Virus record (IMG/VR): IMGVR_UViG_3300003323_000541
Coordinates: 35,902-99,901 of that record
Length of the DNA: 64,000 nt
Strand: one strand, 5' to 3'
Origin: a virus
The first letter of the stretch is position 1. The number at the start of each line of letters is the position of its first letter. The position numbers and the translations under genes were made by a program. This document shows, piece by piece, positions 1 to 64,000 of the stretch. The notes under the pieces were generated by a model. It saw nothing but the letters and a program-made list of their open reading frames with translations. It had not been told where the DNA came from and did no database searches.

Positions 1-525
1 GGACTCAAGAAAAACGCCGGAAACATGTTGATTAATTATTCTACATTCAAATCCGGACTAGCATCTGATATTGGTGATGTTACTGCTGATAGTGTTTCAA
101 CTGATACTATCACTGAGGATACATCTGGAGCAGGTGTTACAGTAGATGGTGTAGTGGCTAAAGATGGTATAGTTATATCTAAACCCACTCCTGTAGCTAT
201 TAACGCTACAGCAACTGCTACAGCAGCTCAAATACTCTCCGGATATATTACATCTACATCAGCCGCTGCAGTAACTCTAACACTCCCTTTAGCAGCAGAT
301 TTAGCAACTGCACTTGGAGCTACAAGAGGTACATCATTTGAATTTGCTGTAGATAACTCTGCCGGAGCTAATACAGTAACAGTAGCAGTTAACACAGGTA
401 TTACAACCAATACTCCTGCTATTACCGGTGGGTCCACACTAACAGTGTCCACAGCCAACGCAGTAGGTATATTTAGAATTGTATTTATTACCGCTACAAC
501 TGCTAAGATTTTTAGAATAGCATAA
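1..525 (+). CDS. Fibre-like virion protein, probably 5'-partial
   Basis: The frame is open from the first base of the window, so the true start may lie upstream; the first ATG inside is at 25 (166 aa from there). The protein is rich in Ala, Thr, Val and Ile with alternating small and hydrophobic residues, and contains no long charged helix. This looks like a beta-rich appendage or decoration protein, such as a tail-fibre C-terminal domain. The stop codon overlaps the next start as TAATG, so it is co-transcribed with the spanin-like genes. No enzymatic motif is visible and the family is not recognised; the structural role is inferred from composition and from its place at the edge of the tail gene block. 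Confidence 0.55.
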   Translation, partial: GLKKNAGNMLINYSTFKSGLASDIGDVTADSVSTDTITEDTSGAGVTVDGVVAKDGIVISKPTPVAINATATATAAQILSGYITSTSAAAVTLTLPLAADLATALGATRGTSFEFAVDNSAGANTVTVAVNTGITTNTPAITGGSTLTVSTANAVGIFRIVFITATTAKIFRIA

Positions 526-884
526 TGAAAGCTAAAACCGCTTATATATTAATAGGAACTCTAGGGCTGCTTTGTGTGGCTCTAGGGATCTTATTAGGTA
601 TAAATATGGGTAAAAATAACACTAAGTCAAAAGAGATTGAAGCAAGAGAAGATTCTATCATAGTTCTTCAAACACAGAGAACTCAAATGGAAGAGGATAT
701 AGCATCTTTAACAGAAGAGATCAACAATCAATATGGAAAGCTTCAATATATGACAAGAGAAGTTAAACGCCTAAAAAAGAAAGTTGATGAAAAAGTTGAT
801 TCTGTTGGTCGCCTCAATGACCATGATACATTTTTGTACACCACAAAATACCTCACCAGCAGAGATACAACTGAACGGCGTTAG
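525..884 (+). CDS. Inner-membrane coiled-coil protein, candidate i-spanin
   Basis: 119 aa. One N-terminal transmembrane helix (about residues 7-27, preceded by Lys residues) is followed by a charged, heptad-rich segment (about 35-95) predicted by eye to be coiled coil. Membrane anchor plus periplasmic coiled coil is the layout of inner-membrane spanins, which join an outer-membrane partner to fuse the membranes at the end of lysis. The next gene starts inside this one in another frame, as often seen for Rz/Rz1 pairs. A simple membrane-anchored structural protein remains possible because spanins are too divergent to assign by motif. Confidence 0.5.
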   Translation: MKAKTAYILIGTLGLLCVALGILLGINMGKNNTKSKEIEAREDSIIVLQTQRTQMEEDIASLTEEINNQYGKLQYMTREVKRLKKKVDEKVDSVGRLNDHDTFLYTTKYLTSRDTTERR

Positions 885-1206
885 TGGAGTATTTCTATCC
901 TTTGATCATCTGCGTATGTATAACCAGGATATAGAAAGACTTCATGGATTAGAAGAAGTGGTTGTAAAACAAGATTCTGCTCTTACACAATGTCAAAGTA
1001 TATTAGACAATGGTAAGATATTAATTGCTGAAAAAGATGGAGTGATTGTCAATCTAAAGAAAGAAGTTTCACAAAAAGATGAGATAATAACCATCATGGA
1101 AAAAGATGCTAAGAAAGATAAGAAAAAGAAGATCTGGAGCATCATTGGTGGAGTTGGAGGTGGTATAGCAGCAGGTATAATCACAGGATTTCTCATAGCA
1201 AAGTAA
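787..1206 (+). CDS. Secreted protein with C-terminal membrane helix, candidate spanin partner
   Basis: 139 aa from the ATG at 787 (a TTG at 784 precedes it). It has an N-terminal export signal (MKK followed by a hydrophobic stretch) with a Cys near its end at MIHFC, a charged coiled-coil-like centre, and a C-terminal glycine-rich transmembrane helix (IGGVGGGIAAGIITGFLIAK). It overlaps the preceding gene by about 98 bases in a different frame. An exported N-terminus with a C-terminal transmembrane segment is the layout of unimolecular spanins, but the residue before the Cys is Phe, which is a poor lipobox. Spanin function is therefore an inference from architecture and overlap. Confidence 0.5.
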   Translation: MKKLILLVASMTMIHFCTPQNTSPAEIQLNGVSGVFLSFDHLRMYNQDIERLHGLEEVVVKQDSALTQCQSILDNGKILIAEKDGVIVNLKKEVSQKDEIITIMEKDAKKDKKKKIWSIIGGVGGGIAAGIITGFLIAK

Positions 1207-1264
1207 TGTTAAAAACGTAACAAACGGAAAGACACTCCGTATAAGACGTCTAAACATTTACCAT

Positions 1265-2377
1265 ATGACAGTACAACAATTTGACAAAAACGGAGATTTA
1301 CTTGCAACTTACAACTCCATTGAACAAGCCTCAGGTTATACTAATATATCTGAGAGAAAAATCAAAAGATGTTTATCTGGTGAGCTACTTACTGGAGGAG
1401 GCTTTGTCTGGAAAAAGCAAGAAGATCTAGATGTCCAAGTTATTAATGGAGCTGATTTATTATCCTCTGAAGAATTTAAGAATTCTGTTAAACTTTCAAT
1501 CTACGACAATCAGAGCAGCTCTAAATTACAAAATATGACTACAGCAGAAACATTAAGACTATTTGAAGAATTTCTTGAATGGAAGAATGGTGGCTCACCT
1601 AAATCTTCCCCTGTAAACGGCGTTAAATGCGATCAGGAAGGACTTCATGTAGTAGCTGGATGTATACACCTACCAGCACATAATAAGCGCTTATATGACG
1701 CGTTTTTGAATCTGTTATCAGATGTTGATTCAGAATTAAAAGGAATTCATTTAATTGGTGATATTCTCGATTGTAACAATCTTTCTTCACATAGTTTAGG
1801 TAATATATCTTCTTCCACCTTGTCTGAGGAATATGAGCTTGCTAATAAAGCATTAGACATGTTAGATGAGGCTCTTCCTAAGGAAGTAGTAAAGAACTAT
1901 ATATGGGGTAACCATGAAGAAAGGTATACGCGTGTTACAGCTAAGGTGGACATGGCTAAATTTGGTGGAGCATTACTCTCCCCTACAATAGCTTGTAAAT
2001 TTAAAGAAAGAGGTTATAGCGTTCAAGAGAACTACACTGATGCATATATTTCATTAGGTAATTATCTTGATCTTATTCATGGTCAATATACTACAACTAA
2101 TCCAGCTAAGAAACACTTAGATGCTTATAAGAAATCTGTAATGTTTGCTCACACACATAAGATAGACTCTTATTTTGATGCAGACAAAGCTTCTTTTAAC
2201 ATCGGATGGATGGGTGATAAGGATCATAGTTACTTTAACTATGCTTCAAGAATCACCAAAGCAAGCTGGCAAAATGGATTCTCAATTGTACACATTGATT
2301 CTAATGGTTATTATCATGTTCAACAGATCCATTGGTATAATGATCGCTTTTATTACGGAGGTAAATGTTATAAATAA
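1265..2377 (+). CDS. NUMOD1 domain fused to calcineurin-like metallophosphoesterase
   Basis: 370 aa. Residues 1-55 resemble a NUMOD1 DNA-binding repeat (FDKNGDLLATYNSIEQAS, then GGGFVWK), usually attached to homing endonucleases. Residues about 128-300 carry metallophosphoesterase motifs: IHLP around 134-137, GDILD at 165-169, GNHEER at 215-220 and AHTHK at 295-299. The usual first metal ligand Asp of the DxH motif appears to be Cys133 (GCIHLP). Metallophosphoesterases of this class hydrolyse phosphodiesters or nucleotides; the substrate is unknown. It stands alone between the spanin-like pair and a terminator. A DNA-targeted phosphodiesterase is one inference from the fusion, but the NUMOD1-like part could be a relic. 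Confidence 0.75.
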   Translation: MTVQQFDKNGDLLATYNSIEQASGYTNISERKIKRCLSGELLTGGGFVWKKQEDLDVQVINGADLLSSEEFKNSVKLSIYDNQSSSKLQNMTTAETLRLFEEFLEWKNGGSPKSSPVNGVKCDQEGLHVVAGCIHLPAHNKRLYDAFLNLLSDVDSELKGIHLIGDILDCNNLSSHSLGNISSSTLSEEYELANKALDMLDEALPKEVVKNYIWGNHEERYTRVTAKVDMAKFGGALLSPTIACKFKERGYSVQENYTDAYISLGNYLDLIHGQYTTTNPAKKHLDAYKKSVMFAHTHKIDSYFDADKASFNIGWMGDKDHSYFNYASRITKASWQNGFSIVHIDSNGYYHVQQIHWYNDRFYYGGKCYK

Positions 2378-2412
2378 AAGTTAAAAAAGTTCATAAAAAA
2401 TGAAACATTTTT

Positions 2413-2450
2413 GTCCCTTAGACGTTTAATACATGTTTAAGGGACTTTTT
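2413..2450 (+). terminator. Rho-independent terminator
   Basis: An 8-bp perfect stem (GTCCCTTA with TAAGGGAC) encloses a 17-nt loop and is followed by TTTTTG and another T run. It ends transcription after the metallophosphoesterase gene and sets off the structural operon that starts at 2473. A TTG at 2449 in frame with the next gene lies in the T tract and is not a credible start. Confidence 0.85.
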
Positions 2451-2472
2451 GTTTTTAACACAATTTAAAATA

Positions 2473-3180
2473 ATGACCTTAGACCAACTAATATACCAAG
2501 TCTACGAAAGACTGGACATAAACGCAGATGATACCTCAGCTGATGATCGATTAATAGAACAATTGATTAATCAACAGAGGTCTCTGTGGATAAGAAATGA
2601 ATATAATAAGAATCGGTCCATTGATGTTAATGTGGTACAAGACTTAGGTTGTATACCAATAATACCAGTGGACCGAGCTGTTGAATGCTGTGATGTAGCA
2701 TTAGGATGTACTATCCTTAGAACAGCCGAACCAATACCTAATACAATCGAATTACATCACGATGATACCATAACAAGGGTAGGACCTATTGACATGCTAG
2801 GAAGAGCCTATAAGGAGCTAGAATACCCCTCAGAGGTACAATTCTTTGGTCATGGTAGAGTTAATAGTGGTTTCATTTATTGGTTTAAAAGAAGTACCTC
2901 AAATGGACTCTATATCTATTTGGTATCAAGATCCAATGAACAAATGAAGCTCTTAACGGACATTAACGTTCAAGGGGTATTTGAAGATCCAAGAGAAGCT
3001 GGAAGATTCAGGACATGCGACAATAAACCATGTTGGAGTCCTTCACATAAATATCCAATGAATGATTGGATGAGCAATTATGTCCTGGGAGAAGTTGTTA
3101 AAATAATGGCTACTAAGATACAGGCTCCTCAAGATCTTGAATCAGATAATAAGGACAATACTAAAACGGACAATAAATAA
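2473..3180 (+). CDS. Conserved virion structural protein (tail/connector region)
   Basis: 235 aa from the ATG at 2473 (MTLDQLIYQVYERL), chosen because upstream in-frame codons fall within the terminator. No enzymatic motif is seen; the sequence is mixed alpha/beta with several Cys. The stop overlaps the next start (TAATG at 3180). Position at the head of a tight structural operon (2473-32570) suggests a head-tail connector or ring protein as in crAss-like phages, but this is inference from order, not from a recognised domain. Confidence 0.6.
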   Translation: MTLDQLIYQVYERLDINADDTSADDRLIEQLINQQRSLWIRNEYNKNRSIDVNVVQDLGCIPIIPVDRAVECCDVALGCTILRTAEPIPNTIELHHDDTITRVGPIDMLGRAYKELEYPSEVQFFGHGRVNSGFIYWFKRSTSNGLYIYLVSRSNEQMKLLTDINVQGVFEDPREAGRFRTCDNKPCWSPSHKYPMNDWMSNYVLGEVVKIMATKIQAPQDLESDNKDNTKTDNK

Positions 3181-3728
3181 TGAACAGGAAGGGGAAGAAG
3201 AATAAGATTAAGCCTGATTATTTCTTTAAGGACATATACAAATGGTTCAAGAAGAATATTCTTCCCGAAGAATGTCCATATGATATATCCTATGCTACCT
3301 GGTGTTCAATTAATGAAGAACTAAATGAAATGTTCATAGAACGCGTTTTAAGCGGTTCTGTTGAACGATTACCATGCAGACTAGGGTTACTAAAGATAAT
3401 CAAATATAAGCCTAAATTAAAGCTTAATTCAGATGGTGAGGTGGACTCTCGAAAGATACCTGTGGACTATAAGAAGACAATCGAATATTGGAGAGAAGTA
3501 TACCCTGGAAAAACCATCGAAGAAATAAAAGAGATTGAAGATAGAATTTATATCTATCACGATAATAAACACAGCAGAGGATATATAGCAGAGTTCTACT
3601 GGGATCGGAGATCCTCTAACCTACCTAATAAATCAGCTTACGATTTCATACCCTTTAGAAAATACAATCGTAAGATAGCTGCAATAATGAAAGATCCCAC
3701 TTCTAAAATAGATTATTACATGAAATAA
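3180..3728 (+). CDS. Conserved phage protein of the connector region
   Basis: 182 aa, basic at the N-terminus (NRKGKKNKIK), with the segment ERLPCRLGLLKIIKYKPK near residues 62-79, of a type seen in small conserved phage structural-region proteins. It overlaps the upstream stop by one base and ends one base before the next ATG, so it is translationally coupled in the operon. No catalytic motif is visible. A head-completion or connector role is a guess from neighbourhood. Confidence 0.55.
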   Translation: MNRKGKKNKIKPDYFFKDIYKWFKKNILPEECPYDISYATWCSINEELNEMFIERVLSGSVERLPCRLGLLKIIKYKPKLKLNSDGEVDSRKIPVDYKKTIEYWREVYPGKTIEEIKEIEDRIYIYHDNKHSRGYIAEFYWDRRSSNLPNKSAYDFIPFRKYNRKIAAIMKDPTSKIDYYMK

Positions 3729-3729
3729 T

Positions 3730-4536
3730 ATGGCCCTTTCAGGAAAATTAATACCACTAGATTCTATAATCGAAAAGGTTCAAAGTAACTTTAAATTTAA
3801 TGTGGAATTTGATTGGCAAGATGCTGCTGAATGGGTGGCATCTTTACTTGCTTTATTGGATGTACCTTCAGCTCTTGTTCAAAAGGTAACTGATGGACAT
3901 GATGGAAATCCACAACCTATAAAGATAGAAGATTATCGAGGTAATTTACCTTGTGATCTTCATTCTATTATTCAGACATCAAGGGACTTTTCTGATGCTG
4001 AATGCTCAGGAGATGTTCGTCTGGTACCTATGAGATATGCTACAGACACATTTCATACTAGATTCCATTGTGAGGATTGTCCTGATCTCTCGTGTTCATC
4101 AGGAGAAACCTATATAGTTAATAACAATCATATATTCACTAACTTCAAAGAAGGAACTGTATATATGTCCTATTTGGCTATTCCAACTGATGAGAGAGGC
4201 TTTCCTATGGTCCCTTACGAAGAGTCCTGGAGAAAAGCTATGGAATGGGAAATAGCTTATAGAATAGCATTTATCCTGTTTCTCAGAGACGAGATTTCTG
4301 GTGACAAGTTTCAGCTCATAGAAAGGGACAGAGACTGGTATTCAGCACAAGCTGTACATAAGGCTAAAATGCCTTCTATCGACGAATGGGAATCTATTAA
4401 GAACAATGTCATCAGAAGTATTCCTAAGATTAATCATCACAGAGACTTCTTCAAGAATATGCAGATGCCTGAAGAACGATATATTTGGCCACTAAGAAGA
4501 GAATTAAATATCGCCAGACCTAGCAATTTAAGATAA
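3730..4536 (+). CDS. Structural protein, probable tail/ring component
   Basis: 268 aa, with a small Cys cluster (FHCEDCPDLSCSSGE, around residues 116-130) in an otherwise mixed sequence. Its stop overlaps the next start by one base. It lies directly before the large 1492-aa tail protein. No recognised family; a ring or adaptor role is inferred from gene order in crAss-like phages. Confidence 0.55.
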   Translation: MALSGKLIPLDSIIEKVQSNFKFNVEFDWQDAAEWVASLLALLDVPSALVQKVTDGHDGNPQPIKIEDYRGNLPCDLHSIIQTSRDFSDAECSGDVRLVPMRYATDTFHTRFHCEDCPDLSCSSGETYIVNNNHIFTNFKEGTVYMSYLAIPTDERGFPMVPYEESWRKAMEWEIAYRIAFILFLRDEISGDKFQLIERDRDWYSAQAVHKAKMPSIDEWESIKNNVIRSIPKINHHRDFFKNMQMPEERYIWPLRRELNIARPSNLR

Positions 4537-7500
4537 TGCCGAAGATTACTTCATCATATATTCAAGGACTATCTCAAGATAGAGCTATTAGTAAGAACGA
4601 TAATAAGCACATAACATTTGGACTTAATATCGATCTTTCTTCATTTGATAACCCAGAGGATGTCGGTATAGTTACCAATCATTCTGGGACAAAGTTCTAT
4701 TGGAGATTACCTGATTTACAACCGGTATATAAAATAGAACTATCGGGGACCCTCGGTAATGGTTCTATAGGAATAGATACGGACACTTCGCTAATAACGG
4801 TATCTTCCACAACAACAATAAAGGATGTATACGATCAACTTATAATAGATTTTGGTGGACAAATAGCATCTGGGGATTATGGTATCCATTACAATAATGA
4901 ATATATCATCATCACGGGCTTTGGAATGAATCCTACACCTGTAGTCTCTGCACAGTTTACAGTAACTACTATTGTATCAGCACAAAGGGATCTATCTATT
5001 ATAGGTTGGACACAACTAGAAGAGGAGATAATTCTTCTCTCTACATCAAGGATTAATACCTCAGAGAACCCTTCTAATACTGCTGGACAAATATGGAGAG
5101 TTGAAATAGATGAGGAAACAGAAGAACCAATTGGTTTATCTGCAGGATCTCTTGTAGCAGCAACTCACCTTGTATATAATCAAATATTGAACTTTTCATT
5201 GGCTCATGAAATAGAAAGAGAGACCATAGCTAAAAAGGAAAGTTCCATTAAAGGAAATGTTTATTGGACTGATGGATATAATCCACCAAGGGTAATAAAT
5301 ATCTACAATCCTCAAAGCTTTGCAATTGATCCTTCTCTTTTAGATTGGACTCCTAGTGTGGACCATTCTATTCCTATTATTCAGGATATTATCGAAGGAG
5401 GAACCAATAGGGTGGGCAGATATCAATTTGCATACAGATATATCTCTAATGATGGTGCAGTAAGTACTTTTTCTCCTGTTAGCAATTTAGTTAATTTAAC
5501 AGATTCTACAGCAACAGAACCATATCAGGATTTTGATGGAGCAGAAGCCGGAACAGAATCAGGTAAGTCCATTAGGTTTAAGATAACCAACCTAGATAGA
5601 TTATTTGACTTCCTGGAGGTTGCTGTTGTTATATATGAAGTTAAGGATGTACCATTAGTATATAAGTTTGCAGAAATACCAATTGATGGTGACGAAATAA
5701 ATATTGTCTATACTGGTAATGAACCAAAGAGTCCTATAACTTTATCAGAGTTCGTTAATCCAAATACTTCGTTTAAAACGATTAAAACCTTTACACAGAA
5801 GAAGGAGAGACTATACCCAGCTAATACCACAACTGAAAGCTTTGAGGTTGATATAGACACCAGAGCATATAGATTTAAATCTTTGCAGACTACCACCCAA
5901 TTGTTTAAAAGAGATGGTACTAGTGATACATTAAACGGTACTACATTTGAAATTGGTGGTAATCCTGTACCTGATGAACATGATGCGGTGAATGCCTACA
6001 ATGATGAATCAGGAACCGTATTTGGGTCCATAGGTGCTGTTAACTGGACAGTTAATCATCAATATAAATATCAATATAATTCCACTAGATTAGGTGGAAC
6101 TGGTCCTGTTATATCTTATTCTTTCTTTAGAAAAGAACTAACCGGAGATGAGGTTAATGATACAGATAGGAGCAATGTACCTTTTGTATACCTTAATCCT
6201 ATTACAGTAACCAACGATAACTTAGGTATTACAGGACAAGATTATCCAACTTTCGGTCCGTATGATAATTTCAAGAGTCCACAGATGTCTTCTGTGTTTA
6301 AAGGACACGCACGAGGGGAAGTCTATCCATATGGTATAGTATTTACCAATAGTAAAGGACAAGAATCGTTTGTATACTGGATTGCTGATATAAGAATACC
6401 TGAACCATGGGAAGATAAAGACGCCGATCTATCGGTGGTTGATGGTTCCAATGCTGATATGTTATTCTTAAATTCTATAGGTATAACCTTTACTGTAGAC
6501 ACAGCAGCAGTTCTAGCGGCTGATCCTACAATTACAGGTTGGTATTTCGTTCGAATGGAAAGAAAGGAGAACGATAAAACCAGACATGGAATGGGAGTAA
6601 TCACTGGTATTGAAGCATTTCTTGACCCCAATGCAGATGGTTCTAGGATAGATTTAGCATCTGGTGGAAACGTAGATGTGTTCATGTTAGGAACAAGATA
6701 TGGACCTGACGCAGCTATTCCTGATATGCTAGACCTCAACAATAATTTCGACACTAATCCATTGATAGACCTCAATGATTCGAAATTAGCTAGCTACTAC
6801 TCTCCTGAGATTGACTTCAACAGATATTCAATAGGTACTGCAGCATTTGCTAAATTACTTCATGTATATAATTTCAAAACAACAAGATATTGGGCTGGAG
6901 AATTACCCGCTGGTAATAAAATAGTAGCAGACTATCGTAAGTTACAGGACATTGATAATTCCCCTGCAAATAACTATTATAATATAAATAAGAGTACTCC
7001 ACTAACTATAGAGACTATAGTTCCTAGCAACTTTAGTACTTCGTTAGGATCAAGGGACTATCATCATATATTTAACTATAAACCTGATGCTGGTGGTACA
7101 GGGGCCGATCATGAACTATCGGGATTTGGAACTAAAGGACTGTTCATAGAATTTGCTACAGACATTCCTACAATAACCCCACCAAATGATCAATTTTATT
7201 TAGCATCACTTGGCTCATTTAATATCGGACAATATGGTGGACCATGGAGAACCAACCGATATAACAGGATATATATATCAGCACAGTCTTACCAGCCAAT
7301 AAAGGTAGCTAACTCTCCACAAACTACTACTGTATTTGGAGGAGATGTAAATATGGTATACTATTCAAGGGTACTATCATTCATGCATTGGAAACAAGAT
7401 TACGGTTATCCTACAGCTACATCTAGTGGTCTTGGACAAGCTTATGAACCAGTTGCTGCAGCAATGTCTGCTGTAGCTATAGTGTTCCCATGTGAAAGTA

Positions 7501-9014
7501 CTGTAAACACAGAATTCTTATATGGTAAATATTGGAACAAGAGTCAAGTCTCCCAATTTAGTGATGATCACTTTGGGGATGGTATAAATGATAATGATGG
7601 CTTTGCCAGGTTCCTGGTAGATGAATACACCTACAATAATTCATATGATCAGGAGAATAACATAAAACAGTTTATAAGTAAACCGTTCAACTTTACTCCC
7701 GATGAATCACAGCCTAATTTTGTATGGGCAAGTAATCGGAAATTCGATCGTGAAACAAAGGACAGTTGGAGAATGTATCCGGTTAATAACTTTATACCAC
7801 TAGAGGGAATATATGGACCAATTAATAAAATAGTTAATCTTAAAGAACTATTGTTTGCATATCAGCAAAGAGCTGTTGCTAATGTATCTTCTGAAGAACG
7901 AGGAGCAGTCCCTGATGATGCAGGACAGGTATTCCAGGTGGGCACAGGAGATGTCCTATCGAGATACGATTATGTATCTAAAGAAACAGGAGTATCTCAC
8001 CAACAAGCAGTCGTAGTTAGTCCATCTTCTGTATTCCATTATGATTCCAGACTAGATAAAATGTTCAGACTACAGAAAGGTATAGAACCTATTAGTGACC
8101 TACTAGGGTTAAATACATTCTTCAAACGGTTCATAAAGGGCCCTATAAGAACAAATGAAAAGATATTATTAAGAAGTGGTATTCATGGATCTTATGATAG
8201 TAAACTAAGTAAGTGTTACTTCACGTTCTTAAACCAGATACCGTTCAAACATGGTGATATTACCTTTAGTATAGGTAATCCATCAACTATGACTATCAAT
8301 GCTTATGAACCCACTTATCTGTTTGATATACTTAGGAAAAGAGATATTATAGAATTAAATAATAATATATTTGAAGTAGTATCTATAACACCTACCAAAC
8401 TGGTTGTTAAAGGGGATGATATAGTAGCTAATCCAACATTTATATCTTTACATTGCACCGTTGCGTTCAATGAGTTCATAAATGCTTTTGAGAGCTTCTA
8501 TTCCTTTACCCCTTCATTATACCTCCCCACAGGTAAACGATTATTCTCGACTAATCCATATGATACTAATAATTCTGTATGGGTCCATAACAAAGGAGAC
8601 TACGGAGTATTCTATGGAAGAAGTCCACAACCCTCATTAGTAGAGTTTATACTAAACTTCCCTGATGAATCTAAATTACCGACATTCAGAGTAGATTATT
8701 TAGAATGGTGGAGCCAATCAATTGATAGTAATCGATTAGACGTTGTTCTAGACACTTTAAATGGTATAGAGGTATATAATGATTACCAGACTACAGATAA
8801 TAGCTTAGAAACGCTAATAGTGGGCTCTAATGTAGATAGAATGGAAAGAACTTGGAGAACCAATGTCATCAGAGATTGGACAACTCCCAGTGAAACCTTT
8901 AAAGCATTCTTGCGAGATAAATATGCTAAAGTAAGATTGAAGTATAATAACGATAATAATTATAAGTTTAAACTTCATGAATTCAATACTAATATAACAT
9001 TATCATATCATTAA
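4536..9014 (+). CDS. Large tail tube / stabilisation (muzzle-like) protein
   Basis: 1492 aa, beta-rich with many aromatic, Asn and Gly residues and no enzyme motif. It opens with MPKITSSYIQGLSQDRAISK, a start typical of phage tail stabilisation proteins that describe ring-shaped short tails. Size and position between the small connector genes and the cargo-type genes match the tail-hub or muzzle protein of crAss-like phages, which forms the distal part of the short tail. This rests on length, composition and order; a profile search against crAss-like tail proteins would be decisive. Confidence 0.65.
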   Translation: MPKITSSYIQGLSQDRAISKNDNKHITFGLNIDLSSFDNPEDVGIVTNHSGTKFYWRLPDLQPVYKIELSGTLGNGSIGIDTDTSLITVSSTTTIKDVYDQLIIDFGGQIASGDYGIHYNNEYIIITGFGMNPTPVVSAQFTVTTIVSAQRDLSIIGWTQLEEEIILLSTSRINTSENPSNTAGQIWRVEIDEETEEPIGLSAGSLVAATHLVYNQILNFSLAHEIERETIAKKESSIKGNVYWTDGYNPPRVINIYNPQSFAIDPSLLDWTPSVDHSIPIIQDIIEGGTNRVGRYQFAYRYISNDGAVSTFSPVSNLVNLTDSTATEPYQDFDGAEAGTESGKSIRFKITNLDRLFDFLEVAVVIYEVKDVPLVYKFAEIPIDGDEINIVYTGNEPKSPITLSEFVNPNTSFKTIKTFTQKKERLYPANTTTESFEVDIDTRAYRFKSLQTTTQLFKRDGTSDTLNGTTFEIGGNPVPDEHDAVNAYNDESGTVFGSIGAVNWTVNHQYKYQYNSTRLGGTGPVISYSFFRKELTGDEVNDTDRSNVPFVYLNPITVTNDNLGITGQDYPTFGPYDNFKSPQMSSVFKGHARGEVYPYGIVFTNSKGQESFVYWIADIRIPEPWEDKDADLSVVDGSNADMLFLNSIGITFTVDTAAVLAADPTITGWYFVRMERKENDKTRHGMGVITGIEAFLDPNADGSRIDLASGGNVDVFMLGTRYGPDAAIPDMLDLNNNFDTNPLIDLNDSKLASYYSPEIDFNRYSIGTAAFAKLLHVYNFKTTRYWAGELPAGNKIVADYRKLQDIDNSPANNYYNINKSTPLTIETIVPSNFSTSLGSRDYHHIFNYKPDAGGTGADHELSGFGTKGLFIEFATDIPTITPPNDQFYLASLGSFNIGQYGGPWRTNRYNRIYISAQSYQPIKVANSPQTTTVFGGDVNMVYYSRVLSFMHWKQDYGYPTATSSGLGQAYEPVAAAMSAVAIVFPCESTVNTEFLYGKYWNKSQVSQFSDDHFGDGINDNDGFARFLVDEYTYNNSYDQENNIKQFISKPFNFTPDESQPNFVWASNRKFDRETKDSWRMYPVNNFIPLEGIYGPINKIVNLKELLFAYQQRAVANVSSEERGAVPDDAGQVFQVGTGDVLSRYDYVSKETGVSHQQAVVVSPSSVFHYDSRLDKMFRLQKGIEPISDLLGLNTFFKRFIKGPIRTNEKILLRSGIHGSYDSKLSKCYFTFLNQIPFKHGDITFSIGNPSTMTINAYEPTYLFDILRKRDIIELNNNIFEVVSITPTKLVVKGDDIVANPTFISLHCTVAFNEFINAFESFYSFTPSLYLPTGKRLFSTNPYDTNNSVWVHNKGDYGVFYGRSPQPSLVEFILNFPDESKLPTFRVDYLEWWSQSIDSNRLDVVLDTLNGIEVYNDYQTTDNSLETLIVGSNVDRMERTWRTNVIRDWTTPSETFKAFLRDKYAKVRLKYNNDNNYKFKLHEFNTNITLSYH

Positions 9015-9015
9015 T

Positions 9016-11157
9016 ATGAGAAAGAGACTATATCAATTTGGAGGGAAACAACAAGGGATTGGACCATATAATCAATTTGGTAATACAAGAAAGGTTTTTA
9101 CAGGATATCCTCAGGAAGTAGATGTACCCTTCATTAATAACTGGAATAATTTTCAGAACTGGTTAGGTGAAAAGAAATATGCCGGAGATCCGAGATTAGA
9201 TACAGACGAACAATATCGATCTCAAGTTCTTGGTGAGTTCAATAAGATGAATAATCTTAATTGGACAGATCAGGATATATTAAGAGGACAAAAAGCATTT
9301 AATACATATTATAACTGGGCATCACAGAATAATCCTAATGATCCGGTATTACAAGGTAATCAACCTTTAAAAGAAGAGGGTATACTTGGACAGTATACAT
9401 CTAACAAGAAATATCTCCCAGCAAGACTTGATAGCACAGGATCTAAGCAAAAGATTATACAGCAATTTGGTGGTCCTACCAATCAGCTTAATCAAGATAC
9501 AACAAGGACTAATACAATGTATGTTCCTGATTGGGTTAGAAAAGTAGCAGGCTTTATACCAGGTGCTAATGCAATGATAGATGCTGCTAAAAATAGAGAT
9601 GGCTTAGGTGCTGTAACAGGAGCTTTCCAAACAATAGGATCTTCTGTTGGAGCTGGAATGGGACTAGGGTCTACTATAGGTGGATTTATGGGAGGAAACA
9701 AGAATTCTCCGATGAATATGGAAGCTGCTCAACCTGCAATTTTTCAAATGGGAGGACCTATGTTAACGAAAGTTAATGGACCATCTCATACAGAAGGTGG
9801 TATTCAAATGGGTAACTCAGAGGTTGAAGGTAACGAGGTTGTTCAAAATAAACCTCAGGGAAATAAATATATATATAGCGACTCCATAAGACTACCTGGA
9901 GAAAAGAAAACCATAGCTCAACAAGCTGATTATATTAATAAGAAGCTTGAAATGAGACCTAATGATAGTATAACAAAGAACTGGTCTAGAGTTGAATTAA
10001 AGGATCTTGAGGATGCTCAGGAAGGAGCTAAAATGAATTATATGATGAATAATGTTCCAGGTGTTATGCAGTATGGTGGAGAGCTTTCTAAGTCTGCTCA
10101 AGGATCAATACCTGAAAAGAAAGGACCTGCTCTTATGGAGGGTAATGTGTCCTTTGGTAAAAAAGCGTTAAATTCCATTCGAATGGATGAGGTTAAGCAA
10201 TCTCCGGATCAACCTAATCTTGATAGATATACTTTCTCGGCTGCTTTTGGAACAGCCCGTAAAATGGGACTTAATACATTTCTATATAAAGGAAAGACCT
10301 ATAATACAGGAGCTATAGTACAGCCTCCTGGTACAATGCAGTATGGTGGAGGCATTGATCCGTTAGCCCCTGTTATTCCACAAGGACCAGATACATTAGG
10401 ACTAACTATGGGTGATATGCCTAATTCGATGTCACCTGTTAATTTTACGCCTTCTCAGTTAGCGACTATTCCTAATAGAACTCAATCTCCTGTTGTTCCT
10501 AGTATACCACCAGTTGCAGGAGGTCAAGGAGCTAATCCAATGGTCCCTCAATCTCCTCCTGGAGAATACAATCCTAACTTTGGATTAGGAATTGCAGGTT
10601 CAATGTTTGGTCCTCTGGCTAATATAACAGCAGCAGCTTTCTCTAAAGGCTCATTAATGAATCCTAAAATTCAATATGATCGGATAAATAATAGACCCGC
10701 TGAGGTATTAGCAGAGCAACAAGCAGCTAATCAAACAGCAACATCAAGAGATGCTTTTAGGAACTTATCTCCCACAGCAGGATCTTTCTTGACAAACATG
10801 GGAATTACTTCGACTAATAATGCTGCAGCTTTAGGTAGAAATATAGCTGATATTAATCTGAAAGGTCAGCAAATGAATCAAGGTATTCAGATGCAGGAAA
10901 CTAATATGAACCAAGCTATTACTTCAGGAAATAATGCTATGAGAGATGCTGATAGAGCCCGTAGATGGCAATTAGCCATGGAAGGAGCCGCTGGTATTGG
11001 TAATAACTTAATGGGTATTAACAGAGATATTAATGCTAACAGATCTCAGAATACTGCTCTTAAATTCCTTAACACACCTAACTACAGAATTAAATACGAT
11101 TCTAAAGGTAATCCTGTTGGAATTGAATATATGTCGGGACTTCCTAACAAAGGTTAA
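9016..11157 (+). CDS. Virion cargo-type protein with QMGG/QYGG repeats
   Basis: 713 aa, Gly/Asn/Gln/Met-rich and apparently low in fixed structure. A short motif recurs: FQMGGPML (about residue 243), VMQYGGEL (about 353) and TMQYGGGI (about 438). It contains a conserved-looking stretch GPSHTEGGIQMG followed by EVEGNEVV (about 255-275). Glycine-rich hydrophobic segments (GAGMGLGSTIGGFMGG, about 212-227) resemble membrane-active ejected proteins. It follows the tail protein by one base and precedes the other ejection-type genes, so it is probably packaged and injected with the RNA polymerase; this is inferred from position and composition. Confidence 0.6.
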   Translation: MRKRLYQFGGKQQGIGPYNQFGNTRKVFTGYPQEVDVPFINNWNNFQNWLGEKKYAGDPRLDTDEQYRSQVLGEFNKMNNLNWTDQDILRGQKAFNTYYNWASQNNPNDPVLQGNQPLKEEGILGQYTSNKKYLPARLDSTGSKQKIIQQFGGPTNQLNQDTTRTNTMYVPDWVRKVAGFIPGANAMIDAAKNRDGLGAVTGAFQTIGSSVGAGMGLGSTIGGFMGGNKNSPMNMEAAQPAIFQMGGPMLTKVNGPSHTEGGIQMGNSEVEGNEVVQNKPQGNKYIYSDSIRLPGEKKTIAQQADYINKKLEMRPNDSITKNWSRVELKDLEDAQEGAKMNYMMNNVPGVMQYGGELSKSAQGSIPEKKGPALMEGNVSFGKKALNSIRMDEVKQSPDQPNLDRYTFSAAFGTARKMGLNTFLYKGKTYNTGAIVQPPGTMQYGGGIDPLAPVIPQGPDTLGLTMGDMPNSMSPVNFTPSQLATIPNRTQSPVVPSIPPVAGGQGANPMVPQSPPGEYNPNFGLGIAGSMFGPLANITAAAFSKGSLMNPKIQYDRINNRPAEVLAEQQAANQTATSRDAFRNLSPTAGSFLTNMGITSTNNAAALGRNIADINLKGQQMNQGIQMQETNMNQAITSGNNAMRDADRARRWQLAMEGAAGIGNNLMGINRDINANRSQNTALKFLNTPNYRIKYDSKGNPVGIEYMSGLPNKG

Positions 11158-11198
11158 TAAACGAAACCTTTTAACTAAATTTTCGTTAAGTGAGAGTT

Positions 11199-11408
11199 AT
11201 GAGAATTAATTTATTTAACAGAAGATTTTATTTAGGTAAAAATATAGGCGATTATACTAAACCTGGAAAGCATATCATGTTTAGAACTTGGTCAGATACT
11301 TCTCCAGTGTTTACAGTATATCAAGATAACTACACAGATTTATTGAAATATTTTTGGAAAGTTCTGAAATATAAAATAAATACAAAATACTATAGTATAT
11401 GTCTGTAA
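11199..11408 (+). CDS. Small basic protein, unknown
   Basis: 69 aa from ATG 11199 (a GTG at 11190 is an alternative). Aromatic and basic (INLFNRRFYLGKNIGDYTKPGKHIMF). Its end overlaps the next gene's start by about 10 bases, consistent with coupling inside the structural operon. No domain is recognised; it could be a minor virion protein or a spurious small frame filling the only gap in this operon. Confidence 0.45.
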   Translation: MRINLFNRRFYLGKNIGDYTKPGKHIMFRTWSDTSPVFTVYQDNYTDLLKYFWKVLKYKINTKYYSICL

Positions 11409-13957
11409 GACTTATTTCTCCAACCTCTACACCCTATCAATCTCAGTTTGTTCCACTTCCTGTGGAATTAATGGGAACTCAGCTAGCTCAACATCAACAA
11501 TCATTTGATCAAGCCAGAGCTACTGCTGATGCTACTAATTTCAACTTAGAGGCTGCTCCCTGGAATACTGAGTTTGTAAATGAACTATCTTCTAAGTATA
11601 ATAGTAAGCTATCTGAAATTAGAGATAATCTAATGCAGACTGGTAGTACCAATTATGCGATCACCAAGCTTGGACAGCTAAACAGGGAGTTTCAAAGTGA
11701 TCCTAATGTTAAGTCTACTAAAATGAATTACGACTACTATAAGGAAAATGTTCGTGATTTGATGAAACAACCTTATTGGAGAAGTACATATAGTTCAGCG
11801 TTGAATCCTAATCTTACATGGAAGCAGGTATCTCCTTCAGAGGACATGCCTACGTTCTTATTTGGTCATGAGGTAGATAATGAAATCAGAAAGAACTTAG
11901 AGAACCTTAAACCCAGTATCATATCACAAATGCAAGATGCTGGTTATGATGTAGCTCTTGATCAATTTGGTAGAATAGTGGACTCTGAAGGAAAGATTCT
12001 TCGCGAAGAAGAAGTTCTTGATATGTCCAATCCTTATACACAATCTGCTCTTTCAGGGCTCGTAGAACAATATCAGAACTACGATCAGAGCCCTACAGGA
12101 CAATATCTGCGTTCACATTGGAATATTGGTTCAGAGAATATACCAGAATATATTATGAACCTAGCTAAGCCATATTTCTTCAGAAATAGTAAGACTGCTC
12201 AAACAACTGATAGACATTATGACTGGATTCCTGAGCATCATGGTAAGGGAAGTGGTAGCACCAATCCTCCGGATTACCTGCTTAATATTTCTGAGGTACC
12301 AGAGACAACTGTTACTATTCCTGCATTTGATAACACGTTAAATGCTGTAGTAGAACAGGACTCTCTTATTAAGCATTATGATAATGAGGTGCTTAACACA
12401 GGAGCTCAATTGTTCTCCATGTTAGATCCTCAGACCAGAATTGATATGCTTAAGCAAGCTAATATAGAAGCCAATAGCGACAATCTGGTTAATTTACAGA
12501 ATTACTATCCACAACTAAATAAGGATCAACGAGAGAAGCTCTCAGGAGCTCTTGAGCAACATTTCTTTGGAGATGATAAGAATCCAGGTCTATATAATCA
12601 ATTAGCATCTAGAACTGATCTTTCTCCAAATGAACAGAACCTATTGTATGCTCTTGAAGATTACGGACAGAAGGTAATTGAAAGAGAAGGACTAAAGTCC
12701 GTACAAGAAAGTGATCTTGCTACATGGCAAGGAATGAGTAAGGAAATAGATGACGAATTCCTTAACTCTAAATACAACGGAAATAAATCTGTGAGATCTG
12801 CAATTAGCGACTTCACTGTTAAAACAGACGAAGGTGCTCAGAAATATGATTCATTCCAAAGGCTCAATAAAGCTCTTGGTAGTGAGTTCACAGAAGAAGA
12901 TATAGTAGATTATATAAAGGGTCTGGATAAGGTAGATGGTATTAAGAAAACATTAGACATGTTCTCTGGTGGAGACTATGCATCTAGACAAGTTCCTTTA
13001 TATGTTTCCGATAGGTGGGATAAATATTTAAATAAACACGCTACAGAATTCCAAGGAATAAAAGCTCAATTAGATAATCTAAGAAAAGATTACCGGTCTA
13101 AGTTAGAGAACAAACTCTCAACAGGATATCAATATCAGGAACCTGGTACTTTCCTGGAATATGAAATGAATGAGAATTCTAAGAACATTCCTGGAAGACA
13201 AATGGCTCTTCTATCCCAAAGCTTAGAACCGCTGTCCATTAGTGGTAATATAAATAAACTTGCACAAATGGTTGGTATCCCTGGAGGAGTTGTAGCAGAG
13301 ACTAATAAAAAACAAGGAAATCTTTGGGAGAAGATTCGTGGACAAGCTATTCAAAAGACAGGTAAGGACATGGATTATTCGGAATTCAAGGATGCTAAAA
13401 TAACTAGCGCTAAAATTGAAACCTCCGGTGATGCTACTCCGTCCATGTATGTCACATATGCCTATGATAAAGACAATGATCAGAAGTCTATAACCCTTAA
13501 GCTAGACGCTGAGGACTTAGATAAGAACCTTATTAAGCAACTAGGTTGGGAATCATTGACATATAATCAAGATCCTAATGTACAAGAGAAAGGGGCATTC
13601 CTTTATGCTCTGGGATCATTAGATAATAATAATTGGAAGAAACTTCGTCAGCTCCAATCTAGGACACTTTCTAAGAGTGGGGCGGGTGAATATAACAATG
13701 TATCAACAAACATCGCTGTAGATGGCTTAAATTTCGTTGTAACGAAGTCTCAGGGACCTGACGGAAATAACGTATACAGACTACATAATGCTAATACACC
13801 TAATCAATCATTTACATTTAAAAACATGAATGAGGTAGTTTCTACCCTTGGTGTAGCATTAGGTAACAACACAGCATATAACCAACTACAGAGCAATGGA
13901 GGTGGCTCCATGGGGGAGCCCCTAGGTCAGGGAACCGTTTGGACTCCCGACAAGTAA
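11399..13957 (+). CDS. Large virion cargo/ejection protein
   Basis: 852 aa, mostly alpha-helical and hydrophilic with no enzymatic motif seen. The N-terminus (MSVRLISPTSTPYQSQFVPLP) is Pro/Ser/Thr-rich and the remainder has helices with regular charge. It sits between the QYGG-repeat protein and the giant RNAP gene, the place where crAss-like phages keep proteins that travel inside the capsid. A peptidase-like frame overlaps its last 19 bases. Cargo function is an inference from order. Confidence 0.6.
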   Translation: MSVRLISPTSTPYQSQFVPLPVELMGTQLAQHQQSFDQARATADATNFNLEAAPWNTEFVNELSSKYNSKLSEIRDNLMQTGSTNYAITKLGQLNREFQSDPNVKSTKMNYDYYKENVRDLMKQPYWRSTYSSALNPNLTWKQVSPSEDMPTFLFGHEVDNEIRKNLENLKPSIISQMQDAGYDVALDQFGRIVDSEGKILREEEVLDMSNPYTQSALSGLVEQYQNYDQSPTGQYLRSHWNIGSENIPEYIMNLAKPYFFRNSKTAQTTDRHYDWIPEHHGKGSGSTNPPDYLLNISEVPETTVTIPAFDNTLNAVVEQDSLIKHYDNEVLNTGAQLFSMLDPQTRIDMLKQANIEANSDNLVNLQNYYPQLNKDQREKLSGALEQHFFGDDKNPGLYNQLASRTDLSPNEQNLLYALEDYGQKVIEREGLKSVQESDLATWQGMSKEIDDEFLNSKYNGNKSVRSAISDFTVKTDEGAQKYDSFQRLNKALGSEFTEEDIVDYIKGLDKVDGIKKTLDMFSGGDYASRQVPLYVSDRWDKYLNKHATEFQGIKAQLDNLRKDYRSKLENKLSTGYQYQEPGTFLEYEMNENSKNIPGRQMALLSQSLEPLSISGNINKLAQMVGIPGGVVAETNKKQGNLWEKIRGQAIQKTGKDMDYSEFKDAKITSAKIETSGDATPSMYVTYAYDKDNDQKSITLKLDAEDLDKNLIKQLGWESLTYNQDPNVQEKGAFLYALGSLDNNNWKKLRQLQSRTLSKSGAGEYNNVSTNIAVDGLNFVVTKSQGPDGNNVYRLHNANTPNQSFTFKNMNEVVSTLGVALGNNTAYNQLQSNGGGSMGEPLGQGTVWTPDK

Positions 13958-14280
13958 ACTTTAAATCTGATAAAGAGAGGGAACAATTACCTTCTTTTGT
14001 TAAAGAAAAGATTGAAAATTTACCAGTAGATATTCCTTTTACAATCACAGAAACCTTTAGAACAAAAGAGGAATACGATAATTTAAAGAAACAAGGATAC
14101 GAAGTATCAGAAGATTATAACGATCATTCAAGAGCAATAGACGTTCGAACTGATGAACAAGGACATACATTCGTAAAATGGTTAATGAATGATGGAAAAG
14201 AATGGTCTAAGAATAATGTTAAAGAAATAAGAAGACACGGAAAAAAAGGAACAGATCACTACCACATAGTATTTAAATAA
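13939..14280 (+). CDS. M15-type D-Ala-D-Ala peptidase-like protein
   Basis: 113 aa if started at TTG 13939. Motifs fit the zinc peptidase M15 fold: TETFRT, then DHSRAIDVR (the SxHxxxxAxD-type zinc site) and DHYHIVF (the HxH-type second zinc site) at the C-terminus. Such enzymes cut peptidoglycan peptides and serve as endolysins or as tail-associated wall hydrolases. No ATG exists before the domain, and the frame overlaps the end of the 852-aa protein, so it is started by TTG with translational coupling or made by some recoding event. Its place inside the virion operon suggests a particle-associated wall hydrolase used at entry. Confidence 0.65.
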   Translation: MDSRQVNFKSDKEREQLPSFVKEKIENLPVDIPFTITETFRTKEEYDNLKKQGYEVSEDYNDHSRAIDVRTDEQGHTFVKWLMNDGKEWSKNNVKEIRRHGKKGTDHYHIVFK

Positions 14281-14290
14281 CAGCGATTAT

Positions 14291-17200
14291 ATGTTTGAAT
14301 TAGACGAACTAGGTAATCCTATTATTGATCCACTGACTGGTAAACCTAAAGTATCAATGAGCTCCATGCAGGGTATAACCCCAGGAGCCTCTAATCAGAG
14401 TTCAATTGTTGATAAAGGTAAAAGCTTGTTTTTGGGCAATATAGGCGAGGAGTTGGGAGTCGAAAGTTATGATCAGCAGTTTGCTGATAGACTATACCAA
14501 CCCTCATTAACTTTCTCTGAGCAACGCACAGGAGATGAAGTTAAAGAAAGAGCAGAGTATGATCAAAAAAAGAAAAACGATCTATACTTTGACACGGATC
14601 TAAATGAGCAAAAAGCTTTTAACCAGACAGGAATGGACCAATTGGCTAATGGTTTAGCCAAAGCTTTCGGAATTGCTGGTACTACATTTGCAGAATCACT
14701 AGGAGGACTACCTATTGGTCTATACAACGTAGCTGTTAGTGGAGGACAAGGATCTGCTTTTTACGATAATGATTTTACTCAGACTCTTGATTCATTCAAT
14801 GAATGGATGAAAGAGCAATTCCCTAACTATTATTCATCTGCAGAACAAAAGCTTGGATTAGGTGAGTCGTTACTTACCACCAACTTCTGGGGTGATAAAT
14901 TCGGTAATGGTTTAGGATATATGGCCGGTTCTGTACTGGCTGCTATGGCTACAAGAGGTTTATCTCTTGGGTCCAATTTAACTAAGAGTACTCAAATACT
15001 ACGAGCTCTTGGTAAAGACTACGCTAAAATTCAAAGAGCTTTACAGGTGGGTAACCTTGTTCAGAAGGAAGCCCAAATAGTTAACCTTGGTAATAAGATT
15101 GATAAACTTATTGCTACAGGTGTTTCTGCTATTGGTGAATCTTCTGTAGAAGCTCGTAGCACAAGAAATGATATCATTCAAGATCTTACTACTAAACGCG
15201 ATAGCGGGGATCCCAGATATTCATGGATGACCGATAATGATATAATTAGAGAAGCTGATACAGCCGGTAATTTATCATTTGGTCTTAATATGGCTTTGGT
15301 AGGATCATCTAACTTTGTTCAGTTTGGTAAACTGTTCTCTAATAAATATGATGTTGCTCGTAGATTGATAGCAGATAATGTTGTCAAAGAAGGTTCTGAA
15401 TACTTAGTCCGTCCTTCTACAATGAAAAATGTTTTCAATATAGCTAAATCTCCGTTTGTTGAAGCATTTCAAGAAGGAGCTCAGTATTGGACTGAACAAA
15501 CACTATCAGATTATTTTGAGAATGGAACAAGAGGAACCGATTACGCTAAACAGTTTTTACAATCTTCTGTTAAGGGATTAGAAGAAACATTAGGGTCCAG
15601 AGAAGGACAAGAGTCCATGCTTTTGGGTGGGATCTTAGGTGGGCTATTTGGAGGTATAGGAGCAGTTAAAGAAAATTCCGATAAGAAGAAAAAGGAATTT
15701 GCTACAGCTAATTACCTAAATCAATTTGGTGACCTTGAGTCCATTAAACCATTAGTTCAATCTTTAGCTAATCATAATGGATATCAGACCACACTAGAGA
15801 ACTCTCTATTAACTGATGATCAGTTCAATTATGAGAATGCTAAGTTTGGACAGACGTTTAATTATATCCAATCAAGAATAGACGCAGGTAGATTTGATCT
15901 ATTGGAAGATGAGCTTAACGCTTATTCACAATTACCTAAGGATGAATTCGAATCTACATTTTCAACTGAACTTAAAGCAGGAGAAACACCTGCTAACAGG
16001 GTAGCTTCAATAAAGAAATTAGCATACAGATTAGATGAAATATCTGATATGATGGATACAAGATTCCCTGATGTCCCTTCATATCTGAGAAACGGCATGA
16101 AGTATGCCTTAGCGACCACAGAGAATATTGATAATCGTATATCTGATATATCCAATCAGATTGCTAATTACACTGGATATATTCCCTCTGGTGCTGATGT
16201 TGCTCTATACAATAGTATACAAAAAGATGTTAAAGAAAAGATTTCTTCTTTAGTCAGGGACTGGAGAGATGAAGTAGATTTTGATAAAAGAATCGACATA
16301 GAGAACCAGATAAAGAAACTAGCTCGAACAAACGTAGAGATCACCAAAAAGAAATTACCTCAGCTTACTAAAGGAGCCGTAGGTACGAGCTTCGATGATG
16401 CGGTAGAGTTAGGTACTTTCCTTAATTTCTTCAATCGTCTCGATCAATTTATCCAAGAGAATCCTCACATATCTGATGATCTGGTTAAGAAGGTAAATGA
16501 TATTACCAAGCTTCAACAAAGAAGGGAACAGTTTATTAAAGACTACAAAGATCTTGTAACTGAACAAGGTCAGCGTAAGATGAAGAAAAAGATAGAAGAA
16601 GCTATCGCTCGTATCACTGACCCTACTGTAAAACCAAGACTTTCCAATCTTTCTTCGGAGGATTATCTTGATTATGAAAATAATAGATTAGGATACATTA
16701 AAGACAATCGTCTTGAGCTCTATAAGAATACTTTGAACAATAGTTCTAAATTTGCAGAAGATATTTCATTAGCATCAACTAAGGACCAAAAAGAACAGAT
16801 TGGTAATGAAATGATGAAGCAAGGGGTTTATATTGACCCTGATCTTAAGAAACAATTAACTGATGTTCATAAAAGCGAAGAAGATCGTTTAAATGAACTT
16901 GGCGATCGTTTACAGCAAATAGCTCAACAAGGTACTCCCGGCTTTGACGAAGAAGGAGAAGAAACCAGTATATATACTCCCGAGCAGGAATTAGAGGTAG
17001 ATTCTATCACTAAAGAGATGGAGGCTCTTGAAGCTCAACAACAACGTAACAGAGATTTCATTAATCGTATGGAATCTTATTCTGTGGCTCAGCAAGAGGT
17101 TGAATTAACTGATGGAGAGCTTAGAATTAAGATTGCTAAAGAATTTATAGATAAGTCCAATGGTATCTTACAGAACTTTGAATTAGATGAGGACTATCAG

Positions 17201-20200
17201 GATATTAATTCAGTTAAGGATCAAATAGGCGAATTAAAGGCCCTTAGAGCTATTTTCTCCAAGAGGACAGATGAATCCCTTACTAAAGAAGAGAAAGTCT
17301 CTGTAATAGCTTCTATTGACTCTGTATTGGAAAAATTAGATAATATCAAAGATGAGATTGAAAAAAGGATTGAGAATCGCGAGAGAACTAATACTGAGCT
17401 TTGGGAGCAAACAAGTGTGGGAACCTTTTCTCAACTTGGTTATGATCTGGATAATAATATGGTTAATAATGAACCATTGTATAATATTATCAGAACTCCG
17501 ATTGATGCTGTTGATCTTGGATTGGTTGATAATATATTAAGCAGAAGTAAACAAGATAAGAATGTAGTTCTTGCTGATTACATCAAGCAAAAATTATCGG
17601 AGTATACCAAAGGAGATAAGAAAGCATTTATTGCTCAGATTGATTCTATATACAATGAGATATACGATGATGTAATTGAAAGTAAAAGAATTCAGTCCAG
17701 AGACTTTTCCAATAAGGATAAAATCATATCACAATATAAGTTAAATCCAAAAAGAGGATTCAATGAACTATTAAAGATAATCAGAGATCAGATGGATCTT
17801 GAGGTGGACAGTCCATTCTCTGTGTTCATCAAAGATCAGAATCTTCCTAAATTCAGAAGAGCAATCCAGAAACAAGATAGGACCGATTCAGTTGTTTCTT
17901 CTGAAGAGATCATAAATATAATCGATAATCATCAGAGGTTATCTGATCTGTATGATCTTAAAACAGATATAAACAGTGACTACTCTATTATACAGGAGAT
18001 ACTAGATGAACAGTCTATAGCATCTAAACTAAAGGAGGGAGATCTTGTACCATCTAAACAACAGTTAATAGCAATAAGAGAAACAGTGAAGTGGTATTTC
18101 ACTTCAAAAGAAAATGAAGCATTTAAGAATTGGGCATATCTTAAAGGAACAGCAGGTACGGGTAAAAGCTCTGTCATCTCCACATGGGTTAAAAAGCTTA
18201 TCAATCTTAATAATGCTGAAATATATGGAGTGGGACATAATGATATTTCGTCGGAGAATATCAACCGTCTTCTTGGAACTTCTGCTAAAACTTCTATTGC
18301 GGACCTCTTAGGTAAACTTCGTGATAACAGTCTGTCTGATAAAACAAAACTGATTATATTAGATGAGGTCGCTGCTCTTTCTACAAGAGAATTAATTGAA
18401 ATTGACAATGCCCTTATTGCTCATAATAAATGGAGATTGGATAACAAAAAGAATCAAGTTAAGATTCTTTCCTTAGGAGATCCTAATCAAATAACCAAAT
18501 ATCCGACTCCTCCTATAGAGAATTCATCTGAGTCATTTGGTGAACAAGGTACACTGTACTCCACTGAAGATTTTATTAATATAACCAATATATCTCCATT
18601 AACTATTGTCTATAGGACAGATGTAGCTCCTATCACGGAATTCGCAAATAAATTCCTGCAGAAGAAGCTTGACGTTAGAAGTGAACCTGTGTATGTTACA
18701 TCTAATGTAAGTAATATAGATACAGCTGTGGCTTCTACGGGTGTTTATGGAGCCAAGGAATTTAAAAAAGATCTATTAAGGTATCTTAACAATCAAACAT
18801 TAACCGATGGTAAGAAACGGGTGGTGATTGTTAATCCTGAAGATATCGATAGTTACAAAAATTTTATAGCTAATGCAGGAATAGATTTATCTAAAATCGA
18901 AGTAATAGATCCTGTAGATGCACAAGGTCGGACCATTGATGAAGTATTCCTTTCCTTAGAATCTAAAGGGAGCGTAAGATCTACTGTATTCTATAATCCT
19001 CAAATGTATGTATCCTCATCCAGAGCTAAAACATTCTTGATGATTGGAGAGCTTAATACAATAAATGTATTTGATGCTGATGTTGCTGCTAAAAAAGAGG
19101 ATAGATCAAAAGAGAATACCCAGAGATTAAATAACTTCAAAGAGGACAGAGATAAAGAAAAAGAATTACTCTCTGATCAGATAGGTAATCAAACGGCGAA
19201 AAAGACCTTTGCTCAGAAAACTGAGGAAACGAACCCTAAGAAGGATGATCAGGTAAAAGATCCTACAGAAATAGAGAAAGAAGAAGATTTTGAGGTAACA
19301 CAGGAAGAAATAGAATTAGCTATATCTTCTCACGAAACTAATGACGATATTCAATCTATTGAGCAATCAGATGTAATGCAAGAGCCTCTTGCTAATGTAA
19401 AAGTATCTGAAGGAAAAAAAGCTCATATATTATCTGAACCTACATCATCTTCCATAGCTAAAGAAAATACCCCAGGTGTTAAAGCAGGTGATAATGTCTT
19501 GTTTATAAAGGTTCGTGATACTAATATTGATAACACTAAAGATGTTATAAAGGTTGTCCAAAAAGCTGAAGAAGAGGATGAATACAGGATAGTTGCTGTA
19601 TTAAATAACAATGAGCTTAACGGTCCATTTTCGTTCCTTCGGTCCATGTTATCAACAGATAGTAAAAGAACTATAGTTGAACCTATTAGAACAGAGTCTG
19701 GTAATATAGTTATCAGAAAGTCTAATATCGATCCTGTATATAAATCAAAAGTAGTCTCAGCAAGAACTTTAAGTTACGATTATTCTTCAGAATCAGTTCC
19801 ACTATCTCAAGAAGAAAAAGAACGGACCATTGATAAATTCATGGACACCTTCTTCAGAAAAGAGCGTAGACCTCAAGGACTTCGTTATAAGGTTGAGATG
19901 TATACCAATAATGATATCAAGAAGCTTAGGAATAATAACAAGATTCCTGATGAGTTCATAGTGGACCCTGGTGTTCCATATATCCACATAACAAGTCCTA
20001 AAGCAAAAGGATCTAAATCCTTTGTGACTAAAGATCAATTCATCAGACTATCTCCTGCTAAATATAATATCAATAAGCATTCAGAGTTATTTACCCCTCT
20101 GCAGGATTTTATTTCTCTAGCATCTGATCTTGAAAATATTACAAAGCAATCTATAGGTGATCCTCTATTTAATAAAGCAATCAGAGACGTTGCCAATGGA

Positions 20201-23200
20201 TTTTATGATACCCCTGAGGTGGAGTCTTCAAATATTGATGTTAACAATCAGCAAGTAGTAGATCTCTGTAAGAGGGTATTTGATCTTGTCTACCAATTAC
20301 CACCTGAAGAAAGTCAAGTGGTCCGTAAGGGTGAGACAGTAAAAGTGAAAGATGATTCACCAGAAGCTCCTTTAACAGATAAAAACGGAGTAACAAGACC
20401 TCGTAAAATATTAAACGTAGAAACCGAAGATGGACAGAAGATAGCTGTATTTGAAGGAGGAAGAAGAATACCTTTCTCTGAACTGGAATGGTCCGGAAAA
20501 AGAACTGCAGGTCCTGCTCAACATGCACTTAATCTTTTAGCTCTGTCAAACCTCACTGCAGGAGACTTTGGTCTTGCTCGTATTACCAGAGTTAAGGTTG
20601 GTGATAAAACCCAATATATCAGAACAGGTAAATCTCTGTTAGGAGACTCTACGGTAGGTATTAGTTCATTTACATTAAGACCTTATTTACAACGATTGGA
20701 GGGAAGAAGACAACGTCTTGATCCTTCCTATAAGCCTATATCATCTACAAGCGTTAATTTAATTAAGTCTCAATATTCCGAAGAAGAGTTTCAGAATTTG
20801 AGTACATTAGTTGGATCATTACCATCTTTATATGATCTTAAAATGCTTCTGGACTTTGATTCACAGACAGGAGACTCTGTAGTTAATCAAGGATTTGGTT
20901 TAAGAGTGCCTATTCCCAAATCTAAGAGAGTAGCAGATCAAAATGTTCCTCTTGATAAATTCGACAACCTTGAGGATTATTTAACTACCAATTTTGAAGG
21001 AGTTATCCCAACACAGGTTGTTATTGAGATTGATAATGATTCTGCTGTAATAGAAGATTCGAATCCTAAAACTTCTGAAGATGAAGAAAGATTAGGCGGA
21101 AGAGATATTGAAGATGATCTGTTTGGTTCATGGGGATCAAGATTATTAACCGAAGAAAGAGCAGAAGGTAAAGACCTTGGTTATGAACTTCAAACCAGAG
21201 AGGTTCTTAACTACATTAAATCATTACTTCCAAATATCAACGAATCTCAACTTAAATTCCTTAGCTCAACAGAAATGTTGAAGATAACCAAAGGGATTAA
21301 GGCATATGGCTTGTGGAGAGATGGAGTAATCTACTTACAAACTAATAAGGACAATAAGGTCAATACACGTGTTATAAGACACGAAGTATTCCATGAAGTA
21401 TATAATAATTACCTTACTAATAAAGAGCGCTCTAAGCTTCTTAAAATAGCTCGTAGGGACTATTCTCTAAATGATCAGACAGATGTTCAGGTGGAGGAAT
21501 TCCTTGCGGACAAATATCAGGAATGGGAAACAAAGAAAAGTAAGCCCACTTCATTTATAACCTCTATATTCAAGAAGATTAAAGATCTGTTCGATTTCAT
21601 CTTTAATAATAACTCTGTCATTGATCAATACTTTGATAAGATTGATTCTGGTTATTTTAACAAATATTCATTAGATCCGTTAAGAGGAGAAAGATACTCT
21701 TCACCGGTAGTGAAGAAATTTGATACTGTAGAAGGATTCAGAGAGGCTAAGAGATTGTTGTTGAAGAAACTTGACGACTATAAGAACCCTACAAAGCAGT
21801 CTGATTCTCATAATCAGTTTCCTGTAGTTGAATCGAAGTCCCAGCTGTTAAATGTCCCAATGACTACATCTGAGGCTATATACTACACTATGAGGGATAT
21901 TAAAGTTGGTCTATATACATTAACTGAAAGATATAAGGAAAGAGAAGGTCCATTAACAGAGAAAGAGAAACACAGACTTGATGCCCTCACACGTTTATCA
22001 GATCCTTCTGTATTTAAAGAAATGCTAAAGGATATTTATCCTACATATCAGAATGCTAATCTTTCTTTCATTGATAGACTTGACACTCATTTTGATCCTA
22101 ATAAATACATTAGTCAAGGTATAACAGAAGGTGAAACTACAGAAGACTTTGAGGATGAATGGGAAAATCTGGATGAAGATGTAGCCAATCTTTATGAGCA
22201 GATAGTAGAGGGTGATCGCATTAACTGGGAGAACAGGTTAACTGAATCTGTTAAACATTTCTTATCATCTATTCTTCTAAATGGAGAGCCTATTAATTCT
22301 AAACAAGCGTATGCTGTATTAGGAAGAGTTTTAACCAATATAACAGGTAATAGTGCATCTGAGAAGATCAAGCAAATCAAACAGGCTTTTCTTACTTTCA
22401 AATCACAAAGTAAGACTACTATAGCAATAGAGAATGAGCTTGTCAGACTGATATCATTCTTAGATGAAGAACAACCTGTTCCACAATTGAAGAAGATAGT
22501 TTCTAACTTTGGTACATTCAAATTCTCTGCAGAAAATTCTACCAATCTCGATTTGTTCGAATATCCAACCCAACGGTTAGTTAATGGTAAACTAGAACGA
22601 TATATCGTTAGAGTTAATAAATCAGGAACCGACTCTGCTGGTAATAAGATCAATATTGGAACATCTGCATTCTTTCGTAAAATAAAGAATTTGGTAGATC
22701 AGCACAATAAAGAGAATAATCTCAAAGATGAATTTGATTTAACAGATCTTAAGGTTCTTTATCTAAGGGCTTATTATGCTAACACTTTAAATGAGATGAT
22801 GGCATCTTTGAACTCTCTTAGAACAAAGAACGTATGGTATGGTCTTAAGACCTATGATTACGGTAAACCTAAATGGAGGTATAGTCCTTTTGAAAAAGAG
22901 ATTGATAAAGCTCTTCAATTAAGTGTTATCAAGGATAAATTATCTCAGAAATATCCTGTTCTCCAGAACTATTACAGGTCATATTATAACGTTAAATCTG
23001 CTCAAGATAAGAAGAACCATTTAAATAACCTTTTCAAAAGTCTTGGTCTTGGTAAAGGAGATATAGCGATGACCTACTCACAGGCTGTGACCATTCATGA
23101 AGATATACTTAGAATGGTAGATGAATTTGAGAACAGCAGGAAAGAGGCTAAATTAAATCCTAAGACAATTGAAAATGAGGACGGTGTAACAGTTGAGGTA

Positions 23201-26200
23201 CAACCTATCTTTTCAGATATATTGGAAAACTCCAACACCAGATTAGTTAATATTGCTAATGTCCTTTCTGCGAAGAACGACAGGTTCGAGAATGCTACAA
23301 CATATATAGGAGGGGATGGGAAACCCCGATGGTATTTAACGGCTTCTTCACAAGCTATAGATACGATGGTAAATATCATCAATCAACGAATATTACCACC
23401 TTATTTACGTAAGAACAGCTTCTATAAGTTCAATCCGATTAATCCGTCTTCTGGTCTTAATATCAATAAGGTATATTCTTATTTTGATCACGACTCTTTG
23501 AAGAATGACTTTAGTGGTTTCACTCAGTTATACAAAAGAGAGAAAGAGAAAGGGTGGTTGGACCGTAATTTCAATTTCCAGTTCCTGGCTGCTTTGTCTA
23601 ATATCAGTCAATTTGATGATAAGGTATACGCTCAACAGGTATTCACCATATCGAACAAACCAAATATATTAGGTGCGTTCATGAAGGTACTTGATGATAA
23701 TGCATTACGTAAATCTATTGGAATAGCTTTATTACAAGAGTCCGTAAGATCAGAAAAAGATATTAAGAATTATGATAAGAACCTTAACAAAAGTTATATC
23801 ATAGGTCAAGATAATAAGATAACAATTGAAGATGTTCGCAAAGCTCTGAACAATAATGAACTTACTGCAGAACAGTTACAGCAAATGTTGTCCACCGATA
23901 AAGGCTTCAATACACTATGGAGCTCATTAAAACTAGATAGAAGAGTTAACACAGTTCTATCTAAGCTTGAGAACGATTCTGTTGATATCGCAAAAATGAT
24001 GGTAGAACAGAAGATGATTTTCGATAGTCGTCTACCAAGTGTATATAATTCTTTATTACAGGACAGAGTATTCAACTTCCCAGGAACATTCAGGAAATAC
24101 AAGATTGAAACTGATACCTTCAATGACAGGAACAAAACAGAAGGGTATGATATTAAATATACCGAGATACTTCCTCTTGTAGATCTTTGGGTAAAAAATA
24201 ACTATATCAATAGCTTATTCCTCAATCAGCTTCTAACAGGAGATGAAGCTTACTTTAAAAATGCCGTAGATGAGATAAAACGTATGAGCGGTGCTCATGC
24301 TATTGGTCAGAAGGGTAATGTCATGGGTAAGTGGGGAATGAGAGAGAAGTTTAATGTTATTGTCGGAAAAGACATAAAGGACATCTTCAAAAGCGAATAT
24401 AAGGACGATCCAAGATTTCGACGACTATTAGAGAAATCTTTTGAATCTACAGATGGACAAGGATTCATGACTCCTGAAAGATATAACGATATTGTTAAAG
24501 GATTCGGACAATCTTTTAAATTAGGTAAAGTTCTTAAGCCTGTTCATTATGAGATAGATAAGGATGGTATTCCAAGATTCCTAAAGTATTCTTCTATTGT
24601 TCTTACAGATGAACTTGTTAAAGCTTTTCCTGATCTAAGAACCCTTAGAGATAAAATGCAAACTAATGGAATGCATGAAAACGATCTTCGGGTATTTACC
24701 GAGTTTATGAACAGAAAGCTTGGACAAGGTAATCCACTTAAATCCTATGAGCTTGATATACTAAATAGAATAATTGAGGACAATATTAATAGTGGAAATC
24801 ACGTTGATGAATTTGTATTTGAGACTGCTCTTAAAGTTGGTGTACCAAATAAAACTGTACCTGTAGAAGAGGAAAGACACACTGATTTCTCTTCAGCAAC
24901 TAAGTTCACCTTAAGTAACTATAATTATCGTATACAGCTTAATCCTAAGCACCATACAGATTCTCACGTAAAAACTCCCTCTCAGATCATCTATCAGCTT
25001 AATACTAATACCTTGAACCTGGATGCTGCTAATAGAGTTTATGGACTCTTGTCAAGACTAACGGACATGGGTTTAGAGAAGATGTCTGAGGTTCTTGGAA
25101 AGAAAGCAGGTATTGATAAGAACCAATTAAAGAAGGTGAAGGATACTATTGCTAGCAAGGTTAAATATTCTTCCACCGATAAAAGGTTTGCTGAACTTAT
25201 AAACAACAAGGATATTAGTATTAATTTTCCTTATATTGTCCGTAAAGCTATAGCAAGCCTCAATTCAATGGTATCCAATGCTACAGTGGGTACAGAGTTT
25301 TCTGGGACAAAGCTTGTATTAGAATCGGCATATGGAACAAGAACTCAGGATATAATGACTAAGAACGGTATTAGAAAATACCCAGAACTAGTAGTTGATC
25401 CTAAGAGTGGTGAATATTACATGGAATGTTATTTACCGGATATTGGTAATTTGAGAAAGAAGCTGAATATTTCAGATGAAGTATTCTTTGAAAGTAAAGA
25501 CCTCTCTACTTTATTTGGATTCCGTATCCCTTCTACAGAGCTTCACTCTGCAGTTCCGATTAAAGTTATTGGATTTTATCCTGTTGAAAAAGGATCAGAA
25601 GAGAATATTATCATTGCACCAAAAGAACTGGTTTTGCTTCATGGTTCAGACTTTGATGTGGATTCATTGTTTGCTATCAGAAAAGATCCTCTTACAAGAG
25701 ACCTTAATGACTATGATGGTAATGTAATATATAATACTGGTGATGTACTTCAGGGCTTTGAAACAATCAACAAGATTGAAGCCATGATCAAAGACTATTA
25801 TTCAGATCTATCAGCAGGGGATAAGAACTATAATGGTAAAGAAAAGGATAAGCTTACTTCTACTTTAAAGTCTCTGGATAAAGCTCTTGAAACAGCTATT
25901 AAGAACACCGTCATTAGTGAACTATTGGATATAATCCAATCTAGTAAGAACCTGGAATCAATGATGGCTCCTATCACTATGGACAGATTCAATGGTGATG
26001 CTATAGCGGGAGAAGAAAGGGTTATCCCTATGATCGAAAGGGTAACAGGTAAGAAGTTCACAGAACAATATGACTTAAAGAGATTACCTGATCAATTGAA
26101 GATGCACCAGGACAACTTCCTTGGTGTATCATTAACTGGACAGTTTGCTAATTATTTCAAAGCTTTAGCATATATTTTCCATTCAGTTGGTGAAAACGCT

Positions 26201-28345
26201 GATGTTCCGTTAAAGGATAAATATCATATCACCGTTGATGGATTTAAATATACATCTTTACATCGGACAGAAAGAACCAAAGATGGCGAATTAGAAGTTG
26301 TAATCAACGATCGTGGTGACAAACAGGTATATACTATATGGGAGACATTAGACTCCCTTATAAACGCTGCAATTGATAATGTGAAGGTTCAAATACTTCC
26401 CAAGATAAATGCTACTAATAATACAGCTAAAGGTCTTGTTTCCTTAATCGCAATGGGGGTACCTGTTCATACGGTAGTTAAGATTCTTTTACAACCCTCA
26501 ATAATGGAACTGTCCAAGGGAATTCAATTACCAATGTTAAAAGGTCAAATCAAGAACAAGCTCGCAATGTTAAAGCAAATTAATGTTGAAGAACTTCCTC
26601 TTGAGGATCATCTTAATAATACATCCATAACATCGGAAAATCTGGAAAGAGATATCAACAAAAAGATAGATGATATGAACTTTGAGGAACTTCTGTTCCA
26701 ATACTATCTGATTGATACATTCCAGACAGTTAGTGAGATGGGTGATTACATATCTAATACATCAGGATTTCTTAAGATATTAAAACACTTACCAAGCAAC
26801 TATGCGGATGTTCAGGATGTGATGGACAAGATTGATACTATTTATAAGGACACAGAAGCAGAGTCCAGAGAGTTCAAGGACAACTATCCATTCATAGGAG
26901 CAGATATCTTGTCTATTCCTCATATACAATCAGCATTTAAAACCATTAAAAAGCTTAAGACCAGACTAGAACAAATCTTCCTTGTAAACAATAAAGCTCT
27001 TATTGAATTCTCAAAGAAGATCAATCAAATAGTTAAGATTGGTTTAGCAGAACAAAACTATGACACCAACGAGAACCTTGCAAGAATTCGTGAAGAGTTC
27101 TTAAAATATATCCTCACTGGATATAAGGAAATAATCGACGGTAAGGAACTCTCAATGGATACAACTAATGAAAAACCATATAAAGGCTTTAAAGGTGTAG
27201 ATGCATGGGTTCAAAGATTCATTGATGAAACTCTAAGACCTGCTGTTGAGAATAATACAAATAACCTGTTCCTGTCCAATATAACCATTGAGAAGAGTGT
27301 TCGTAAGGGTGAACTATCCAAACAGTATATATCCTTCTTAAAAGGTTCACAAATGAACAATGATGAGCTTTATGAAATGGAAATATACTTCGATAAGCTA
27401 TCGGATGACGGTAAGATTAGTGATCTGCAATTAGGATTAATTAAATATGCTGTATTGACCCAAGGATTATCATTTGGAGCAAGAAGCTATACTGCAGTTA
27501 TCCCACCAAGATACTGGACTGGTATAAACCAATATATTGATAATCAATTATTGGACATCTTCGCGGATGAACAAAAAGGAGATTCGAAGTTCGATAACCT
27601 TTTAACACATTTTGCAGCTCAATTACTTTCGAAGAATACAGAAAGTCTTATTGATGAACGAATCAAAAAGAACATTGTTAAAACCGGTAATACAAAGATG
27701 GTTCGAGGTAAAGAAGCTTTCTTGTATCGTGGAAAAGACTCATATGGTTATTTTGATCTTAAGGTGAAAGGTGGTGGCTTTAAATCGTTCATCTCTCAAT
27801 ATGGGTCCATATATTATAATATTGGAGAAGTCGAGCAAGCAGGAGAGATTACTACATACTTCCAGAAAGTTAAGAATGAATATTCATCTGGACACTATCA
27901 GTTCAACAATGAACTATTTAAGAACGGATATGATATACAAAAGGTGTTTGGTAAGGACATACTTGCTGTTCAGCTTGATGAGCCATCAAGGACTATTGAA
28001 CTGACTAGAAGTGAATATACAGATTCCTATAGCTTCAAAGAAGGAATGGAAATCTATACACATTTAGCTTCTGATCCATTAAGACTTGAAATGAAGAAAC
28101 ATTATATATCTTCGGTTAGAGAGGTTGGTGATAAATATAAAATAAGCTTAACAGAAGGTGAACAAGTTGATCATTCTTTGAAACAAAAAGTCGTTTTTGA
28201 CGTATATAGTGAACTTGAGCATTTTTATAAATCTGTTAGCAATCCTTCTCTTGCTATCGAAGAAGCTACAGAAAGAATGAGAGAGCTCATTAATAGCGGA
28301 TTCTCAGAAAAAGAAGCATTAGATACAATTAAATGTAACCTGTAA
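14291..28345 (+). CDS. Giant multidomain virion RNA polymerase polypeptide
   Basis: 4684 aa. The sequence shows Gly-rich hydrophobic segments near 117-150, 205-227 and 442-461, long charged coiled-coil regions to about 1100, an SF1-type helicase-like region (P-loop GTAGTGKSS at 1286-1294, Walker B LIILDEV at 1354-1360, SLGDPNQ near 1393, SSSRAKTFLM near 1573), a zincin metalloprotease motif HEVFH at 2364-2368, and DFDVD at 3787-3791. The last matches the DxDxD catalytic loop of two-barrel RNA polymerases known from crAss-like phage virion RNAPs, which are injected and transcribe early genes. The protease motif may process the polypeptide. The coding frame is unbroken; the intermediate domains are otherwise unassigned. 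An ATG start follows the peptidase gene by 10 bases. Confidence 0.85.
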   Translation: MFELDELGNPIIDPLTGKPKVSMSSMQGITPGASNQSSIVDKGKSLFLGNIGEELGVESYDQQFADRLYQPSLTFSEQRTGDEVKERAEYDQKKKNDLYFDTDLNEQKAFNQTGMDQLANGLAKAFGIAGTTFAESLGGLPIGLYNVAVSGGQGSAFYDNDFTQTLDSFNEWMKEQFPNYYSSAEQKLGLGESLLTTNFWGDKFGNGLGYMAGSVLAAMATRGLSLGSNLTKSTQILRALGKDYAKIQRALQVGNLVQKEAQIVNLGNKIDKLIATGVSAIGESSVEARSTRNDIIQDLTTKRDSGDPRYSWMTDNDIIREADTAGNLSFGLNMALVGSSNFVQFGKLFSNKYDVARRLIADNVVKEGSEYLVRPSTMKNVFNIAKSPFVEAFQEGAQYWTEQTLSDYFENGTRGTDYAKQFLQSSVKGLEETLGSREGQESMLLGGILGGLFGGIGAVKENSDKKKKEFATANYLNQFGDLESIKPLVQSLANHNGYQTTLENSLLTDDQFNYENAKFGQTFNYIQSRIDAGRFDLLEDELNAYSQLPKDEFESTFSTELKAGETPANRVASIKKLAYRLDEISDMMDTRFPDVPSYLRNGMKYALATTENIDNRISDISNQIANYTGYIPSGADVALYNSIQKDVKEKISSLVRDWRDEVDFDKRIDIENQIKKLARTNVEITKKKLPQLTKGAVGTSFDDAVELGTFLNFFNRLDQFIQENPHISDDLVKKVNDITKLQQRREQFIKDYKDLVTEQGQRKMKKKIEEAIARITDPTVKPRLSNLSSEDYLDYENNRLGYIKDNRLELYKNTLNNSSKFAEDISLASTKDQKEQIGNEMMKQGVYIDPDLKKQLTDVHKSEEDRLNELGDRLQQIAQQGTPGFDEEGEETSIYTPEQELEVDSITKEMEALEAQQQRNRDFINRMESYSVAQQEVELTDGELRIKIAKEFIDKSNGILQNFELDEDYQDINSVKDQIGELKALRAIFSKRTDESLTKEEKVSVIASIDSVLEKLDNIKDEIEKRIENRERTNTELWEQTSVGTFSQLGYDLDNNMVNNEPLYNIIRTPIDAVDLGLVDNILSRSKQDKNVVLADYIKQKLSEYTKGDKKAFIAQIDSIYNEIYDDVIESKRIQSRDFSNKDKIISQYKLNPKRGFNELLKIIRDQMDLEVDSPFSVFIKDQNLPKFRRAIQKQDRTDSVVSSEEIINIIDNHQRLSDLYDLKTDINSDYSIIQEILDEQSIASKLKEGDLVPSKQQLIAIRETVKWYFTSKENEAFKNWAYLKGTAGTGKSSVISTWVKKLINLNNAEIYGVGHNDISSENINRLLGTSAKTSIADLLGKLRDNSLSDKTKLIILDEVAALSTRELIEIDNALIAHNKWRLDNKKNQVKILSLGDPNQITKYPTPPIENSSESFGEQGTLYSTEDFINITNISPLTIVYRTDVAPITEFANKFLQKKLDVRSEPVYVTSNVSNIDTAVASTGVYGAKEFKKDLLRYLNNQTLTDGKKRVVIVNPEDIDSYKNFIANAGIDLSKIEVIDPVDAQGRTIDEVFLSLESKGSVRSTVFYNPQMYVSSSRAKTFLMIGELNTINVFDADVAAKKEDRSKENTQRLNNFKEDRDKEKELLSDQIGNQTAKKTFAQKTEETNPKKDDQVKDPTEIEKEEDFEVTQEEIELAISSHETNDDIQSIEQSDVMQEPLANVKVSEGKKAHILSEPTSSSIAKENTPGVKAGDNVLFIKVRDTNIDNTKDVIKVVQKAEEEDEYRIVAVLNNNELNGPFSFLRSMLSTDSKRTIVEPIRTESGNIVIRKSNIDPVYKSKVVSARTLSYDYSSESVPLSQEEKERTIDKFMDTFFRKERRPQGLRYKVEMYTNNDIKKLRNNNKIPDEFIVDPGVPYIHITSPKAKGSKSFVTKDQFIRLSPAKYNINKHSELFTPLQDFISLASDLENITKQSIGDPLFNKAIRDVANGFYDTPEVESSNIDVNNQQVVDLCKRVFDLVYQLPPEESQVVRKGETVKVKDDSPEAPLTDKNGVTRPRKILNVETEDGQKIAVFEGGRRIPFSELEWSGKRTAGPAQHALNLLALSNLTAGDFGLARITRVKVGDKTQYIRTGKSLLGDSTVGISSFTLRPYLQRLEGRRQRLDPSYKPISSTSVNLIKSQYSEEEFQNLSTLVGSLPSLYDLKMLLDFDSQTGDSVVNQGFGLRVPIPKSKRVADQNVPLDKFDNLEDYLTTNFEGVIPTQVVIEIDNDSAVIEDSNPKTSEDEERLGGRDIEDDLFGSWGSRLLTEERAEGKDLGYELQTREVLNYIKSLLPNINESQLKFLSSTEMLKITKGIKAYGLWRDGVIYLQTNKDNKVNTRVIRHEVFHEVYNNYLTNKERSKLLKIARRDYSLNDQTDVQVEEFLADKYQEWETKKSKPTSFITSIFKKIKDLFDFIFNNNSVIDQYFDKIDSGYFNKYSLDPLRGERYSSPVVKKFDTVEGFREAKRLLLKKLDDYKNPTKQSDSHNQFPVVESKSQLLNVPMTTSEAIYYTMRDIKVGLYTLTERYKEREGPLTEKEKHRLDALTRLSDPSVFKEMLKDIYPTYQNANLSFIDRLDTHFDPNKYISQGITEGETTEDFEDEWENLDEDVANLYEQIVEGDRINWENRLTESVKHFLSSILLNGEPINSKQAYAVLGRVLTNITGNSASEKIKQIKQAFLTFKSQSKTTIAIENELVRLISFLDEEQPVPQLKKIVSNFGTFKFSAENSTNLDLFEYPTQRLVNGKLERYIVRVNKSGTDSAGNKINIGTSAFFRKIKNLVDQHNKENNLKDEFDLTDLKVLYLRAYYANTLNEMMASLNSLRTKNVWYGLKTYDYGKPKWRYSPFEKEIDKALQLSVIKDKLSQKYPVLQNYYRSYYNVKSAQDKKNHLNNLFKSLGLGKGDIAMTYSQAVTIHEDILRMVDEFENSRKEAKLNPKTIENEDGVTVEVQPIFSDILENSNTRLVNIANVLSAKNDRFENATTYIGGDGKPRWYLTASSQAIDTMVNIINQRILPPYLRKNSFYKFNPINPSSGLNINKVYSYFDHDSLKNDFSGFTQLYKREKEKGWLDRNFNFQFLAALSNISQFDDKVYAQQVFTISNKPNILGAFMKVLDDNALRKSIGIALLQESVRSEKDIKNYDKNLNKSYIIGQDNKITIEDVRKALNNNELTAEQLQQMLSTDKGFNTLWSSLKLDRRVNTVLSKLENDSVDIAKMMVEQKMIFDSRLPSVYNSLLQDRVFNFPGTFRKYKIETDTFNDRNKTEGYDIKYTEILPLVDLWVKNNYINSLFLNQLLTGDEAYFKNAVDEIKRMSGAHAIGQKGNVMGKWGMREKFNVIVGKDIKDIFKSEYKDDPRFRRLLEKSFESTDGQGFMTPERYNDIVKGFGQSFKLGKVLKPVHYEIDKDGIPRFLKYSSIVLTDELVKAFPDLRTLRDKMQTNGMHENDLRVFTEFMNRKLGQGNPLKSYELDILNRIIEDNINSGNHVDEFVFETALKVGVPNKTVPVEEERHTDFSSATKFTLSNYNYRIQLNPKHHTDSHVKTPSQIIYQLNTNTLNLDAANRVYGLLSRLTDMGLEKMSEVLGKKAGIDKNQLKKVKDTIASKVKYSSTDKRFAELINNKDISINFPYIVRKAIASLNSMVSNATVGTEFSGTKLVLESAYGTRTQDIMTKNGIRKYPELVVDPKSGEYYMECYLPDIGNLRKKLNISDEVFFESKDLSTLFGFRIPSTELHSAVPIKVIGFYPVEKGSEENIIIAPKELVLLHGSDFDVDSLFAIRKDPLTRDLNDYDGNVIYNTGDVLQGFETINKIEAMIKDYYSDLSAGDKNYNGKEKDKLTSTLKSLDKALETAIKNTVISELLDIIQSSKNLESMMAPITMDRFNGDAIAGEERVIPMIERVTGKKFTEQYDLKRLPDQLKMHQDNFLGVSLTGQFANYFKALAYIFHSVGENADVPLKDKYHITVDGFKYTSLHRTERTKDGELEVVINDRGDKQVYTIWETLDSLINAAIDNVKVQILPKINATNNTAKGLVSLIAMGVPVHTVVKILLQPSIMELSKGIQLPMLKGQIKNKLAMLKQINVEELPLEDHLNNTSITSENLERDINKKIDDMNFEELLFQYYLIDTFQTVSEMGDYISNTSGFLKILKHLPSNYADVQDVMDKIDTIYKDTEAESREFKDNYPFIGADILSIPHIQSAFKTIKKLKTRLEQIFLVNNKALIEFSKKINQIVKIGLAEQNYDTNENLARIREEFLKYILTGYKEIIDGKELSMDTTNEKPYKGFKGVDAWVQRFIDETLRPAVENNTNNLFLSNITIEKSVRKGELSKQYISFLKGSQMNNDELYEMEIYFDKLSDDGKISDLQLGLIKYAVLTQGLSFGARSYTAVIPPRYWTGINQYIDNQLLDIFADEQKGDSKFDNLLTHFAAQLLSKNTESLIDERIKKNIVKTGNTKMVRGKEAFLYRGKDSYGYFDLKVKGGGFKSFISQYGSIYYNIGEVEQAGEITTYFQKVKNEYSSGHYQFNNELFKNGYDIQKVFGKDILAVQLDEPSRTIELTRSEYTDSYSFKEGMEIYTHLASDPLRLEMKKHYISSVREVGDKYKISLTEGEQVDHSLKQKVVFDVYSELEHFYKSVSNPSLAIEEATERMRELINSGFSEKEALDTIKCNL

Positions 28346-28346
28346 T

Positions 28347-31300
28347 ATGACTTGTCCAAACAAGAATACATCCGAATATAAAGCTCTTTCTAAAAAGTAT
28401 GGAGATATACTTGCTACTGCTCTGTATTTCAAGAATAATGAAGATATACCTACATTAGATCAAGCTGAGATTCTACTTTCAACTACAGAGTTTTACAAGC
28501 AAGAACGAAAACTTCAATATGATTCTAAGAGAATAAACAGTGAAGAGGCTCGAAGACTTGCAGATAAAATGTCTTCCCGTCTGGGAGTACAATATCAAAT
28601 GCTGTCCTATGAGAAAGCAGCAGCTAAGTATCCATGGGTCACTAAAGGGACCAGAGGATTTTGGTTAGGAGAGAGTAATAAGGTGTATTTAATCGATGAT
28701 AATATAAATTCTGAGACAGTTCTCCATGAATTCCTCCATCCTTTTATAGAAAATATATTCCAAAAGAATCGAAGATTGTTCGTTAATCTAAAGAATCAAG
28801 CGTTAAAGATAAAGGAAGAAGGAGCATGGATAAACTATCTTGTTGAACATAACTATCGTAATCCTGAGAATAGAACCCATATATCCAATAATGAATGGAA
28901 GGAAATTATAACTACAATAGCAGGAAGAAAGGCTGATAGGTTATATACTACAGAAGAGCAAAAGAAGGCTTCTACGACATTATTTAATCGTGTGTGGGAC
29001 TATATTAAGGATTTACTTAAAAGTCTCTCTAGAAGCCTGGGAACGCGTTATAATGATATCTCAAATGATAGATACGCTAATCTAACCTTTGATGATATAG
29101 CAGAGCTAATAAATACGGATGATAAATTCGATTTATCCGGAGTAACAATGAAAGGTGCTCCGGCTTTTCAGTTTCAGGAAAAGCTTACATTAGGCGACAT
29201 AAAGAGTCAGTTCGATAAATTAGGACTAGAATTAGCAGAAGACGAGAAGGTCTATAAGGACAAACTTGGGAACACATACGAACGATTGACCGAATTTACA
29301 CAGAAAACTTTCTCTCCTAAATTTGAATATTTCGTAGATACTCCTGAGAAATACATGACTCGTAAATACTTCAAACAACAGAATGTTAATCCTGAGTCTG
29401 GTAAAGTTAAATGGACTGATGGTAAGGAATATACTTTTGAGGAACTTTCAAGAGAATACAAAATAATTGTTAATACGATAACTACACAAGGTACTGTAAC
29501 ACACAAGATAATTGAATGGCAAATTACAGGAGATGATCGTATTAAAAATGAAATTGACGAATTAATCACCGAGAAACCTGGTGAACAGAACCTCATTGAT
29601 CCCTCTCTGTTAAATGTTATAGTAGATAGCATTGAAGATATATTTGCTCTACTTCAACTTAACTTTAAACAAAACAGCAGGGAAATCGGAGGAGATGAAT
29701 ATCGGGATAAAGTTATACCTGAGATATCAGTATCCAGCAGTGCTCTTGGGATTGCTACTACAATTGACCTTTTAACAGAACACTATGATGGAGAGTTTTC
29801 AATCATTGATTGGAAAAGCGGATCTAATTTCTTAAAGGATGTTAACGATCCATACTTACTAAAGTTTGCTGAAGATCTCTATAATAGTGCTAATGATTCC
29901 AGATTATCCAGAGCAAAGCTGGAGGTAATGCTAAGAGCATTTATCCTAAAGGAAAATTTCCCGAATATTAGGTTCAAGAAATTATCCATTGCTCACCTGA
30001 ACAAAAAGGATATTGTCAATGAATATGAAATAGATGTACCAACCTATCTCCATATTATCGAAAATTTTGTTAAAGATAATAATAAGGATTTATATTCGAC
30101 ACTAAAAGAAAAGGGTTTATTTAATCCGACTAACTATAATGGATCGTCCATTAAGACCTTTGAAGAAAAAGATCTTGATAAGTTGTATCCAGAAACTAAG
30201 GATAGAATTAAATGGAGACAAGAACAATTAACCAGACTTCAATTATCATATCCAGAGTCCACACAAACTGTGGAACAGAAACAAGAAATAAGCAGATTAA
30301 CCGAACAAATACTTGAATTACAAGAAGGAGGTAATCGAATATATTATGAAGATGAGGCTTCTGTAGGTTTATTTAAAAGATGGCTAGGAACCCTCTATGA
30401 TATATCTAACCCATTAGTCCAGAAGTTCATACGTTATTGGCAAAGGAATAAGACCAAAGCTGAGAGGGAGATAAATGATTTCAAGCACGAGCATGAAGTC
30501 AAAATGAAAAAGGTATTAGATGAATACTACTCTAAGTTTCCTCAAAAGAAGCTTCTTAATAAAGGATTCATCGGAGGAATAGATTATATATCTAAGAACA
30601 GAGACGGTAGTGGTCTGTTTGATTTCTTTTGGATTTACAGAGATTACTTTGAGGGAGCAGGATGGTACAGAGTAACTGAATCAGATGATAAATGGTTAAC
30701 TCTAACAGAGGCTCAACGGGACTATCTTAGGTTCTATGAAAAGACCTTAACCAATAATTGGGTGAGGACCATGATAGATCAGAGTGCTTATGTAAATGGT
30801 AAGGAAGTATCTAAAGCTAAGTTAGAACAATTACCAGACTTATTGTCAAGAGATTTCGTTCCAAGGCTTACCCCTACAATGGAGGAAGTATTTGAAACGA
30901 AGGGAGTTAATAAAAAAGAAATAAAGAGAATGTGGTCCAAATCAATGGACAATTTCTTCGAGAGGTCTTATCCAACCAGTGAGCAGAATATTGGTGTACC
31001 GGTTAAATATATGGGATCAGCAGGAATAATATCCTCTGAGAACCATTCATTTAACGCTTATAATGCTTTACAGGTATTTACAACTAACATGATCAATAAA
31101 AGGAACATGGACGATGTATATGCTATGGGTAAGGGTATTAAGGCTATATTAGGACAAAAAGCAGACGATGCCGGAGATTCTGATAAGTTTAAGACATTGG
31201 AGAATTGGGTGGACCACTTTATCGATATAAACGTCATAGACCGCGAAAAGAGGTCTTCTATAAGACGTAAACCAATTAAGATAGGTAATAGATATCTAAG

Positions 31301-32570
31301 AGATGATCGTGTCTTAGACTGGCTTAGAAACTATGTTTCCACCTCTACTATGTGGTTGAAGCCTGTATCAGGTACATTTAACCATTTTCTTATTATGATC
31401 TTGAATTTCAAGGAAGCGGTTAAACAATCAGCAGGTAAGGGTCTATTCAAGATTAATGATCAAGACTTGGACTTTGGTATAAAGGATTTAGCATTTGGTG
31501 AACTAAAAGCAGCTGAGGTAGGATTCTCATCATTATCGGGAAAGAAAACAAAACTTGAACTATTTGCTGAGATGTTGAATTATCTGCCTGATAATTACGA
31601 ATACTCTACAGATAAAGCTAAGTCAATTGTAGGAAAGAATAAATTAGCTAATAAATCACATCTATATTTCTTCCACAGGATAGGTGAGGATCATGGTACA
31701 TACGCAGTACTTGGAGCTCAATTAAATCATATGAAGACCAAGGACAATAATGGTAATGAAATATCCATGTGGGACGCTTATGAGATTCAAGATGATAAGT
31801 TAGTATATACTGGGGGAGTTCGTGGCTATAATCAAGCAGGAGAGGTCTTAGAGGGAATATCTCCTGAAGAAGAACTGCGAATGAAGAGAGTTTCTCAAAG
31901 GATACACGGTGGTTACCGCAGAACAGAGAAGATTGCTCTTGAAGCTAATGCTATTGGTAGAGCTACATTGCAGTTTCGTAAGTATTTACCTTCTATCCTC
32001 AATAATATGTTCCAGGGCAAGTACAACGATATATCCCTTGGTAGTTGGAAAAAGGTAGGAGAACGTGAAGATGGACAACCTATCTTTGAATGGGTGGGAC
32101 AAATAAACGAAGGTAGGATAGTGTTCTTTGGTAAATGGATTCTCACCATGATGAAGTTGAAATACGACCCCAACTATAAATGGGAGAATTTATCTGCTCA
32201 ACAAAAGCTCGCCGTACTAGATCTTTTAATAACAGGCGCATTCTTTGCAATAGCTCTATTAGGAATGGGCGCTGCACTAGATGACGATGATGAGGATACA
32301 TATAATTTCAGAAAGTGGCAAAAGCTTAGAGATGACCTCACAGCAGGCTATTATCCTTACGATCTTTTGAGAGGTGTACAAACAGGTACAGTAGCAGTTC
32401 CTAAGCTTATAACACTAAACGAAGGCTTAATGGACTACTTCTTTAATGGTGGTATATCAGGAGAAGAAACCACAGATGGATTCATCAGAGGGCAAAGGAA
32501 GATATTTAAATCGTTGCCTTTCCTATCATCATACTATGAATGGAACAGGTTCTGGAATGAGAAGAAATAA
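28347..32570 (+). CDS. Giant RNAP-module protein with zincin and PD-(D/E)xK nuclease-like motifs
   Basis: 1407 aa, starting one base after the RNAP gene stop. A second zincin motif, HEFLH, lies at 127-131. A PD-(D/E)xK-like site is seen as IDLL around Asp474 followed by IIDWKSG (Asp488-x-Lys490), the pattern of RecB-type nucleases. A hydrophobic segment near 1285-1310 (LLITGAFFAIALLGMGAALDDDDED) may span a membrane. Proteins of this size next to the RNAP in crAss-like phages are packaged and delivered with it. The role is inferred: protease processing, nuclease action on host DNA, or a passage structure across the envelope. It is the last gene of the plus-strand arm. Confidence 0.7.
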   Translation: MTCPNKNTSEYKALSKKYGDILATALYFKNNEDIPTLDQAEILLSTTEFYKQERKLQYDSKRINSEEARRLADKMSSRLGVQYQMLSYEKAAAKYPWVTKGTRGFWLGESNKVYLIDDNINSETVLHEFLHPFIENIFQKNRRLFVNLKNQALKIKEEGAWINYLVEHNYRNPENRTHISNNEWKEIITTIAGRKADRLYTTEEQKKASTTLFNRVWDYIKDLLKSLSRSLGTRYNDISNDRYANLTFDDIAELINTDDKFDLSGVTMKGAPAFQFQEKLTLGDIKSQFDKLGLELAEDEKVYKDKLGNTYERLTEFTQKTFSPKFEYFVDTPEKYMTRKYFKQQNVNPESGKVKWTDGKEYTFEELSREYKIIVNTITTQGTVTHKIIEWQITGDDRIKNEIDELITEKPGEQNLIDPSLLNVIVDSIEDIFALLQLNFKQNSREIGGDEYRDKVIPEISVSSSALGIATTIDLLTEHYDGEFSIIDWKSGSNFLKDVNDPYLLKFAEDLYNSANDSRLSRAKLEVMLRAFILKENFPNIRFKKLSIAHLNKKDIVNEYEIDVPTYLHIIENFVKDNNKDLYSTLKEKGLFNPTNYNGSSIKTFEEKDLDKLYPETKDRIKWRQEQLTRLQLSYPESTQTVEQKQEISRLTEQILELQEGGNRIYYEDEASVGLFKRWLGTLYDISNPLVQKFIRYWQRNKTKAEREINDFKHEHEVKMKKVLDEYYSKFPQKKLLNKGFIGGIDYISKNRDGSGLFDFFWIYRDYFEGAGWYRVTESDDKWLTLTEAQRDYLRFYEKTLTNNWVRTMIDQSAYVNGKEVSKAKLEQLPDLLSRDFVPRLTPTMEEVFETKGVNKKEIKRMWSKSMDNFFERSYPTSEQNIGVPVKYMGSAGIISSENHSFNAYNALQVFTTNMINKRNMDDVYAMGKGIKAILGQKADDAGDSDKFKTLENWVDHFIDINVIDREKRSSIRRKPIKIGNRYLRDDRVLDWLRNYVSTSTMWLKPVSGTFNHFLIMILNFKEAVKQSAGKGLFKINDQDLDFGIKDLAFGELKAAEVGFSSLSGKKTKLELFAEMLNYLPDNYEYSTDKAKSIVGKNKLANKSHLYFFHRIGEDHGTYAVLGAQLNHMKTKDNNGNEISMWDAYEIQDDKLVYTGGVRGYNQAGEVLEGISPEEELRMKRVSQRIHGGYRRTEKIALEANAIGRATLQFRKYLPSILNNMFQGKYNDISLGSWKKVGEREDGQPIFEWVGQINEGRIVFFGKWILTMMKLKYDPNYKWENLSAQQKLAVLDLLITGAFFAIALLGMGAALDDDDEDTYNFRKWQKLRDDLTAGYYPYDLLRGVQTGTVAVPKLITLNEGLMDYFFNGGISGEETTDGFIRGQRKIFKSLPFLSSYYEWNRFWNEKK

Positions 32571-32572
32571 TA

Positions 32573-32603
32573 AAAGGGGGATTAATTTCCCCCTTTCTTT
32601 TTT
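32573..32603. terminator. Bidirectional terminator between convergent arms
   Basis: A nine-pair stem (AAAGGGGGA with TCCCCCTTT) with a 6-nt loop has a T-rich run on the plus side and, read on the minus strand, TTTTATTATTT. It lies between the convergent plus-strand virion operon and the minus-strand arm and probably stops both. The 49-aa minus gene ends inside it. Confidence 0.85.
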
Positions 32604-32731
32604 ACTCTTATACCTATCCACCAAAGATCTATTCTAAAGAATGCTTCACCCTTATTCTTTCCTCCGCCTATTCGCAGCATTCTATTGTCTTTGTCTAATT
32701 GTAAAATTTCTGCTTTACACATTCCATTCAT
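32582..32731 (-). CDS. Small basic protein, unknown
   Basis: 49 aa (MNGMCKAEILQLDKDN at the N-terminus, RIDLWWIGIRVKKKGGN at the C-terminus). The start at 32731 overlaps the end of the upstream gene in another frame and the stop lies within the bidirectional terminator, so it would be the last gene of the minus arm. The balanced composition with GGGK and WW looks coding, but nothing identifies a family. Confidence 0.45.
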   Translation of the reverse strand: MNGMCKAEILQLDKDNRMLRIGGGKNKGEAFFRIDLWWIGIRVKKKGGN

Positions 32732-32948
32732 TATAAGTTTCACTGTCTATCCATTCACCATAATCCCATTCCTGTTGTAGAAAATCGATAGCATCTACTA
32801 CTAGTGGAAGTTCTCCGTCATATACTATGGAAAATTCTGGTGTGATAAATCCACCTGCATCTCTGATAATAGATTCAGCTTTATTAACACCACCGTCTTC
32901 TTCTCCATTAAAAAACGCATGTCTTAAGTATTCGTTTGATGTTGACAT
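32715..32948 (-). CDS. Small acidic protein, unknown
   Basis: 77 aa from ATG 32948 (MSTSNEYLRHAFFNGEED), one base after the upstream stop; a TTG at 32957 is a weaker alternative. Acidic with a tryptophan-containing tail (WDYGEWIDSETYNEWNV). No domain is recognised. It sits in a run of small late-arm genes that overlap or abut each other. Confidence 0.5.
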   Translation of the reverse strand: MSTSNEYLRHAFFNGEEDGGVNKAESIIRDAGGFITPEFSIVYDGELPLVVDAIDFLQQEWDYGEWIDSETYNEWNV

Positions 32949-32949
32949 A

Positions 32950-33168
32950 TTAACCAATAGTCAAATCTAATACTATATTTCCTTTATTCAATGCAGCAGC
33001 AATACCTTCTGCAACTCCTTTCGGGTCCTTGTAGAATCTTGGTACACTAGATACAACTCTAATTGAGTTCTTACCTTCCCATACTACGAGGTATTCTACC
33101 ATTATACTGCTTGATGTTTCTTTTGAATGCTTGTTCTTAAAGTCGTTTTTGTGGTATACTTTGTACAT
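32950..33168 (-). CDS. Small protein, unknown
   Basis: 72 aa (MYKVYHKNDFKNKHSKE at the start; VEYLVVWEGKNSIRVVSS in the middle). No domain is recognised. It is separated from the neighbouring 33185-33388 gene by 16 bases and coupled to the downstream gene. Accessory function unknown. Confidence 0.5.
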   Translation of the reverse strand: MYKVYHKNDFKNKHSKETSSSIMVEYLVVWEGKNSIRVVSSVPRFYKDPKGVAEGIAAALNKGNIVLDLTIG

Positions 33169-33184
33169 ATATTTATAGTTTTAT

Positions 33185-33388
33185 TTAGAACGTTTGTCGT
33201 TTATCTTTGAGAACCCCTACTTCTAATCCTGTATCAAATCCAGAATCATAATAGAATAAAGTTAAAGCATTTAGTTCTTTAAATGTTAATTCAATCACCG
33301 TATCTGCTTTTACACTAGAATCATCATTAAGATCCTTCATGAACGTTTTAGGGTTGAACTCTCTTTGTTTTTGTTGAGGTTTATTCAT
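33185..33388 (-). CDS. Small protein, unknown
   Basis: 67 aa from ATG 33388 (MNKPQQKQREFNPKTFMKDL), overlapping the stop of the upstream nucleotide enzyme gene. Contains a short hydrophobic patch (ELNALTLFYYDSGFD). No domain recognised. The coupling to the upstream gene suggests it is expressed with the nucleotide hydrolase. Confidence 0.5.
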   Translation of the reverse strand: MNKPQQKQREFNPKTFMKDLNDDSSVKADTVIELTFKELNALTLFYYDSGFDTGLEVGVLKDKRQTF

Positions 33389-34208
33389 ATACAACCAATT
33401 CTTTTAAATCTTTAATTCTCTTGAATCCTACATCGTACTTCTGATTATGCGGTGCATCAAACAGGAAGCAACAAATACCATTCCTGTTTAGATCTACGAA
33501 GTTCTCGAACCTATCATCTACAAACCATTCTACACCAGCCTGCTTTGCAATCTCAACTTTGGAATGTCCATGAGGTATACTATATACAGGTACACCGGGA
33601 AATTCATTATCATTGAGCCATTGCTCTGTCCATTCTTGAGGAATACTTCTACTGGTGATATAACAATGAGGTTCGAAAGGAAGCTCTTTAGGATTTACAA
33701 GAGGAGGTATGGACATCCAAAAATCCTTATCGTTCTTCATTTCCTCGAACTTGGTTTTGATATCCCTGTCGAAAGTCCAATATTTAGGTCTTTCCATATT
33801 GAACTTCCTGCACCAATGTCCCACCCAATCTGCTAATACTTCATCTATATCAAGACCTATCTTAGGTGTTCTAAGATACAGATGTTGTCTATCATCTCCC
33901 TCAGGATATATCTTGTAATATTCCTTTAGGAAAGCAGCATTACACAATACATGGTCTATATGATATAATCCACTTTCGGGATCAAAGTCTTCACCACGAT
34001 CAATTGCAGCAAGATGTCTCTTCAAAGAAGAAGTAACATTGGACCAAGCCATTCCTTTTCTCCAATTGTTAGGAGCGTATTTCTTAGCACCAAAAGTCAT
34101 TACATTAGCTATACCGCGTATTGCGCTTTCAGGGACAAGATCAATTCTCACTTTTCCTTCATTTAATCGCAGACCTTTACCTTTTTCTTTATTGTCAAAT
34201 ATTTCCAT
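33381..34208 (-). CDS. dATP/dGTP diphosphohydrolase-like domain fused to 5'(3')-deoxyribonucleotidase-like domain
   Basis: 275 aa. Residues 12-95 (GLRLNEGKVRIDLVP, MTFGAKKYAPNNWRKG, DPESGLYHIDHVLCN) fit the phage family described as dATP/dGTP diphosphohydrolase N-terminal domain. Residues about 116-275 resemble a HAD-type deoxyribonucleotidase: the nucleophile motif LDIDEVLADW (Asp120, Asp122), YITSRS, and VDDRFENF near 230. Together the domains could take dNTPs to dNMPs and on to deoxynucleosides, shaping the host nucleotide pool. The fusion is visible as one continuous frame. The substrate is inferred from family names, not shown. Confidence 0.75.
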   Translation of the reverse strand: MEIFDNKEKGKGLRLNEGKVRIDLVPESAIRGIANVMTFGAKKYAPNNWRKGMAWSNVTSSLKRHLAAIDRGEDFDPESGLYHIDHVLCNAAFLKEYYKIYPEGDDRQHLYLRTPKIGLDIDEVLADWVGHWCRKFNMERPKYWTFDRDIKTKFEEMKNDKDFWMSIPPLVNPKELPFEPHCYITSRSIPQEWTEQWLNDNEFPGVPVYSIPHGHSKVEIAKQAGVEWFVDDRFENFVDLNRNGICCFLFDAPHNQKYDVGFKRIKDLKELVVYE

Positions 34209-34211
34209 TAA

Positions 34212-34292
34212 TTATTTCTTTTTCCTTACAGAGCAGATTAAGACTACTACAGTAATTACTAATAATATCCAATAAAACATGTTTTGCATCAT
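34212..34292 (-). CDS. Short single-span membrane protein
   Basis: 26 aa (start at 34292 or 34289): one hydrophobic helix (FYWILLVITVVVLICSV) ending in RKKK. The positive end predicts the C-terminus inside. It lies between a terminator and the nucleotide hydrolase start, separated from the latter by three bases, so it is probably expressed. No homologue is recognised. A tiny membrane peptide of this kind could be a lysis or superinfection regulator, but that is speculation. Confidence 0.4.
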   Translation of the reverse strand: MMQNMFYWILLVITVVVLICSVRKKK

Positions 34293-34297
34293 TTAAA

Positions 34298-34329
34298 CCA
34301 AAAAGGGCAGGACCCGAAAGTCCCACCCT
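34298..34329 (-). terminator. Rho-independent terminator (minus strand)
   Basis: On the minus strand a GC-rich stem (AGGG and GGAC paired with GTCC and CCCT, with a 2x2 internal mismatch) is followed by TTTTTGG. It lies 24 bases after the small winged-helix gene and isolates that gene as its own transcript end. Confidence 0.7.
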
Positions 34330-34352
34330 CAAAACACAAACTATGAAACTAA

Positions 34353-34580
34353 TTATCGATTTACGTAGTATTTCTGACCATTGATAGTGGTTCTGCGAAC
34401 CTTACATTGATCAATAAGAGCATTCATATATCGGTGAACGGACCGTTCAGATATATTAGAGCCCTTGTTTCTAAGAGCATTTACCACATCACAATAGCGG
34501 TACTCTTTCTTTCTGCGACCTACTGTCTGACCATAAATCTTACAAAACTCATCATAGTACTTCATGTTAGTCATAAACAT
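34353..34580 (-). CDS. Small winged-helix DNA-binding regulator
   Basis: 75 aa. The segment RYCDVVNALRNKG, then ISERSVHRYMNALID and a basic CKVRRTTINGQKYYV reads as helix-turn-helix followed by a beta wing, the layout of small winged-helix repressors. It has its own strong terminator just downstream, which fits a separately controlled regulator. The target is unknown. The start could be the internal ATG at 34574 or 34565. Confidence 0.6.
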   Translation of the reverse strand: MFMTNMKYYDEFCKIYGQTVGRRKKEYRYCDVVNALRNKGSNISERSVHRYMNALIDQCKVRRTTINGQKYYVNR

Positions 34581-34602
34581 TTGATTTTAAATTAAACATA
34601 TA

Positions 34603-35109
34603 TTAATCATCATTCCATTCGATATAAAGATCATCATCTTCATCGTACCCAATCCCATCATCTAAACCGTCTACTATATCTGTACGAGATGTCCAATCAC
34701 TAAGAATCAGTCCATATTCATCTTTCTTTTGAGCATTAAACACCTGTGATTCTTGATTCTCATTACCGACATAGAAAACTCTTTTGTGGATAACATTACA
34801 ATATGAAGATCTGAAATTAGGTATTTCTCCGAACAAGTTGTTGTATATTATGTTCGAGACTTCTTCTAAGGTACATGTAGGATAATAATATCTGCATATC
34901 AGAAATGTATCACCTATGCTTCTTCTTCGACCTGGTTCGGTCTGTTCACTTCCATTTGCTACATAAATAGTGGATTTTGTGTCATTGAAATCAGTGAAGA
35001 ACTTTATAATGAACTCCTTTAGGGTCTCTTTCCTTTTTTTCAAGACACCTTTTAATCTTAAAGGAGATTGTCCATTAATTATATCTGTTTGTATTTTAGT
35101 ATAGTTCAT
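34603..35109 (-). CDS. GRxRS-GD-YYYP family protein (paralogue A)
   Basis: 168 aa. It contains GRRRSIGDTFLICRYYYP (about residues 59-76), which closely matches a stretch in the 55069-55641 protein and a weaker one in the 54571-54927 protein. The C-terminus is very acidic (DDGIGYDEDDDLYIEWNDD). Function is not recognised; three copies in one genome suggest a phage-specific family that has duplicated. It sits upstream of the winged-helix regulator. Confidence 0.55.
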   Translation of the reverse strand: MNYTKIQTDIINGQSPLRLKGVLKKRKETLKEFIIKFFTDFNDTKSTIYVANGSEQTEPGRRRSIGDTFLICRYYYPTCTLEEVSNIIYNNLFGEIPNFRSSYCNVIHKRVFYVGNENQESQVFNAQKKDEYGLILSDWTSRTDIVDGLDDGIGYDEDDDLYIEWNDD

Positions 35110-35142
35110 ATCTCTGTTTTCTTTCGGTTATATGATATCATA

Positions 35143-35334
35143 TTACATTCCATACTGTGTATGCTCGAAAGCGTCGATATGAGCTTCTAATCTTTCCAAG
35201 AGATAATCATCATCGTAATCTGTTATATCCTCTCCTGGTTTAAGAGCTAAAACTGTATCTACCAGTTCAGTAAAAGATAAATCTGTTCTTTTCTCCCAAA
35301 GTGTCAATAGTTTACCTAAGATTTGTTGTTTCAT
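35143..35334 (-). CDS. Small acidic protein, unknown
   Basis: 63 aa, acidic and helical (LLTLWEKRTDLSFTELVDTVL, then DYDDDYLLERLEAHIDAFEH). The start overlaps the upstream stop. It resembles small phage accessory proteins with a few helices, but no family is assigned. Confidence 0.5.
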   Translation of the reverse strand: MKQQILGKLLTLWEKRTDLSFTELVDTVLALKPGEDITDYDDDYLLERLEAHIDAFEHTQYGM

Positions 35335-35966
35335 TGTGCATTATTTTTTACGTAATAATAAATGTCTCCGTTATCTTTAAAACGGTTCAAATTAAATACC
35401 TCTTCTTCAAGCTTTATAGGATTTCTTACCTGTCCGTGTGATTCTAATATAACTGAAGGATTAACTCCATACTCTTCTGCTATTGATTCATAATCATCAA
35501 TAGATGGACTAATTACCCTGTTTATCGGATATAGGGTAACAGGATCATGAGCATAGAACTTTCTGATGTTATATTTGGTATTATCCGATAGTTTTGTGAA
35601 CTTTGAATCGAAAAATGCATCTACATCATCATATAGATTTTCAGTTAAATCAAACTGCTGTATAAGGAATAATTCATCATCAAGGACATTCTTTGTAAAC
35701 ATCTGACTCATCTCCAAGGCTCCTGTTACTATAACAAAATTAGACTTGTTAGATACAGTTACTTTGGTTTTATTGTAGACATTAAACAATTTATAGTCCG
35801 TACTTACATAGGTATTAAAGAAATAATCCCCATATGTGGATGATGTGTAGCCCAAAAAGGGCAATAAGAAAATACTTGAATCAGTGCAATAATATTCATA
35901 CGTTGGTGAGTTACTGGTTTTATCAGAAGTATCCTCAAAAAGATTAAGATCTTCTAACTCACTCAT
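35331..35966 (-). CDS. Unknown protein in the replication cluster
   Basis: 211 aa with alternating hydrophobic and Asn/Asp/Tyr-rich stretches. No motif recognised. It overlaps the stop of the exonuclease gene by one base (start at 35966) and couples to the next small gene. Co-expression with the exonuclease, primase and helicase is what the context shows; a replication-accessory role is only inferred. Confidence 0.5.
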   Translation of the reverse strand: MSELEDLNLFEDTSDKTSNSPTYEYYCTDSSIFLLPFLGYTSSTYGDYFFNTYVSTDYKLFNVYNKTKVTVSNKSNFVIVTGALEMSQMFTKNVLDDELFLIQQFDLTENLYDDVDAFFDSKFTKLSDNTKYNIRKFYAHDPVTLYPINRVISPSIDDYESIAEEYGVNPSVILESHGQVRNPIKLEEEVFNLNRFKDNGDIYYYVKNNAQ

Positions 35967-36763
35967 TATTTATTCTCCTCAATTTTTGGTTTACCAATAT
36001 AATATTCAATTGGTTTTAAATAATCAAATTTCTTAATTAAACTGGACAAACTTTCTGATATAGTCTTAAGGTCTTGGTTATGATCTATACAGGGTATATC
36101 GTCCTCTAATAGCTTAATTAGCCTATAATTCTCATAGAATTTACAGATACCGTCCTCTTCTCCATAATGCTTCATATATAAAGCAAGGACTGCTTCGGGG
36201 TAATTGTAATGGTCATATGCATTGATAATCTGTAAGAATTTTACAGCACCTTTCTTGCCTATACCTTTTACTCCGACAATGTTATCTATAGTGTCTCCTG
36301 ATATCACCTGAGTCCATAGATGAAACCTAGCATCTCTAGGATCGACAAATATGAACTCCTTCTTTACAATGTTATAGTGATAACCGGGAATCTGCAATAG
36401 ATCTTTGTCTATGGAACAAGTTACCCCATCTACAAGTCTGGCTGTTATACTTAATGCATCATCAGCTTCAATATTGTTTACTATGACAAATCCTAATTTA
36501 ATAAGTTCAGCTTTAACAAAATCATACCATGGTGGTAATTCTCTGTTCTCTCTGTTTCCCTTATAAGGTCTTGTTGTTGCAACCTTATATCTGAAATTAG
36601 TTTTATCACTTAAAAATCCTACGTAGCTATCAGATTCATTTATAGAAAGTATCTCTACTAACAATGAATATAAATCATATAGGACAGAATATTGGTCGCT
36701 ATGCTTAGAATATCCTATCCTATACAATAATATATCACCGTCTATACAACATATCTTACTCAT
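35966..36763 (-). CDS. 5'-3' exonuclease (FEN/PIN-like)
   Basis: 265 aa. The N-terminal CCIDGDILLYR (Asp8, Asp10) and internal EADDALS give metal-binding acidic residues, with CSIDKDLLQIPG further on. A helix-three-turn-helix-like segment, GDTIDNIVGVKGIGKKGA, follows, the substrate-gripping element of flap nucleases such as T5 and T4 RNase H types. It removes RNA primers and flaps during phage replication. It overlaps its downstream partner's start and its upstream neighbour by single bases. Confidence 0.85.
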   Translation of the reverse strand: MSKICCIDGDILLYRIGYSKHSDQYSVLYDLYSLLVEILSINESDSYVGFLSDKTNFRYKVATTRPYKGNRENRELPPWYDFVKAELIKLGFVIVNNIEADDALSITARLVDGVTCSIDKDLLQIPGYHYNIVKKEFIFVDPRDARFHLWTQVISGDTIDNIVGVKGIGKKGAVKFLQIINAYDHYNYPEAVLALYMKHYGEEDGICKFYENYRLIKLLEDDIPCIDHNQDLKTISESLSSLIKKFDYLKPIEYYIGKPKIEENK

Positions 36764-37074
36764 TAAGAGACTTCTTGTCCAACGGTAATGTGCGAATTAT
36801 ATGAGGAATCAAATTCAATCTGTTTACCTGATAAATATTCAGTAAACTCTTCATCTGCCATTTCTAAAATTTCTTCAAATACATTCATATATTCTTCGGT
36901 GTACAATTTATAATTTGTCTGAGGATCTTCTTTCTCCTTTAAGGCTGTGATATGATCTCCCATCGCTATTAACAGCTTACGATGATCATTCTTAAGACAC
37001 TCTGAACAATATTTATCATCACCAAAGTATTGTTGTATTTTGTTATAAAGATCTCTGCTTAATATAAATTTCAT
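36763..37074 (-). CDS. Unknown protein, Cys-containing
   Basis: 103 aa with a CSEC pair near residues 22-25 and an acidic helical C-terminus (EEILEMADEEFTEYLSG). Its stop overlaps the start of the exonuclease gene and its own start is 4 bases from the RusA-like gene. No family assigned; transcription with replication genes is the only clue. Confidence 0.5.
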   Translation of the reverse strand: MKFILSRDLYNKIQQYFGDDKYCSECLKNDHRKLLIAMGDHITALKEKEDPQTNYKLYTEEYMNVFEEILEMADEEFTEYLSGKQIEFDSSYNSHITVGQEVS

Positions 37075-37078
37075 AGTT

Positions 37079-37468
37079 CTATTGTTTTATAAGAAAAATT
37101 CTAACTCCTGCGTTTTGTTTGTCAACTTCATATCCCAGAAACAATGGAAGTATTTCATCACAGTTATCATCATCGATCCATTCGTATTTAACCATTAGGT
37201 CAAAAAGAATTTGAGCTGCATTGATATAATCAAACTTCCTTCGTGAATCTCTTATAAAGTATAGTCCAATTTTATAAGGCTTTTTACTTCCTTTAGTCAT
37301 TGAATGGAATATATCTTTATTTGCTATCCAGAGCTCTTTAGTTTCCTTGATATACCTTTGTACAGGCTTTGATGAAACTAAGAATTTACCGGTCCATTGT
37401 TTACTATTCTTCGAACTTGGTGTATTCAAAGGAATGAATATGAATTCATTATCAATCATTTCCTTCAC
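37079..37468 (-). CDS. rusA: RusA-like Holliday junction resolvase
   Basis: 129 aa, the usual size for RusA. It has PSSKNSKQW near the N-terminus, RRKFDYINAAQILFDLMV with the Asp/Asn core, and IDDDNCDEILPLFLGY with acidic residues for metal binding, ending GVRIFLIKQ. RusA dimers cut four-way junctions to finish recombination or trim branched DNA before packaging. It overlaps the primase gene's end by 17 bases. Confidence 0.8.
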   Translation of the reverse strand: MKEMIDNEFIFIPLNTPSSKNSKQWTGKFLVSSKPVQRYIKETKELWIANKDIFHSMTKGSKKPYKIGLYFIRDSRRKFDYINAAQILFDLMVKYEWIDDDNCDEILPLFLGYEVDKQNAGVRIFLIKQ

Positions 37469-38408
37469 TAATCAAATTATTCATTAGTATACTTGCGTTT
37501 TCTTTACCAGCTATTTTACAATAATCGGTTATATCCTTTATCCCTTCGTCATTCTCAGGAATAAATATCTTAGGTAGTCCATATTTTTGCGATAACTTAT
37601 TTGCTCCTTCATATCCTGCTTTATCGTTATCATAGAACAAAATAATAATCTCAAATCGACTACTAAGAACACTAAAGATGTTTTCACCAAGAGAATTAGC
37701 TTCTCCCTGTAAACTAATTGCAGACCAACCAAGATCATGCAATAGCATAACATCCTTTAATGATTTTGTAATTAGCAGAGTCTTCCCATACCAAGGTAAT
37801 TGGTCGTATCCTTCGATTATGTCCACAGTACCATTATAAAGGAATTTAATATCCTTAGCTTTTGCAAAGGGTCTGTAGATTTTCCATCTGGTATCATCCT
37901 TGTATAGTGAATATTTATAGCCATATAGTGGATTCTTTACATAAGATTCCAACATAGACCTACCATTCAACCAAACTTCAGATAATGCATATACACCATA
38001 CTTACCTAATGTATTTAGAGAAATACCATTACTATTCCAATAAGATAAATCCCGATCATTGAAGAATCTATAAGTTACCTGTATATCCTTCTTTTGAACT
38101 GTTGATACTTTTTGATGTGTTGGTAATTTTAATAATTGAGATTGCTGTAAGTTTAAATCGCTGTTTATCTTTTTAAAAAGATCAGAATAACTTTGAGATC
38201 CAAAAAGTCGATATAGAAAGTCAAGTGCATCACCGTGTTCTCCTGTAGCCCAATCTCTCCAAAGGACCTTCCCACCATAATCTTTAAATGTTATAGTGGG
38301 AAAATTGTCCTTTCTAAATGGAGATCTGATAGGCTTCTTGATATTACCAATGTAATATCTGAGCAGTTCACCTTGTGATATTTTATCTTCTATGTCGAAT
38401 TTGTTCAC
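37452..38408 (-). CDS. DnaG-like primase (Toprim)
   Basis: 318 aa. The N-terminal part (SPFRKDNFPTITFKDYGG, then WRDWATGEHGDALDFLYRLFG) resembles the catalytic entry region of phage DnaG-type primases without a zinc ribbon. The Toprim core is seen as LLITKSLKDVMLLHDLG followed by ILFYDNDKAGYEGA (Asp260, Asp262). It lays down RNA primers for the family B polymerase encoded downstream. Adjacent to RusA and near the SSB, RecT and helicase genes. Confidence 0.85.
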   Translation of the reverse strand: MNKFDIEDKISQGELLRYYIGNIKKPIRSPFRKDNFPTITFKDYGGKVLWRDWATGEHGDALDFLYRLFGSQSYSDLFKKINSDLNLQQSQLLKLPTHQKVSTVQKKDIQVTYRFFNDRDLSYWNSNGISLNTLGKYGVYALSEVWLNGRSMLESYVKNPLYGYKYSLYKDDTRWKIYRPFAKAKDIKFLYNGTVDIIEGYDQLPWYGKTLLITKSLKDVMLLHDLGWSAISLQGEANSLGENIFSVLSSRFEIIILFYDNDKAGYEGANKLSQKYGLPKIFIPENDEGIKDITDYCKIAGKENASILMNNLISEGND

Positions 38409-38410
38409 AA

Positions 38411-38932
38411 TTATTCTTCAGCTGATTTAGTTTTAACAGTTACTGCTTTAAATAACAAATCCTGTTCCAACTCCGCAATGTTTTTCTCTAATTCAATTCT
38501 AAAGTAATCAACAGGATCTTTCTTTGTATAATCTTCCATTTCTTCATAATCATAATTTGAATTAGTGTTGTTCTCAATTGTAGAAGGTCCTTCAGTGATT
38601 TTAAGATCATCTAAATTTTCATCTTCATAATTGATCGACATATCATCTAAAGAGAAAATTACAGTCTTTCCTTTTTTGTTGCGAAATACTATCTCTCCTC
38701 CCAATAGATCATCGAAATCATTTTCCATTATTTTAAATACCACTTCTTCTAATTTAAAACTAGAGGAAGATATTTTAACACCTTTGGATCCAGAACCGGA
38801 AAATATTCTTTCCATTTCTCGATAAACCTTACTTTCAGCTATCGGTGGTGATTGCTCATAATGCATGTGAGGGATATCGTTAATCCCTCCAGCAACAAAC
38901 CTAGATTCATTTTCCGCTTTTTTCTTTGCCAT
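38411..38932 (-). CDS. Unknown replication-cluster protein
   Basis: 173 aa from ATG 38932 (MAKKKAENESRFVAGGIND). The frame runs open further upstream but through the neighbouring gene's 3' end and a terminator, so this start is preferred. It shows an acidic C-terminus rich in Glu and Asn and no catalytic motif. It abuts the primase gene (two bases), suggesting a replication or DNA-binding accessory role by context only. Confidence 0.5.
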   Translation of the reverse strand: MAKKKAENESRFVAGGINDIPHMHYEQSPPIAESKVYREMERIFSGSGSKGVKISSSSFKLEEVVFKIMENDFDDLLGGEIVFRNKKGKTVIFSLDDMSINYEDENLDDLKITEGPSTIENNTNSNYDYEEMEDYTKKDPVDYFRIELEKNIAELEQDLLFKAVTVKTKSAEE

Positions 38933-38980
38933 ATCTATGTGATATTCGTGATAATCAGATTTATTTACAATATAATAAAA

Positions 38981-39006
38981 AGGAAGAAGGTGTGACCCCT
39001 CTTCCT
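38981..39006 (-). terminator. Rho-independent terminator after the SSB-like gene
   Basis: Minus-strand hairpin AGGAAGA...TCTTCCT (about ten pairs) followed by TTTTATTATA. It lies 27 bases after the stop of the SSB-like gene and before the next gene, implying that the binding protein can be expressed at a higher level than downstream genes. Confidence 0.75.
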
Positions 39007-39032
39007 CTTCTTTTATTTCTTCTCTTACCTTA

Positions 39033-39614
39033 TTAGATAATGGGAGCTCTTGTTTCCCCAAGAGGTAAGATATTAACCGTTTGTACCGCTTTTTTGTAGT
39101 CATACGGATTATTGACATCATATTTAAGCTTCGTTTCTTCTTTTGGTATATCCATAGATTCAGCAACAGTTCCTCTTTTGTTAGGAAGAGGGATTCTTGC
39201 TTTATCCCAGTGTTTACCATTAGAGAATATTTCCTCTGCTGAGAATTTCATTCTGAATGGTTTACCAAGAACTAGCGATCTATATTTGTCAATGAACTCT
39301 TCAAGGGTATTTCCTTGAATAGATTCGAATTCCTCAGCTGTACATACAGCTAAAGCAATGTCCTGCAATTTCCACATTGTGAACATTCTTGGGCTTTTAC
39401 CAGAGCCACTAACTGTTTCAGATGCCGGTAAGCCTTCTTCTAAAAATGAATTATCATCCATAGATTCAAGCTTTACGTTTACTACAGGATTATTATTTCT
39501 TGAAGTTCCAACATTAATGTCTACCATTTGAATGTTGTCGTGAACTCCAGGAACAATATAACGTGATCCGGTTGTAGCTTTAGCATTCTGTTCGTTTGTG
39601 TCAAATTTAAACAT
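39033..39614 (-). CDS. Candidate single-stranded DNA-binding protein
   Basis: 193 aa, beginning MFKFDTNEQNAKATTGSRYI, with an OB-like beta-rich centre (VVNVKLESMDD, KSPRMFTMWKLQDIALAV) and no ATP site. It lies between the RecT-like gene and the primase region and is followed by its own terminator, as for abundant ssDNA-binding proteins. The fold is inferred from composition, length and context; a profile search for phage SSB or DUF669-like families would decide. Confidence 0.55.
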   Translation of the reverse strand: MFKFDTNEQNAKATTGSRYIVPGVHDNIQMVDINVGTSRNNNPVVNVKLESMDDNSFLEEGLPASETVSGSGKSPRMFTMWKLQDIALAVCTAEEFESIQGNTLEEFIDKYRSLVLGKPFRMKFSAEEIFSNGKHWDKARIPLPNKRGTVAESMDIPKEETKLKYDVNNPYDYKKAVQTVNILPLGETRAPII

Positions 39615-39635
39615 ATAAAGAACGGTTTTAAATTA

Positions 39636-40250
39636 TTAATCTAATATAGTCAAATTACCCTCAGCATCGAGGTTATATTTAACATTGTGTACATCAGCCA
39701 TTTCATCTGTGGTGTACATTCCTCCTGTTAAGTCAGGAGCGACTCTATCAAGACCTCTTCCAACGCATCTCCACCAGGCCATGATATTTGGCTGTTTCTG
39801 CCAATTATCCTTTCCCAAATACTGCATCTGTCTTGCTTCCTGATACGTAAATGAACAGTCCTCCTCAATTACTTGAGAACCGAACTTTCTAAAAAATCGA
39901 ATAGTAGTTCGTTTGTCAATAACTTCGTCTTTTTCGTTTTTTATATCTACCCAATCTTCAATGGTTTTGATCATTAAATGACCAGTTCTCAGGGCTAGTT
40001 GTAGTTTTGCTTTAGGCTTAATAGTTGCTCGGCCCATAATTACATCAATCATATCAAAGGATTGAAGGTCCTTAAAGCCAAGCTCTTTACCTTTTTGTAT
40101 GATAACACAAGCCTGTTGTGGAGTCTTTACCTGCGAGGGTAATAATCCCGATACAATAAGGACTTGTGCATCATCAAGCATCTTCTGTGTGAAATTCATA
40201 TTCATCACATCACTATCACCAACCAACTGTAACTCTTTTTCTTTATCCAT
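39636..40250 (-). CDS. RecT/Bet-like single-strand annealing recombinase
   Basis: 204 aa. The pattern LIVSGLLPSQVKTPQQACVI, then GKELGFKDLQSFDMIDVI, GRATIKPKAKLQLALRTG and VGRGLDRVAPDLTGG resembles RecT-family annealing proteins that coat ssDNA and promote strand annealing. Phages use it with exonucleases for recombination-dependent replication. It sits between the helicase and the SSB-like genes. Assignment is by motif resemblance; a full-length match was not tested. Confidence 0.7.
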   Translation of the reverse strand: MDKEKELQLVGDSDVMNMNFTQKMLDDAQVLIVSGLLPSQVKTPQQACVIIQKGKELGFKDLQSFDMIDVIMGRATIKPKAKLQLALRTGHLMIKTIEDWVDIKNEKDEVIDKRTTIRFFRKFGSQVIEEDCSFTYQEARQMQYLGKDNWQKQPNIMAWWRCVGRGLDRVAPDLTGGMYTTDEMADVHNVKYNLDAEGNLTILD

Positions 40251-40262
40251 TAAAAATTAAAG

Positions 40263-41360
40263 TTATTCGTACTTACTATACAAAAACGGATTACCTTCGA
40301 ATTCTTCTAATTTAGGTAATTCTTCAAAGAATCCAGTTTCACCATCCATAGCCATAGACAGATTTACACCTGTTTCTGTGTCTCTGGAGGCAAGAATATG
40401 GAGCGATCGATATCTTTTACCTAGCTTGGTGAGATCGTAGCCCAAATGGCTCTCTAAATGCGGGAAAAGGGTAGGATTGAACAATCCCAATACAAGGGAT
40501 GCATCCTCACCCATATTTCCAGTATCTTTGAAATCTTCCATTGTTGGCTGTAAATCCTCACCGCTAAACTTTAATCTATCGATTTTACCTAATCCTCTGT
40601 TAAACTGAGATACTACAATAGGAGTAAATCTACAGATATTACGAAAGAATACGAAGTATTCACTCATCTTATCTATATTTGCTTTCTTATCATATCCATT
40701 CTCTTTTCTCATTAAACCAACGTGATCAAGAATAATAATGGTATAGAGATTAGGATTATTTTCCTTATAGCCGATTATTCTTTGTTTTTCGACTTTCCTT
40801 CCATTATCATCCATAACCATGTATGGCTCATAGATAAATTGCCCATTCTGCTCAGCATACCTCATTAAATATTTATAGATTCCTGTAGGATTATCTTTCT
40901 CCTCAATAAAATCTATTCTACCTCTTCTTGTACACCGACCATATTGGTCATAAACTCCGAACAAATCTGATAATTCATTTTTGTAGATATCTTCAACTAA
41001 TGAAAGATGTTTAGGATCAAGTTTGTTTTCACCTCTGGAGAGAATGTAATTAGCTGAGCATTGTATTCCATGCTTTATTCTCATGAAGTAAGCACAGAAT
41101 TTAGCCATCTTAGCTAATCTATCAATCTCATATGAAAAATATATCCAATTAATTGGTCTATATTTATTTTCCATATAAGGGGATATAACATACCTGTAGT
41201 CGATAAATGCTGTTTTACCAGTTTTTTGCATAGCTCCTACTACCTCGTACCTAGCTTTTTGTATATTACATACAAATTGATCTAACCTAGGTAATCCTCC
41301 TCTGATTCCTTCGTTTTTACCCTCTAATCCATTGTTTACTTCTTCTAAGAAATCCTTCAT
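40263..41360 (-). CDS. DnaB-like replicative helicase
   Basis: 365 aa from ATG 41360 (MKDFLEEVNNGLEGK); the longer in-frame reading starts inside the upstream gene and is less likely. Walker A is GAMQKTGKTAF (about 42-52), Walker B is TIIILDHVGLM, with PIVVSQFNRGL and ASLVLGLFNP downstream, as in RecA-fold DnaB helicases. It unwinds DNA ahead of the polymerase. Neither an N-terminal DnaB domain nor a zinc site is evident, so it may need a loader, possibly the adjacent 41362-41955 protein. Confidence 0.75.
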   Translation of the reverse strand: MKDFLEEVNNGLEGKNEGIRGGLPRLDQFVCNIQKARYEVVGAMQKTGKTAFIDYRYVISPYMENKYRPINWIYFSYEIDRLAKMAKFCAYFMRIKHGIQCSANYILSRGENKLDPKHLSLVEDIYKNELSDLFGVYDQYGRCTRRGRIDFIEEKDNPTGIYKYLMRYAEQNGQFIYEPYMVMDDNGRKVEKQRIIGYKENNPNLYTIIILDHVGLMRKENGYDKKANIDKMSEYFVFFRNICRFTPIVVSQFNRGLGKIDRLKFSGEDLQPTMEDFKDTGNMGEDASLVLGLFNPTLFPHLESHLGYDLTKLGKRYRSLHILASRDTETGVNLSMAMDGETGFFEELPKLEEFEGNPFLYSKYE

Positions 41361-41361
41361 C

Positions 41362-41955
41362 TTAAATACTCCTTTCTGATTGTTTCTTTTCTTTACCACC
41401 CTCACCATTTAAGGCTGCTTCACAATAACCTGCAAGCACGGACGATCCATCTTTTTCGATGAAATATGGAGCTAATTTGATGTATTCATAATTCTTAGAT
41501 CTCAATTCATTAATATAATTCTTTGTGGCTTGAATTATTATTCCTTGGGTAAATTGTGGATAATTTGTCATAAACTTCTTTAACTTCTTTTCACAACCCT
41601 TAGGGTCTGTTTTGACATAATATCCTCCGGATTTAACACCTGCTGGAAATAAATTCATCCATTCTCCTACGAAGGAGCTAAACGACTTTTCATTTTCATT
41701 TGTTTCAGATTTAACATGATTTTTAAATTTATCGGTTACATATATCTTATTCAGATATGCTTCTCCCGAACTGTTGAAGTTTAATAGGAAGCCTCTCTCC
41801 ACTAAGCTCTCCAATCTTTCTGGATTAATTGATCCAAATTTACCTAAATAGTTTTTAATTCTACTTCGGTCATTTAAATAGATCAATTCCATAAAGATGA
41901 AGTCCTCAAAGGAGAGAGACTCCTTTAAACAAAAATCAATTACGTCTATTATCAT
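41362..41955 (-). CDS. Candidate helicase loader/replisome organiser
   Basis: 197 aa. The latter half (EWMNLFPAGVKSGGYYVKTDPK, then FTQGIIIQATKNYI and YEYIKLAPYFIEKDGSS) resembles phage proteins seen near DnaB genes that act as helicase loaders or replisome organisers. No P-loop is visible, so it is not an AAA-type loader. It sits directly before the helicase gene (one base gap). Function is a context inference. Confidence 0.45.
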   Translation of the reverse strand: MIIDVIDFCLKESLSFEDFIFMELIYLNDRSRIKNYLGKFGSINPERLESLVERGFLLNFNSSGEAYLNKIYVTDKFKNHVKSETNENEKSFSSFVGEWMNLFPAGVKSGGYYVKTDPKGCEKKLKKFMTNYPQFTQGIIIQATKNYINELRSKNYEYIKLAPYFIEKDGSSVLAGYCEAALNGEGGKEKKQSERSI

Positions 41956-42185
41956 AATACATTCTGATATATCAATTTAGAATCTTCTTCTTCTATTGAT
42001 ATAATATAGTCCTGGAGTATTTGATAAGCTTGATATTGATTGATATGAACATTGAATTTATCTTTCAGGATATCTACTATCTTTTCAAGATCAAAAGGAT
42101 CAAGATTATATTCTTTGATAGCAACATCTATATATATCCTTAAAGCTAATGGATTAATCCATCGGGACTTTGTCAAGCTCTGCAT
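41952..42185 (-). CDS. Small helical protein, unknown
   Basis: 77 aa with a hydrophobic helical centre (PFDLEKIVDILKDKFNVHINQYQAYQILQDY). It overlaps the upstream amidotransferase gene by 32 bases and its downstream neighbour by 4. No motif recognised. May be a small DNA-binding or regulatory protein; unproven. Confidence 0.45.
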   Translation of the reverse strand: MQSLTKSRWINPLALRIYIDVAIKEYNLDPFDLEKIVDILKDKFNVHINQYQAYQILQDYIISIEEEDSKLIYQNVL

Positions 42186-43608
42186 GATAGTCGCAATAGC
42201 GTTTGATAAGTTTATTAAAGAACTCTGCGGTAAACGGTCCGTAAGTTACTTTATCCAACTTAATATTAGCTTCTTTTCTTCTGTTAGCCACATCTGATGC
42301 TTTCTTAAACTTACGATATCGGCTTACACTCCATAATGTGGGATCAAATTTATCGTGTTCAGCTTTATTTGAAGCTAATCTTATGGCTCTTTGTTTGTTA
42401 TCACTAAATTGATTCTCGATATACTTTTCAGTACCAATATTAGTTTCCACATATGCACATTTCTGCATGATCATGAACTCTGCTACATATCCAACTACAC
42501 CAACTTTCGATGGAGAAGAAGATAATATAACACGAACACACCATACAGGAACCGACTTATACTGCTTCCAATCAGCGTAATTAGTCGAAAGGAGTTCAAT
42601 AGCATCTCCTTTTTTTATGTTGCATACAGGTCTATCAGAATCAGTTAAGCTATCATAGAGGAACATTTGATCACCGGGAAGAATCCATACACTTCCTTGT
42701 TCAGGATAGATTATCTGTCCATTCTCTGATTTTGTAATATAATCAGAGAAGCCTGATACATTTCTATTCCCTATTCTGGAATTTAAACTGTTACTTTCAC
42801 GATTACCTCCTCTATTTTTCTTTCTGTTCTTTCTTAAGTACCTTTCATAGCGATTGTTCTCATCATTATCATCATCGGAATCACTATAAGAATCTTGAAA
42901 TATTTTACTTTTCCATTGTTCTTCGCTTAACAGATCTAGATCGGAATTATCACCAGATGGCCATCCATAATCCTTTCTTGTCCTGTCAGGTTTGTTAACA
43001 AAACATGCATTTGAAAAGTAATATTCATTGTACTTTTGCCATGTACCAAACAAAGATGTACCTTTATCAAAGGGGAACATCACTATCACTCTATTGGAAG
43101 CATTTACATCCTTCATTATCTTAATGAACAGGACTGTATCCTCAATCAATAAATTACGAAGGTGCTTTTGTGAGTAATATTGTCTTGCTACGTGGTATGT
43201 ATCAGAAAATGCAGAGTGTGTTACATTATAATGATATGAACCGAATACACCATTATGCATCATAACAGGATGATCACGGACAATCGCATCATTTTGGATC
43301 ACCTGATTATGATCATCAGCTAAGATAAAAGGATGTGAATTATCAGAGGTCACATCTCCGGATGTTCCCATACGAAGATGGACAGCAACCTCATCTGTTT
43401 CATTGATTTCCTTTTCTTTAAGATAACTGATCATTTCCTCAGGGGTGAATAATCCTTTATGAACAATTAATCCGGGAGAGCCATCAATTTCTCTTTTAAT
43501 AATAACGCCCATTCCATCATTATTGTTCTTGTAGGAATGAATTATATTATCATAAAAGACTTCTGAATCTACTTGTACGTTATGTGGTTTATATATTATT
43601 AAGCACAT
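42154..43608 (-). CDS. Class II glutamine amidotransferase (Ntn hydrolase)
   Basis: 484 aa. Starts MCLIIYKP, so Cys2 becomes the N-terminal nucleophile after Met removal. Further class II GATase motifs: NNDGMGV, HLRMGTSG, HPF and MMHNGVFGSY. These release ammonia from glutamine. The C-terminal half (residues above about 230) has a charged Asp/Arg-rich linker and a domain of unknown function, so it is not a simple biosynthetic enzyme. It closes the amide-bond gene cluster, next to an amidoligase, and could feed ammonia to it or act on amide products. Confidence 0.8.
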   Translation of the reverse strand: MCLIIYKPHNVQVDSEVFYDNIIHSYKNNNDGMGVIIKREIDGSPGLIVHKGLFTPEEMISYLKEKEINETDEVAVHLRMGTSGDVTSDNSHPFILADDHNQVIQNDAIVRDHPVMMHNGVFGSYHYNVTHSAFSDTYHVARQYYSQKHLRNLLIEDTVLFIKIMKDVNASNRVIVMFPFDKGTSLFGTWQKYNEYYFSNACFVNKPDRTRKDYGWPSGDNSDLDLLSEEQWKSKIFQDSYSDSDDDNDENNRYERYLRKNRKKNRGGNRESNSLNSRIGNRNVSGFSDYITKSENGQIIYPEQGSVWILPGDQMFLYDSLTDSDRPVCNIKKGDAIELLSTNYADWKQYKSVPVWCVRVILSSSPSKVGVVGYVAEFMIMQKCAYVETNIGTEKYIENQFSDNKQRAIRLASNKAEHDKFDPTLWSVSRYRKFKKASDVANRRKEANIKLDKVTYGPFTAEFFNKLIKRYCDYHAELDKVPMD

Positions 43609-43612
43609 TTAT

Positions 43613-45463
43613 TTAAATGGTTAAAAGATCTTTGAAACTGTTGGTGAACCTTCCTTTTCTATTTGCTTCTGAGGTATATTCTTTATCCTCAATCTGAGCA
43701 TTTACATCAGGATCTGCAGGCGAATATTTTTCTTTTTGAGAATTGATATAATTTATTAGTGAATCTCCTTTCCTTCTATAGGAGAAGCGAATTACATCTT
43801 CAATTGTAATCTTCTTTGAAAGAAGGATTTTAACTGAATTATTCTCAACATAGTTAACAAACGCCATACAGAAAAGAATCCAGTTCTTTATCTTGCGATA
43901 GTCCATGGTGGCCTGGTGATTCCTGAATTCTATTGTAAATGCTTTACTGATAGATTCCCTGAAGTTCTGTCCTTTTACTCCTGCAAAATAATGATTAGCA
44001 TTATTTCTTGCAAAGTTACATGGAACAAGATTCAACCATACATACCTTGCTTTAGGATATTGATGAGAGTGCGGAGCAAATTTATTATTATATTTGTTCA
44101 CATTAGCGTCTCCTCCTCTGGATGAACCATCTAAAAGCCATTGATAGATCTCTTCATAGATTTCATCAACAACATCTTTAAGAACATCCGGACTAAGATT
44201 GTTTTCAGTCAATCTCATCTTTTTAATCGAATGAAGTGTAGGAATCTTCCCACATGAGCTACTCATACCCTTGTTAAGATAGTACTCATTTCTTGTATTT
44301 AAACGAGATATAGGCATCATAGAGAATATCTCGTCCTGTAGTCTTAGACCAAGAACATAAGCTGCTACAGTGAAGGTTTTGTTAAACTTAGCACTTCCTA
44401 TGTGAACATGTAGACCACATTTATGATCTACGTTACATTGACGAGCTATATAACCACTTAATGTGGCTAACTGCTTAAATCCACCATCACCTCTTAGTAC
44501 CCCTGAGACATATTCCTTACCTGTAATGGACCCATCATGGCAAGATTTAGCATTTAAATTAAACAAGGCAAAGTCAGGAATATACCCGCTGCTTGTTTCA
44601 ATTTCAACACCAAAAGTATATGGAAGATTCTCCGATACATTGAAACTTCTAGGAGATGAACCAAGCTCAAAATTCCTGTTGATAGCAATCTTATTGGTTT
44701 CACTAAAGGGCACCTTACGAATTACATTCCACTGTGTTCCCTCTTTAGGACCATATCCATAATTCTCTTTAATATAAAGAGTTTCTATAGAGGGTAAAGC
44801 GTACACTCCTGCTTGATAATGATAAACCAATAGACCCTGTTCGCAATATCGCTCAAGGAGATTTATATCAAAGAAATAATCGACCTTTCCTCTCTTCAAA
44901 ATTACAGGTATACCGCTATTCTTTGAACAATAGACGAAGCTTATCTCCTTCTTTAGCTCAAAATCGTATTCAACGATGAGCTTTTTCAACAGTCCTATTG
45001 ACCTTTCATTGCCATCATTTTGGTCGATTTCTTTAGGTGAATTTACTGAATCGAACGCCTTATAGCGCATCTTATTACCTTCATTAACAGCAGGCTCAAA
45101 TTCACTTCCAGGGAAGGTTATGCGTATAGCATTTCCATCCGCGAATACCATCATATATGGATATCCTCCGTAAATTTCGTCTTGGTCAAAGTCTAAACTA
45201 ATCGGGTTACCATTATAATCCTTCTCCTGATTGAGAGCATCTGAAATAAAAAGACGCTCTGATATATCTGAATGAAAGGAAAAGATGGAGCTTGGAAGCG
45301 CCTTATTCTTAAAATGAACAAACTCCTTACCTGACTCATCAACCACAGATTGTTCAACAACAAATGGTCCAGGGGAGGGAAGATTATAAAAATCAACGAC
45401 ATCTGACCAATTCTCGATATATCTGTTAATTCTTATTATACTCCCTTCTTTGTATTTACTCAT
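43613..45463 (-). CDS. Amidoligase (COOH-NH2 ligase, type 1-like)
   Basis: 616 aa. The core contains TFGVEIETSSGYIP, then HDGSITGKEYVSG, LRGDGGFKQLATLSG and KCGLHVHIGSAKF, matching the glutamine-synthetase-fold amidoligase family (acidic metal ligands in EIE, DGS and the HVHI site). The N-terminal ~260 residues are separate and of unknown function. Such enzymes join a carboxyl to an amine using ATP. The start overlaps the class II amidotransferase gene upstream by 4 bases, linking both in one operon. The substrate cannot be told from sequence. Confidence 0.8.
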   Translation of the reverse strand: MSKYKEGSIIRINRYIENWSDVVDFYNLPSPGPFVVEQSVVDESGKEFVHFKNKALPSSIFSFHSDISERLFISDALNQEKDYNGNPISLDFDQDEIYGGYPYMMVFADGNAIRITFPGSEFEPAVNEGNKMRYKAFDSVNSPKEIDQNDGNERSIGLLKKLIVEYDFELKKEISFVYCSKNSGIPVILKRGKVDYFFDINLLERYCEQGLLVYHYQAGVYALPSIETLYIKENYGYGPKEGTQWNVIRKVPFSETNKIAINRNFELGSSPRSFNVSENLPYTFGVEIETSSGYIPDFALFNLNAKSCHDGSITGKEYVSGVLRGDGGFKQLATLSGYIARQCNVDHKCGLHVHIGSAKFNKTFTVAAYVLGLRLQDEIFSMMPISRLNTRNEYYLNKGMSSSCGKIPTLHSIKKMRLTENNLSPDVLKDVVDEIYEEIYQWLLDGSSRGGDANVNKYNNKFAPHSHQYPKARYVWLNLVPCNFARNNANHYFAGVKGQNFRESISKAFTIEFRNHQATMDYRKIKNWILFCMAFVNYVENNSVKILLSKKITIEDVIRFSYRRKGDSLINYINSQKEKYSPADPDVNAQIEDKEYTSEANRKGRFTNSFKDLLTI

Positions 45464-47457
45464 ACTTTAGAAGTTGTATTAGATGTTTTAGTTTTTAATT
45501 CCGGAATACGAAGTTCGATAAAATCCGATACTTCGATAAAAAGCTTATTAAATAAATCCTGAACTTTCTTCTTACCACTAGGTGTATAAATTAAAGCAAG
45601 AGATTCATCATTAGCTTTTATCATTGTCCGCATTATATTTTCATATTCAGCAGAGGCAGAAGAAGAACCATCATCTCGATCTTCTAATACTTCATCCTCT
45701 TCTACTATTTCAACATGTATTTTCTCTCCATCTTCGGTGTGAATAACATGTGTATTTGAACCGGATTTATCCTCTGAAGAAAAGCTTACATACATGTTAG
45801 CCTTACTATTATCAACAGTAAATATTTGCTGAGGTTTTATAGTAGAGGGTATTTTATCTTCGTTATGCAATTTAGGCAGAAGATATAACTTATCACTAAA
45901 TAAATAGTAATTAGATACCACCCAAAATTCCATTCCAGCACCAGAGGAGAGTTTAACCTGTGTACCTTTATCGTGGACTATAGCATTAGCAACTAAGTCG
46001 TTAAAAATGATTTTAACATTTCTCTTACTTATATCACTAGTATGCATGTCCTTATGATAACTATCGATATTATCATATAACCAGTCAAAGGTCATGTAAA
46101 GCCATCCAGCTTCTTCCTGGTTGGTTGATCTTACATATTCTCTTGGTACACGATATCGGTAAATTATATTGGACTTCTCATCCTTATTATAAGCTTGCTG
46201 AATATCGATTATTCTGGTTACTATACAGGTATCAATATCCTGATAGGTTATAAGCACATATTCTCCTTTGGAAAAATACAATTCTCCTGTTACAAAGTCC
46301 TTGAAATCACGAGCAATTACAGCATCTTCCCAATTACTAATGGGAATATGACAATTGAACTTAGTTACGCTCATTTGCTCATAATTACCAGCTTCATTAC
46401 ACACAAGAATTTTATCTCCAGGTAATTGATCCAAGCCTTTGTTCACGAAGTAAAAAGTCCCCTTGATCCAAAGCTTTTTCATATTACCCCCAATATATTG
46501 GATTACATCCTGACCGGAGTATTCTAACCAACATCTTGATGGATATTTCTGCTTAAGATCTAACTGTTTACTAGCAGGGGTACTACCTGAATCTGAAATT
46601 GTGGAAATAGCAGGTGGGGTCATAGGAGATATGGTTTCCTGCTTATTATGCTCGCTGAAAAGCTCAGGTTGTCTTTTTGTAACACCAATCGTATGACTAC
46701 TTGAAGCAGAAGAAACTCCATAATGTCTTTCGTAGTATTCTTCTATAGACTCTGCATCATTATAGGCATATGCAGAAGAATTATATACTTTCATCTTAAC
46801 ATGAATAGGATTCATCTGTACATGACCATTCTGAATGGTATAGAAGTAATCATCAACGAATTCCTTGATATTACTACAACCTATTGCTTCTAGTCCTTCT
46901 CTGACTGAAGATATATAAATACCCTCTTCAGATTTACCACGAAACAGAGGTCTTTCTTTATGCTTATATACATAGAGATTTGATGGTGTCTCCTTATTTA
47001 CTGCAAGGATATTCGCGACACCTGAAAGCATGGGGATAACTGTTTTAGCTTTTTTGTATTTAGCAAAAAGCTTCCCTATAATCTCACTATCAACGTTTAT
47101 CTTTGAATATTGGATATTATCATCCTTTTCATCTCTACATATTTCCCATACATTATCTATCTTCCCGTTGTGAGCAAACACAAGATTACCCTCCTCAAAA
47201 GGATGAGCATTCTCTTTAGTTTTAGCCCCAGTTGTAGCTGCTCGGGTGTGTCCGATAAATATGGAATCCGGAATCAAAGAAAGAGTTGGAAGCATCTTAA
47301 CAGCTACTTTACCAGCTTCTTTTATTAATCCATTATTTGGTGTCCACAAACCAGAGGAATCTGTTCCCCGGTCTTGGTTATAAATCATTAAAAGCTTTAA
47401 TTTATAAGGATCATATACCTTATCCTTAAAGCAACTGACTCCTATTAGTCCACACAT
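45460..47457 (-). CDS. Class II glutamine amidotransferase with long extension
   Basis: 665 aa. MCGLIGVSC gives the Cys2 nucleophile; RGTDSSGLW, HTRAATTG, HPF and AHNGKIDN are further class II motifs. The remaining ~430 residues have no recognised domain and contain a Ser/Pro-rich linker near 260-290. It overlaps the amidoligase and GGCT-like genes. As with the smaller copy, the likely role is releasing ammonia from glutamine for amide formation, with the extension adding specificity. Confidence 0.8.
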   Translation of the reverse strand: MCGLIGVSCFKDKVYDPYKLKLLMIYNQDRGTDSSGLWTPNNGLIKEAGKVAVKMLPTLSLIPDSIFIGHTRAATTGAKTKENAHPFEEGNLVFAHNGKIDNVWEICRDEKDDNIQYSKINVDSEIIGKLFAKYKKAKTVIPMLSGVANILAVNKETPSNLYVYKHKERPLFRGKSEEGIYISSVREGLEAIGCSNIKEFVDDYFYTIQNGHVQMNPIHVKMKVYNSSAYAYNDAESIEEYYERHYGVSSASSSHTIGVTKRQPELFSEHNKQETISPMTPPAISTISDSGSTPASKQLDLKQKYPSRCWLEYSGQDVIQYIGGNMKKLWIKGTFYFVNKGLDQLPGDKILVCNEAGNYEQMSVTKFNCHIPISNWEDAVIARDFKDFVTGELYFSKGEYVLITYQDIDTCIVTRIIDIQQAYNKDEKSNIIYRYRVPREYVRSTNQEEAGWLYMTFDWLYDNIDSYHKDMHTSDISKRNVKIIFNDLVANAIVHDKGTQVKLSSGAGMEFWVVSNYYLFSDKLYLLPKLHNEDKIPSTIKPQQIFTVDNSKANMYVSFSSEDKSGSNTHVIHTEDGEKIHVEIVEEDEVLEDRDDGSSSASAEYENIMRTMIKANDESLALIYTPSGKKKVQDLFNKLFIEVSDFIELRIPELKTKTSNTTSKV

Positions 47458-47882
47458 TCGATTTGTGGTTTAATTGTTTGTTTTATTTTGTCTAATTTTG
47501 GATCATTCCAATCCCCCGATAATACTAAGGACAGTGGATCAATCTCTTTTCCATACACCCAAAATGCCCCACAATACCTTTCAGAGGTCACATAAATGGG
47601 ATCAAATCCAAGTAATTGCATAAAGAAATTAAGCTCACTGTATACGTCCTTATCCATCTCCAGAACATCCACGATAATTGTATCGTTGTAGGAATTTGTT
47701 TGGACACATTGAGAATATGCACCATTATGAAACATGAGGAATCCTCTTATAGTGTAGTCGTTATCAACTACTTTGACAAACTCATCATATTTCTGCTTCA
47801 ATTCAAGATAATGCTCTTGGTTATATCGAAACAAACTATCTACAAAGACAAGAATCGTCTGTTGCTTATCTAAGTCCCTCAT
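47445..47882 (-). CDS. Gamma-glutamylcyclotransferase-like (AIG2-fold) protein
   Basis: 145 aa. The N-terminal VFVDSLFRYN resembles the YGSLxxG start of the fold, with GFLMFHNGAYSQCV and ERYCGAFWVYG further on. GGCT enzymes release pyroglutamate from gamma-glutamyl amides, so it could trim or recycle products of the island. The catalytic Glu is not pinned down by eye. It overlaps both neighbours by short stretches, so it belongs to the same operon. Confidence 0.6.
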   Translation of the reverse strand: MRDLDKQQTILVFVDSLFRYNQEHYLELKQKYDEFVKVVDNDYTIRGFLMFHNGAYSQCVQTNSYNDTIIVDVLEMDKDVYSELNFFMQLLGFDPIYVTSERYCGAFWVYGKEIDPLSLVLSGDWNDPKLDKIKQTIKPQIECVD

Positions 47883-48615
47883 ATTTTCTCATGAGCATTT
47901 TAGGTATTTCCTGGATATATCTCTGAGCAGTAACTTCACCAAAAGAAGGAGCAGAGTTTACCTCAACCACTATGAATTCAGGATTCTCTCTCTTTCTTCC
48001 ATGTCCATCAACACTGCTTTGTACCCTTAAATCAACAGCACAAAAATCCAATCCCACTGATGAGCAAGCCTTTACACATTCTGAAACTATCTGTTCCCAG
48101 TTTACAGGTTTGTCAAAAGAAGCATTATCTTCCAATATCCATACACAGGTACTATCATTTCTGATAAATCTCTTATCCTCCGGTGTATCTCTTTGAAGCA
48201 TCTTCCTACATGTATAGAAGCATCCCTCAGAGTTAACATGCAAACGATATTCACGATTGTATGAATAGTATTTCTCGAATATATAATTGGAAGTAGTCTT
48301 ACCAGCTAACCAATTATCGAATTCCTGCTTTGAATTAAGTAATGATAGTCCTCTACCTCTTGAACCAAAGCGGTTCTTAGCTACTATAGGGAAGGGTAAT
48401 TCACTAATATTAATAAGCTCTTCGGTGATTCCATTCTTCATTTGATCATTCCCGGAGAAAGTCCACCAAAGGGCCGTTTTAACGTTAGCTCCAAAGCATT
48501 TCTTCATTCGAAGCTTATCCGAACTATTCTTTACTGCTTCTGGACTATTAAGCTCAATTCGTCCGTCATTAATTTCTGTAGTTGAACCAAGACGAACCAC
48601 ACTTCTAAAAGGCAT
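47866..48615 (-). CDS. ATP-grasp ligase
   Basis: 249 aa from ATG 48615 (MPFRSVVRLGSTTEI), chosen because the longer frame overlaps the upstream gene by 80 bases. ATP-grasp features: SDKLRMKKCFGA, PIVAKNRFGSRGRGLSL (Lys and Gly-rich loop), NYIFEKYYSYNREYRL, and VVEVNSAPSFG for metal-binding residues at the end. These enzymes activate a carboxylate as acyl-phosphate and join it to an amine. Placement among amidoligases and amidotransferases fits stepwise peptide or amide synthesis; the substrate is unknown. Confidence 0.8.
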   Translation of the reverse strand: MPFRSVVRLGSTTEINDGRIELNSPEAVKNSSDKLRMKKCFGANVKTALWWTFSGNDQMKNGITEELINISELPFPIVAKNRFGSRGRGLSLLNSKQEFDNWLAGKTTSNYIFEKYYSYNREYRLHVNSEGCFYTCRKMLQRDTPEDKRFIRNDSTCVWILEDNASFDKPVNWEQIVSECVKACSSVGLDFCAVDLRVQSSVDGHGRKRENPEFIVVEVNSAPSFGEVTAQRYIQEIPKMLMRKYEGLR

Positions 48616-48640
48616 TCTTTGCAGAGCCCCTCTTAGGATA

Positions 48641-49450
48641 TTATGCGATGGATGCCGGCTTCTTATTTGAGGTCTGAACCTTGTCGAGACTTTTTTTAAT
48701 ATTTTCAATTGAGTTACCATGTTGATTAAAATATGATACTATACCTGAGTTACCATGAAGATTTTCCCATTGAAAAGGACTTTTTTTTTCTGAGGGATCT
48801 TCTTCAAGATATTCTTTCCATGTTTGAGAAATGTCTCCTCCATTGATTAAATAAATATAGAAAGGGACATGCTCTTTTCGCATTGATTTATATATATCTT
48901 CAGAACTACATACTGTTTTACTGTCTAAATTAGTAAATGAATTGAGATAACTCTCAATATCATCCTTACAGTTATAGTTCATACCTATGCGAATAAGTAA
49001 GCCATAGAAGCTAACGAAAACAGGTTTATCTAACCATTTAATATCTGATTTAAACACAACACCTTTTGGTCCTTTTTCTGTACATTTAGCACGTATAGCC
49101 TCTGTTCTTTGAAAGCCTCTGCTATCCTCAAATTTATGCAATAATGAAAGAACTCCATTAAGCATTTCATCTGATATACTATAGTTACATGCTGGTCTTT
49201 CCACAACAGCAAGGTTGAATGTATCACCTACGAATAAAAGATTTGTCTTCTCACTTGTAAATCCGTAGATAGTACGTGAAATCCCATCAATCTCTGTTGC
49301 TACAAATTCTTGAAGATAGTCTTTACATATTATAGGAACATGTAATCCTTGATAATGCTGAGAAAGCATACACATCTGTATCTTCGGAGACAGAGTTTGA
49401 ACTAAACCTGAAGTCTTACTAAAATCTAAATTAATTTCTACTTCTTCCAT
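48641..49450 (-). CDS. Unknown protein of the amidoligase operon
   Basis: 269 aa. No catalytic motif recognised; mixed fold with Cys and Trp scattered, and a Lys-rich tail. It lies between the ATP-grasp and the class I amidotransferase genes, ends 25 bases before the ATP-grasp start and starts two bases after the amidotransferase stop. Because every other gene in this operon belongs to amide-bond chemistry, it may supply a substrate-binding or carrier part; this is inference. Confidence 0.5.
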   Translation of the reverse strand: MEEVEINLDFSKTSGLVQTLSPKIQMCMLSQHYQGLHVPIICKDYLQEFVATEIDGISRTIYGFTSEKTNLLFVGDTFNLAVVERPACNYSISDEMLNGVLSLLHKFEDSRGFQRTEAIRAKCTEKGPKGVVFKSDIKWLDKPVFVSFYGLLIRIGMNYNCKDDIESYLNSFTNLDSKTVCSSEDIYKSMRKEHVPFYIYLINGGDISQTWKEYLEEDPSEKKSPFQWENLHGNSGIVSYFNQHGNSIENIKKSLDKVQTSNKKPASIA

Positions 49451-49452
49451 AA

Positions 49453-50202
49453 TTAAATATCAAACATTTCACTTGCTAACGCATCAAAGAACCCACATTC
49501 GAATTCTTCAGGATGAAATTGAGCAAGTAGGATATTATTCTGTTCATTTTTCATTAGTTCAACACACACAGGAACATCTTCCAATGCATCTATTGCTGAA
49601 CTATTCTTTCTTTTCTGGAACCACGTCTTTGTCTGAATATTCTCATTAGATAAAGAAGGACATCCAGTGTAGACTCTACTCCAACCAAGGACAGTAAATC
49701 CAGGAGCAACATCTTTAACAGCCTGATGATGGTAAGAATTGATCTTTACACTCGCCGCATTTGATTTCATTGCCTGATTACTATATATAGTTTGCATCTC
49801 TTGGGAAGTACTTCCTCTTGATAATTTAGGATCTTGTATATGACCTGCAACATGCTGGTATAAGCTACCACCTAATAAAACATTGATAACTTGCATACCT
49901 CTGCAGATACCAATAGTAGGCTTCTGATCTTCGAGCCAAGCTTTCAACAAGTTATTATCAAGATATTCATAGAAAGGATTAGCTCTTCCATTAAACACAG
50001 AAGGAATATCCCCTGTGATAGAGGGAGAAACGTCTAATCCTCCGGGAACAAGCAGGATATCAATTTGATCTTTAACCTTATTAAGATCATCCCATGGGGT
50101 AATTAACCTAACATGAGCCCTTCTGCTTATCCAGTCAATATATGCTGCATTTTGGGTTATCTTACCCTCAAAGCTATCAGCATAAACACCAATTGTTTTC
50201 AT
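49453..50202 (-). CDS. Class I glutamine amidotransferase (peptidase C26-like), copy 1
   Basis: 249 aa. LLVPGGLDVSPS, then GICRGMQVINVLLGG (Cys100 nucleophile), SYHHQAVKD and AQFHPEE (His230, Glu232) give the catalytic triad layout of gamma-glutamyl hydrolase-type amidotransferases. These act on gamma-glutamyl amides. Copies 2 (55638) and 3 (58095) resemble each other more than this one by eye. It lies directly downstream of the split amidoligase gene, so the two probably act on the same molecule. Confidence 0.85.
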   Translation of the reverse strand: MKTIGVYADSFEGKITQNAAYIDWISRRAHVRLITPWDDLNKVKDQIDILLVPGGLDVSPSITGDIPSVFNGRANPFYEYLDNNLLKAWLEDQKPTIGICRGMQVINVLLGGSLYQHVAGHIQDPKLSRGSTSQEMQTIYSNQAMKSNAASVKINSYHHQAVKDVAPGFTVLGWSRVYTGCPSLSNENIQTKTWFQKRKNSSAIDALEDVPVCVELMKNEQNNILLAQFHPEEFECGFFDALASEMFDI

Positions 50203-50218
50203 TTAATTCTTTTATAGG

Positions 50219-50599
50219 TTAATAAACCAATTCAGGAACGGTGATTGCGTATTTTTCACAAAGAACTCTTGCTGCATCTTTATCATCTTTTTCAATAACA
50301 GATACTGCTTCTTCATATTGTTCCTTAGTAAACTCTTCATTGTTGACAGAGTCTATTGCTCTGATTGTAGAATCCCATGCCCAACCAATGAGCTCATTGT
50401 TCATGATCCAGAAATTGGATAAGGTTCTGTATTCTACTCCATAAGGTTTCATGCGAAAGCTTCCAGGAGCCCCATACATGGCTCTACGACGATTATCTTT
50501 GTCCATTAGTAGTGAAGGTATACCTAAGAAGATATCCATGCGTCTAACGAGCTCTAATGAAGTCTTATCATTAGGATCTTTATATCCTATGTGAATATG
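50219..50599 (-). CDS. Type-2 amidoligase, exon 2
   Basis: Second exon of the split phiEco32-like amidoligase: 126 residues beginning HIHIGYKDPND. An ATG at 50602-50600 precedes it, but its last base is the inferred final intron base, so the protein should not start there. Joined to 50903-51331 it gives a 269-aa protein with the conserved GGHIHIG motif. The C-terminus (YGVEYRTLSNFWIMNNELIGWAWD) matches the family's usual C-terminal core. Confidence 0.8.
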   Translation of the reverse strand, partial: HIHIGYKDPNDKTSLELVRRMDIFLGIPSLLMDKDNRRRAMYGAPGSFRMKPYGVEYRTLSNFWIMNNELIGWAWDSTIRAIDSVNNEEFTKEQYEEAVSVIEKDDKDAARVLCEKYAITVPELVY

Positions 50600-50902
50600 C
50601 ATTTTGTTATCGTTGAGCTTTTTATCTCAACTTCTAGAATCTTCTGTATAAATTCTAGTTCGGCGTACATTTTCTCCTCCAACTTAATGGTAAGGAGCAG
50701 AACACTCTTGGGGATATTATATTCTCTTATTAGAGGTTCAATCCCTACGCTCTACGGTACTAATCCCTATTATGAGACCTAGTTACCACGGTATTTAAGT
50801 AATTTTGCAATTTCGTTTTTCAAAAGAAAAACTAACAGTCTTATTCACCGTATTTGCTCTGTTCAAATTTAGCATTTCTGCTAAAAAGGGCCATTATTGT
50901 CG
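50600..50902 (-). other. Putative group I-like self-splicing intron
   Basis: 303 nt non-coding insert. Its removal joins GGT-GGT with CAT-ATT-CAC in frame and restores GGHIHIG of the amidoligase. The base before it is U and its last base is G, as in group I introns; a short P1 (GGU with GCC, U.G at the splice site) is possible. It holds several hairpins: TTTAGCA with TGCTAAA, GTTTTTC with GAAAAAC, and GGGAU with AUCCC flanking a small CUCU/AGAG hairpin like P7-P8, plus AAATTGCA resembling the P element. No endonuclease ORF is inside. The helices are hand-drawn; the class is not proven. Confidence 0.75.
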
Positions 50903-51331
50903 ACCACCAGTAGTCCGTAAGTTACCTCTTGCATCAGGAGGAGCAATCATACTCATAGTATGAGCAGAGAACTCAGCCATACAGCCAAAGGTACGATTAA
51001 ATTTGTTATTGAGATACTTCTTCTCAAATTCTGCAGAAGCTTTAGATGAAAGGGAAAGTTCAGCAGGTATGGTCTTACGAAGATATTCCATAACAAAATT
51101 AATTTCTTCTGCAAACTGCTCTTTATTTTGACAAGGAGGAATACAGAATTCTGCAGCAACATTGTCTTTTAAGATAAAATGACCTTTATCGCTAATAGGA
51201 TGAGGGTCCCATTTATCCCCGGGAATAATTCCCAATGAAGGAATAAATTCCTCTTTCTCGTCGTTGATTCTTACCAGAAATACCTCAGGATCTGCTCCTA
51301 ATGTTACATTTTCAATTGATAGTTTAGACAT
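50903..51331 (-). CDS. Type-2 amidoligase (COOH-NH2 ligase), exon 1
   Basis: First exon of the split gene: 143 residues from ATG 51331. Shows LGADPEVFLV near the N-terminus, NVAAEFCIPPCQN, FGCMAEFSAHTMS and LRTTGG at its end, all typical of the phiEco32-like type-2 amidoligase. Read on without splicing it would end at a stop at 50894. With exon 2 the enzyme is 269 aa and keeps the ligase core. It starts the amide-bond operon together with the adjacent class I amidotransferase. The exact exon end is inferred from frame, motif and the U/G intron rule. Confidence 0.85.
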
Positions 51332-51338
51332 ACTTAAT

Positions 51339-52496
51339 TTATTTACGGTTTGTAACTTTAAAATGTTTTCTTAATGATTTATCGTCAATACATACAATTC
51401 CTTTTTCGGATTTTATTTCAAATTTATAGCTACCTTTTATGATAATTCCTCCAGATCCTGTTCTTGGAACCCTCACTTTAACAGCATAAGGTACATTTGA
51501 ATTAAATTTACCTCTGTATCTTTGATGGTCCTTACAGATTACTTCAGTTATTCTCTCTCTGTTGTATCTGGGTGGTTTTGGGATTATCAAAAGAAGATCG
51601 CTTGACTTTAAATTAGTCAAATCCAGCTTATATGAAGCTTCAAGATCTTCCAATGCAAATCTTGTATGAACTGAGGATTCGTTTACAGGAGCATGGACAT
51701 TTGCCACGACTCTATTTTTACCGTCTTTTCTGCATGTTATTACTTCATAAGTAGCTTGTAGTCCTTCTGTTATAGGTGAACCCTGTATTTTATCAACCAA
51801 AAGGGACTTTAGCTTCTTATTACCAAACAACTCTACAGACTTGGTATAACTCACTGGTCTAACACGCTCTCTTGACCAATGATATGTTTCCTTTATCGAT
51901 GAAATAGGAACCTCAAGGTTTCCAGATTCAAACGCAATACAAGTTAAATGAAGCTTATTAGGAATAAATGAAACCTTGAATTTTTCAATTTCTAATAATT
52001 CTTCTTCCACCTTAACTATTTTATTGATACATAAATTATGATGGTAGGAATTGAGGTTAAATGAACTAGGTAATCTCTGTTTAACCCATGTATACATTTT
52101 CTCTTCTGTATCATTAGGTACAGCTACCACAAATACATAACTATCGATATCCAGGTTATGCACCTTAACTCCCTCACTTAAATAAGGACTTAAAGAGTCA
52201 AAATAAGCTTCTTTTGTATCAGCTGCACATTCACCTAAGCTGGTAAAATAATTACTTATAGAAAGAAATTCTCTACTGGTCGTAGATAAAGTTAAAACTT
52301 TACCTTTGGCTTCCTTTTTATTGATTATATGACCTAAATAACTAAAGAAGAAGTATTTACAACCAGTTCCGGGCATTGGAGCTGAGGTAACGAAATAATG
52401 GTCAAATCCAATACCTTCGTAAGCTAGTCCTTTTACAATCGAACCCGGTATAATCTTATAGACCACATTACCATTTACTAGTTCTGTTGCTTTCAT
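51339..52496 (-). CDS. Unknown protein upstream of the amidoligase
   Basis: 385 aa. No catalytic motif recognised; basic C-terminus (RVPRTGSGGIIIKGSYKFEIKSEKG) and Arg/Lys-rich patches suggest nucleic-acid or phosphate contacts. It overlaps the end of the DNA polymerase gene by 29 bases and precedes the amidoligase gene by 7 bases. A link to either replication or the amide island cannot be decided. Confidence 0.5.
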   Translation of the reverse strand: MKATELVNGNVVYKIIPGSIVKGLAYEGIGFDHYFVTSAPMPGTGCKYFFFSYLGHIINKKEAKGKVLTLSTTSREFLSISNYFTSLGECAADTKEAYFDSLSPYLSEGVKVHNLDIDSYVFVVAVPNDTEEKMYTWVKQRLPSSFNLNSYHHNLCINKIVKVEEELLEIEKFKVSFIPNKLHLTCIAFESGNLEVPISSIKETYHWSRERVRPVSYTKSVELFGNKKLKSLLVDKIQGSPITEGLQATYEVITCRKDGKNRVVANVHAPVNESSVHTRFALEDLEASYKLDLTNLKSSDLLLIIPKPPRYNRERITEVICKDHQRYRGKFNSNVPYAVKVRVPRTGSGGIIIKGSYKFEIKSEKGIVCIDDKSLRKHFKVTNRK

Positions 52497-54564
52497 TATG
52501 TTCTATCGTTTTAATAATTTTGTTGCATTCATTAATATAGTAGTCATAATTTATGTCATAATCTTTCATTGATTTCTGTTCATATTTATTGAAAACTGTA
52601 CATAGCCAACCTGCTTCGATATTTGTTTCCCTATCCTTTGGTTTAAGTGTATGGTCCTCTACCATAGAAAATATATCTAATTGATTTGGAGAGGTTGCTC
52701 TTAATTTACTCAATTGATCTATCTTTTTAGCAAGTGGAGGTAATACTTTTATTAAACTCACTCCTTTATTTGAAACATAATATCTTGTTGTTTTTGATAA
52801 ATTAGTTTCTGCTACACCATCTTTGTTTATTATTCTGGTGATAAGTGTATTTTCTCCAGTTAATTTACAGAGTTTACAGAATTCATATATATCAGTACAT
52901 TCTTCAATAGTTTTTTCTACAGGTGTACCCTCAAGGAAATATTTTTGAATTGAATAGGGAACTATTCTCATCGAATGATTTTTATGCACTTCCTTATCAC
53001 TCTCAAAATCTCCTTTTAGTTTTACTTCTCCATTAGGCTTTATAGCCATATAGTCATTCACTGAGGTCTGTATTAGCTTAGAATACTCAGCATATTCCAA
53101 CTTACCCATTTGATTATTTCCGACTTTGTTCTCCCAGTTTGAACATATCTGGTAATACAGGTCTGATAGGGATTTGTCAAATAGACATACAATACCATCT
53201 GTATTAGCACTTACAACATGGATATTATTAAGTTCCATGTCTTCTATCAACATTAATATCTCAAATTGATTACCAATTGTACAACTAAAGTGAGACACTG
53301 GAGAATATTGCCAATTTGATGATTCATTTGTTTTTCCAAAGCCACCACCATTCAATGCTAATTTATATACTTCTTCTTTAGATTTTTCTTTAACTTCCTT
53401 TGTAGATTTAAAAGTCTGCTTAGCAAGATCTTTCTTCTCAATGTTTGAAGTATAACCTATCAACCATTCTTCTCCAAGATGTTTAGGAAACAATCTGCGC
53501 TTCTTAATAGCATTGGGGTATTGTGAACCAACATCAGCATCTCTGAGATATTGATTTTCATTTGGAATTATCATCCTGGGTCCTTCACATGAATGTATAC
53601 CACCTTTGGCTATTGTATACTCAGTACCTCTGAATGTGATTTGAAATACCTGACTATCATCATCCTTATTCTTCTTTAAATCTACAGGGGCTACTCTTAC
53701 ATGGTCATAAAATTTTTGAAGTTCTGGGGTCTTAAAGGAAACATAATCAGGAATACAATCTCCAAATGTGAATGGATATACAACAGGAGTTCTCTCTTTG
53801 ATTTCTTTAAAAGATAATCCTGTGTTCTTCATGTAGGTTCTCTTGTTAATTTCATCACCAATTTTTACATCATTGAAATTAACGCAATTAATACCTAATT
53901 CAATTTGTATATCCCTCCTTAGTTGTAATTTATTCTTACCCTTATAGAAGTCTAATTTGTGGTTTGGTATATACTTAGATAGTGTATCGGTATCACCTAT
54001 TGTTAACAAGTATAGCAAATAAGTTGCTAATACATCATGATTATTATAAGAAAGAATAGTATGAATCTCTTCATTATCATAAATCTTTTTACTATGGTGA
54101 ATGGGCATGTCCTCAATATTACCCATTCTAAGAACAAATTCTATGGCCTTTAAGGACATTTTCTTTTGTTTGTTATCAAAATGCCATATTTTGTACAAGT
54201 CTATCTGAAAGATCGATAATCTCCATTCTGGTATAGGAGCCCAACCTGTTTCCCTTGATGTATTAATCACCCAATTTGATATTCTGTATATTTCCTGAGC
54301 TCTGGCTTCACTGCTTAGTTTTAATAGCTTATTTTGTTCTAGTAATATAGTTTCTATCACTTGTCCATCATATGCTATATTATTGAAACCAATAAAGACG
54401 ATCTTGTCCTTTATACATTTATTTAAAAAGTTAATGTAAGAGATAAAATCATCTCTTTCTTTATGTATGACAAATTCTAGCTTTTCTTCCGAATATGGAT
54501 CTCTGAATATAGCTGAATGAAAATTAGCCATACATTCAATATCGTAAATGTAGAATTTTTTCAT
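52468..54564 (-). CDS. Family B DNA polymerase
   Basis: 698 aa. Exonuclease motif I is FYIYDIEC (Asp8, Glu10), motif II FIGFNNIAYDG. Polymerase motif A is DADVGSQYP (342-350), motif B KLALNGGGFGKTN (Lys401), motif C SANTDGI (Asp456). Motif C has TDG in place of the usual DTDS, leaving one clear Asp. The N-terminal exonuclease and palm order is that of family B replicases of crAss-like phages. It copies the genome with the primase and helicase encoded upstream in the map. Confidence 0.85.
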   Translation of the reverse strand: MKKFYIYDIECMANFHSAIFRDPYSEEKLEFVIHKERDDFISYINFLNKCIKDKIVFIGFNNIAYDGQVIETILLEQNKLLKLSSEARAQEIYRISNWVINTSRETGWAPIPEWRLSIFQIDLYKIWHFDNKQKKMSLKAIEFVLRMGNIEDMPIHHSKKIYDNEEIHTILSYNNHDVLATYLLYLLTIGDTDTLSKYIPNHKLDFYKGKNKLQLRRDIQIELGINCVNFNDVKIGDEINKRTYMKNTGLSFKEIKERTPVVYPFTFGDCIPDYVSFKTPELQKFYDHVRVAPVDLKKNKDDDSQVFQITFRGTEYTIAKGGIHSCEGPRMIIPNENQYLRDADVGSQYPNAIKKRRLFPKHLGEEWLIGYTSNIEKKDLAKQTFKSTKEVKEKSKEEVYKLALNGGGFGKTNESSNWQYSPVSHFSCTIGNQFEILMLIEDMELNNIHVVSANTDGIVCLFDKSLSDLYYQICSNWENKVGNNQMGKLEYAEYSKLIQTSVNDYMAIKPNGEVKLKGDFESDKEVHKNHSMRIVPYSIQKYFLEGTPVEKTIEECTDIYEFCKLCKLTGENTLITRIINKDGVAETNLSKTTRYYVSNKGVSLIKVLPPLAKKIDQLSKLRATSPNQLDIFSMVEDHTLKPKDRETNIEAGWLCTVFNKYEQKSMKDYDINYDYYINECNKIIKTIEHNESNRTSKW

Positions 54565-54570
54565 ATTAAA

Positions 54571-54927
54571 CTAATCTGTATTTGGTAGGAAGACTGTAAA
54601 TGAATCCCTTGGTTTAGAATCTTTGAAATAATACTTAGCAAGCATGTATAGATCTTCCATAGATCTTGAAGCTCCTATTCTTTGTGTTCTTTTTGATCCA
54701 TTTTTATAAACTGTTTTACTATTTGTTGGAAAATCAAGAACCTGGTATGACCCAACATAAATATTATTTTTTGATATATAATTATGCTTTATAGCATAAT
54801 ATACAAGATCGTCTATGGAATCAAAACTTTCTTTATCGGGGAACATTATGCTTTTTCCATCAAATTTCTCTTCGACTTCTTTAAAGTATTCCTCTTCTTC
54901 ATTATTAAAATTGTATACGTCTTTCAT
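54571..54927 (-). CDS. GRxRS-GD-YYYP-related protein (paralogue C)
   Basis: 118 aa. The N-terminus is acidic (FNNEEEEYFKEVEEKFDG); near the C-terminus TVYKNGSKRTQRIG and ASRSMEDLYMLAKYYF line up with the motif of the 34603 and 55069 proteins, though the GD is replaced by ED. It lies next to paralogue B, with the tRNA-like fold between. Function unknown. Confidence 0.5.
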   Translation of the reverse strand: MKDVYNFNNEEEEYFKEVEEKFDGKSIMFPDKESFDSIDDLVYYAIKHNYISKNNIYVGSYQVLDFPTNSKTVYKNGSKRTQRIGASRSMEDLYMLAKYYFKDSKPRDSFTVFLPNTD

Positions 54928-54966
54928 TATAATTTGTTTATAATCGTTTGTTAATTAATAAAAACA

Positions 54967-55048
54967 GGTCCGTGATGGATTCTCACCAACAACCTTTCTG
55001 TTCTTTTGGAGGGAACAGAATGCACTAAAATACTTGTGCGTACGGACC
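54967..55048 (-). tRNA. tRNA-like fold with extended anticodon arm
   Basis: 82 nt on the minus strand: acceptor GGTCCGT/ACGGACC, D stem GCAC/GTGC with loop AAGTATTTTA, an 8-bp arm TTCTGTTC/GAACAGAA with a 9-nt loop (CCTCCAAAA), a 5-nt variable region and a T arm GTTGG/CCATC with loop TGAGAAT. The D-loop lacks GG and the T-loop lacks the T-C at positions 55-56, so the normal elbow cannot form. CCA in the loop could read UGG (Trp). It may be a decayed tRNA or a tRNA-like RNA. Confidence 0.5.
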
Positions 55049-55068
55049 TTATATTACCCACGTTCTTA

Positions 55069-55641
55069 CTACCCTTGCAAGACGGTGAGCGCTGGAGCTA
55101 CCTCAGTAGCTTGTTTGTCTTCTGTATATTCGGGTAAATCTTCAACATCATGCCACCAATAATTCCACAGAATACCAAATTCATCTATACCAAAATTAGT
55201 GTCTTTTGAATCTGAACGAACACCATGATGAGTATTCCATCCAGCTTTAGTGCTTTGGAATTGAAATACCCTTTTTTTGATATTAGGACAGAATATAGAA
55301 CAAATAGGATCTGCACTATAACCACTTTCAGGATAGAACTTAGTGCTAAAGATAAGTTGTTTTAATGTCTTTAAAGAAGTATCCGGATAATAATACTTAC
55401 AAACAAGAAATATATCACCTAATGATCTGTTCTTCCTTCCATCGCATTGATGGGTCTCATCTTTAGCATATACCGTGGTATAGTTACGAAAATATTCTTT
55501 AAGTAATTTTGCAAGGAACTTGTCCAATGGCTGATCACTTTCTTTCTTAAAAGGAGGGATTTCTTCGCTAATCCGTTTTCCAATTTTAAGAAGACCTGTA
55601 TTGGCTAGTAATTCTTTTTCTATCTCTCGATAATGTTTCAT
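55069..55641 (-). CDS. GRxRS-GD-YYYP family protein (paralogue B)
   Basis: 190 aa. It contains GRKNRSLGDIFLVCKYYYP (about residues 68-86), clearly related to paralogue A, and Cys residues with an ICSIFCPNIKKRVFQF segment matching the NVIHKRVFYV segment of A. Function not recognised. It precedes the tRNA-like sequence on the transcript and follows an amidotransferase gene. Confidence 0.55.
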   Translation of the reverse strand: MKHYREIEKELLANTGLLKIGKRISEEIPPFKKESDQPLDKFLAKLLKEYFRNYTTVYAKDETHQCDGRKNRSLGDIFLVCKYYYPDTSLKTLKQLIFSTKFYPESGYSADPICSIFCPNIKKRVFQFQSTKAGWNTHHGVRSDSKDTNFGIDEFGILWNYWWHDVEDLPEYTEDKQATEVAPALTVLQG

Positions 55642-56264
55642 GTTTTATACTTCTTAATAAGTTTGTTTAAATATGTATGCAGACGATCGTTATCAGTCAT
55701 TTCAGGGTGTCCCTGGATACACAGAGCATTAATATTAGGATAATGTATAATTTCCGGTTCCAGAAATCCTTCTGGTATATTCATTGAATGATCGTTACCA
55801 TCAAGATATTTACCAGTTGATCTTTGGAAAGTGGACCAAGCTATTAGTTCGTGCTTAGTTCCTTTAGGATAACACATCTGATGGTGTCTTGACGGTATTA
55901 CATACTTCTCTTCTTGATTGGTAGTTATCCAATGTCCATTACCTTTCAACACATGACCCTCTACATGCTGGATAAGCTTACCACCTGAAAGAACAGTCAT
56001 TAACTGTGCTCCTCTGCATATTCCTATGATAAATTTACCTTTGGAATATTTATCGAAGATGTCAAGTTCATATCTGTCTCTAAGTGGTGATGTATAGGTA
56101 TAGGAACCTTCTTTTTCACCATACAGAGCTGGACATATATCTTCTCCTCCAGGAAATAGTAGGATATCAGCTTTCTCAGGATTCCTTACCCTTTCAACCC
56201 CTTCTATCCAGTTACTATAATGTCTATAGTAATGTTGGAAAGGAGTTACGATATGTATTTTCAT
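55638..56264 (-). CDS. Class I glutamine amidotransferase (C26-like), copy 2
   Basis: 208 aa from ATG 56264 (MKIHIVTPFQHYYR), which overlaps the upstream stop as ATGA. Motifs: LLFPGGEDICPALYGE, IIGICRGAQLMTVLSGG (Cys83), SRHHQMCYP and IQGHPEM. It lacks a separate synthetase domain, so it is a stand-alone gamma-glutamyl hydrolase or amidotransferase. Compared with copy 1 it is shorter. Three copies in one phage suggest different gamma-glutamyl-type targets. Confidence 0.8.
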   Translation of the reverse strand: MKIHIVTPFQHYYRHYSNWIEGVERVRNPEKADILLFPGGEDICPALYGEKEGSYTYTSPLRDRYELDIFDKYSKGKFIIGICRGAQLMTVLSGGKLIQHVEGHVLKGNGHWITTNQEEKYVIPSRHHQMCYPKGTKHELIAWSTFQRSTGKYLDGNDHSMNIPEGFLEPEIIHYPNINALCIQGHPEMTDNDRLHTYLNKLIKKYKT

Positions 56265-56782
56265 TTTTTTCGTTTTGAAAGAATTTTTGAGCCAACACAT
56301 ACTATGATTGTAAGTTCATTACCGCTACTAGAGGAAATTGTCTTGTGGAATTTAAACATACTAGGGTATTCTCTTGCGAGCTTCTTAAACTGCTTAAGAA
56401 CAATACTTTGTTCACTATTGTTAACAGTTGCTACAAATGGAGTTACCTCATCACTTGATCGTTCTATACCAAGCTCGGTTTTGATACCATCGAAAATATA
56501 TTTTTCAATTTTGTCTTTTGTAGCCGCATACAGTTTTTTATTTTCTGGAGTGTAAGGTATATTATAAAAGTCAAATTCCTTCTTTAAATTATCATTATAA
56601 TGCTCTTTGGCGTCATGTAATAGGATATCTTTAGGAAATTCTCCTATTTCCTTTACTCCACAGCAATTTCTAAGTGGAGAATTATCATTTACAATTTGCA
56701 GAGTTTCCTCAAACCAGAATAATGAGCATGCAAAAGCACTTTTAAAGAATTTTTCCGGACTTATTATTTCTTTAGTTGTCAT
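56261..56782 (-). CDS. Unknown protein paired with amidotransferase copy 2
   Basis: 173 aa, mostly helical, with a Cys pair (NCCGVKEIGEF) and a basic end (SKILSKRKK). No domain recognised. Its stop overlaps the amidotransferase start (ATGA), so they are co-expressed and might act together, but no sequence feature supports that. Confidence 0.5.
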   Translation of the reverse strand: MTTKEIISPEKFFKSAFACSLFWFEETLQIVNDNSPLRNCCGVKEIGEFPKDILLHDAKEHYNDNLKKEFDFYNIPYTPENKKLYAATKDKIEKYIFDGIKTELGIERSSDEVTPFVATVNNSEQSIVLKQFKKLAREYPSMFKFHKTISSSSGNELTIIVCVGSKILSKRKK

Positions 56783-57194
56783 TTCGTTTGCGCTTTAAGA
56801 TAACATTAAATCCGAATATCCGATTATTGTATTGGATATAGATATGGGTGAAGGTAGATTGGTATATAATTAATAAACATCGCCTTCCACTATTATCAAT
56901 AGCTATCCATCGGTTCATTTTAAAGCCCTTAGAGCGATTATCTTCCTCTCCGAGGTATTCTTCCCTCTGAATGTTATAATTCACTCCCTTAAGCCTTAAT
57001 TCGAAGTCGGACATTAGGATAACCCGGTTACATTTCTTTTGTGTGTCCCAGATAATGCTATCATTTTGGTCATAGTGTCCATCAAAATAATTAATAGCTT
57101 TTAGTTTGGTATAATCCTTTTGAGCATTTACACCTAATGCGAGCATGATTGTTTGTGCTAATAACAGCAATAATTTCCATCCTAAGATTTTCAT
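56772..57194 (-). CDS. Exported protein, unknown
   Basis: 140 aa. A classical signal peptide (MKILGWKLLLLLAQTIMLALGVNAQ) with a probable cut after NAQ is followed by a mixed domain rich in Asn, Arg and aromatic residues. Predicted to act in the host periplasm or outside. No fold recognised. Overlaps its downstream neighbour's start by about 10 bases. Confidence 0.6.
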   Translation of the reverse strand: MKILGWKLLLLLAQTIMLALGVNAQKDYTKLKAINYFDGHYDQNDSIIWDTQKKCNRVILMSDFELRLKGVNYNIQREEYLGEEDNRSKGFKMNRWIAIDNSGRRCLLIIYQSTFTHIYIQYNNRIFGFNVILKRKRNDN

Positions 57195-57215
57195 GATTTT
57201 ATATGTTAATGGTTA

Positions 57216-57425
57216 TTAATAACAGATTACAGGTTCTCTTGTAGCAAGGGCTCTTTTACCTAAAACTACATAGTTCTTGATTCCTTCTAATTCACAGTAG
57301 GCTTTTATATTCTTATCAAGATCTTCTTCTGTGCTTCGACAGGTAAATCTTCTTCTGGAATCTTCAGGTAATTCTGCTCCATCTGCTGTGGAGGTTAGTC
57401 TTATAGAAATTTGATAAGTTTTCAT
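57216..57425 (-). CDS. Small protein, unknown
   Basis: 69 aa (MKTYQISIRLTSTADGAELP, then RRRFTCRSTEEDLDKNIKAY, ending in KRALATREPVICY). No domain recognised. Its start overlaps the stop of the upstream gene by 4 bases. Confidence 0.5.
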   Translation of the reverse strand: MKTYQISIRLTSTADGAELPEDSRRRFTCRSTEEDLDKNIKAYCELEGIKNYVVLGKRALATREPVICY

Positions 57426-57730
57426 AGTTCAAATGCTTTATTATACACTTTGATATAAGGAGCAATCATTATATAAGCTTTACCATCATATCCTTTGTAT
57501 GAATGTTTTGTTCTAAAACCTATTCTTTTTAATGCTCTTCTGTAACTCCAGTCTGCATTTGTAGTATACATGATTTGGTGTTTATGTTCAAGTAAATTCA
57601 TTCTACTAATCCTTCCCATAATCTCACGAGCAAACGCTTTAGGATTCTCTTTAACTAAATTTAAATCATGAATTGATACATCACTTAAATAATAGATACT
57701 ACAAGTGTTGGGCAATTTTTCCAATTCCAT
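57422..57730 (-). CDS. Unknown protein
   Basis: 102 aa with a basic helix (EIMGRISRMNLLEHKHQIMY) and RRALKRIGFRTKHSYKGYDGK near the C-terminus, faintly like the end of a small acetyltransferase-type fold, not enough to assign. It overlaps the next gene by 4 bases. Function unknown. Confidence 0.5.
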   Translation of the reverse strand: MELEKLPNTCSIYYLSDVSIHDLNLVKENPKAFAREIMGRISRMNLLEHKHQIMYTTNADWSYRRALKRIGFRTKHSYKGYDGKAYIMIAPYIKVYNKAFEL

Positions 57731-57735
57731 AAATG

Positions 57736-57969
57736 TTATTTTAACGGGGTTATTGAATGACTTCCATAAATTATAATGTCTGTATCTCCTATTGAATATC
57801 TAACTATAGTACCATCTTTGCTAGATGTATAATTATCAATAGTATCACAATCATTTTGCTGACAAATTACATATCCTTTATCTTTTGGTTTCTTCGTTAC
57901 TAAACCGAATACTGTTAGTAATGCTATTCCCAGTATTGCTAATAGTGTGGTTCTGGTATTTTGCTTCAT
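57736..57969 (-). CDS. Short membrane-anchored protein
   Basis: 77 aa with an N-terminal transmembrane helix (TTLLAILGIALLTVFGLV) and a small outside domain containing two Cys residues (VICQQNDCDTIDNY). No family assigned. Upstream lies the tRNA-Ile gene. Confidence 0.5.
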   Translation of the reverse strand: MKQNTRTTLLAILGIALLTVFGLVTKKPKDKGYVICQQNDCDTIDNYTSSKDGTIVRYSIGDTDIIIYGSHSITPLK

Positions 57970-58011
57970 TGTTTCAATTTATAATGTTAAAGTACTTTGT
58001 CCTCTTCATAG

Positions 58012-58084
58012 TACCCAGGAGTGGAATTGAACCACTGACCGCGAAGGTATAAGCTTCACATTCTAACCACTGAACTACCTGGGT
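58012..58084 (-). tRNA. tRNA-Ile (anticodon UAU)
   Basis: 73 nt: acceptor ACCCAGG/CCTGGGT, D stem GTTC/GAAT, anticodon stem TGAAG/CTTCG with loop CTTATAC, so the anticodon is TAT, reading ATA. Variable region CGGTC and T arm AGTGG-TTCAATT-CCACT are normal. No CCA is encoded. Phages often carry a tRNA for codons rich in their genes; ATA is common here. Bacteria usually read ATA with a CAU tRNA modified by lysidine, which makes this one notable. Confidence 0.9.
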
Positions 58085-58094
58085 ATACAAGCCA

Positions 58095-58712
58095 TTATAG
58101 ATGAATATAATCGCGTATAAGGCTATTTAAATAATAATGCAGAGAATGGTCAACTACCATCTCCGGATGTCCCTGAATACCTAATGCTTTTATTTTAGGG
58201 TAATATACTATCTCAGATTCAGCAAATCCCTTGGGAAGAGAGATTTCTTCATTATCACCATTCAAATATGTGGTAGATCTGGAAGGAGAGGCTGCAGCAA
58301 TTAGTTCATGTTCCACATCAAAAGGATAGTGCATCTGATGATGTGTAGAGGTCATCTTATAGTCCTTGTTGGTTCTAAGGTCTACTATTTGATGGGTCAT
58401 CCCATGATTGTTCACATGTTGTATTAATTTACCTCCAGCCATTACAGTCAGGAACTGAGAGCCTCTGCATATTCCCAATTTAAATGTATCAGGAAATGCA
58501 TCAAAATACACCTTTTCTCTCTTATCCCGTTCGATATTTGAATAGGTTCTATTTCCCTTTTTTTCACCATAATAAGATGGATCTACATCCTCTCCTCCTG
58601 TGAATAGGATGATATCTGCTTCTTCTGCTCTATTGATTAATTCTTTGTCGTATATCCAATTAGCATAAAAAGTAGATCCTCCAACAACATAAACCTTTAA
58701 TTTATTGTTCAT
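58095..58712 (-). CDS. Class I glutamine amidotransferase (C26-like), copy 3
   Basis: 205 aa. LFTGGEDVDPSYYGEKKG, LGICRGSQFLTVMAGG (Cys82), STHHQMHYP and GIQGHPEM match copy 2 closely (both have GGED, YGEK, QHV and HHQM). The shared pattern suggests a recent duplication with divergence. Gamma-glutamyl hydrolase/amidotransferase activity is inferred. The upstream gene 58709-59347 overlaps by four bases. Confidence 0.8.
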   Translation of the reverse strand: MNNKLKVYVVGGSTFYANWIYDKELINRAEEADIILFTGGEDVDPSYYGEKKGNRTYSNIERDKREKVYFDAFPDTFKLGICRGSQFLTVMAGGKLIQHVNNHGMTHQIVDLRTNKDYKMTSTHHQMHYPFDVEHELIAAASPSRSTTYLNGDNEEISLPKGFAESEIVYYPKIKALGIQGHPEMVVDHSLHYYLNSLIRDYIHL

Positions 58713-59347
58713 TTCTTTCGTTTTTCGATCTTAAGTTCGGCAATAACATTATCAATGTTCGCTTCTTTGGTTTTAATTTTAACCCTGGAAGCATGATCGG
58801 GATCATTCAAAAGTCTTGAACAGTCTCCAACGTACTTAAAGGTACTATTATACAATAATGCTTTGAATTCTTCGTTAGTAAATAGGGTAACTCCATCGTG
58901 ATCATAGAGAGAATGATTTGCATTGAAAAATCCATCTAAAGCATAATGAGCCAATGCTAATGCTTCACTTTCCTCTAAGTCATATTCATCAAGAAGTCGT
59001 ATCACCAAAGGAACTATTCTGTGAAAATTATCAAATCCATGTTCCCAAATGTATCTAATGACTTGACAGCACAATATACCATGAATCCTATTTACAGCAT
59101 TGAAGCTTACAGTATTAAGTTCTTCATTGTAATCCAACTTACCAAAGAGAACAGATAATATATCGATATATTTCTTTATATTTTCTTTTGTTTGCGGGTT
59201 ATCTAATATGTGAACCTCTATCCTGTTTAAATCTTTCATGTAAGGCCAACCTTCTGAAAAACATACATCAGGTCTTTCCTTAATACGATCACAGAGTACA
59301 TTATCTTTACTGTCCTTAATTATAAATTTAGCTCCGTAACTTCCCAT
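58709..59347 (-). CDS. Unknown protein paired with amidotransferase copy 3
   Basis: 212 aa, helix-rich in the middle (EHGFDNFHRIVPLVIRLLDE, ALAHYALDGFFNAN) with a charged tail (ELKIEKRKK). No domain recognised. Coupled to the amidotransferase by an overlapping stop/start. Confidence 0.5.
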   Translation of the reverse strand: MGSYGAKFIIKDSKDNVLCDRIKERPDVCFSEGWPYMKDLNRIEVHILDNPQTKENIKKYIDILSVLFGKLDYNEELNTVSFNAVNRIHGILCCQVIRYIWEHGFDNFHRIVPLVIRLLDEYDLEESEALALAHYALDGFFNANHSLYDHDGVTLFTNEEFKALLYNSTFKYVGDCSRLLNDPDHASRVKIKTKEANIDNVIAELKIEKRKK

Positions 59348-59348
59348 A

Positions 59349-59453
59349 TTATTTACGTTTTTCTTTCTTACTAAAAAATAGCAATAATGAATAAAAGACC
59401 CACATTGCTCCTAAGAATACGATTTCTTTTATTTTAGTCCTTCTTGTTAGCAT
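59349..59453 (-). CDS. Short membrane protein
   Basis: 34 aa: basic start MLTRRTKIKE, one transmembrane helix (IVFLGAMWVFYSLLLFF), then SKKEKRK. It starts inside the end of the 59447 gene (7-base overlap) and stops one base before the next ATG, so it fits the tightly packed operon. No family recognised. Confidence 0.45.
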   Translation of the reverse strand: MLTRRTKIKEIVFLGAMWVFYSLLLFFSKKEKRK

Positions 59454-59794
59454 TGTTCTTCGTTTTCATGTTCATTTGTTCCGATAATGCACCCAATCCT
59501 ACGATACAAAGTATCTGGTACTATCTCGTATTTGTGAATTTCTGTAGGTTTATTTAATTTGTCATTTAAGTTTTCATTGTTTAGACAAAACCCTATACAG
59601 AGCATTGAGATTACTAATAAAGCAAACAAAGCTGATGTAAAAAAAAGAGTATAAAATCTCTCAGAATACATTGGCTTTCTATGGGTGAGGTATGCAAGCG
59701 TATAATAATGTTTAGCAATATACAAAGATATTACTATAAAAGAAATAAGAGCGATAGCTAGTATAGCTATTAGTATTAAAGAAGGTATTAACAT
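59447..59794 (-). CDS. Two-span membrane protein
   Basis: 115 aa with two transmembrane helices (about 4-27: LILIAILAIALISFIVISL; about 49-69: LFFTSALFALLVISMLC) and a soluble C-terminus with Cys and Asn. No family assigned. Could be a small holin- or exclusion-type protein, but the evidence is only topology. Confidence 0.5.
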   Translation of the reverse strand: MLIPSLILIAILAIALISFIVISLYIAKHYYTLAYLTHRKPMYSERFYTLFFTSALFALLVISMLCIGFCLNNENLNDKLNKPTEIHKYEIVPDTLYRRIGCIIGTNEHENEEQC

Positions 59795-59800
59795 GTCATT

Positions 59801-59977
59801 TTATTTTATGTTATCTAATGGATAGGATTCTAAGATAGAATCTTCATCAACTGATTCACCTGGACAATTAAAATTAGTACAATCGTTGGTTGTATAAGCA
59901 TTCTCTGTAGCAGCTTTAAGAGCAGCTTCGAAGAAATTAGCTTTAAGTTTTTCCTCAGCTGTTGGTATTTTTTCCAT
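59801..59977 (-). CDS. Small protein, unknown
   Basis: 58 aa (MEKIPTAEEKLKANFFEAAL, then NDCTNFNCPGESVDEDSILES). It starts within the end of the interrupted gene at 59955 (23-base overlap) and has two Cys residues. Typical small phage accessory peptide; unknown function. Confidence 0.45.
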   Translation of the reverse strand: MEKIPTAEEKLKANFFEAALKAATENAYTTNDCTNFNCPGESVDEDSILESYPLDNIK

Positions 59978-60390
59978 TTTTCACAATTTCAATTAGTTTT
60001 TCTAGACAAGCCTGCTTTGCTTCATTTCTCGTATGAAATGCATATTTTTTTTCAAATATAAGATTGTGAAGTTTCTCATGATTAAGATAGTTTCCAGGTA
60101 TATTTTGATAACATTCTTCAATTAAGTCACCAAATATATTGTTTGGATCTACAATTGATTCATTGTTTATGTCGGATATACCGTATGTCCAATAGGTTAA
60201 TGGATTATTTTTATACGGGTATTGCTTATACATCATACAGGGTAAATCAAAATTATCCTCAAACCAATCAAATGCTTGTTGCCAAAGTGGTGCATCTACA
60301 AATACATCTGAATCAGGATGATAAGCAAATGTTTTATCCTTATAATAACAACCTAAACATTCTTCATCAAAACCAAGCTCTTTAAGTTTT
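59955..60390 (-). pseudogene. 3' fragment of the transposon-interrupted gene
   Basis: Carries the frame ending MMYKQYPYKNN...KNGKNTNS and continues upstream without stop to the transposon edge (KLKELGFDEECLGCYYKDK...). Joining it to 62911-62953 across the transposon, after taking one copy of the 8-bp target duplication, gives a 156-aa protein. The family (start MKEQFVTYELVLKLKELGF; APLWQQAFDWF in the middle) resembles a protein common in Bacteroidota phages and the neighbouring 62950 gene. Expression from the internal ATG pair at 60236 and 60233 would make a truncated product. Confidence 0.75.
60383..60390. repeat. 8-bp target-site duplication (left)
   Basis: TAAGTTTT here and at 62911-62918 immediately outside the inverted repeats, an exact 8-bp duplication as produced by IS1595-family insertion. 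Confidence 0.9.
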
Positions 60391-60416
60391 GGTATTTACA
60401 TCTCTCTTTGGACAAA
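60391..60416 (+). repeat. Transposon terminal inverted repeat (left)
   Basis: 26 bp beginning GGTATTTACATC and ending TTTGGACAAA; the right end is its inverse with mismatches at positions 3, 5 and 6. Confidence 0.9.
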
Positions 60417-60442
60417 CGTCTTAACATATTTTGTATAACATC

Positions 60443-60455
60443 TGTCCAAAGAGAT
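60443..60455. repeat. Extra internal copy of the transposon end sequence
   Basis: TGTCCAAAGAGAT in right-end orientation lies only about 30 bases inside the left end and pairs with the left repeat to form a hairpin. It may be a relic of an earlier end or a transposase-binding site. Confidence 0.5.
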
Positions 60456-60615
60456 CGTAAATGTAAGTGTTCACATGATGTCCTGAATGGGAATCTTGTG
60501 TTCTAACATATGAGAGCTTTATCCTTAACTGGGTCTAGCTCTCTTTTATTTTAGGTGTGTTGTCCATTTTTTAGTATTTTAGATTAGAAAATATTAATAC
60601 GGCGTAAGCCCTCTT

Positions 60616-60772
60616 GTTAGAGAAAACTGGTAATTTTTAATAGACAAGGAGGACGCTTGAGCCCGCATGAAATGCGTGGGCGCTTGCATTCCTGTCTATG
60701 GGTATACCAGTACCTCTCTAACGGTCTGCTTGAAGCCCACGCTGTAATTTACAACCATCCTTTCAGGGCTTC
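60616..60772 (+). ncRNA. Structured RNA candidate in the transposon
   Basis: A nested hairpin spans 60616-60722: GTTAGAG/CTCTAAC, CTGGTA/TACCAG, ATAGACA/TGTCTAT and an inner GCCCGCAT/ATGC-GGGC stem. A second hairpin, GAAGCCC/GGGCTTC, covers 60732-60772. It lies before the passenger ORF at 60794 and could be a leader, a regulatory RNA or a DNA secondary-structure element. The bases 60417-60615 upstream show no ORF; strand is assumed from the ORF downstream. Confidence 0.5.
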
Positions 60773-60793
60773 GTAGGGGAATATATTGAGTAA

Positions 60794-61201
60794 ATGCGAT
60801 TATTTCTGTTTGTAGCCTTCTTCCTATCCTTAACTACTTTATACTCTCAATGTCCATCCTTTGAAAAGGTTACCAAAGAGGTTATAGATACCACTTGGAT
60901 GAAGGGTTTCGGCATACTTTTCACCAAAGACCTAAACGATGGATTAAAGGTGTTTCAATACTATAATCCCGAGTTTGATAAAGAATCGTTCTGGTATTTT
61001 ACATTCTATCCTAATGGATATTTATCTCACTTTGATATTCAAAATCCACGTAAAGAATACTTTCAGTGGATAAAGCAGTTTAATAAAGACAAAAATTATG
61101 TTTCTGTTGGTATAGATGAATGGGAGTGCGCTACTGCTCGCGTTAGAATTATTAATGATGGGACTACAAATTTTATTATAGTTCGATTTACTCAAAAATA
61201 A
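60794..61201 (+). CDS. Passenger ORF: exported protein, unknown
   Basis: 135 aa with a signal peptide (MRLFLFVAFFLSLTTLYSQ) likely cut before CPSFEK. The mature part has charged beta-type segments (FWYFTFYPNGYLSHFDIQ). No family recognised. It lies in the transposon after the structured RNA and probably came with it from a Bacteroidota chromosome. Confidence 0.55.
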   Translation: MRLFLFVAFFLSLTTLYSQCPSFEKVTKEVIDTTWMKGFGILFTKDLNDGLKVFQYYNPEFDKESFWYFTFYPNGYLSHFDIQNPRKEYFQWIKQFNKDKNYVSVGIDEWECATARVRIINDGTTNFIIVRFTQK

Positions 61202-61230
61202 GTATAGTTAAATCATTTAAAACAGGTATT

Positions 61231-61506
61231 ATGGATTACAATTTTGGAGAATTATTGAAGTCTTTAAATAGTGGAAATCATGATTTTAGAGTAACTGCAC
61301 TTAGAACTTGTTTACAAGTTGCAATAAGTAAAAATCAAGCACATTATTCAGCTCAGTTTGCTGATATTCTTGCAAGGATAGAAATAAGCGAATCCTTTTA
61401 TGAAGTTGCCCCAACCTTATTTATGAAAGATACCGATAAGCAATTTCATCGAGCGGCCTCAATATTGATAGAGATGAATGGTCTTTTAGCTATGAAAACT
61501 AATTAA
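61231..61506 (+). CDS. Passenger ORF: small helical protein, unknown
   Basis: 91 aa, helical, no membrane segment (MDYNFGELLKSLNSGN to LIEMNGLLAMKTN). No motif recognised. It follows the exported passenger protein by 29 bases, so the two may form a small cassette. Function unknown. Confidence 0.5.
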   Translation: MDYNFGELLKSLNSGNHDFRVTALRTCLQVAISKNQAHYSAQFADILARIEISESFYEVAPTLFMKDTDKQFHRAASILIEMNGLLAMKTN

Positions 61507-61526
61507 AATCTCGAGTCGCACGAAGG

Positions 61527-61614
61527 CGACACGAAGATACAAGGGCACTTGTAGGGTTGCTATTCGTGCGTGATACAGTTGAGCGGACTTTACCGGGCCC
61601 TTGTTCTCGTGTCG
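61527..61614. other. Long inverted-repeat hairpin in the transposon
   Basis: CGACACGA/TCGTGTCG and ACAAGGGC/GCCCTTGT give two perfect 8-bp stems around a 50-nt centre; alternatively CGCACGAA/TTCGTGCG can pair. It fills the 203-base gap between the second passenger ORF and the transposase. Likely a DNA or RNA secondary-structure element; could terminate the passenger transcript, but no T run follows. Confidence 0.55.
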
Positions 61615-61709
61615 TTACTAATTAGACGTTAATTATTGTTAGAGTAGCCTCATGTACAGAATAGTATATGGGGCTTTTCGTTTTTATCCTTTTAAGTTCT
61701 CATCAATTA

Positions 61710-62636
61710 ATGAATCATTTCAAAACTCTAAAAGAGTTAGAAAAGGTATTTAAAACAAACGACGATTGCTTGACGTATTTCGAGCAAATAAGATGGGCGG
61801 ACGGTATAACATGCCCGCATTGTGGTAGTACTAAATACTACACACTAGCTAAAGCCCATAACTTTAAATGTGCAAATAAGCATTGTTACAAAAAATTCAA
61901 TGTTCTAAAGAACACGATCTTTGAAAACACTAAAATCCCTTTACCTGCATGGTTTACGGCTATTTATATAGCAAGTTCCCATAAGAAGGGTATTAGCTCT
62001 GTACAACTCGCTAAAGATGTAGGTATAATTCAGCGTTCAAGCTGGTTTGTTATGCACCGCATTAGAGAGATGTTTAGAGAAGATAATGTGATCCAGTTTA
62101 AAGGTGAAATTGAAGCAGATGAAACCTATGTAGGTGGTAAAGCAGAGAACAAGCACAGATCAAAGAGGGTAAAGGGCGCACAAGGTCGCAGTATGAAAGT
62201 AAAGACCCCTGTTATGGGGATAATTGAACGTGGTGGAAGGATTGTAACCTTTCCTGTTACTTCATTAAGTTCAGCAGCGATTATACCTGTATTAACTAAG
62301 TATGTAACTCCTGATTCTACTATCTATTCAGATGAATGGAGCGGTTATAAGGATGTGCATCGTTCATTTCACCATGAGGTTATTAAGCATAAGAAAGACG
62401 AGTTTGTAAGAGGTAGAGCACATACAAATACAATCGAGGGTTATTGGAGCTTACTAAAGCGTGGAATATATGGTATATATCATCAAACAAGCTCTAAGCA
62501 TTTACACCGATATTGTGTAGAGTTTTCTTTCAGATATAATACCAGGAAGCTAACAGAGGAAGAAAGGTTCATAGAAGCCCTTAAAATGGCTTATGAGAAA
62601 CGTTTGAAGTATCAAGATTTGATTAAAAAAGCGTAG
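61710..62636 (+). CDS. IS1595/ISXO2-type transposase
   Basis: 308 aa from ATG 61710 (MNHFKTLKELEKVF); an earlier ATG at 61668 adds a hydrophobic start and is less likely. N-terminal zinc ribbon CPHC (35-38) and CANKHC (54-59), an HTH-like part, then EADETYVGG (Asp137), TIYSDEWSGY and HTNTIEGYWSLLKRG for the DDE-type core. Catalyses cut-and-paste or copy movement of the surrounding element. Length and motif order match the family. Confidence 0.9.
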   Translation: MNHFKTLKELEKVFKTNDDCLTYFEQIRWADGITCPHCGSTKYYTLAKAHNFKCANKHCYKKFNVLKNTIFENTKIPLPAWFTAIYIASSHKKGISSVQLAKDVGIIQRSSWFVMHRIREMFREDNVIQFKGEIEADETYVGGKAENKHRSKRVKGAQGRSMKVKTPVMGIIERGGRIVTFPVTSLSSAAIIPVLTKYVTPDSTIYSDEWSGYKDVHRSFHHEVIKHKKDEFVRGRAHTNTIEGYWSLLKRGIYGIYHQTSSKHLHRYCVEFSFRYNTRKLTEEERFIEALKMAYEKRLKYQDLIKKA

Positions 62637-62649
62637 ATTAGACAAATAA

Positions 62650-62780
62650 GCCGGAATAGCTCAGTATAAATCTAGAAAATACAATCCTCAGACTTCCAAT
62701 TTGACTGATTGTATAAAGATTAGGTAGAGCGCCAACCCTAATTGGTTCGGAGGTCGCGAGTTCGAGTCTCGTTTCCGGCT
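62650..62780 (+). tRNA. Aberrant tRNA-Thr-like sequence with long D-loop insert
   Basis: Acceptor GCCGGAA/TTCCGGC with T discriminator, D stem GCTC/GAGC and T arm GCGAG-TTCGAGT-CTCGT are those of a Bacteroidota tRNA-Thr. The D-loop is about 64 nt instead of 8, with an internal hairpin TACAATC/GATTGTA. The anticodon arm is abnormal (CCAACC...GGTTCGG, two extra bases and a bulge), so no clear anticodon is seen. Followed by TTTTTG. It is likely a decayed or mobile-element tRNA copy; function unproven. Confidence 0.5.
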
Positions 62781-62812
62781 TTTTGTTTAATTATCTTTGC
62801 CCAAAGAAAAAG

Positions 62813-62881
62813 AAGGGCTGAATGAACGGGAGTAAAGTAATCTCATTAGTGAAATGCTCAATTTGGATATATTCAGCCCTT
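62813..62881. repeat. Inverted repeat near the transposon right end
   Basis: AAGGGCTGAAT and ATTCAGCCCTT, 11 bp perfect, are separated by 47 bases just inside the right terminal repeat. It is another palindromic structure in the element; role unknown. Confidence 0.6.
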
Positions 62882-62884
62882 GGA

Positions 62885-62910
62885 TTTGTCCAAAGAGAGA
62901 TGTAGGTGCC
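62885..62910 (-). repeat. Transposon terminal inverted repeat (right)
   Basis: Reverse complement of the left end with three mismatches; reads TTTGTCCAAAGAGAGATG and ends GGTGCC at 62910. Confidence 0.9.
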
Positions 62911-62953
62911 TAAGTTTTAATACTAATTCATATGTTACAAATTGTTCTTTCAT
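62911..62953 (-). pseudogene. 5' fragment of the transposon-interrupted gene
   Basis: Begins ATG at 62953 (MKEQFVTYELVLKL), overlapping the upstream stop as ATGA, and runs 43 bases to the transposon. Includes the right copy of the 8-bp target duplication (62911-62918). Continues in frame with the fragment at 59955-60382. Confidence 0.8.
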
Positions 62954-63297
62954 GGTACTAGTTTTAATGCTTCTTTCAAACCTACTTCAAGAGCTTCTTC
63001 ATAGTTTGTAAAAGGCTTTGTATAGGGGCCTCGATGATATTTATAACCAAATTTTCTCCAGCCTATATACCAGTCATTTCTTACTCCTCCTCTATCAACA
63101 TCAATGTCAATCTCATGAACCTCTCTCAACCATTTCTGAAGTAATGATTGCGTCGGAGCAGCTGGAAATAGTTCTGAAGCTCCTTTTTGCAACTCAGTAA
63201 TTCCGTTAAAATCAGTATATCTCCATTTGCAATACTCTTTATATCCTTTTTCTTTAGCTAATTTAGCTGTTGAATAAGTTATTCTTTGTTCTTCCAT
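62950..63297 (-). CDS. Conserved phage protein, paralogue of the interrupted gene
   Basis: 115 aa (MEEQRITYSTAKLAKEKGY at the start; PTQSLLQKWLREVHEIDID; FTNYEEALEVGLKEALKLV at the end). It shares the layout of the interrupted gene and of a small protein common in Bacteroidota phages. No catalytic motif. Function unknown; two adjacent copies suggest duplication. Confidence 0.65.
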   Translation of the reverse strand: MEEQRITYSTAKLAKEKGYKEYCKWRYTDFNGITELQKGASELFPAAPTQSLLQKWLREVHEIDIDVDRGGVRNDWYIGWRKFGYKYHRGPYTKPFTNYEEALEVGLKEALKLVP

Positions 63298-63301
63298 AAC
63301 T

Positions 63302-63541
63302 TTAATTTACTTTGGGAAGAGTTCCCGTTATCACCCATGTGCCTATAAAATATAGAAATATTACTAATGCTAAAGTTAAAAATAATACTGCTATTCCCGC
63401 AAGCCACGACAGAATTATTAAACCTTCTGGTGTTTCATATTCAACACCAACAAAAATACTTCCAATAAGATATGGAACAAATATTACAGCAGCAACTATT
63501 AATATTCGTAGTGCTACTTTAGATAAGTTTCTTATGTTCAT
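63302..63541 (-). CDS. Two-span membrane protein, unknown
   Basis: 79 aa with two transmembrane helices (about 12-30 LRILIVAAVIFVPYLIGSI and 43-70 IILSWLAGIAVLFLTLALV). No family assigned. Possible holin or exclusion protein by topology alone. Confidence 0.5.
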   Translation of the reverse strand: MNIRNLSKVALRILIVAAVIFVPYLIGSIFVGVEYETPEGLIILSWLAGIAVLFLTLALVIFLYFIGTWVITGTLPKVN

Positions 63542-63553
63542 AATATTATTTCT

Positions 63554-63928
63554 TTATGAGTTAGCTCTTTTATAGGCTCTAGTTTTCCCTTCTCGAATCT
63601 CTTTTCTATGCTTATCTAATTCTTCTTGTTTAGCTTTAGCAAACGCATATTGATACTTTTCATATCCACGTATTTTTTCTATACTAGAGAATCTTTCTTT
63701 TTCTCCTTGGAAATCACCATTTCCAAGACTATGGGTAAGTCTTCCAATAGTCCAATTTTCTTCAGAAAGAAGAGGTTCATGAGCACATCTTATATACTTC
63801 CATGTTATACCTCCATTATTGGAATATTTGAACATAACATAATCGCTAGAGAACCATGCTGGTACTATCTTTAGAATAAATTTACTTTCTATTCCAAATA
63901 GTAGTCGTAAAAATTTTAATGATTTCAT
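63554..63928 (-). CDS. Unknown protein
   Basis: 124 aa with Trp/Tyr-rich start (IESKFILKIVPAWFSSDYVM) and a basic C-terminus (EEIREGK-like end, REGKTRAYKRANS). No domain recognised. Starts 15 bases before the tRNA-Leu gene. Confidence 0.5.
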   Translation of the reverse strand: MKSLKFLRLLFGIESKFILKIVPAWFSSDYVMFKYSNNGGITWKYIRCAHEPLLSEENWTIGRLTHSLGNGDFQGEKERFSSIEKIRGYEKYQYAFAKAKQEELDKHRKEIREGKTRAYKRANS

Positions 63929-63943
63929 ATTGTTTGTTTTTTG

Positions 63944-64000
63944 TACCCCAGACGGGAATCGAACCCGTGCGCCTGTGAGGGCACAGGATTTTAAGTCCTG
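63944..64000 (-). tRNA. tRNA-Leu (anticodon UAA), truncated by the window end
   Basis: The 3' part is seen: anticodon stem CAGGA/TCCTG with loop CTTAAAA (anticodon TAA), a long variable arm (GCC/GGC), T arm ACGGG-TTCGATT-CCCGT and acceptor CTGGGGT with A discriminator. The 5' half lies beyond the window. The long variable arm and anticodon identify leucine. Confidence 0.9.

What the first reader, a model, noticed from the sequence alone, without database searches (positions are those of the whole stretch)
42154..51331. Amide-bond synthesis island in a crAss-like phage
Within 9 kb the minus strand holds two amidoligases of different types, an ATP-grasp ligase, two class II and one class I glutamine amidotransferase and a GGCT-like protein, with an extra unknown gene (48641). 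Genomic work on phiEco32-like phages predicted that such combinations make or modify peptides or tag proteins. The phage devotes about a seventh of the window to this chemistry. Possible targets include cell-wall peptides, polyglutamate-like polymers or a host protein tag; the sequence cannot tell.
Basis: partly seen in the sequence, partly recalled or inferred. Interest (0 to 1): 0.85.

Follow-up and report, generated by a model that had tools for sequence, protein, structure and literature searches.

The report
Amide-ligase gene cassette in a crAss-like phage
A phage related to crAssphage carries a conserved, already-known set of genes for making and breaking amide bonds; what it builds is still unknown, and one of its ligase genes is interrupted by a self-splicing-type intron inside the active-site motif.

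Summary
The island is real. On the minus strand are a COOH-NH2 ligase, an Amidoligase_2, a RimK-like ATP-grasp, two class II glutamine amidotransferases (GATases), a class I (C26) GATase, a GGCT-like protein and an orphan gene (X269). It is not unique. ATP-grasp, COOH-NH2 ligase, GATase II and Amidoligase_2 co-occur in 45/45 loci with full flanks, mostly crAss-like contigs, and in Cellulophaga phage phi14:2, cr108_1, LUZ24, phiEco32 and RIO-1/HP1. The literature already calls it a putative 'peptidoglycan modification cassette'.

New here:
- The COOH-NH2 ligase gene is interrupted (50600-50902) inside its GGHIHIG motif by a group-I-type intron. Relatives carry inserts in both ligase genes; several encode LAGLIDADG endonucleases.
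- The window's GGCT-like protein has lost its catalytic motifs; the other active sites are intact.
- Gene adjacency pairs Amidoligase_2 with GATase II, and COOH-NH2 ligase with C26.
- Published restriction digests of a LUZ24-type carrier argue against DNA hypermodification.

Best reading: a cytoplasmic pathway of gamma-glutamyl and amide ligations plus matching deglutamylases or glutaminases. The acceptor is unproven; a cell-wall precursor is the leading candidate. It is a new member of a known kind with variant features.

The parts
50903..51331 (-). 5' exon of the COOH-NH2 ligase (PF14395, GS/GCS2 fold), ends in ...TTGG
   Evidence: D14, E16, D56, E61 and R139 of the family kept
50600..50902 (-). 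303-nt group-I-type intron in the GG^HIHIG motif of the COOH-NH2 ligase gene; 5' exon ends in U, intron ends in G, no long ORF
   Evidence: fold z -3.28; similar stretches in 37 phage records; P7 covariation; Rfam negative
50219..50599 (-). 3' exon of the COOH-NH2 ligase (HIHIG...; E199, R201)
49453..50202 (-). class I GATase / peptidase C26, catalytic C100-H230-E232 intact
48641..49450 (-). X269, orphan protein family found in nine cassette loci; no Pfam, PHROG or PDB-fold match
47866..48720 (-). RimK-like ATP-grasp ligase; K115, E149, D230 and E253 kept. The annotated start overlaps X269 and may be too early
47445..47882 (-). GGCT-like protein, degenerate: YGTL is DSLF and the LDxxEG glutamate is lost; probably not catalytic
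45460..47457 (-). class II GATase (Cys2, R72, N97-G98, D123) with a long C-terminal extension and no recognised synthase domain
43613..45463 (-). Amidoligase_2 (PF12224); E287, E289, D310, E317, H352, H354, R473, E512 and R514 kept
42154..43608 (-). second class II GATase-like protein (MCLI..., R79, N119-G120)
   Evidence: homologue in L001 at the same place
58095..58712 (-). third C26 class I GATase; C82-H182-E184 intact
58709..59347 (-). 212-aa 'Z' family protein overlapping the third C26 gene; relatives sit beside C26 or COOH-NH2 ligase genes in other cassettes

Best explanation
The genes form one conserved cytoplasmic pathway for making and trimming amide bonds on a glutamate-type acceptor. 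Two GS-fold ligases (COOH-NH2 ligase, Amidoligase_2) and one RimK-like ATP-grasp enzyme would activate a carboxylate with ATP and join it to an amine. Class II GATases would supply ammonia from glutamine or cleave gamma-glutamyl amides. C26 enzymes would hydrolyse gamma-glutamyl bonds. The gene pairs resemble known ligase/deglutamylase pairs (from my own knowledge: PuuA/PuuD, EgtA/EgtC, BtrJ/BtrG). Shown: homology, intact active sites, strict linkage, gene pairing, and a YbdK/GCS2-like fold for the COOH-NH2 ligase. Inferred: reaction order, use of glutamate, and the acceptor. The most likely acceptor is a soluble cell-wall (peptidoglycan) precursor or another small peptide, not DNA. The COOH-NH2 ligase is probably made only after splicing of a group-I-type intron.
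For: Core of four in 45/45 full-flank loci, GGCT and C26 in 40/45. Same set in phi14:2, Lbo-JY46 and cr108_1 (cr108_1 without a GGCT in the cluster), HP1, phiEco32 and LUZ24. Adjacency over 30 distinct gene orders: Amidoligase_2-GATase II 27/30 and COOH-NH2 ligase-C26 17/21, neither reached in 1000 shuffles; ATP-grasp-GGCT 10/19, p 0.065. Active sites kept. Ligase model pLDDT 92.9; best folds YbdK and plant glutamate-cysteine ligase, E about 1e-5. ATP-grasp nearest RimK-family glutamate ligases, E 7e-12 but below cut-off; C26 enzymes weakly nearest gamma-glutamyl hydrolases. Hosts in the displayed rows are all diderm bacteria.
Against: No member has a proven activity. The peptidoglycan target is only a hypothesis in the literature. 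The window's GGCT-like protein looks dead, so an active ATP-grasp/GGCT pair cannot be essential here. Family matches that hint at glutamyl substrates are below curated cut-offs. Many sampled loci are related, so adjacency partly reflects descent. The ATP-grasp also sits beside C26 (15/21), so the pairing is not one-to-one.
Confidence: 0.6

Rival explanations
1. The cassette makes a free, specialised small molecule or peptide conjugate (an inhibitor, cofactor or signalling compound), with gamma-glutamyl groups used as removable handles.
For: Three unrelated ligase types alongside up to three unrelated gamma-glutamyl-cleaving or glutaminase types. Precedents in amine, ergothioneine and butirosin pathways (own knowledge). 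COOH-NH2 ligase fold is YbdK/GCS2-like.
Against: No scaffold-forming enzyme, exporter or carrier protein was recognised in the cassette.
Confidence: 0.3
2. Protein tagging: the RimK-like ATP-grasp adds amino acids to a host or phage protein, and the other enzymes edit the tag.
For: RimK family is the best NCBIfam match (E 6.7e-12, below cut-off). Protein-modification roles have been proposed for phage R2K ATP-grasp ligases (PMC4431377).
Against: No candidate target protein or tag gene was recognised travelling with the cassette. X269 was found in only 9 loci.
Confidence: 0.12
3. Hypermodification of phage DNA with amino acids.
For: The cassette often lies next to primase, helicase or polymerase genes.
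Against: DNA of the LUZ24-type phage U17, which carries the cassette, is cut by 11 of 16 enzymes (PMC11945000). The related LUZ24 genome has no site for exactly 5 enzymes of that panel. No base-modifying enzyme was recognised in the cassette.
Confidence: 0.04
4. Auxiliary nitrogen or amino-acid metabolism that helps the host use nitrogen.
For: Proposed for Planctomycetes phage ZRK32, which carries related genes (PMC10945688).
Against: The strict four-gene core with two different amidoligases is not explained by bulk nitrogen assimilation. The supporting experiment was growth with whole phage, not with the genes.
Confidence: 0.06

Closest known systems
'Peptidoglycan modification cassette' of RIO-1/HP1, phiEco32, LUZ24 and relatives
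   Same: COOH-NH2 ligase, Amidoligase_2, class II GATase, RimK-like ATP-grasp and GGCT in one cluster, often near primase/helicase
   Different: Window has a second class II GATase, three C26 enzymes, the orphan X269, a degenerate GGCT and a ligase gene with an intron; gene order differs
Cellulophaga phage phi14:2 (g037-g041) and cr108_1 cassettes, Crassvirales Steigviridae
   Same: Same core enzymes, also between replication genes; ATP-grasp 51% identical to phi14:2
   Different: Gene order differs from the window. phi14:2 has no C26, X269 or second GATase II in the cluster and its GGCT keeps the active motifs; cr108_1 has no GGCT in the cluster
IMG/VR contigs L001, L068-L070
   Same: Same extended set: C26, X, COOH-NH2 ligase, ATP-grasp, GGCT, GATase II, Amidoligase_2, GATase II
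   Different: COOH-NH2 ligase gene uninterrupted; GGCT has the active motifs (L001, L068, L070 aligned); order differs at the 5' end
Group I introns of crAss-like phages (PMC7886860)
   Same: Group-I-type introns, some relatives with LAGLIDADG ORFs, in conserved genes
   Different: [quoted passage not shown] here the host genes are the two amide ligases

Membership tests
Phage amide-ligase ('peptidoglycan modification') cassette | COOH-NH2 ligase PF14395 | tested here: met
   Pfam E 1.1e-10, PHROG 3815 E 6.6e-37
Phage amide-ligase ('peptidoglycan modification') cassette | Amidoligase_2 PF12224 | tested here: met
   E 1.3e-9, above cut-off
Phage amide-ligase ('peptidoglycan modification') cassette | RimK-like ATP-grasp | tested here: met
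   PHROG 2599 E 3.9e-33; 44-53% identical to cassette homologues
Phage amide-ligase ('peptidoglycan modification') cassette | class II GATase in the cluster | tested here: met
Phage amide-ligase ('peptidoglycan modification') cassette | active GGCT | tested here: not met
   homologue present but catalytic motifs lost; GGCT is also not found in 5 of 45 full-flank loci, so an active GGCT is not universal in the family
Phage amide-ligase ('peptidoglycan modification') cassette | acts on peptidoglycan | not testable with these tools
   hypothesis in the literature only
Group I intron | 5' exon ends in U and intron ends in G | tested here: met
   five homologous inserts
Group I intron | P7 helix conserved by covariation | tested here: met
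   GGGAU/AUCCC, GGUAA/UUACC, GGAGU/AUUCC
Group I intron | match to Rfam RF00028 | tested here: not met
   no hit for the COOH-NH2 ligase inserts even at relaxed E; a sub-threshold RF00028 hit in L059 (17632-17833) overlaps its Amidoligase_2 insert
Group I intron | self-splicing | not testable with these tools
   needs RNA
DNA hypermodification pathway | genome resistant to restriction | tested here: inconclusive
   negative for a LUZ24-type carrier by proxy; not testable for this phage
Crassvirales | crAss-type major capsid protein | tested here: met
   about 32% identity over 98-99% of the protein

The most novel reading that the evidence does not exclude
The cassette is a phage-borne biosynthetic pathway that uses gamma-glutamyl groups as removable handles, with each ligase matched to a deglutamylase, to make a so far unknown compound or conjugate during infection in many unrelated phages of diderm bacteria.
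Probability: 0.3. Interest if true: 0.85.

Novelty: new member of a known kind. Interest (0 to 1): 0.5.

Why it matters
The same core gene set recurs in unrelated phages of Pseudomonas, Escherichia, Vibrio, cyanobacteria and Bacteroidota, yet its product has been an open question for over a decade. Here it is shown to be a fixed part of many environmental crAss-like phages; a cultured carrier with a known host (phi14:2) makes it directly testable. The restriction comparison argues against DNA modification, and the pairing of ligases with glutaminases or deglutamylases narrows the chemistry. Repeated intron insertion at active-site codons suggests that the ligase genes are strongly conserved targets, that is, that they matter to these phages.

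Tried and rejected
- Rfam scan of the insert: no match, although its relatives and P7 covariation support a group I intron.
- Frameshift or pseudogene for the split ligase: rejected because both exons are conserved, the insert lies exactly between GG and HIHIG, and homologous inserts occur in relatives.
- Structure search of X269 (pLDDT 73): no PDB match. Weak BFVD matches to proteins of cassette-bearing phages, including a 300-aa protein of cr108_1, were not supported by profile-profile comparison, so kinship of X269 with the Z family is left open.
- DNA modification: argued against.
- Contigs L092 and L093, filed as archaeal MAGs, carry COOH-NH2 ligases. They come from metagenome bins and L092 looks like a crAss-type cassette, so they were not used as evidence about archaea.
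- Iyer et al. 2009 and Hardies et al. 2013 are not held in the library; their claims are cited second-hand from PMC5498523 and PMC11945000.
- PDB sequence searches with the two amidoligase profiles gave nothing useful.

Full report
Where it lies. The window is the last 64 kb of a 99.9-kb virus record. Its capsid protein (L007:6406-7896) is about 32% identical to Crassvirales capsids, so it is a divergent crAss-like phage. Genes from about 32.6 to 60.2 kb are on the minus strand, with replication functions around the island: a DNA-polymerase-like gene at 52468-54564 (read by eye from the sequence) and a DnaB-like gene at 40263-41408.

What is there. In transcription order the island reads: COOH-NH2 ligase (51331-50219, split), C26 class I GATase, X269, RimK-like ATP-grasp, GGCT-like, class II GATase, Amidoligase_2, second class II GATase. 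The genes overlap or abut: 45463/45460, 47457/47445, 47882/47866, 49450/49453. Two more C26 genes lie upstream, at 55638 and 58095. Conserved residues of the ligases, the ATP-grasp, all three C26 enzymes and both class II GATases are intact. The exception is the GGCT-like protein, whose YGTL and LDxxEG motifs are gone.

It is a conserved module. A scan with the ATP-grasp profile found 156 relatives in viral contigs, of which 80 were kept. Among 45 loci with full flanks, window included, ATP-grasp, COOH-NH2 ligase, class II GATase and Amidoligase_2 are present in all 45, GGCT in 40 and C26 in 40. Of 25 long contigs tested, 22 carry a crAss-type capsid gene. Deposited genomes with the set include phi14:2, Lbo-JY46 and cr108_1, HP1, phiEco32, LUZ24 and phages of Klebsiella, Rhizobium, Vibrio, Aeromonas and Citrobacter. 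In the phage collection 315 records match the COOH-NH2 ligase; every bacterial host named in the rows shown is diderm. Only a sample of rows was displayed, so absence from monoderm hosts is suggested, not shown. 124 records match the capsid protein, but among crAss-like records only phi14:2 and cr108_1 appeared in the ATP-grasp search; the cassette is therefore uncommon in deposited crAss-like phages but common in this environmental set.

Gene pairing. Over 30 distinct gene orders, Amidoligase_2 is next to a class II GATase in 27, and COOH-NH2 ligase next to C26 in 17 of 21. Neither was reached in 1000 shuffles. ATP-grasp is next to C26 in 15 of 21, and next to GGCT in 10 of 19 (p 0.065). Related loci inflate such counts, but podoviral orders differ from crAss-like orders.

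Chemistry. The COOH-NH2 ligase model of the close relative L001 (pLDDT 92.9) matches YbdK-type and plant glutamate-cysteine ligases and then glutamine synthetases. The ATP-grasp is nearest the RimK glutamate-ligase family; the C26 enzymes are weakly near gamma-glutamyl hydrolases; the class II GATase is nearest GlmS and PurF, and more weakly EgtC (all below cut-offs). From general knowledge, GS-fold or ATP-grasp ligases working with a dedicated gamma-glutamyl-removing enzyme occur in the Puu, ergothioneine and butirosin pathways. The cassette contains the same enzyme types, hence the proposed mechanism. The acceptor is inferred.

DNA modification. U17, a LUZ24-type phage with the cassette, has DNA sensitive to 11 of 16 restriction enzymes (PMC11945000). 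The LUZ24 genome itself lacks sites for five of the panel (SmaI, PstI, SalI, NotI, XhoI). All enzymes with sites therefore appear to cut. This uses LUZ24 as a stand-in for U17, and the paper is not consistent on whether one enzyme is HpaI or HpaII; LUZ24 has sites for both.

The intron. The COOH-NH2 ligase reading frame stops after ...LRTTGG and resumes at HIHIGY; the 303-nt insert 50600-50902 lies between. It folds better than shuffled sequence (z -3.28) and resembles stretches in 37 phage records, one annotated as a homing endonuclease (the weakest of these matches are near E 1). Relatives L058, L059 and L092 have inserts one codon upstream, and L052 has one at another conserved motif. The inserts of L052, L059 and L092 encode ORFs with LAGLIDADG-type motifs; Pfam confirms LAGLIDADG_3 in the two tested, from L052 and L092. 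Five inserts are homologous; each 5' exon ends in U, each insert ends in G, and the P7 helix is kept by compensatory changes. Amidoligase_2 is also interrupted in five loci, three of them after the same arginine codon. No inserts were found in GATase II or ATP-grasp genes, and one in a C26 gene. Group I introns are known in crAss-like phages (PMC7886860); the amide ligases as hosts were not among those named in the passages read.

Orphans. X269 is conserved in nine cassette loci; its model has no PDB match. A second family, Z (window 58709-59347), overlaps the third C26 gene; relatives often lie beside C26 or COOH-NH2 ligase genes.

Verdict. The cassette is a new member of a known kind, with variant features and a disrupted-looking but probably spliced ligase gene.

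Noticed in passing
window 62650-62780 (+): A tRNA-like gene (Rfam tRNA 34.2 bits) with a roughly 60-nt insertion in the D-loop region; ARAGORN does not call it. It follows an IS1595-type transposase.
   Followed up: partly
window 61668-62636 (+): IS1595-type transposase ORF (PF12762 E 4.5e-44) in a phage genome; no inverted repeats of 15 or more bases found around it.
   Followed up: partly
window 1265-2377 (+): 370-aa ORF with a NUMOD1 domain, a likely homing-endonuclease-type gene among structural genes.
   Followed up: no
L030 14250-15152, L034 14090-14331, L037 13888-14768, L059 16964-17868, L090 12128-12979: Amidoligase_2 genes of relatives are interrupted too; in L037, L059 and L090 the insert follows the same arginine codon.
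   Followed up: partly
L092 4583-5749 and 5915-7087: One COOH-NH2 ligase gene carries two separate inserts, each with an ORF of LAGLIDADG type, in a contig filed as an archaeal MAG.
   Followed up: partly
L100 16009-18777 and L004 2918-7127: Aeromonas phage LAh_6 and Leptolyngbya phage Lbo-JY46 carry PRPP synthetase and nicotinate phosphoribosyltransferase genes near the cassette.
   Followed up: no
window 14291-28345 (+): A single ORF of 4684 aa, the largest in the window; its size recalls the giant RNA-polymerase-region proteins of crAss-like phages.
   Followed up: no
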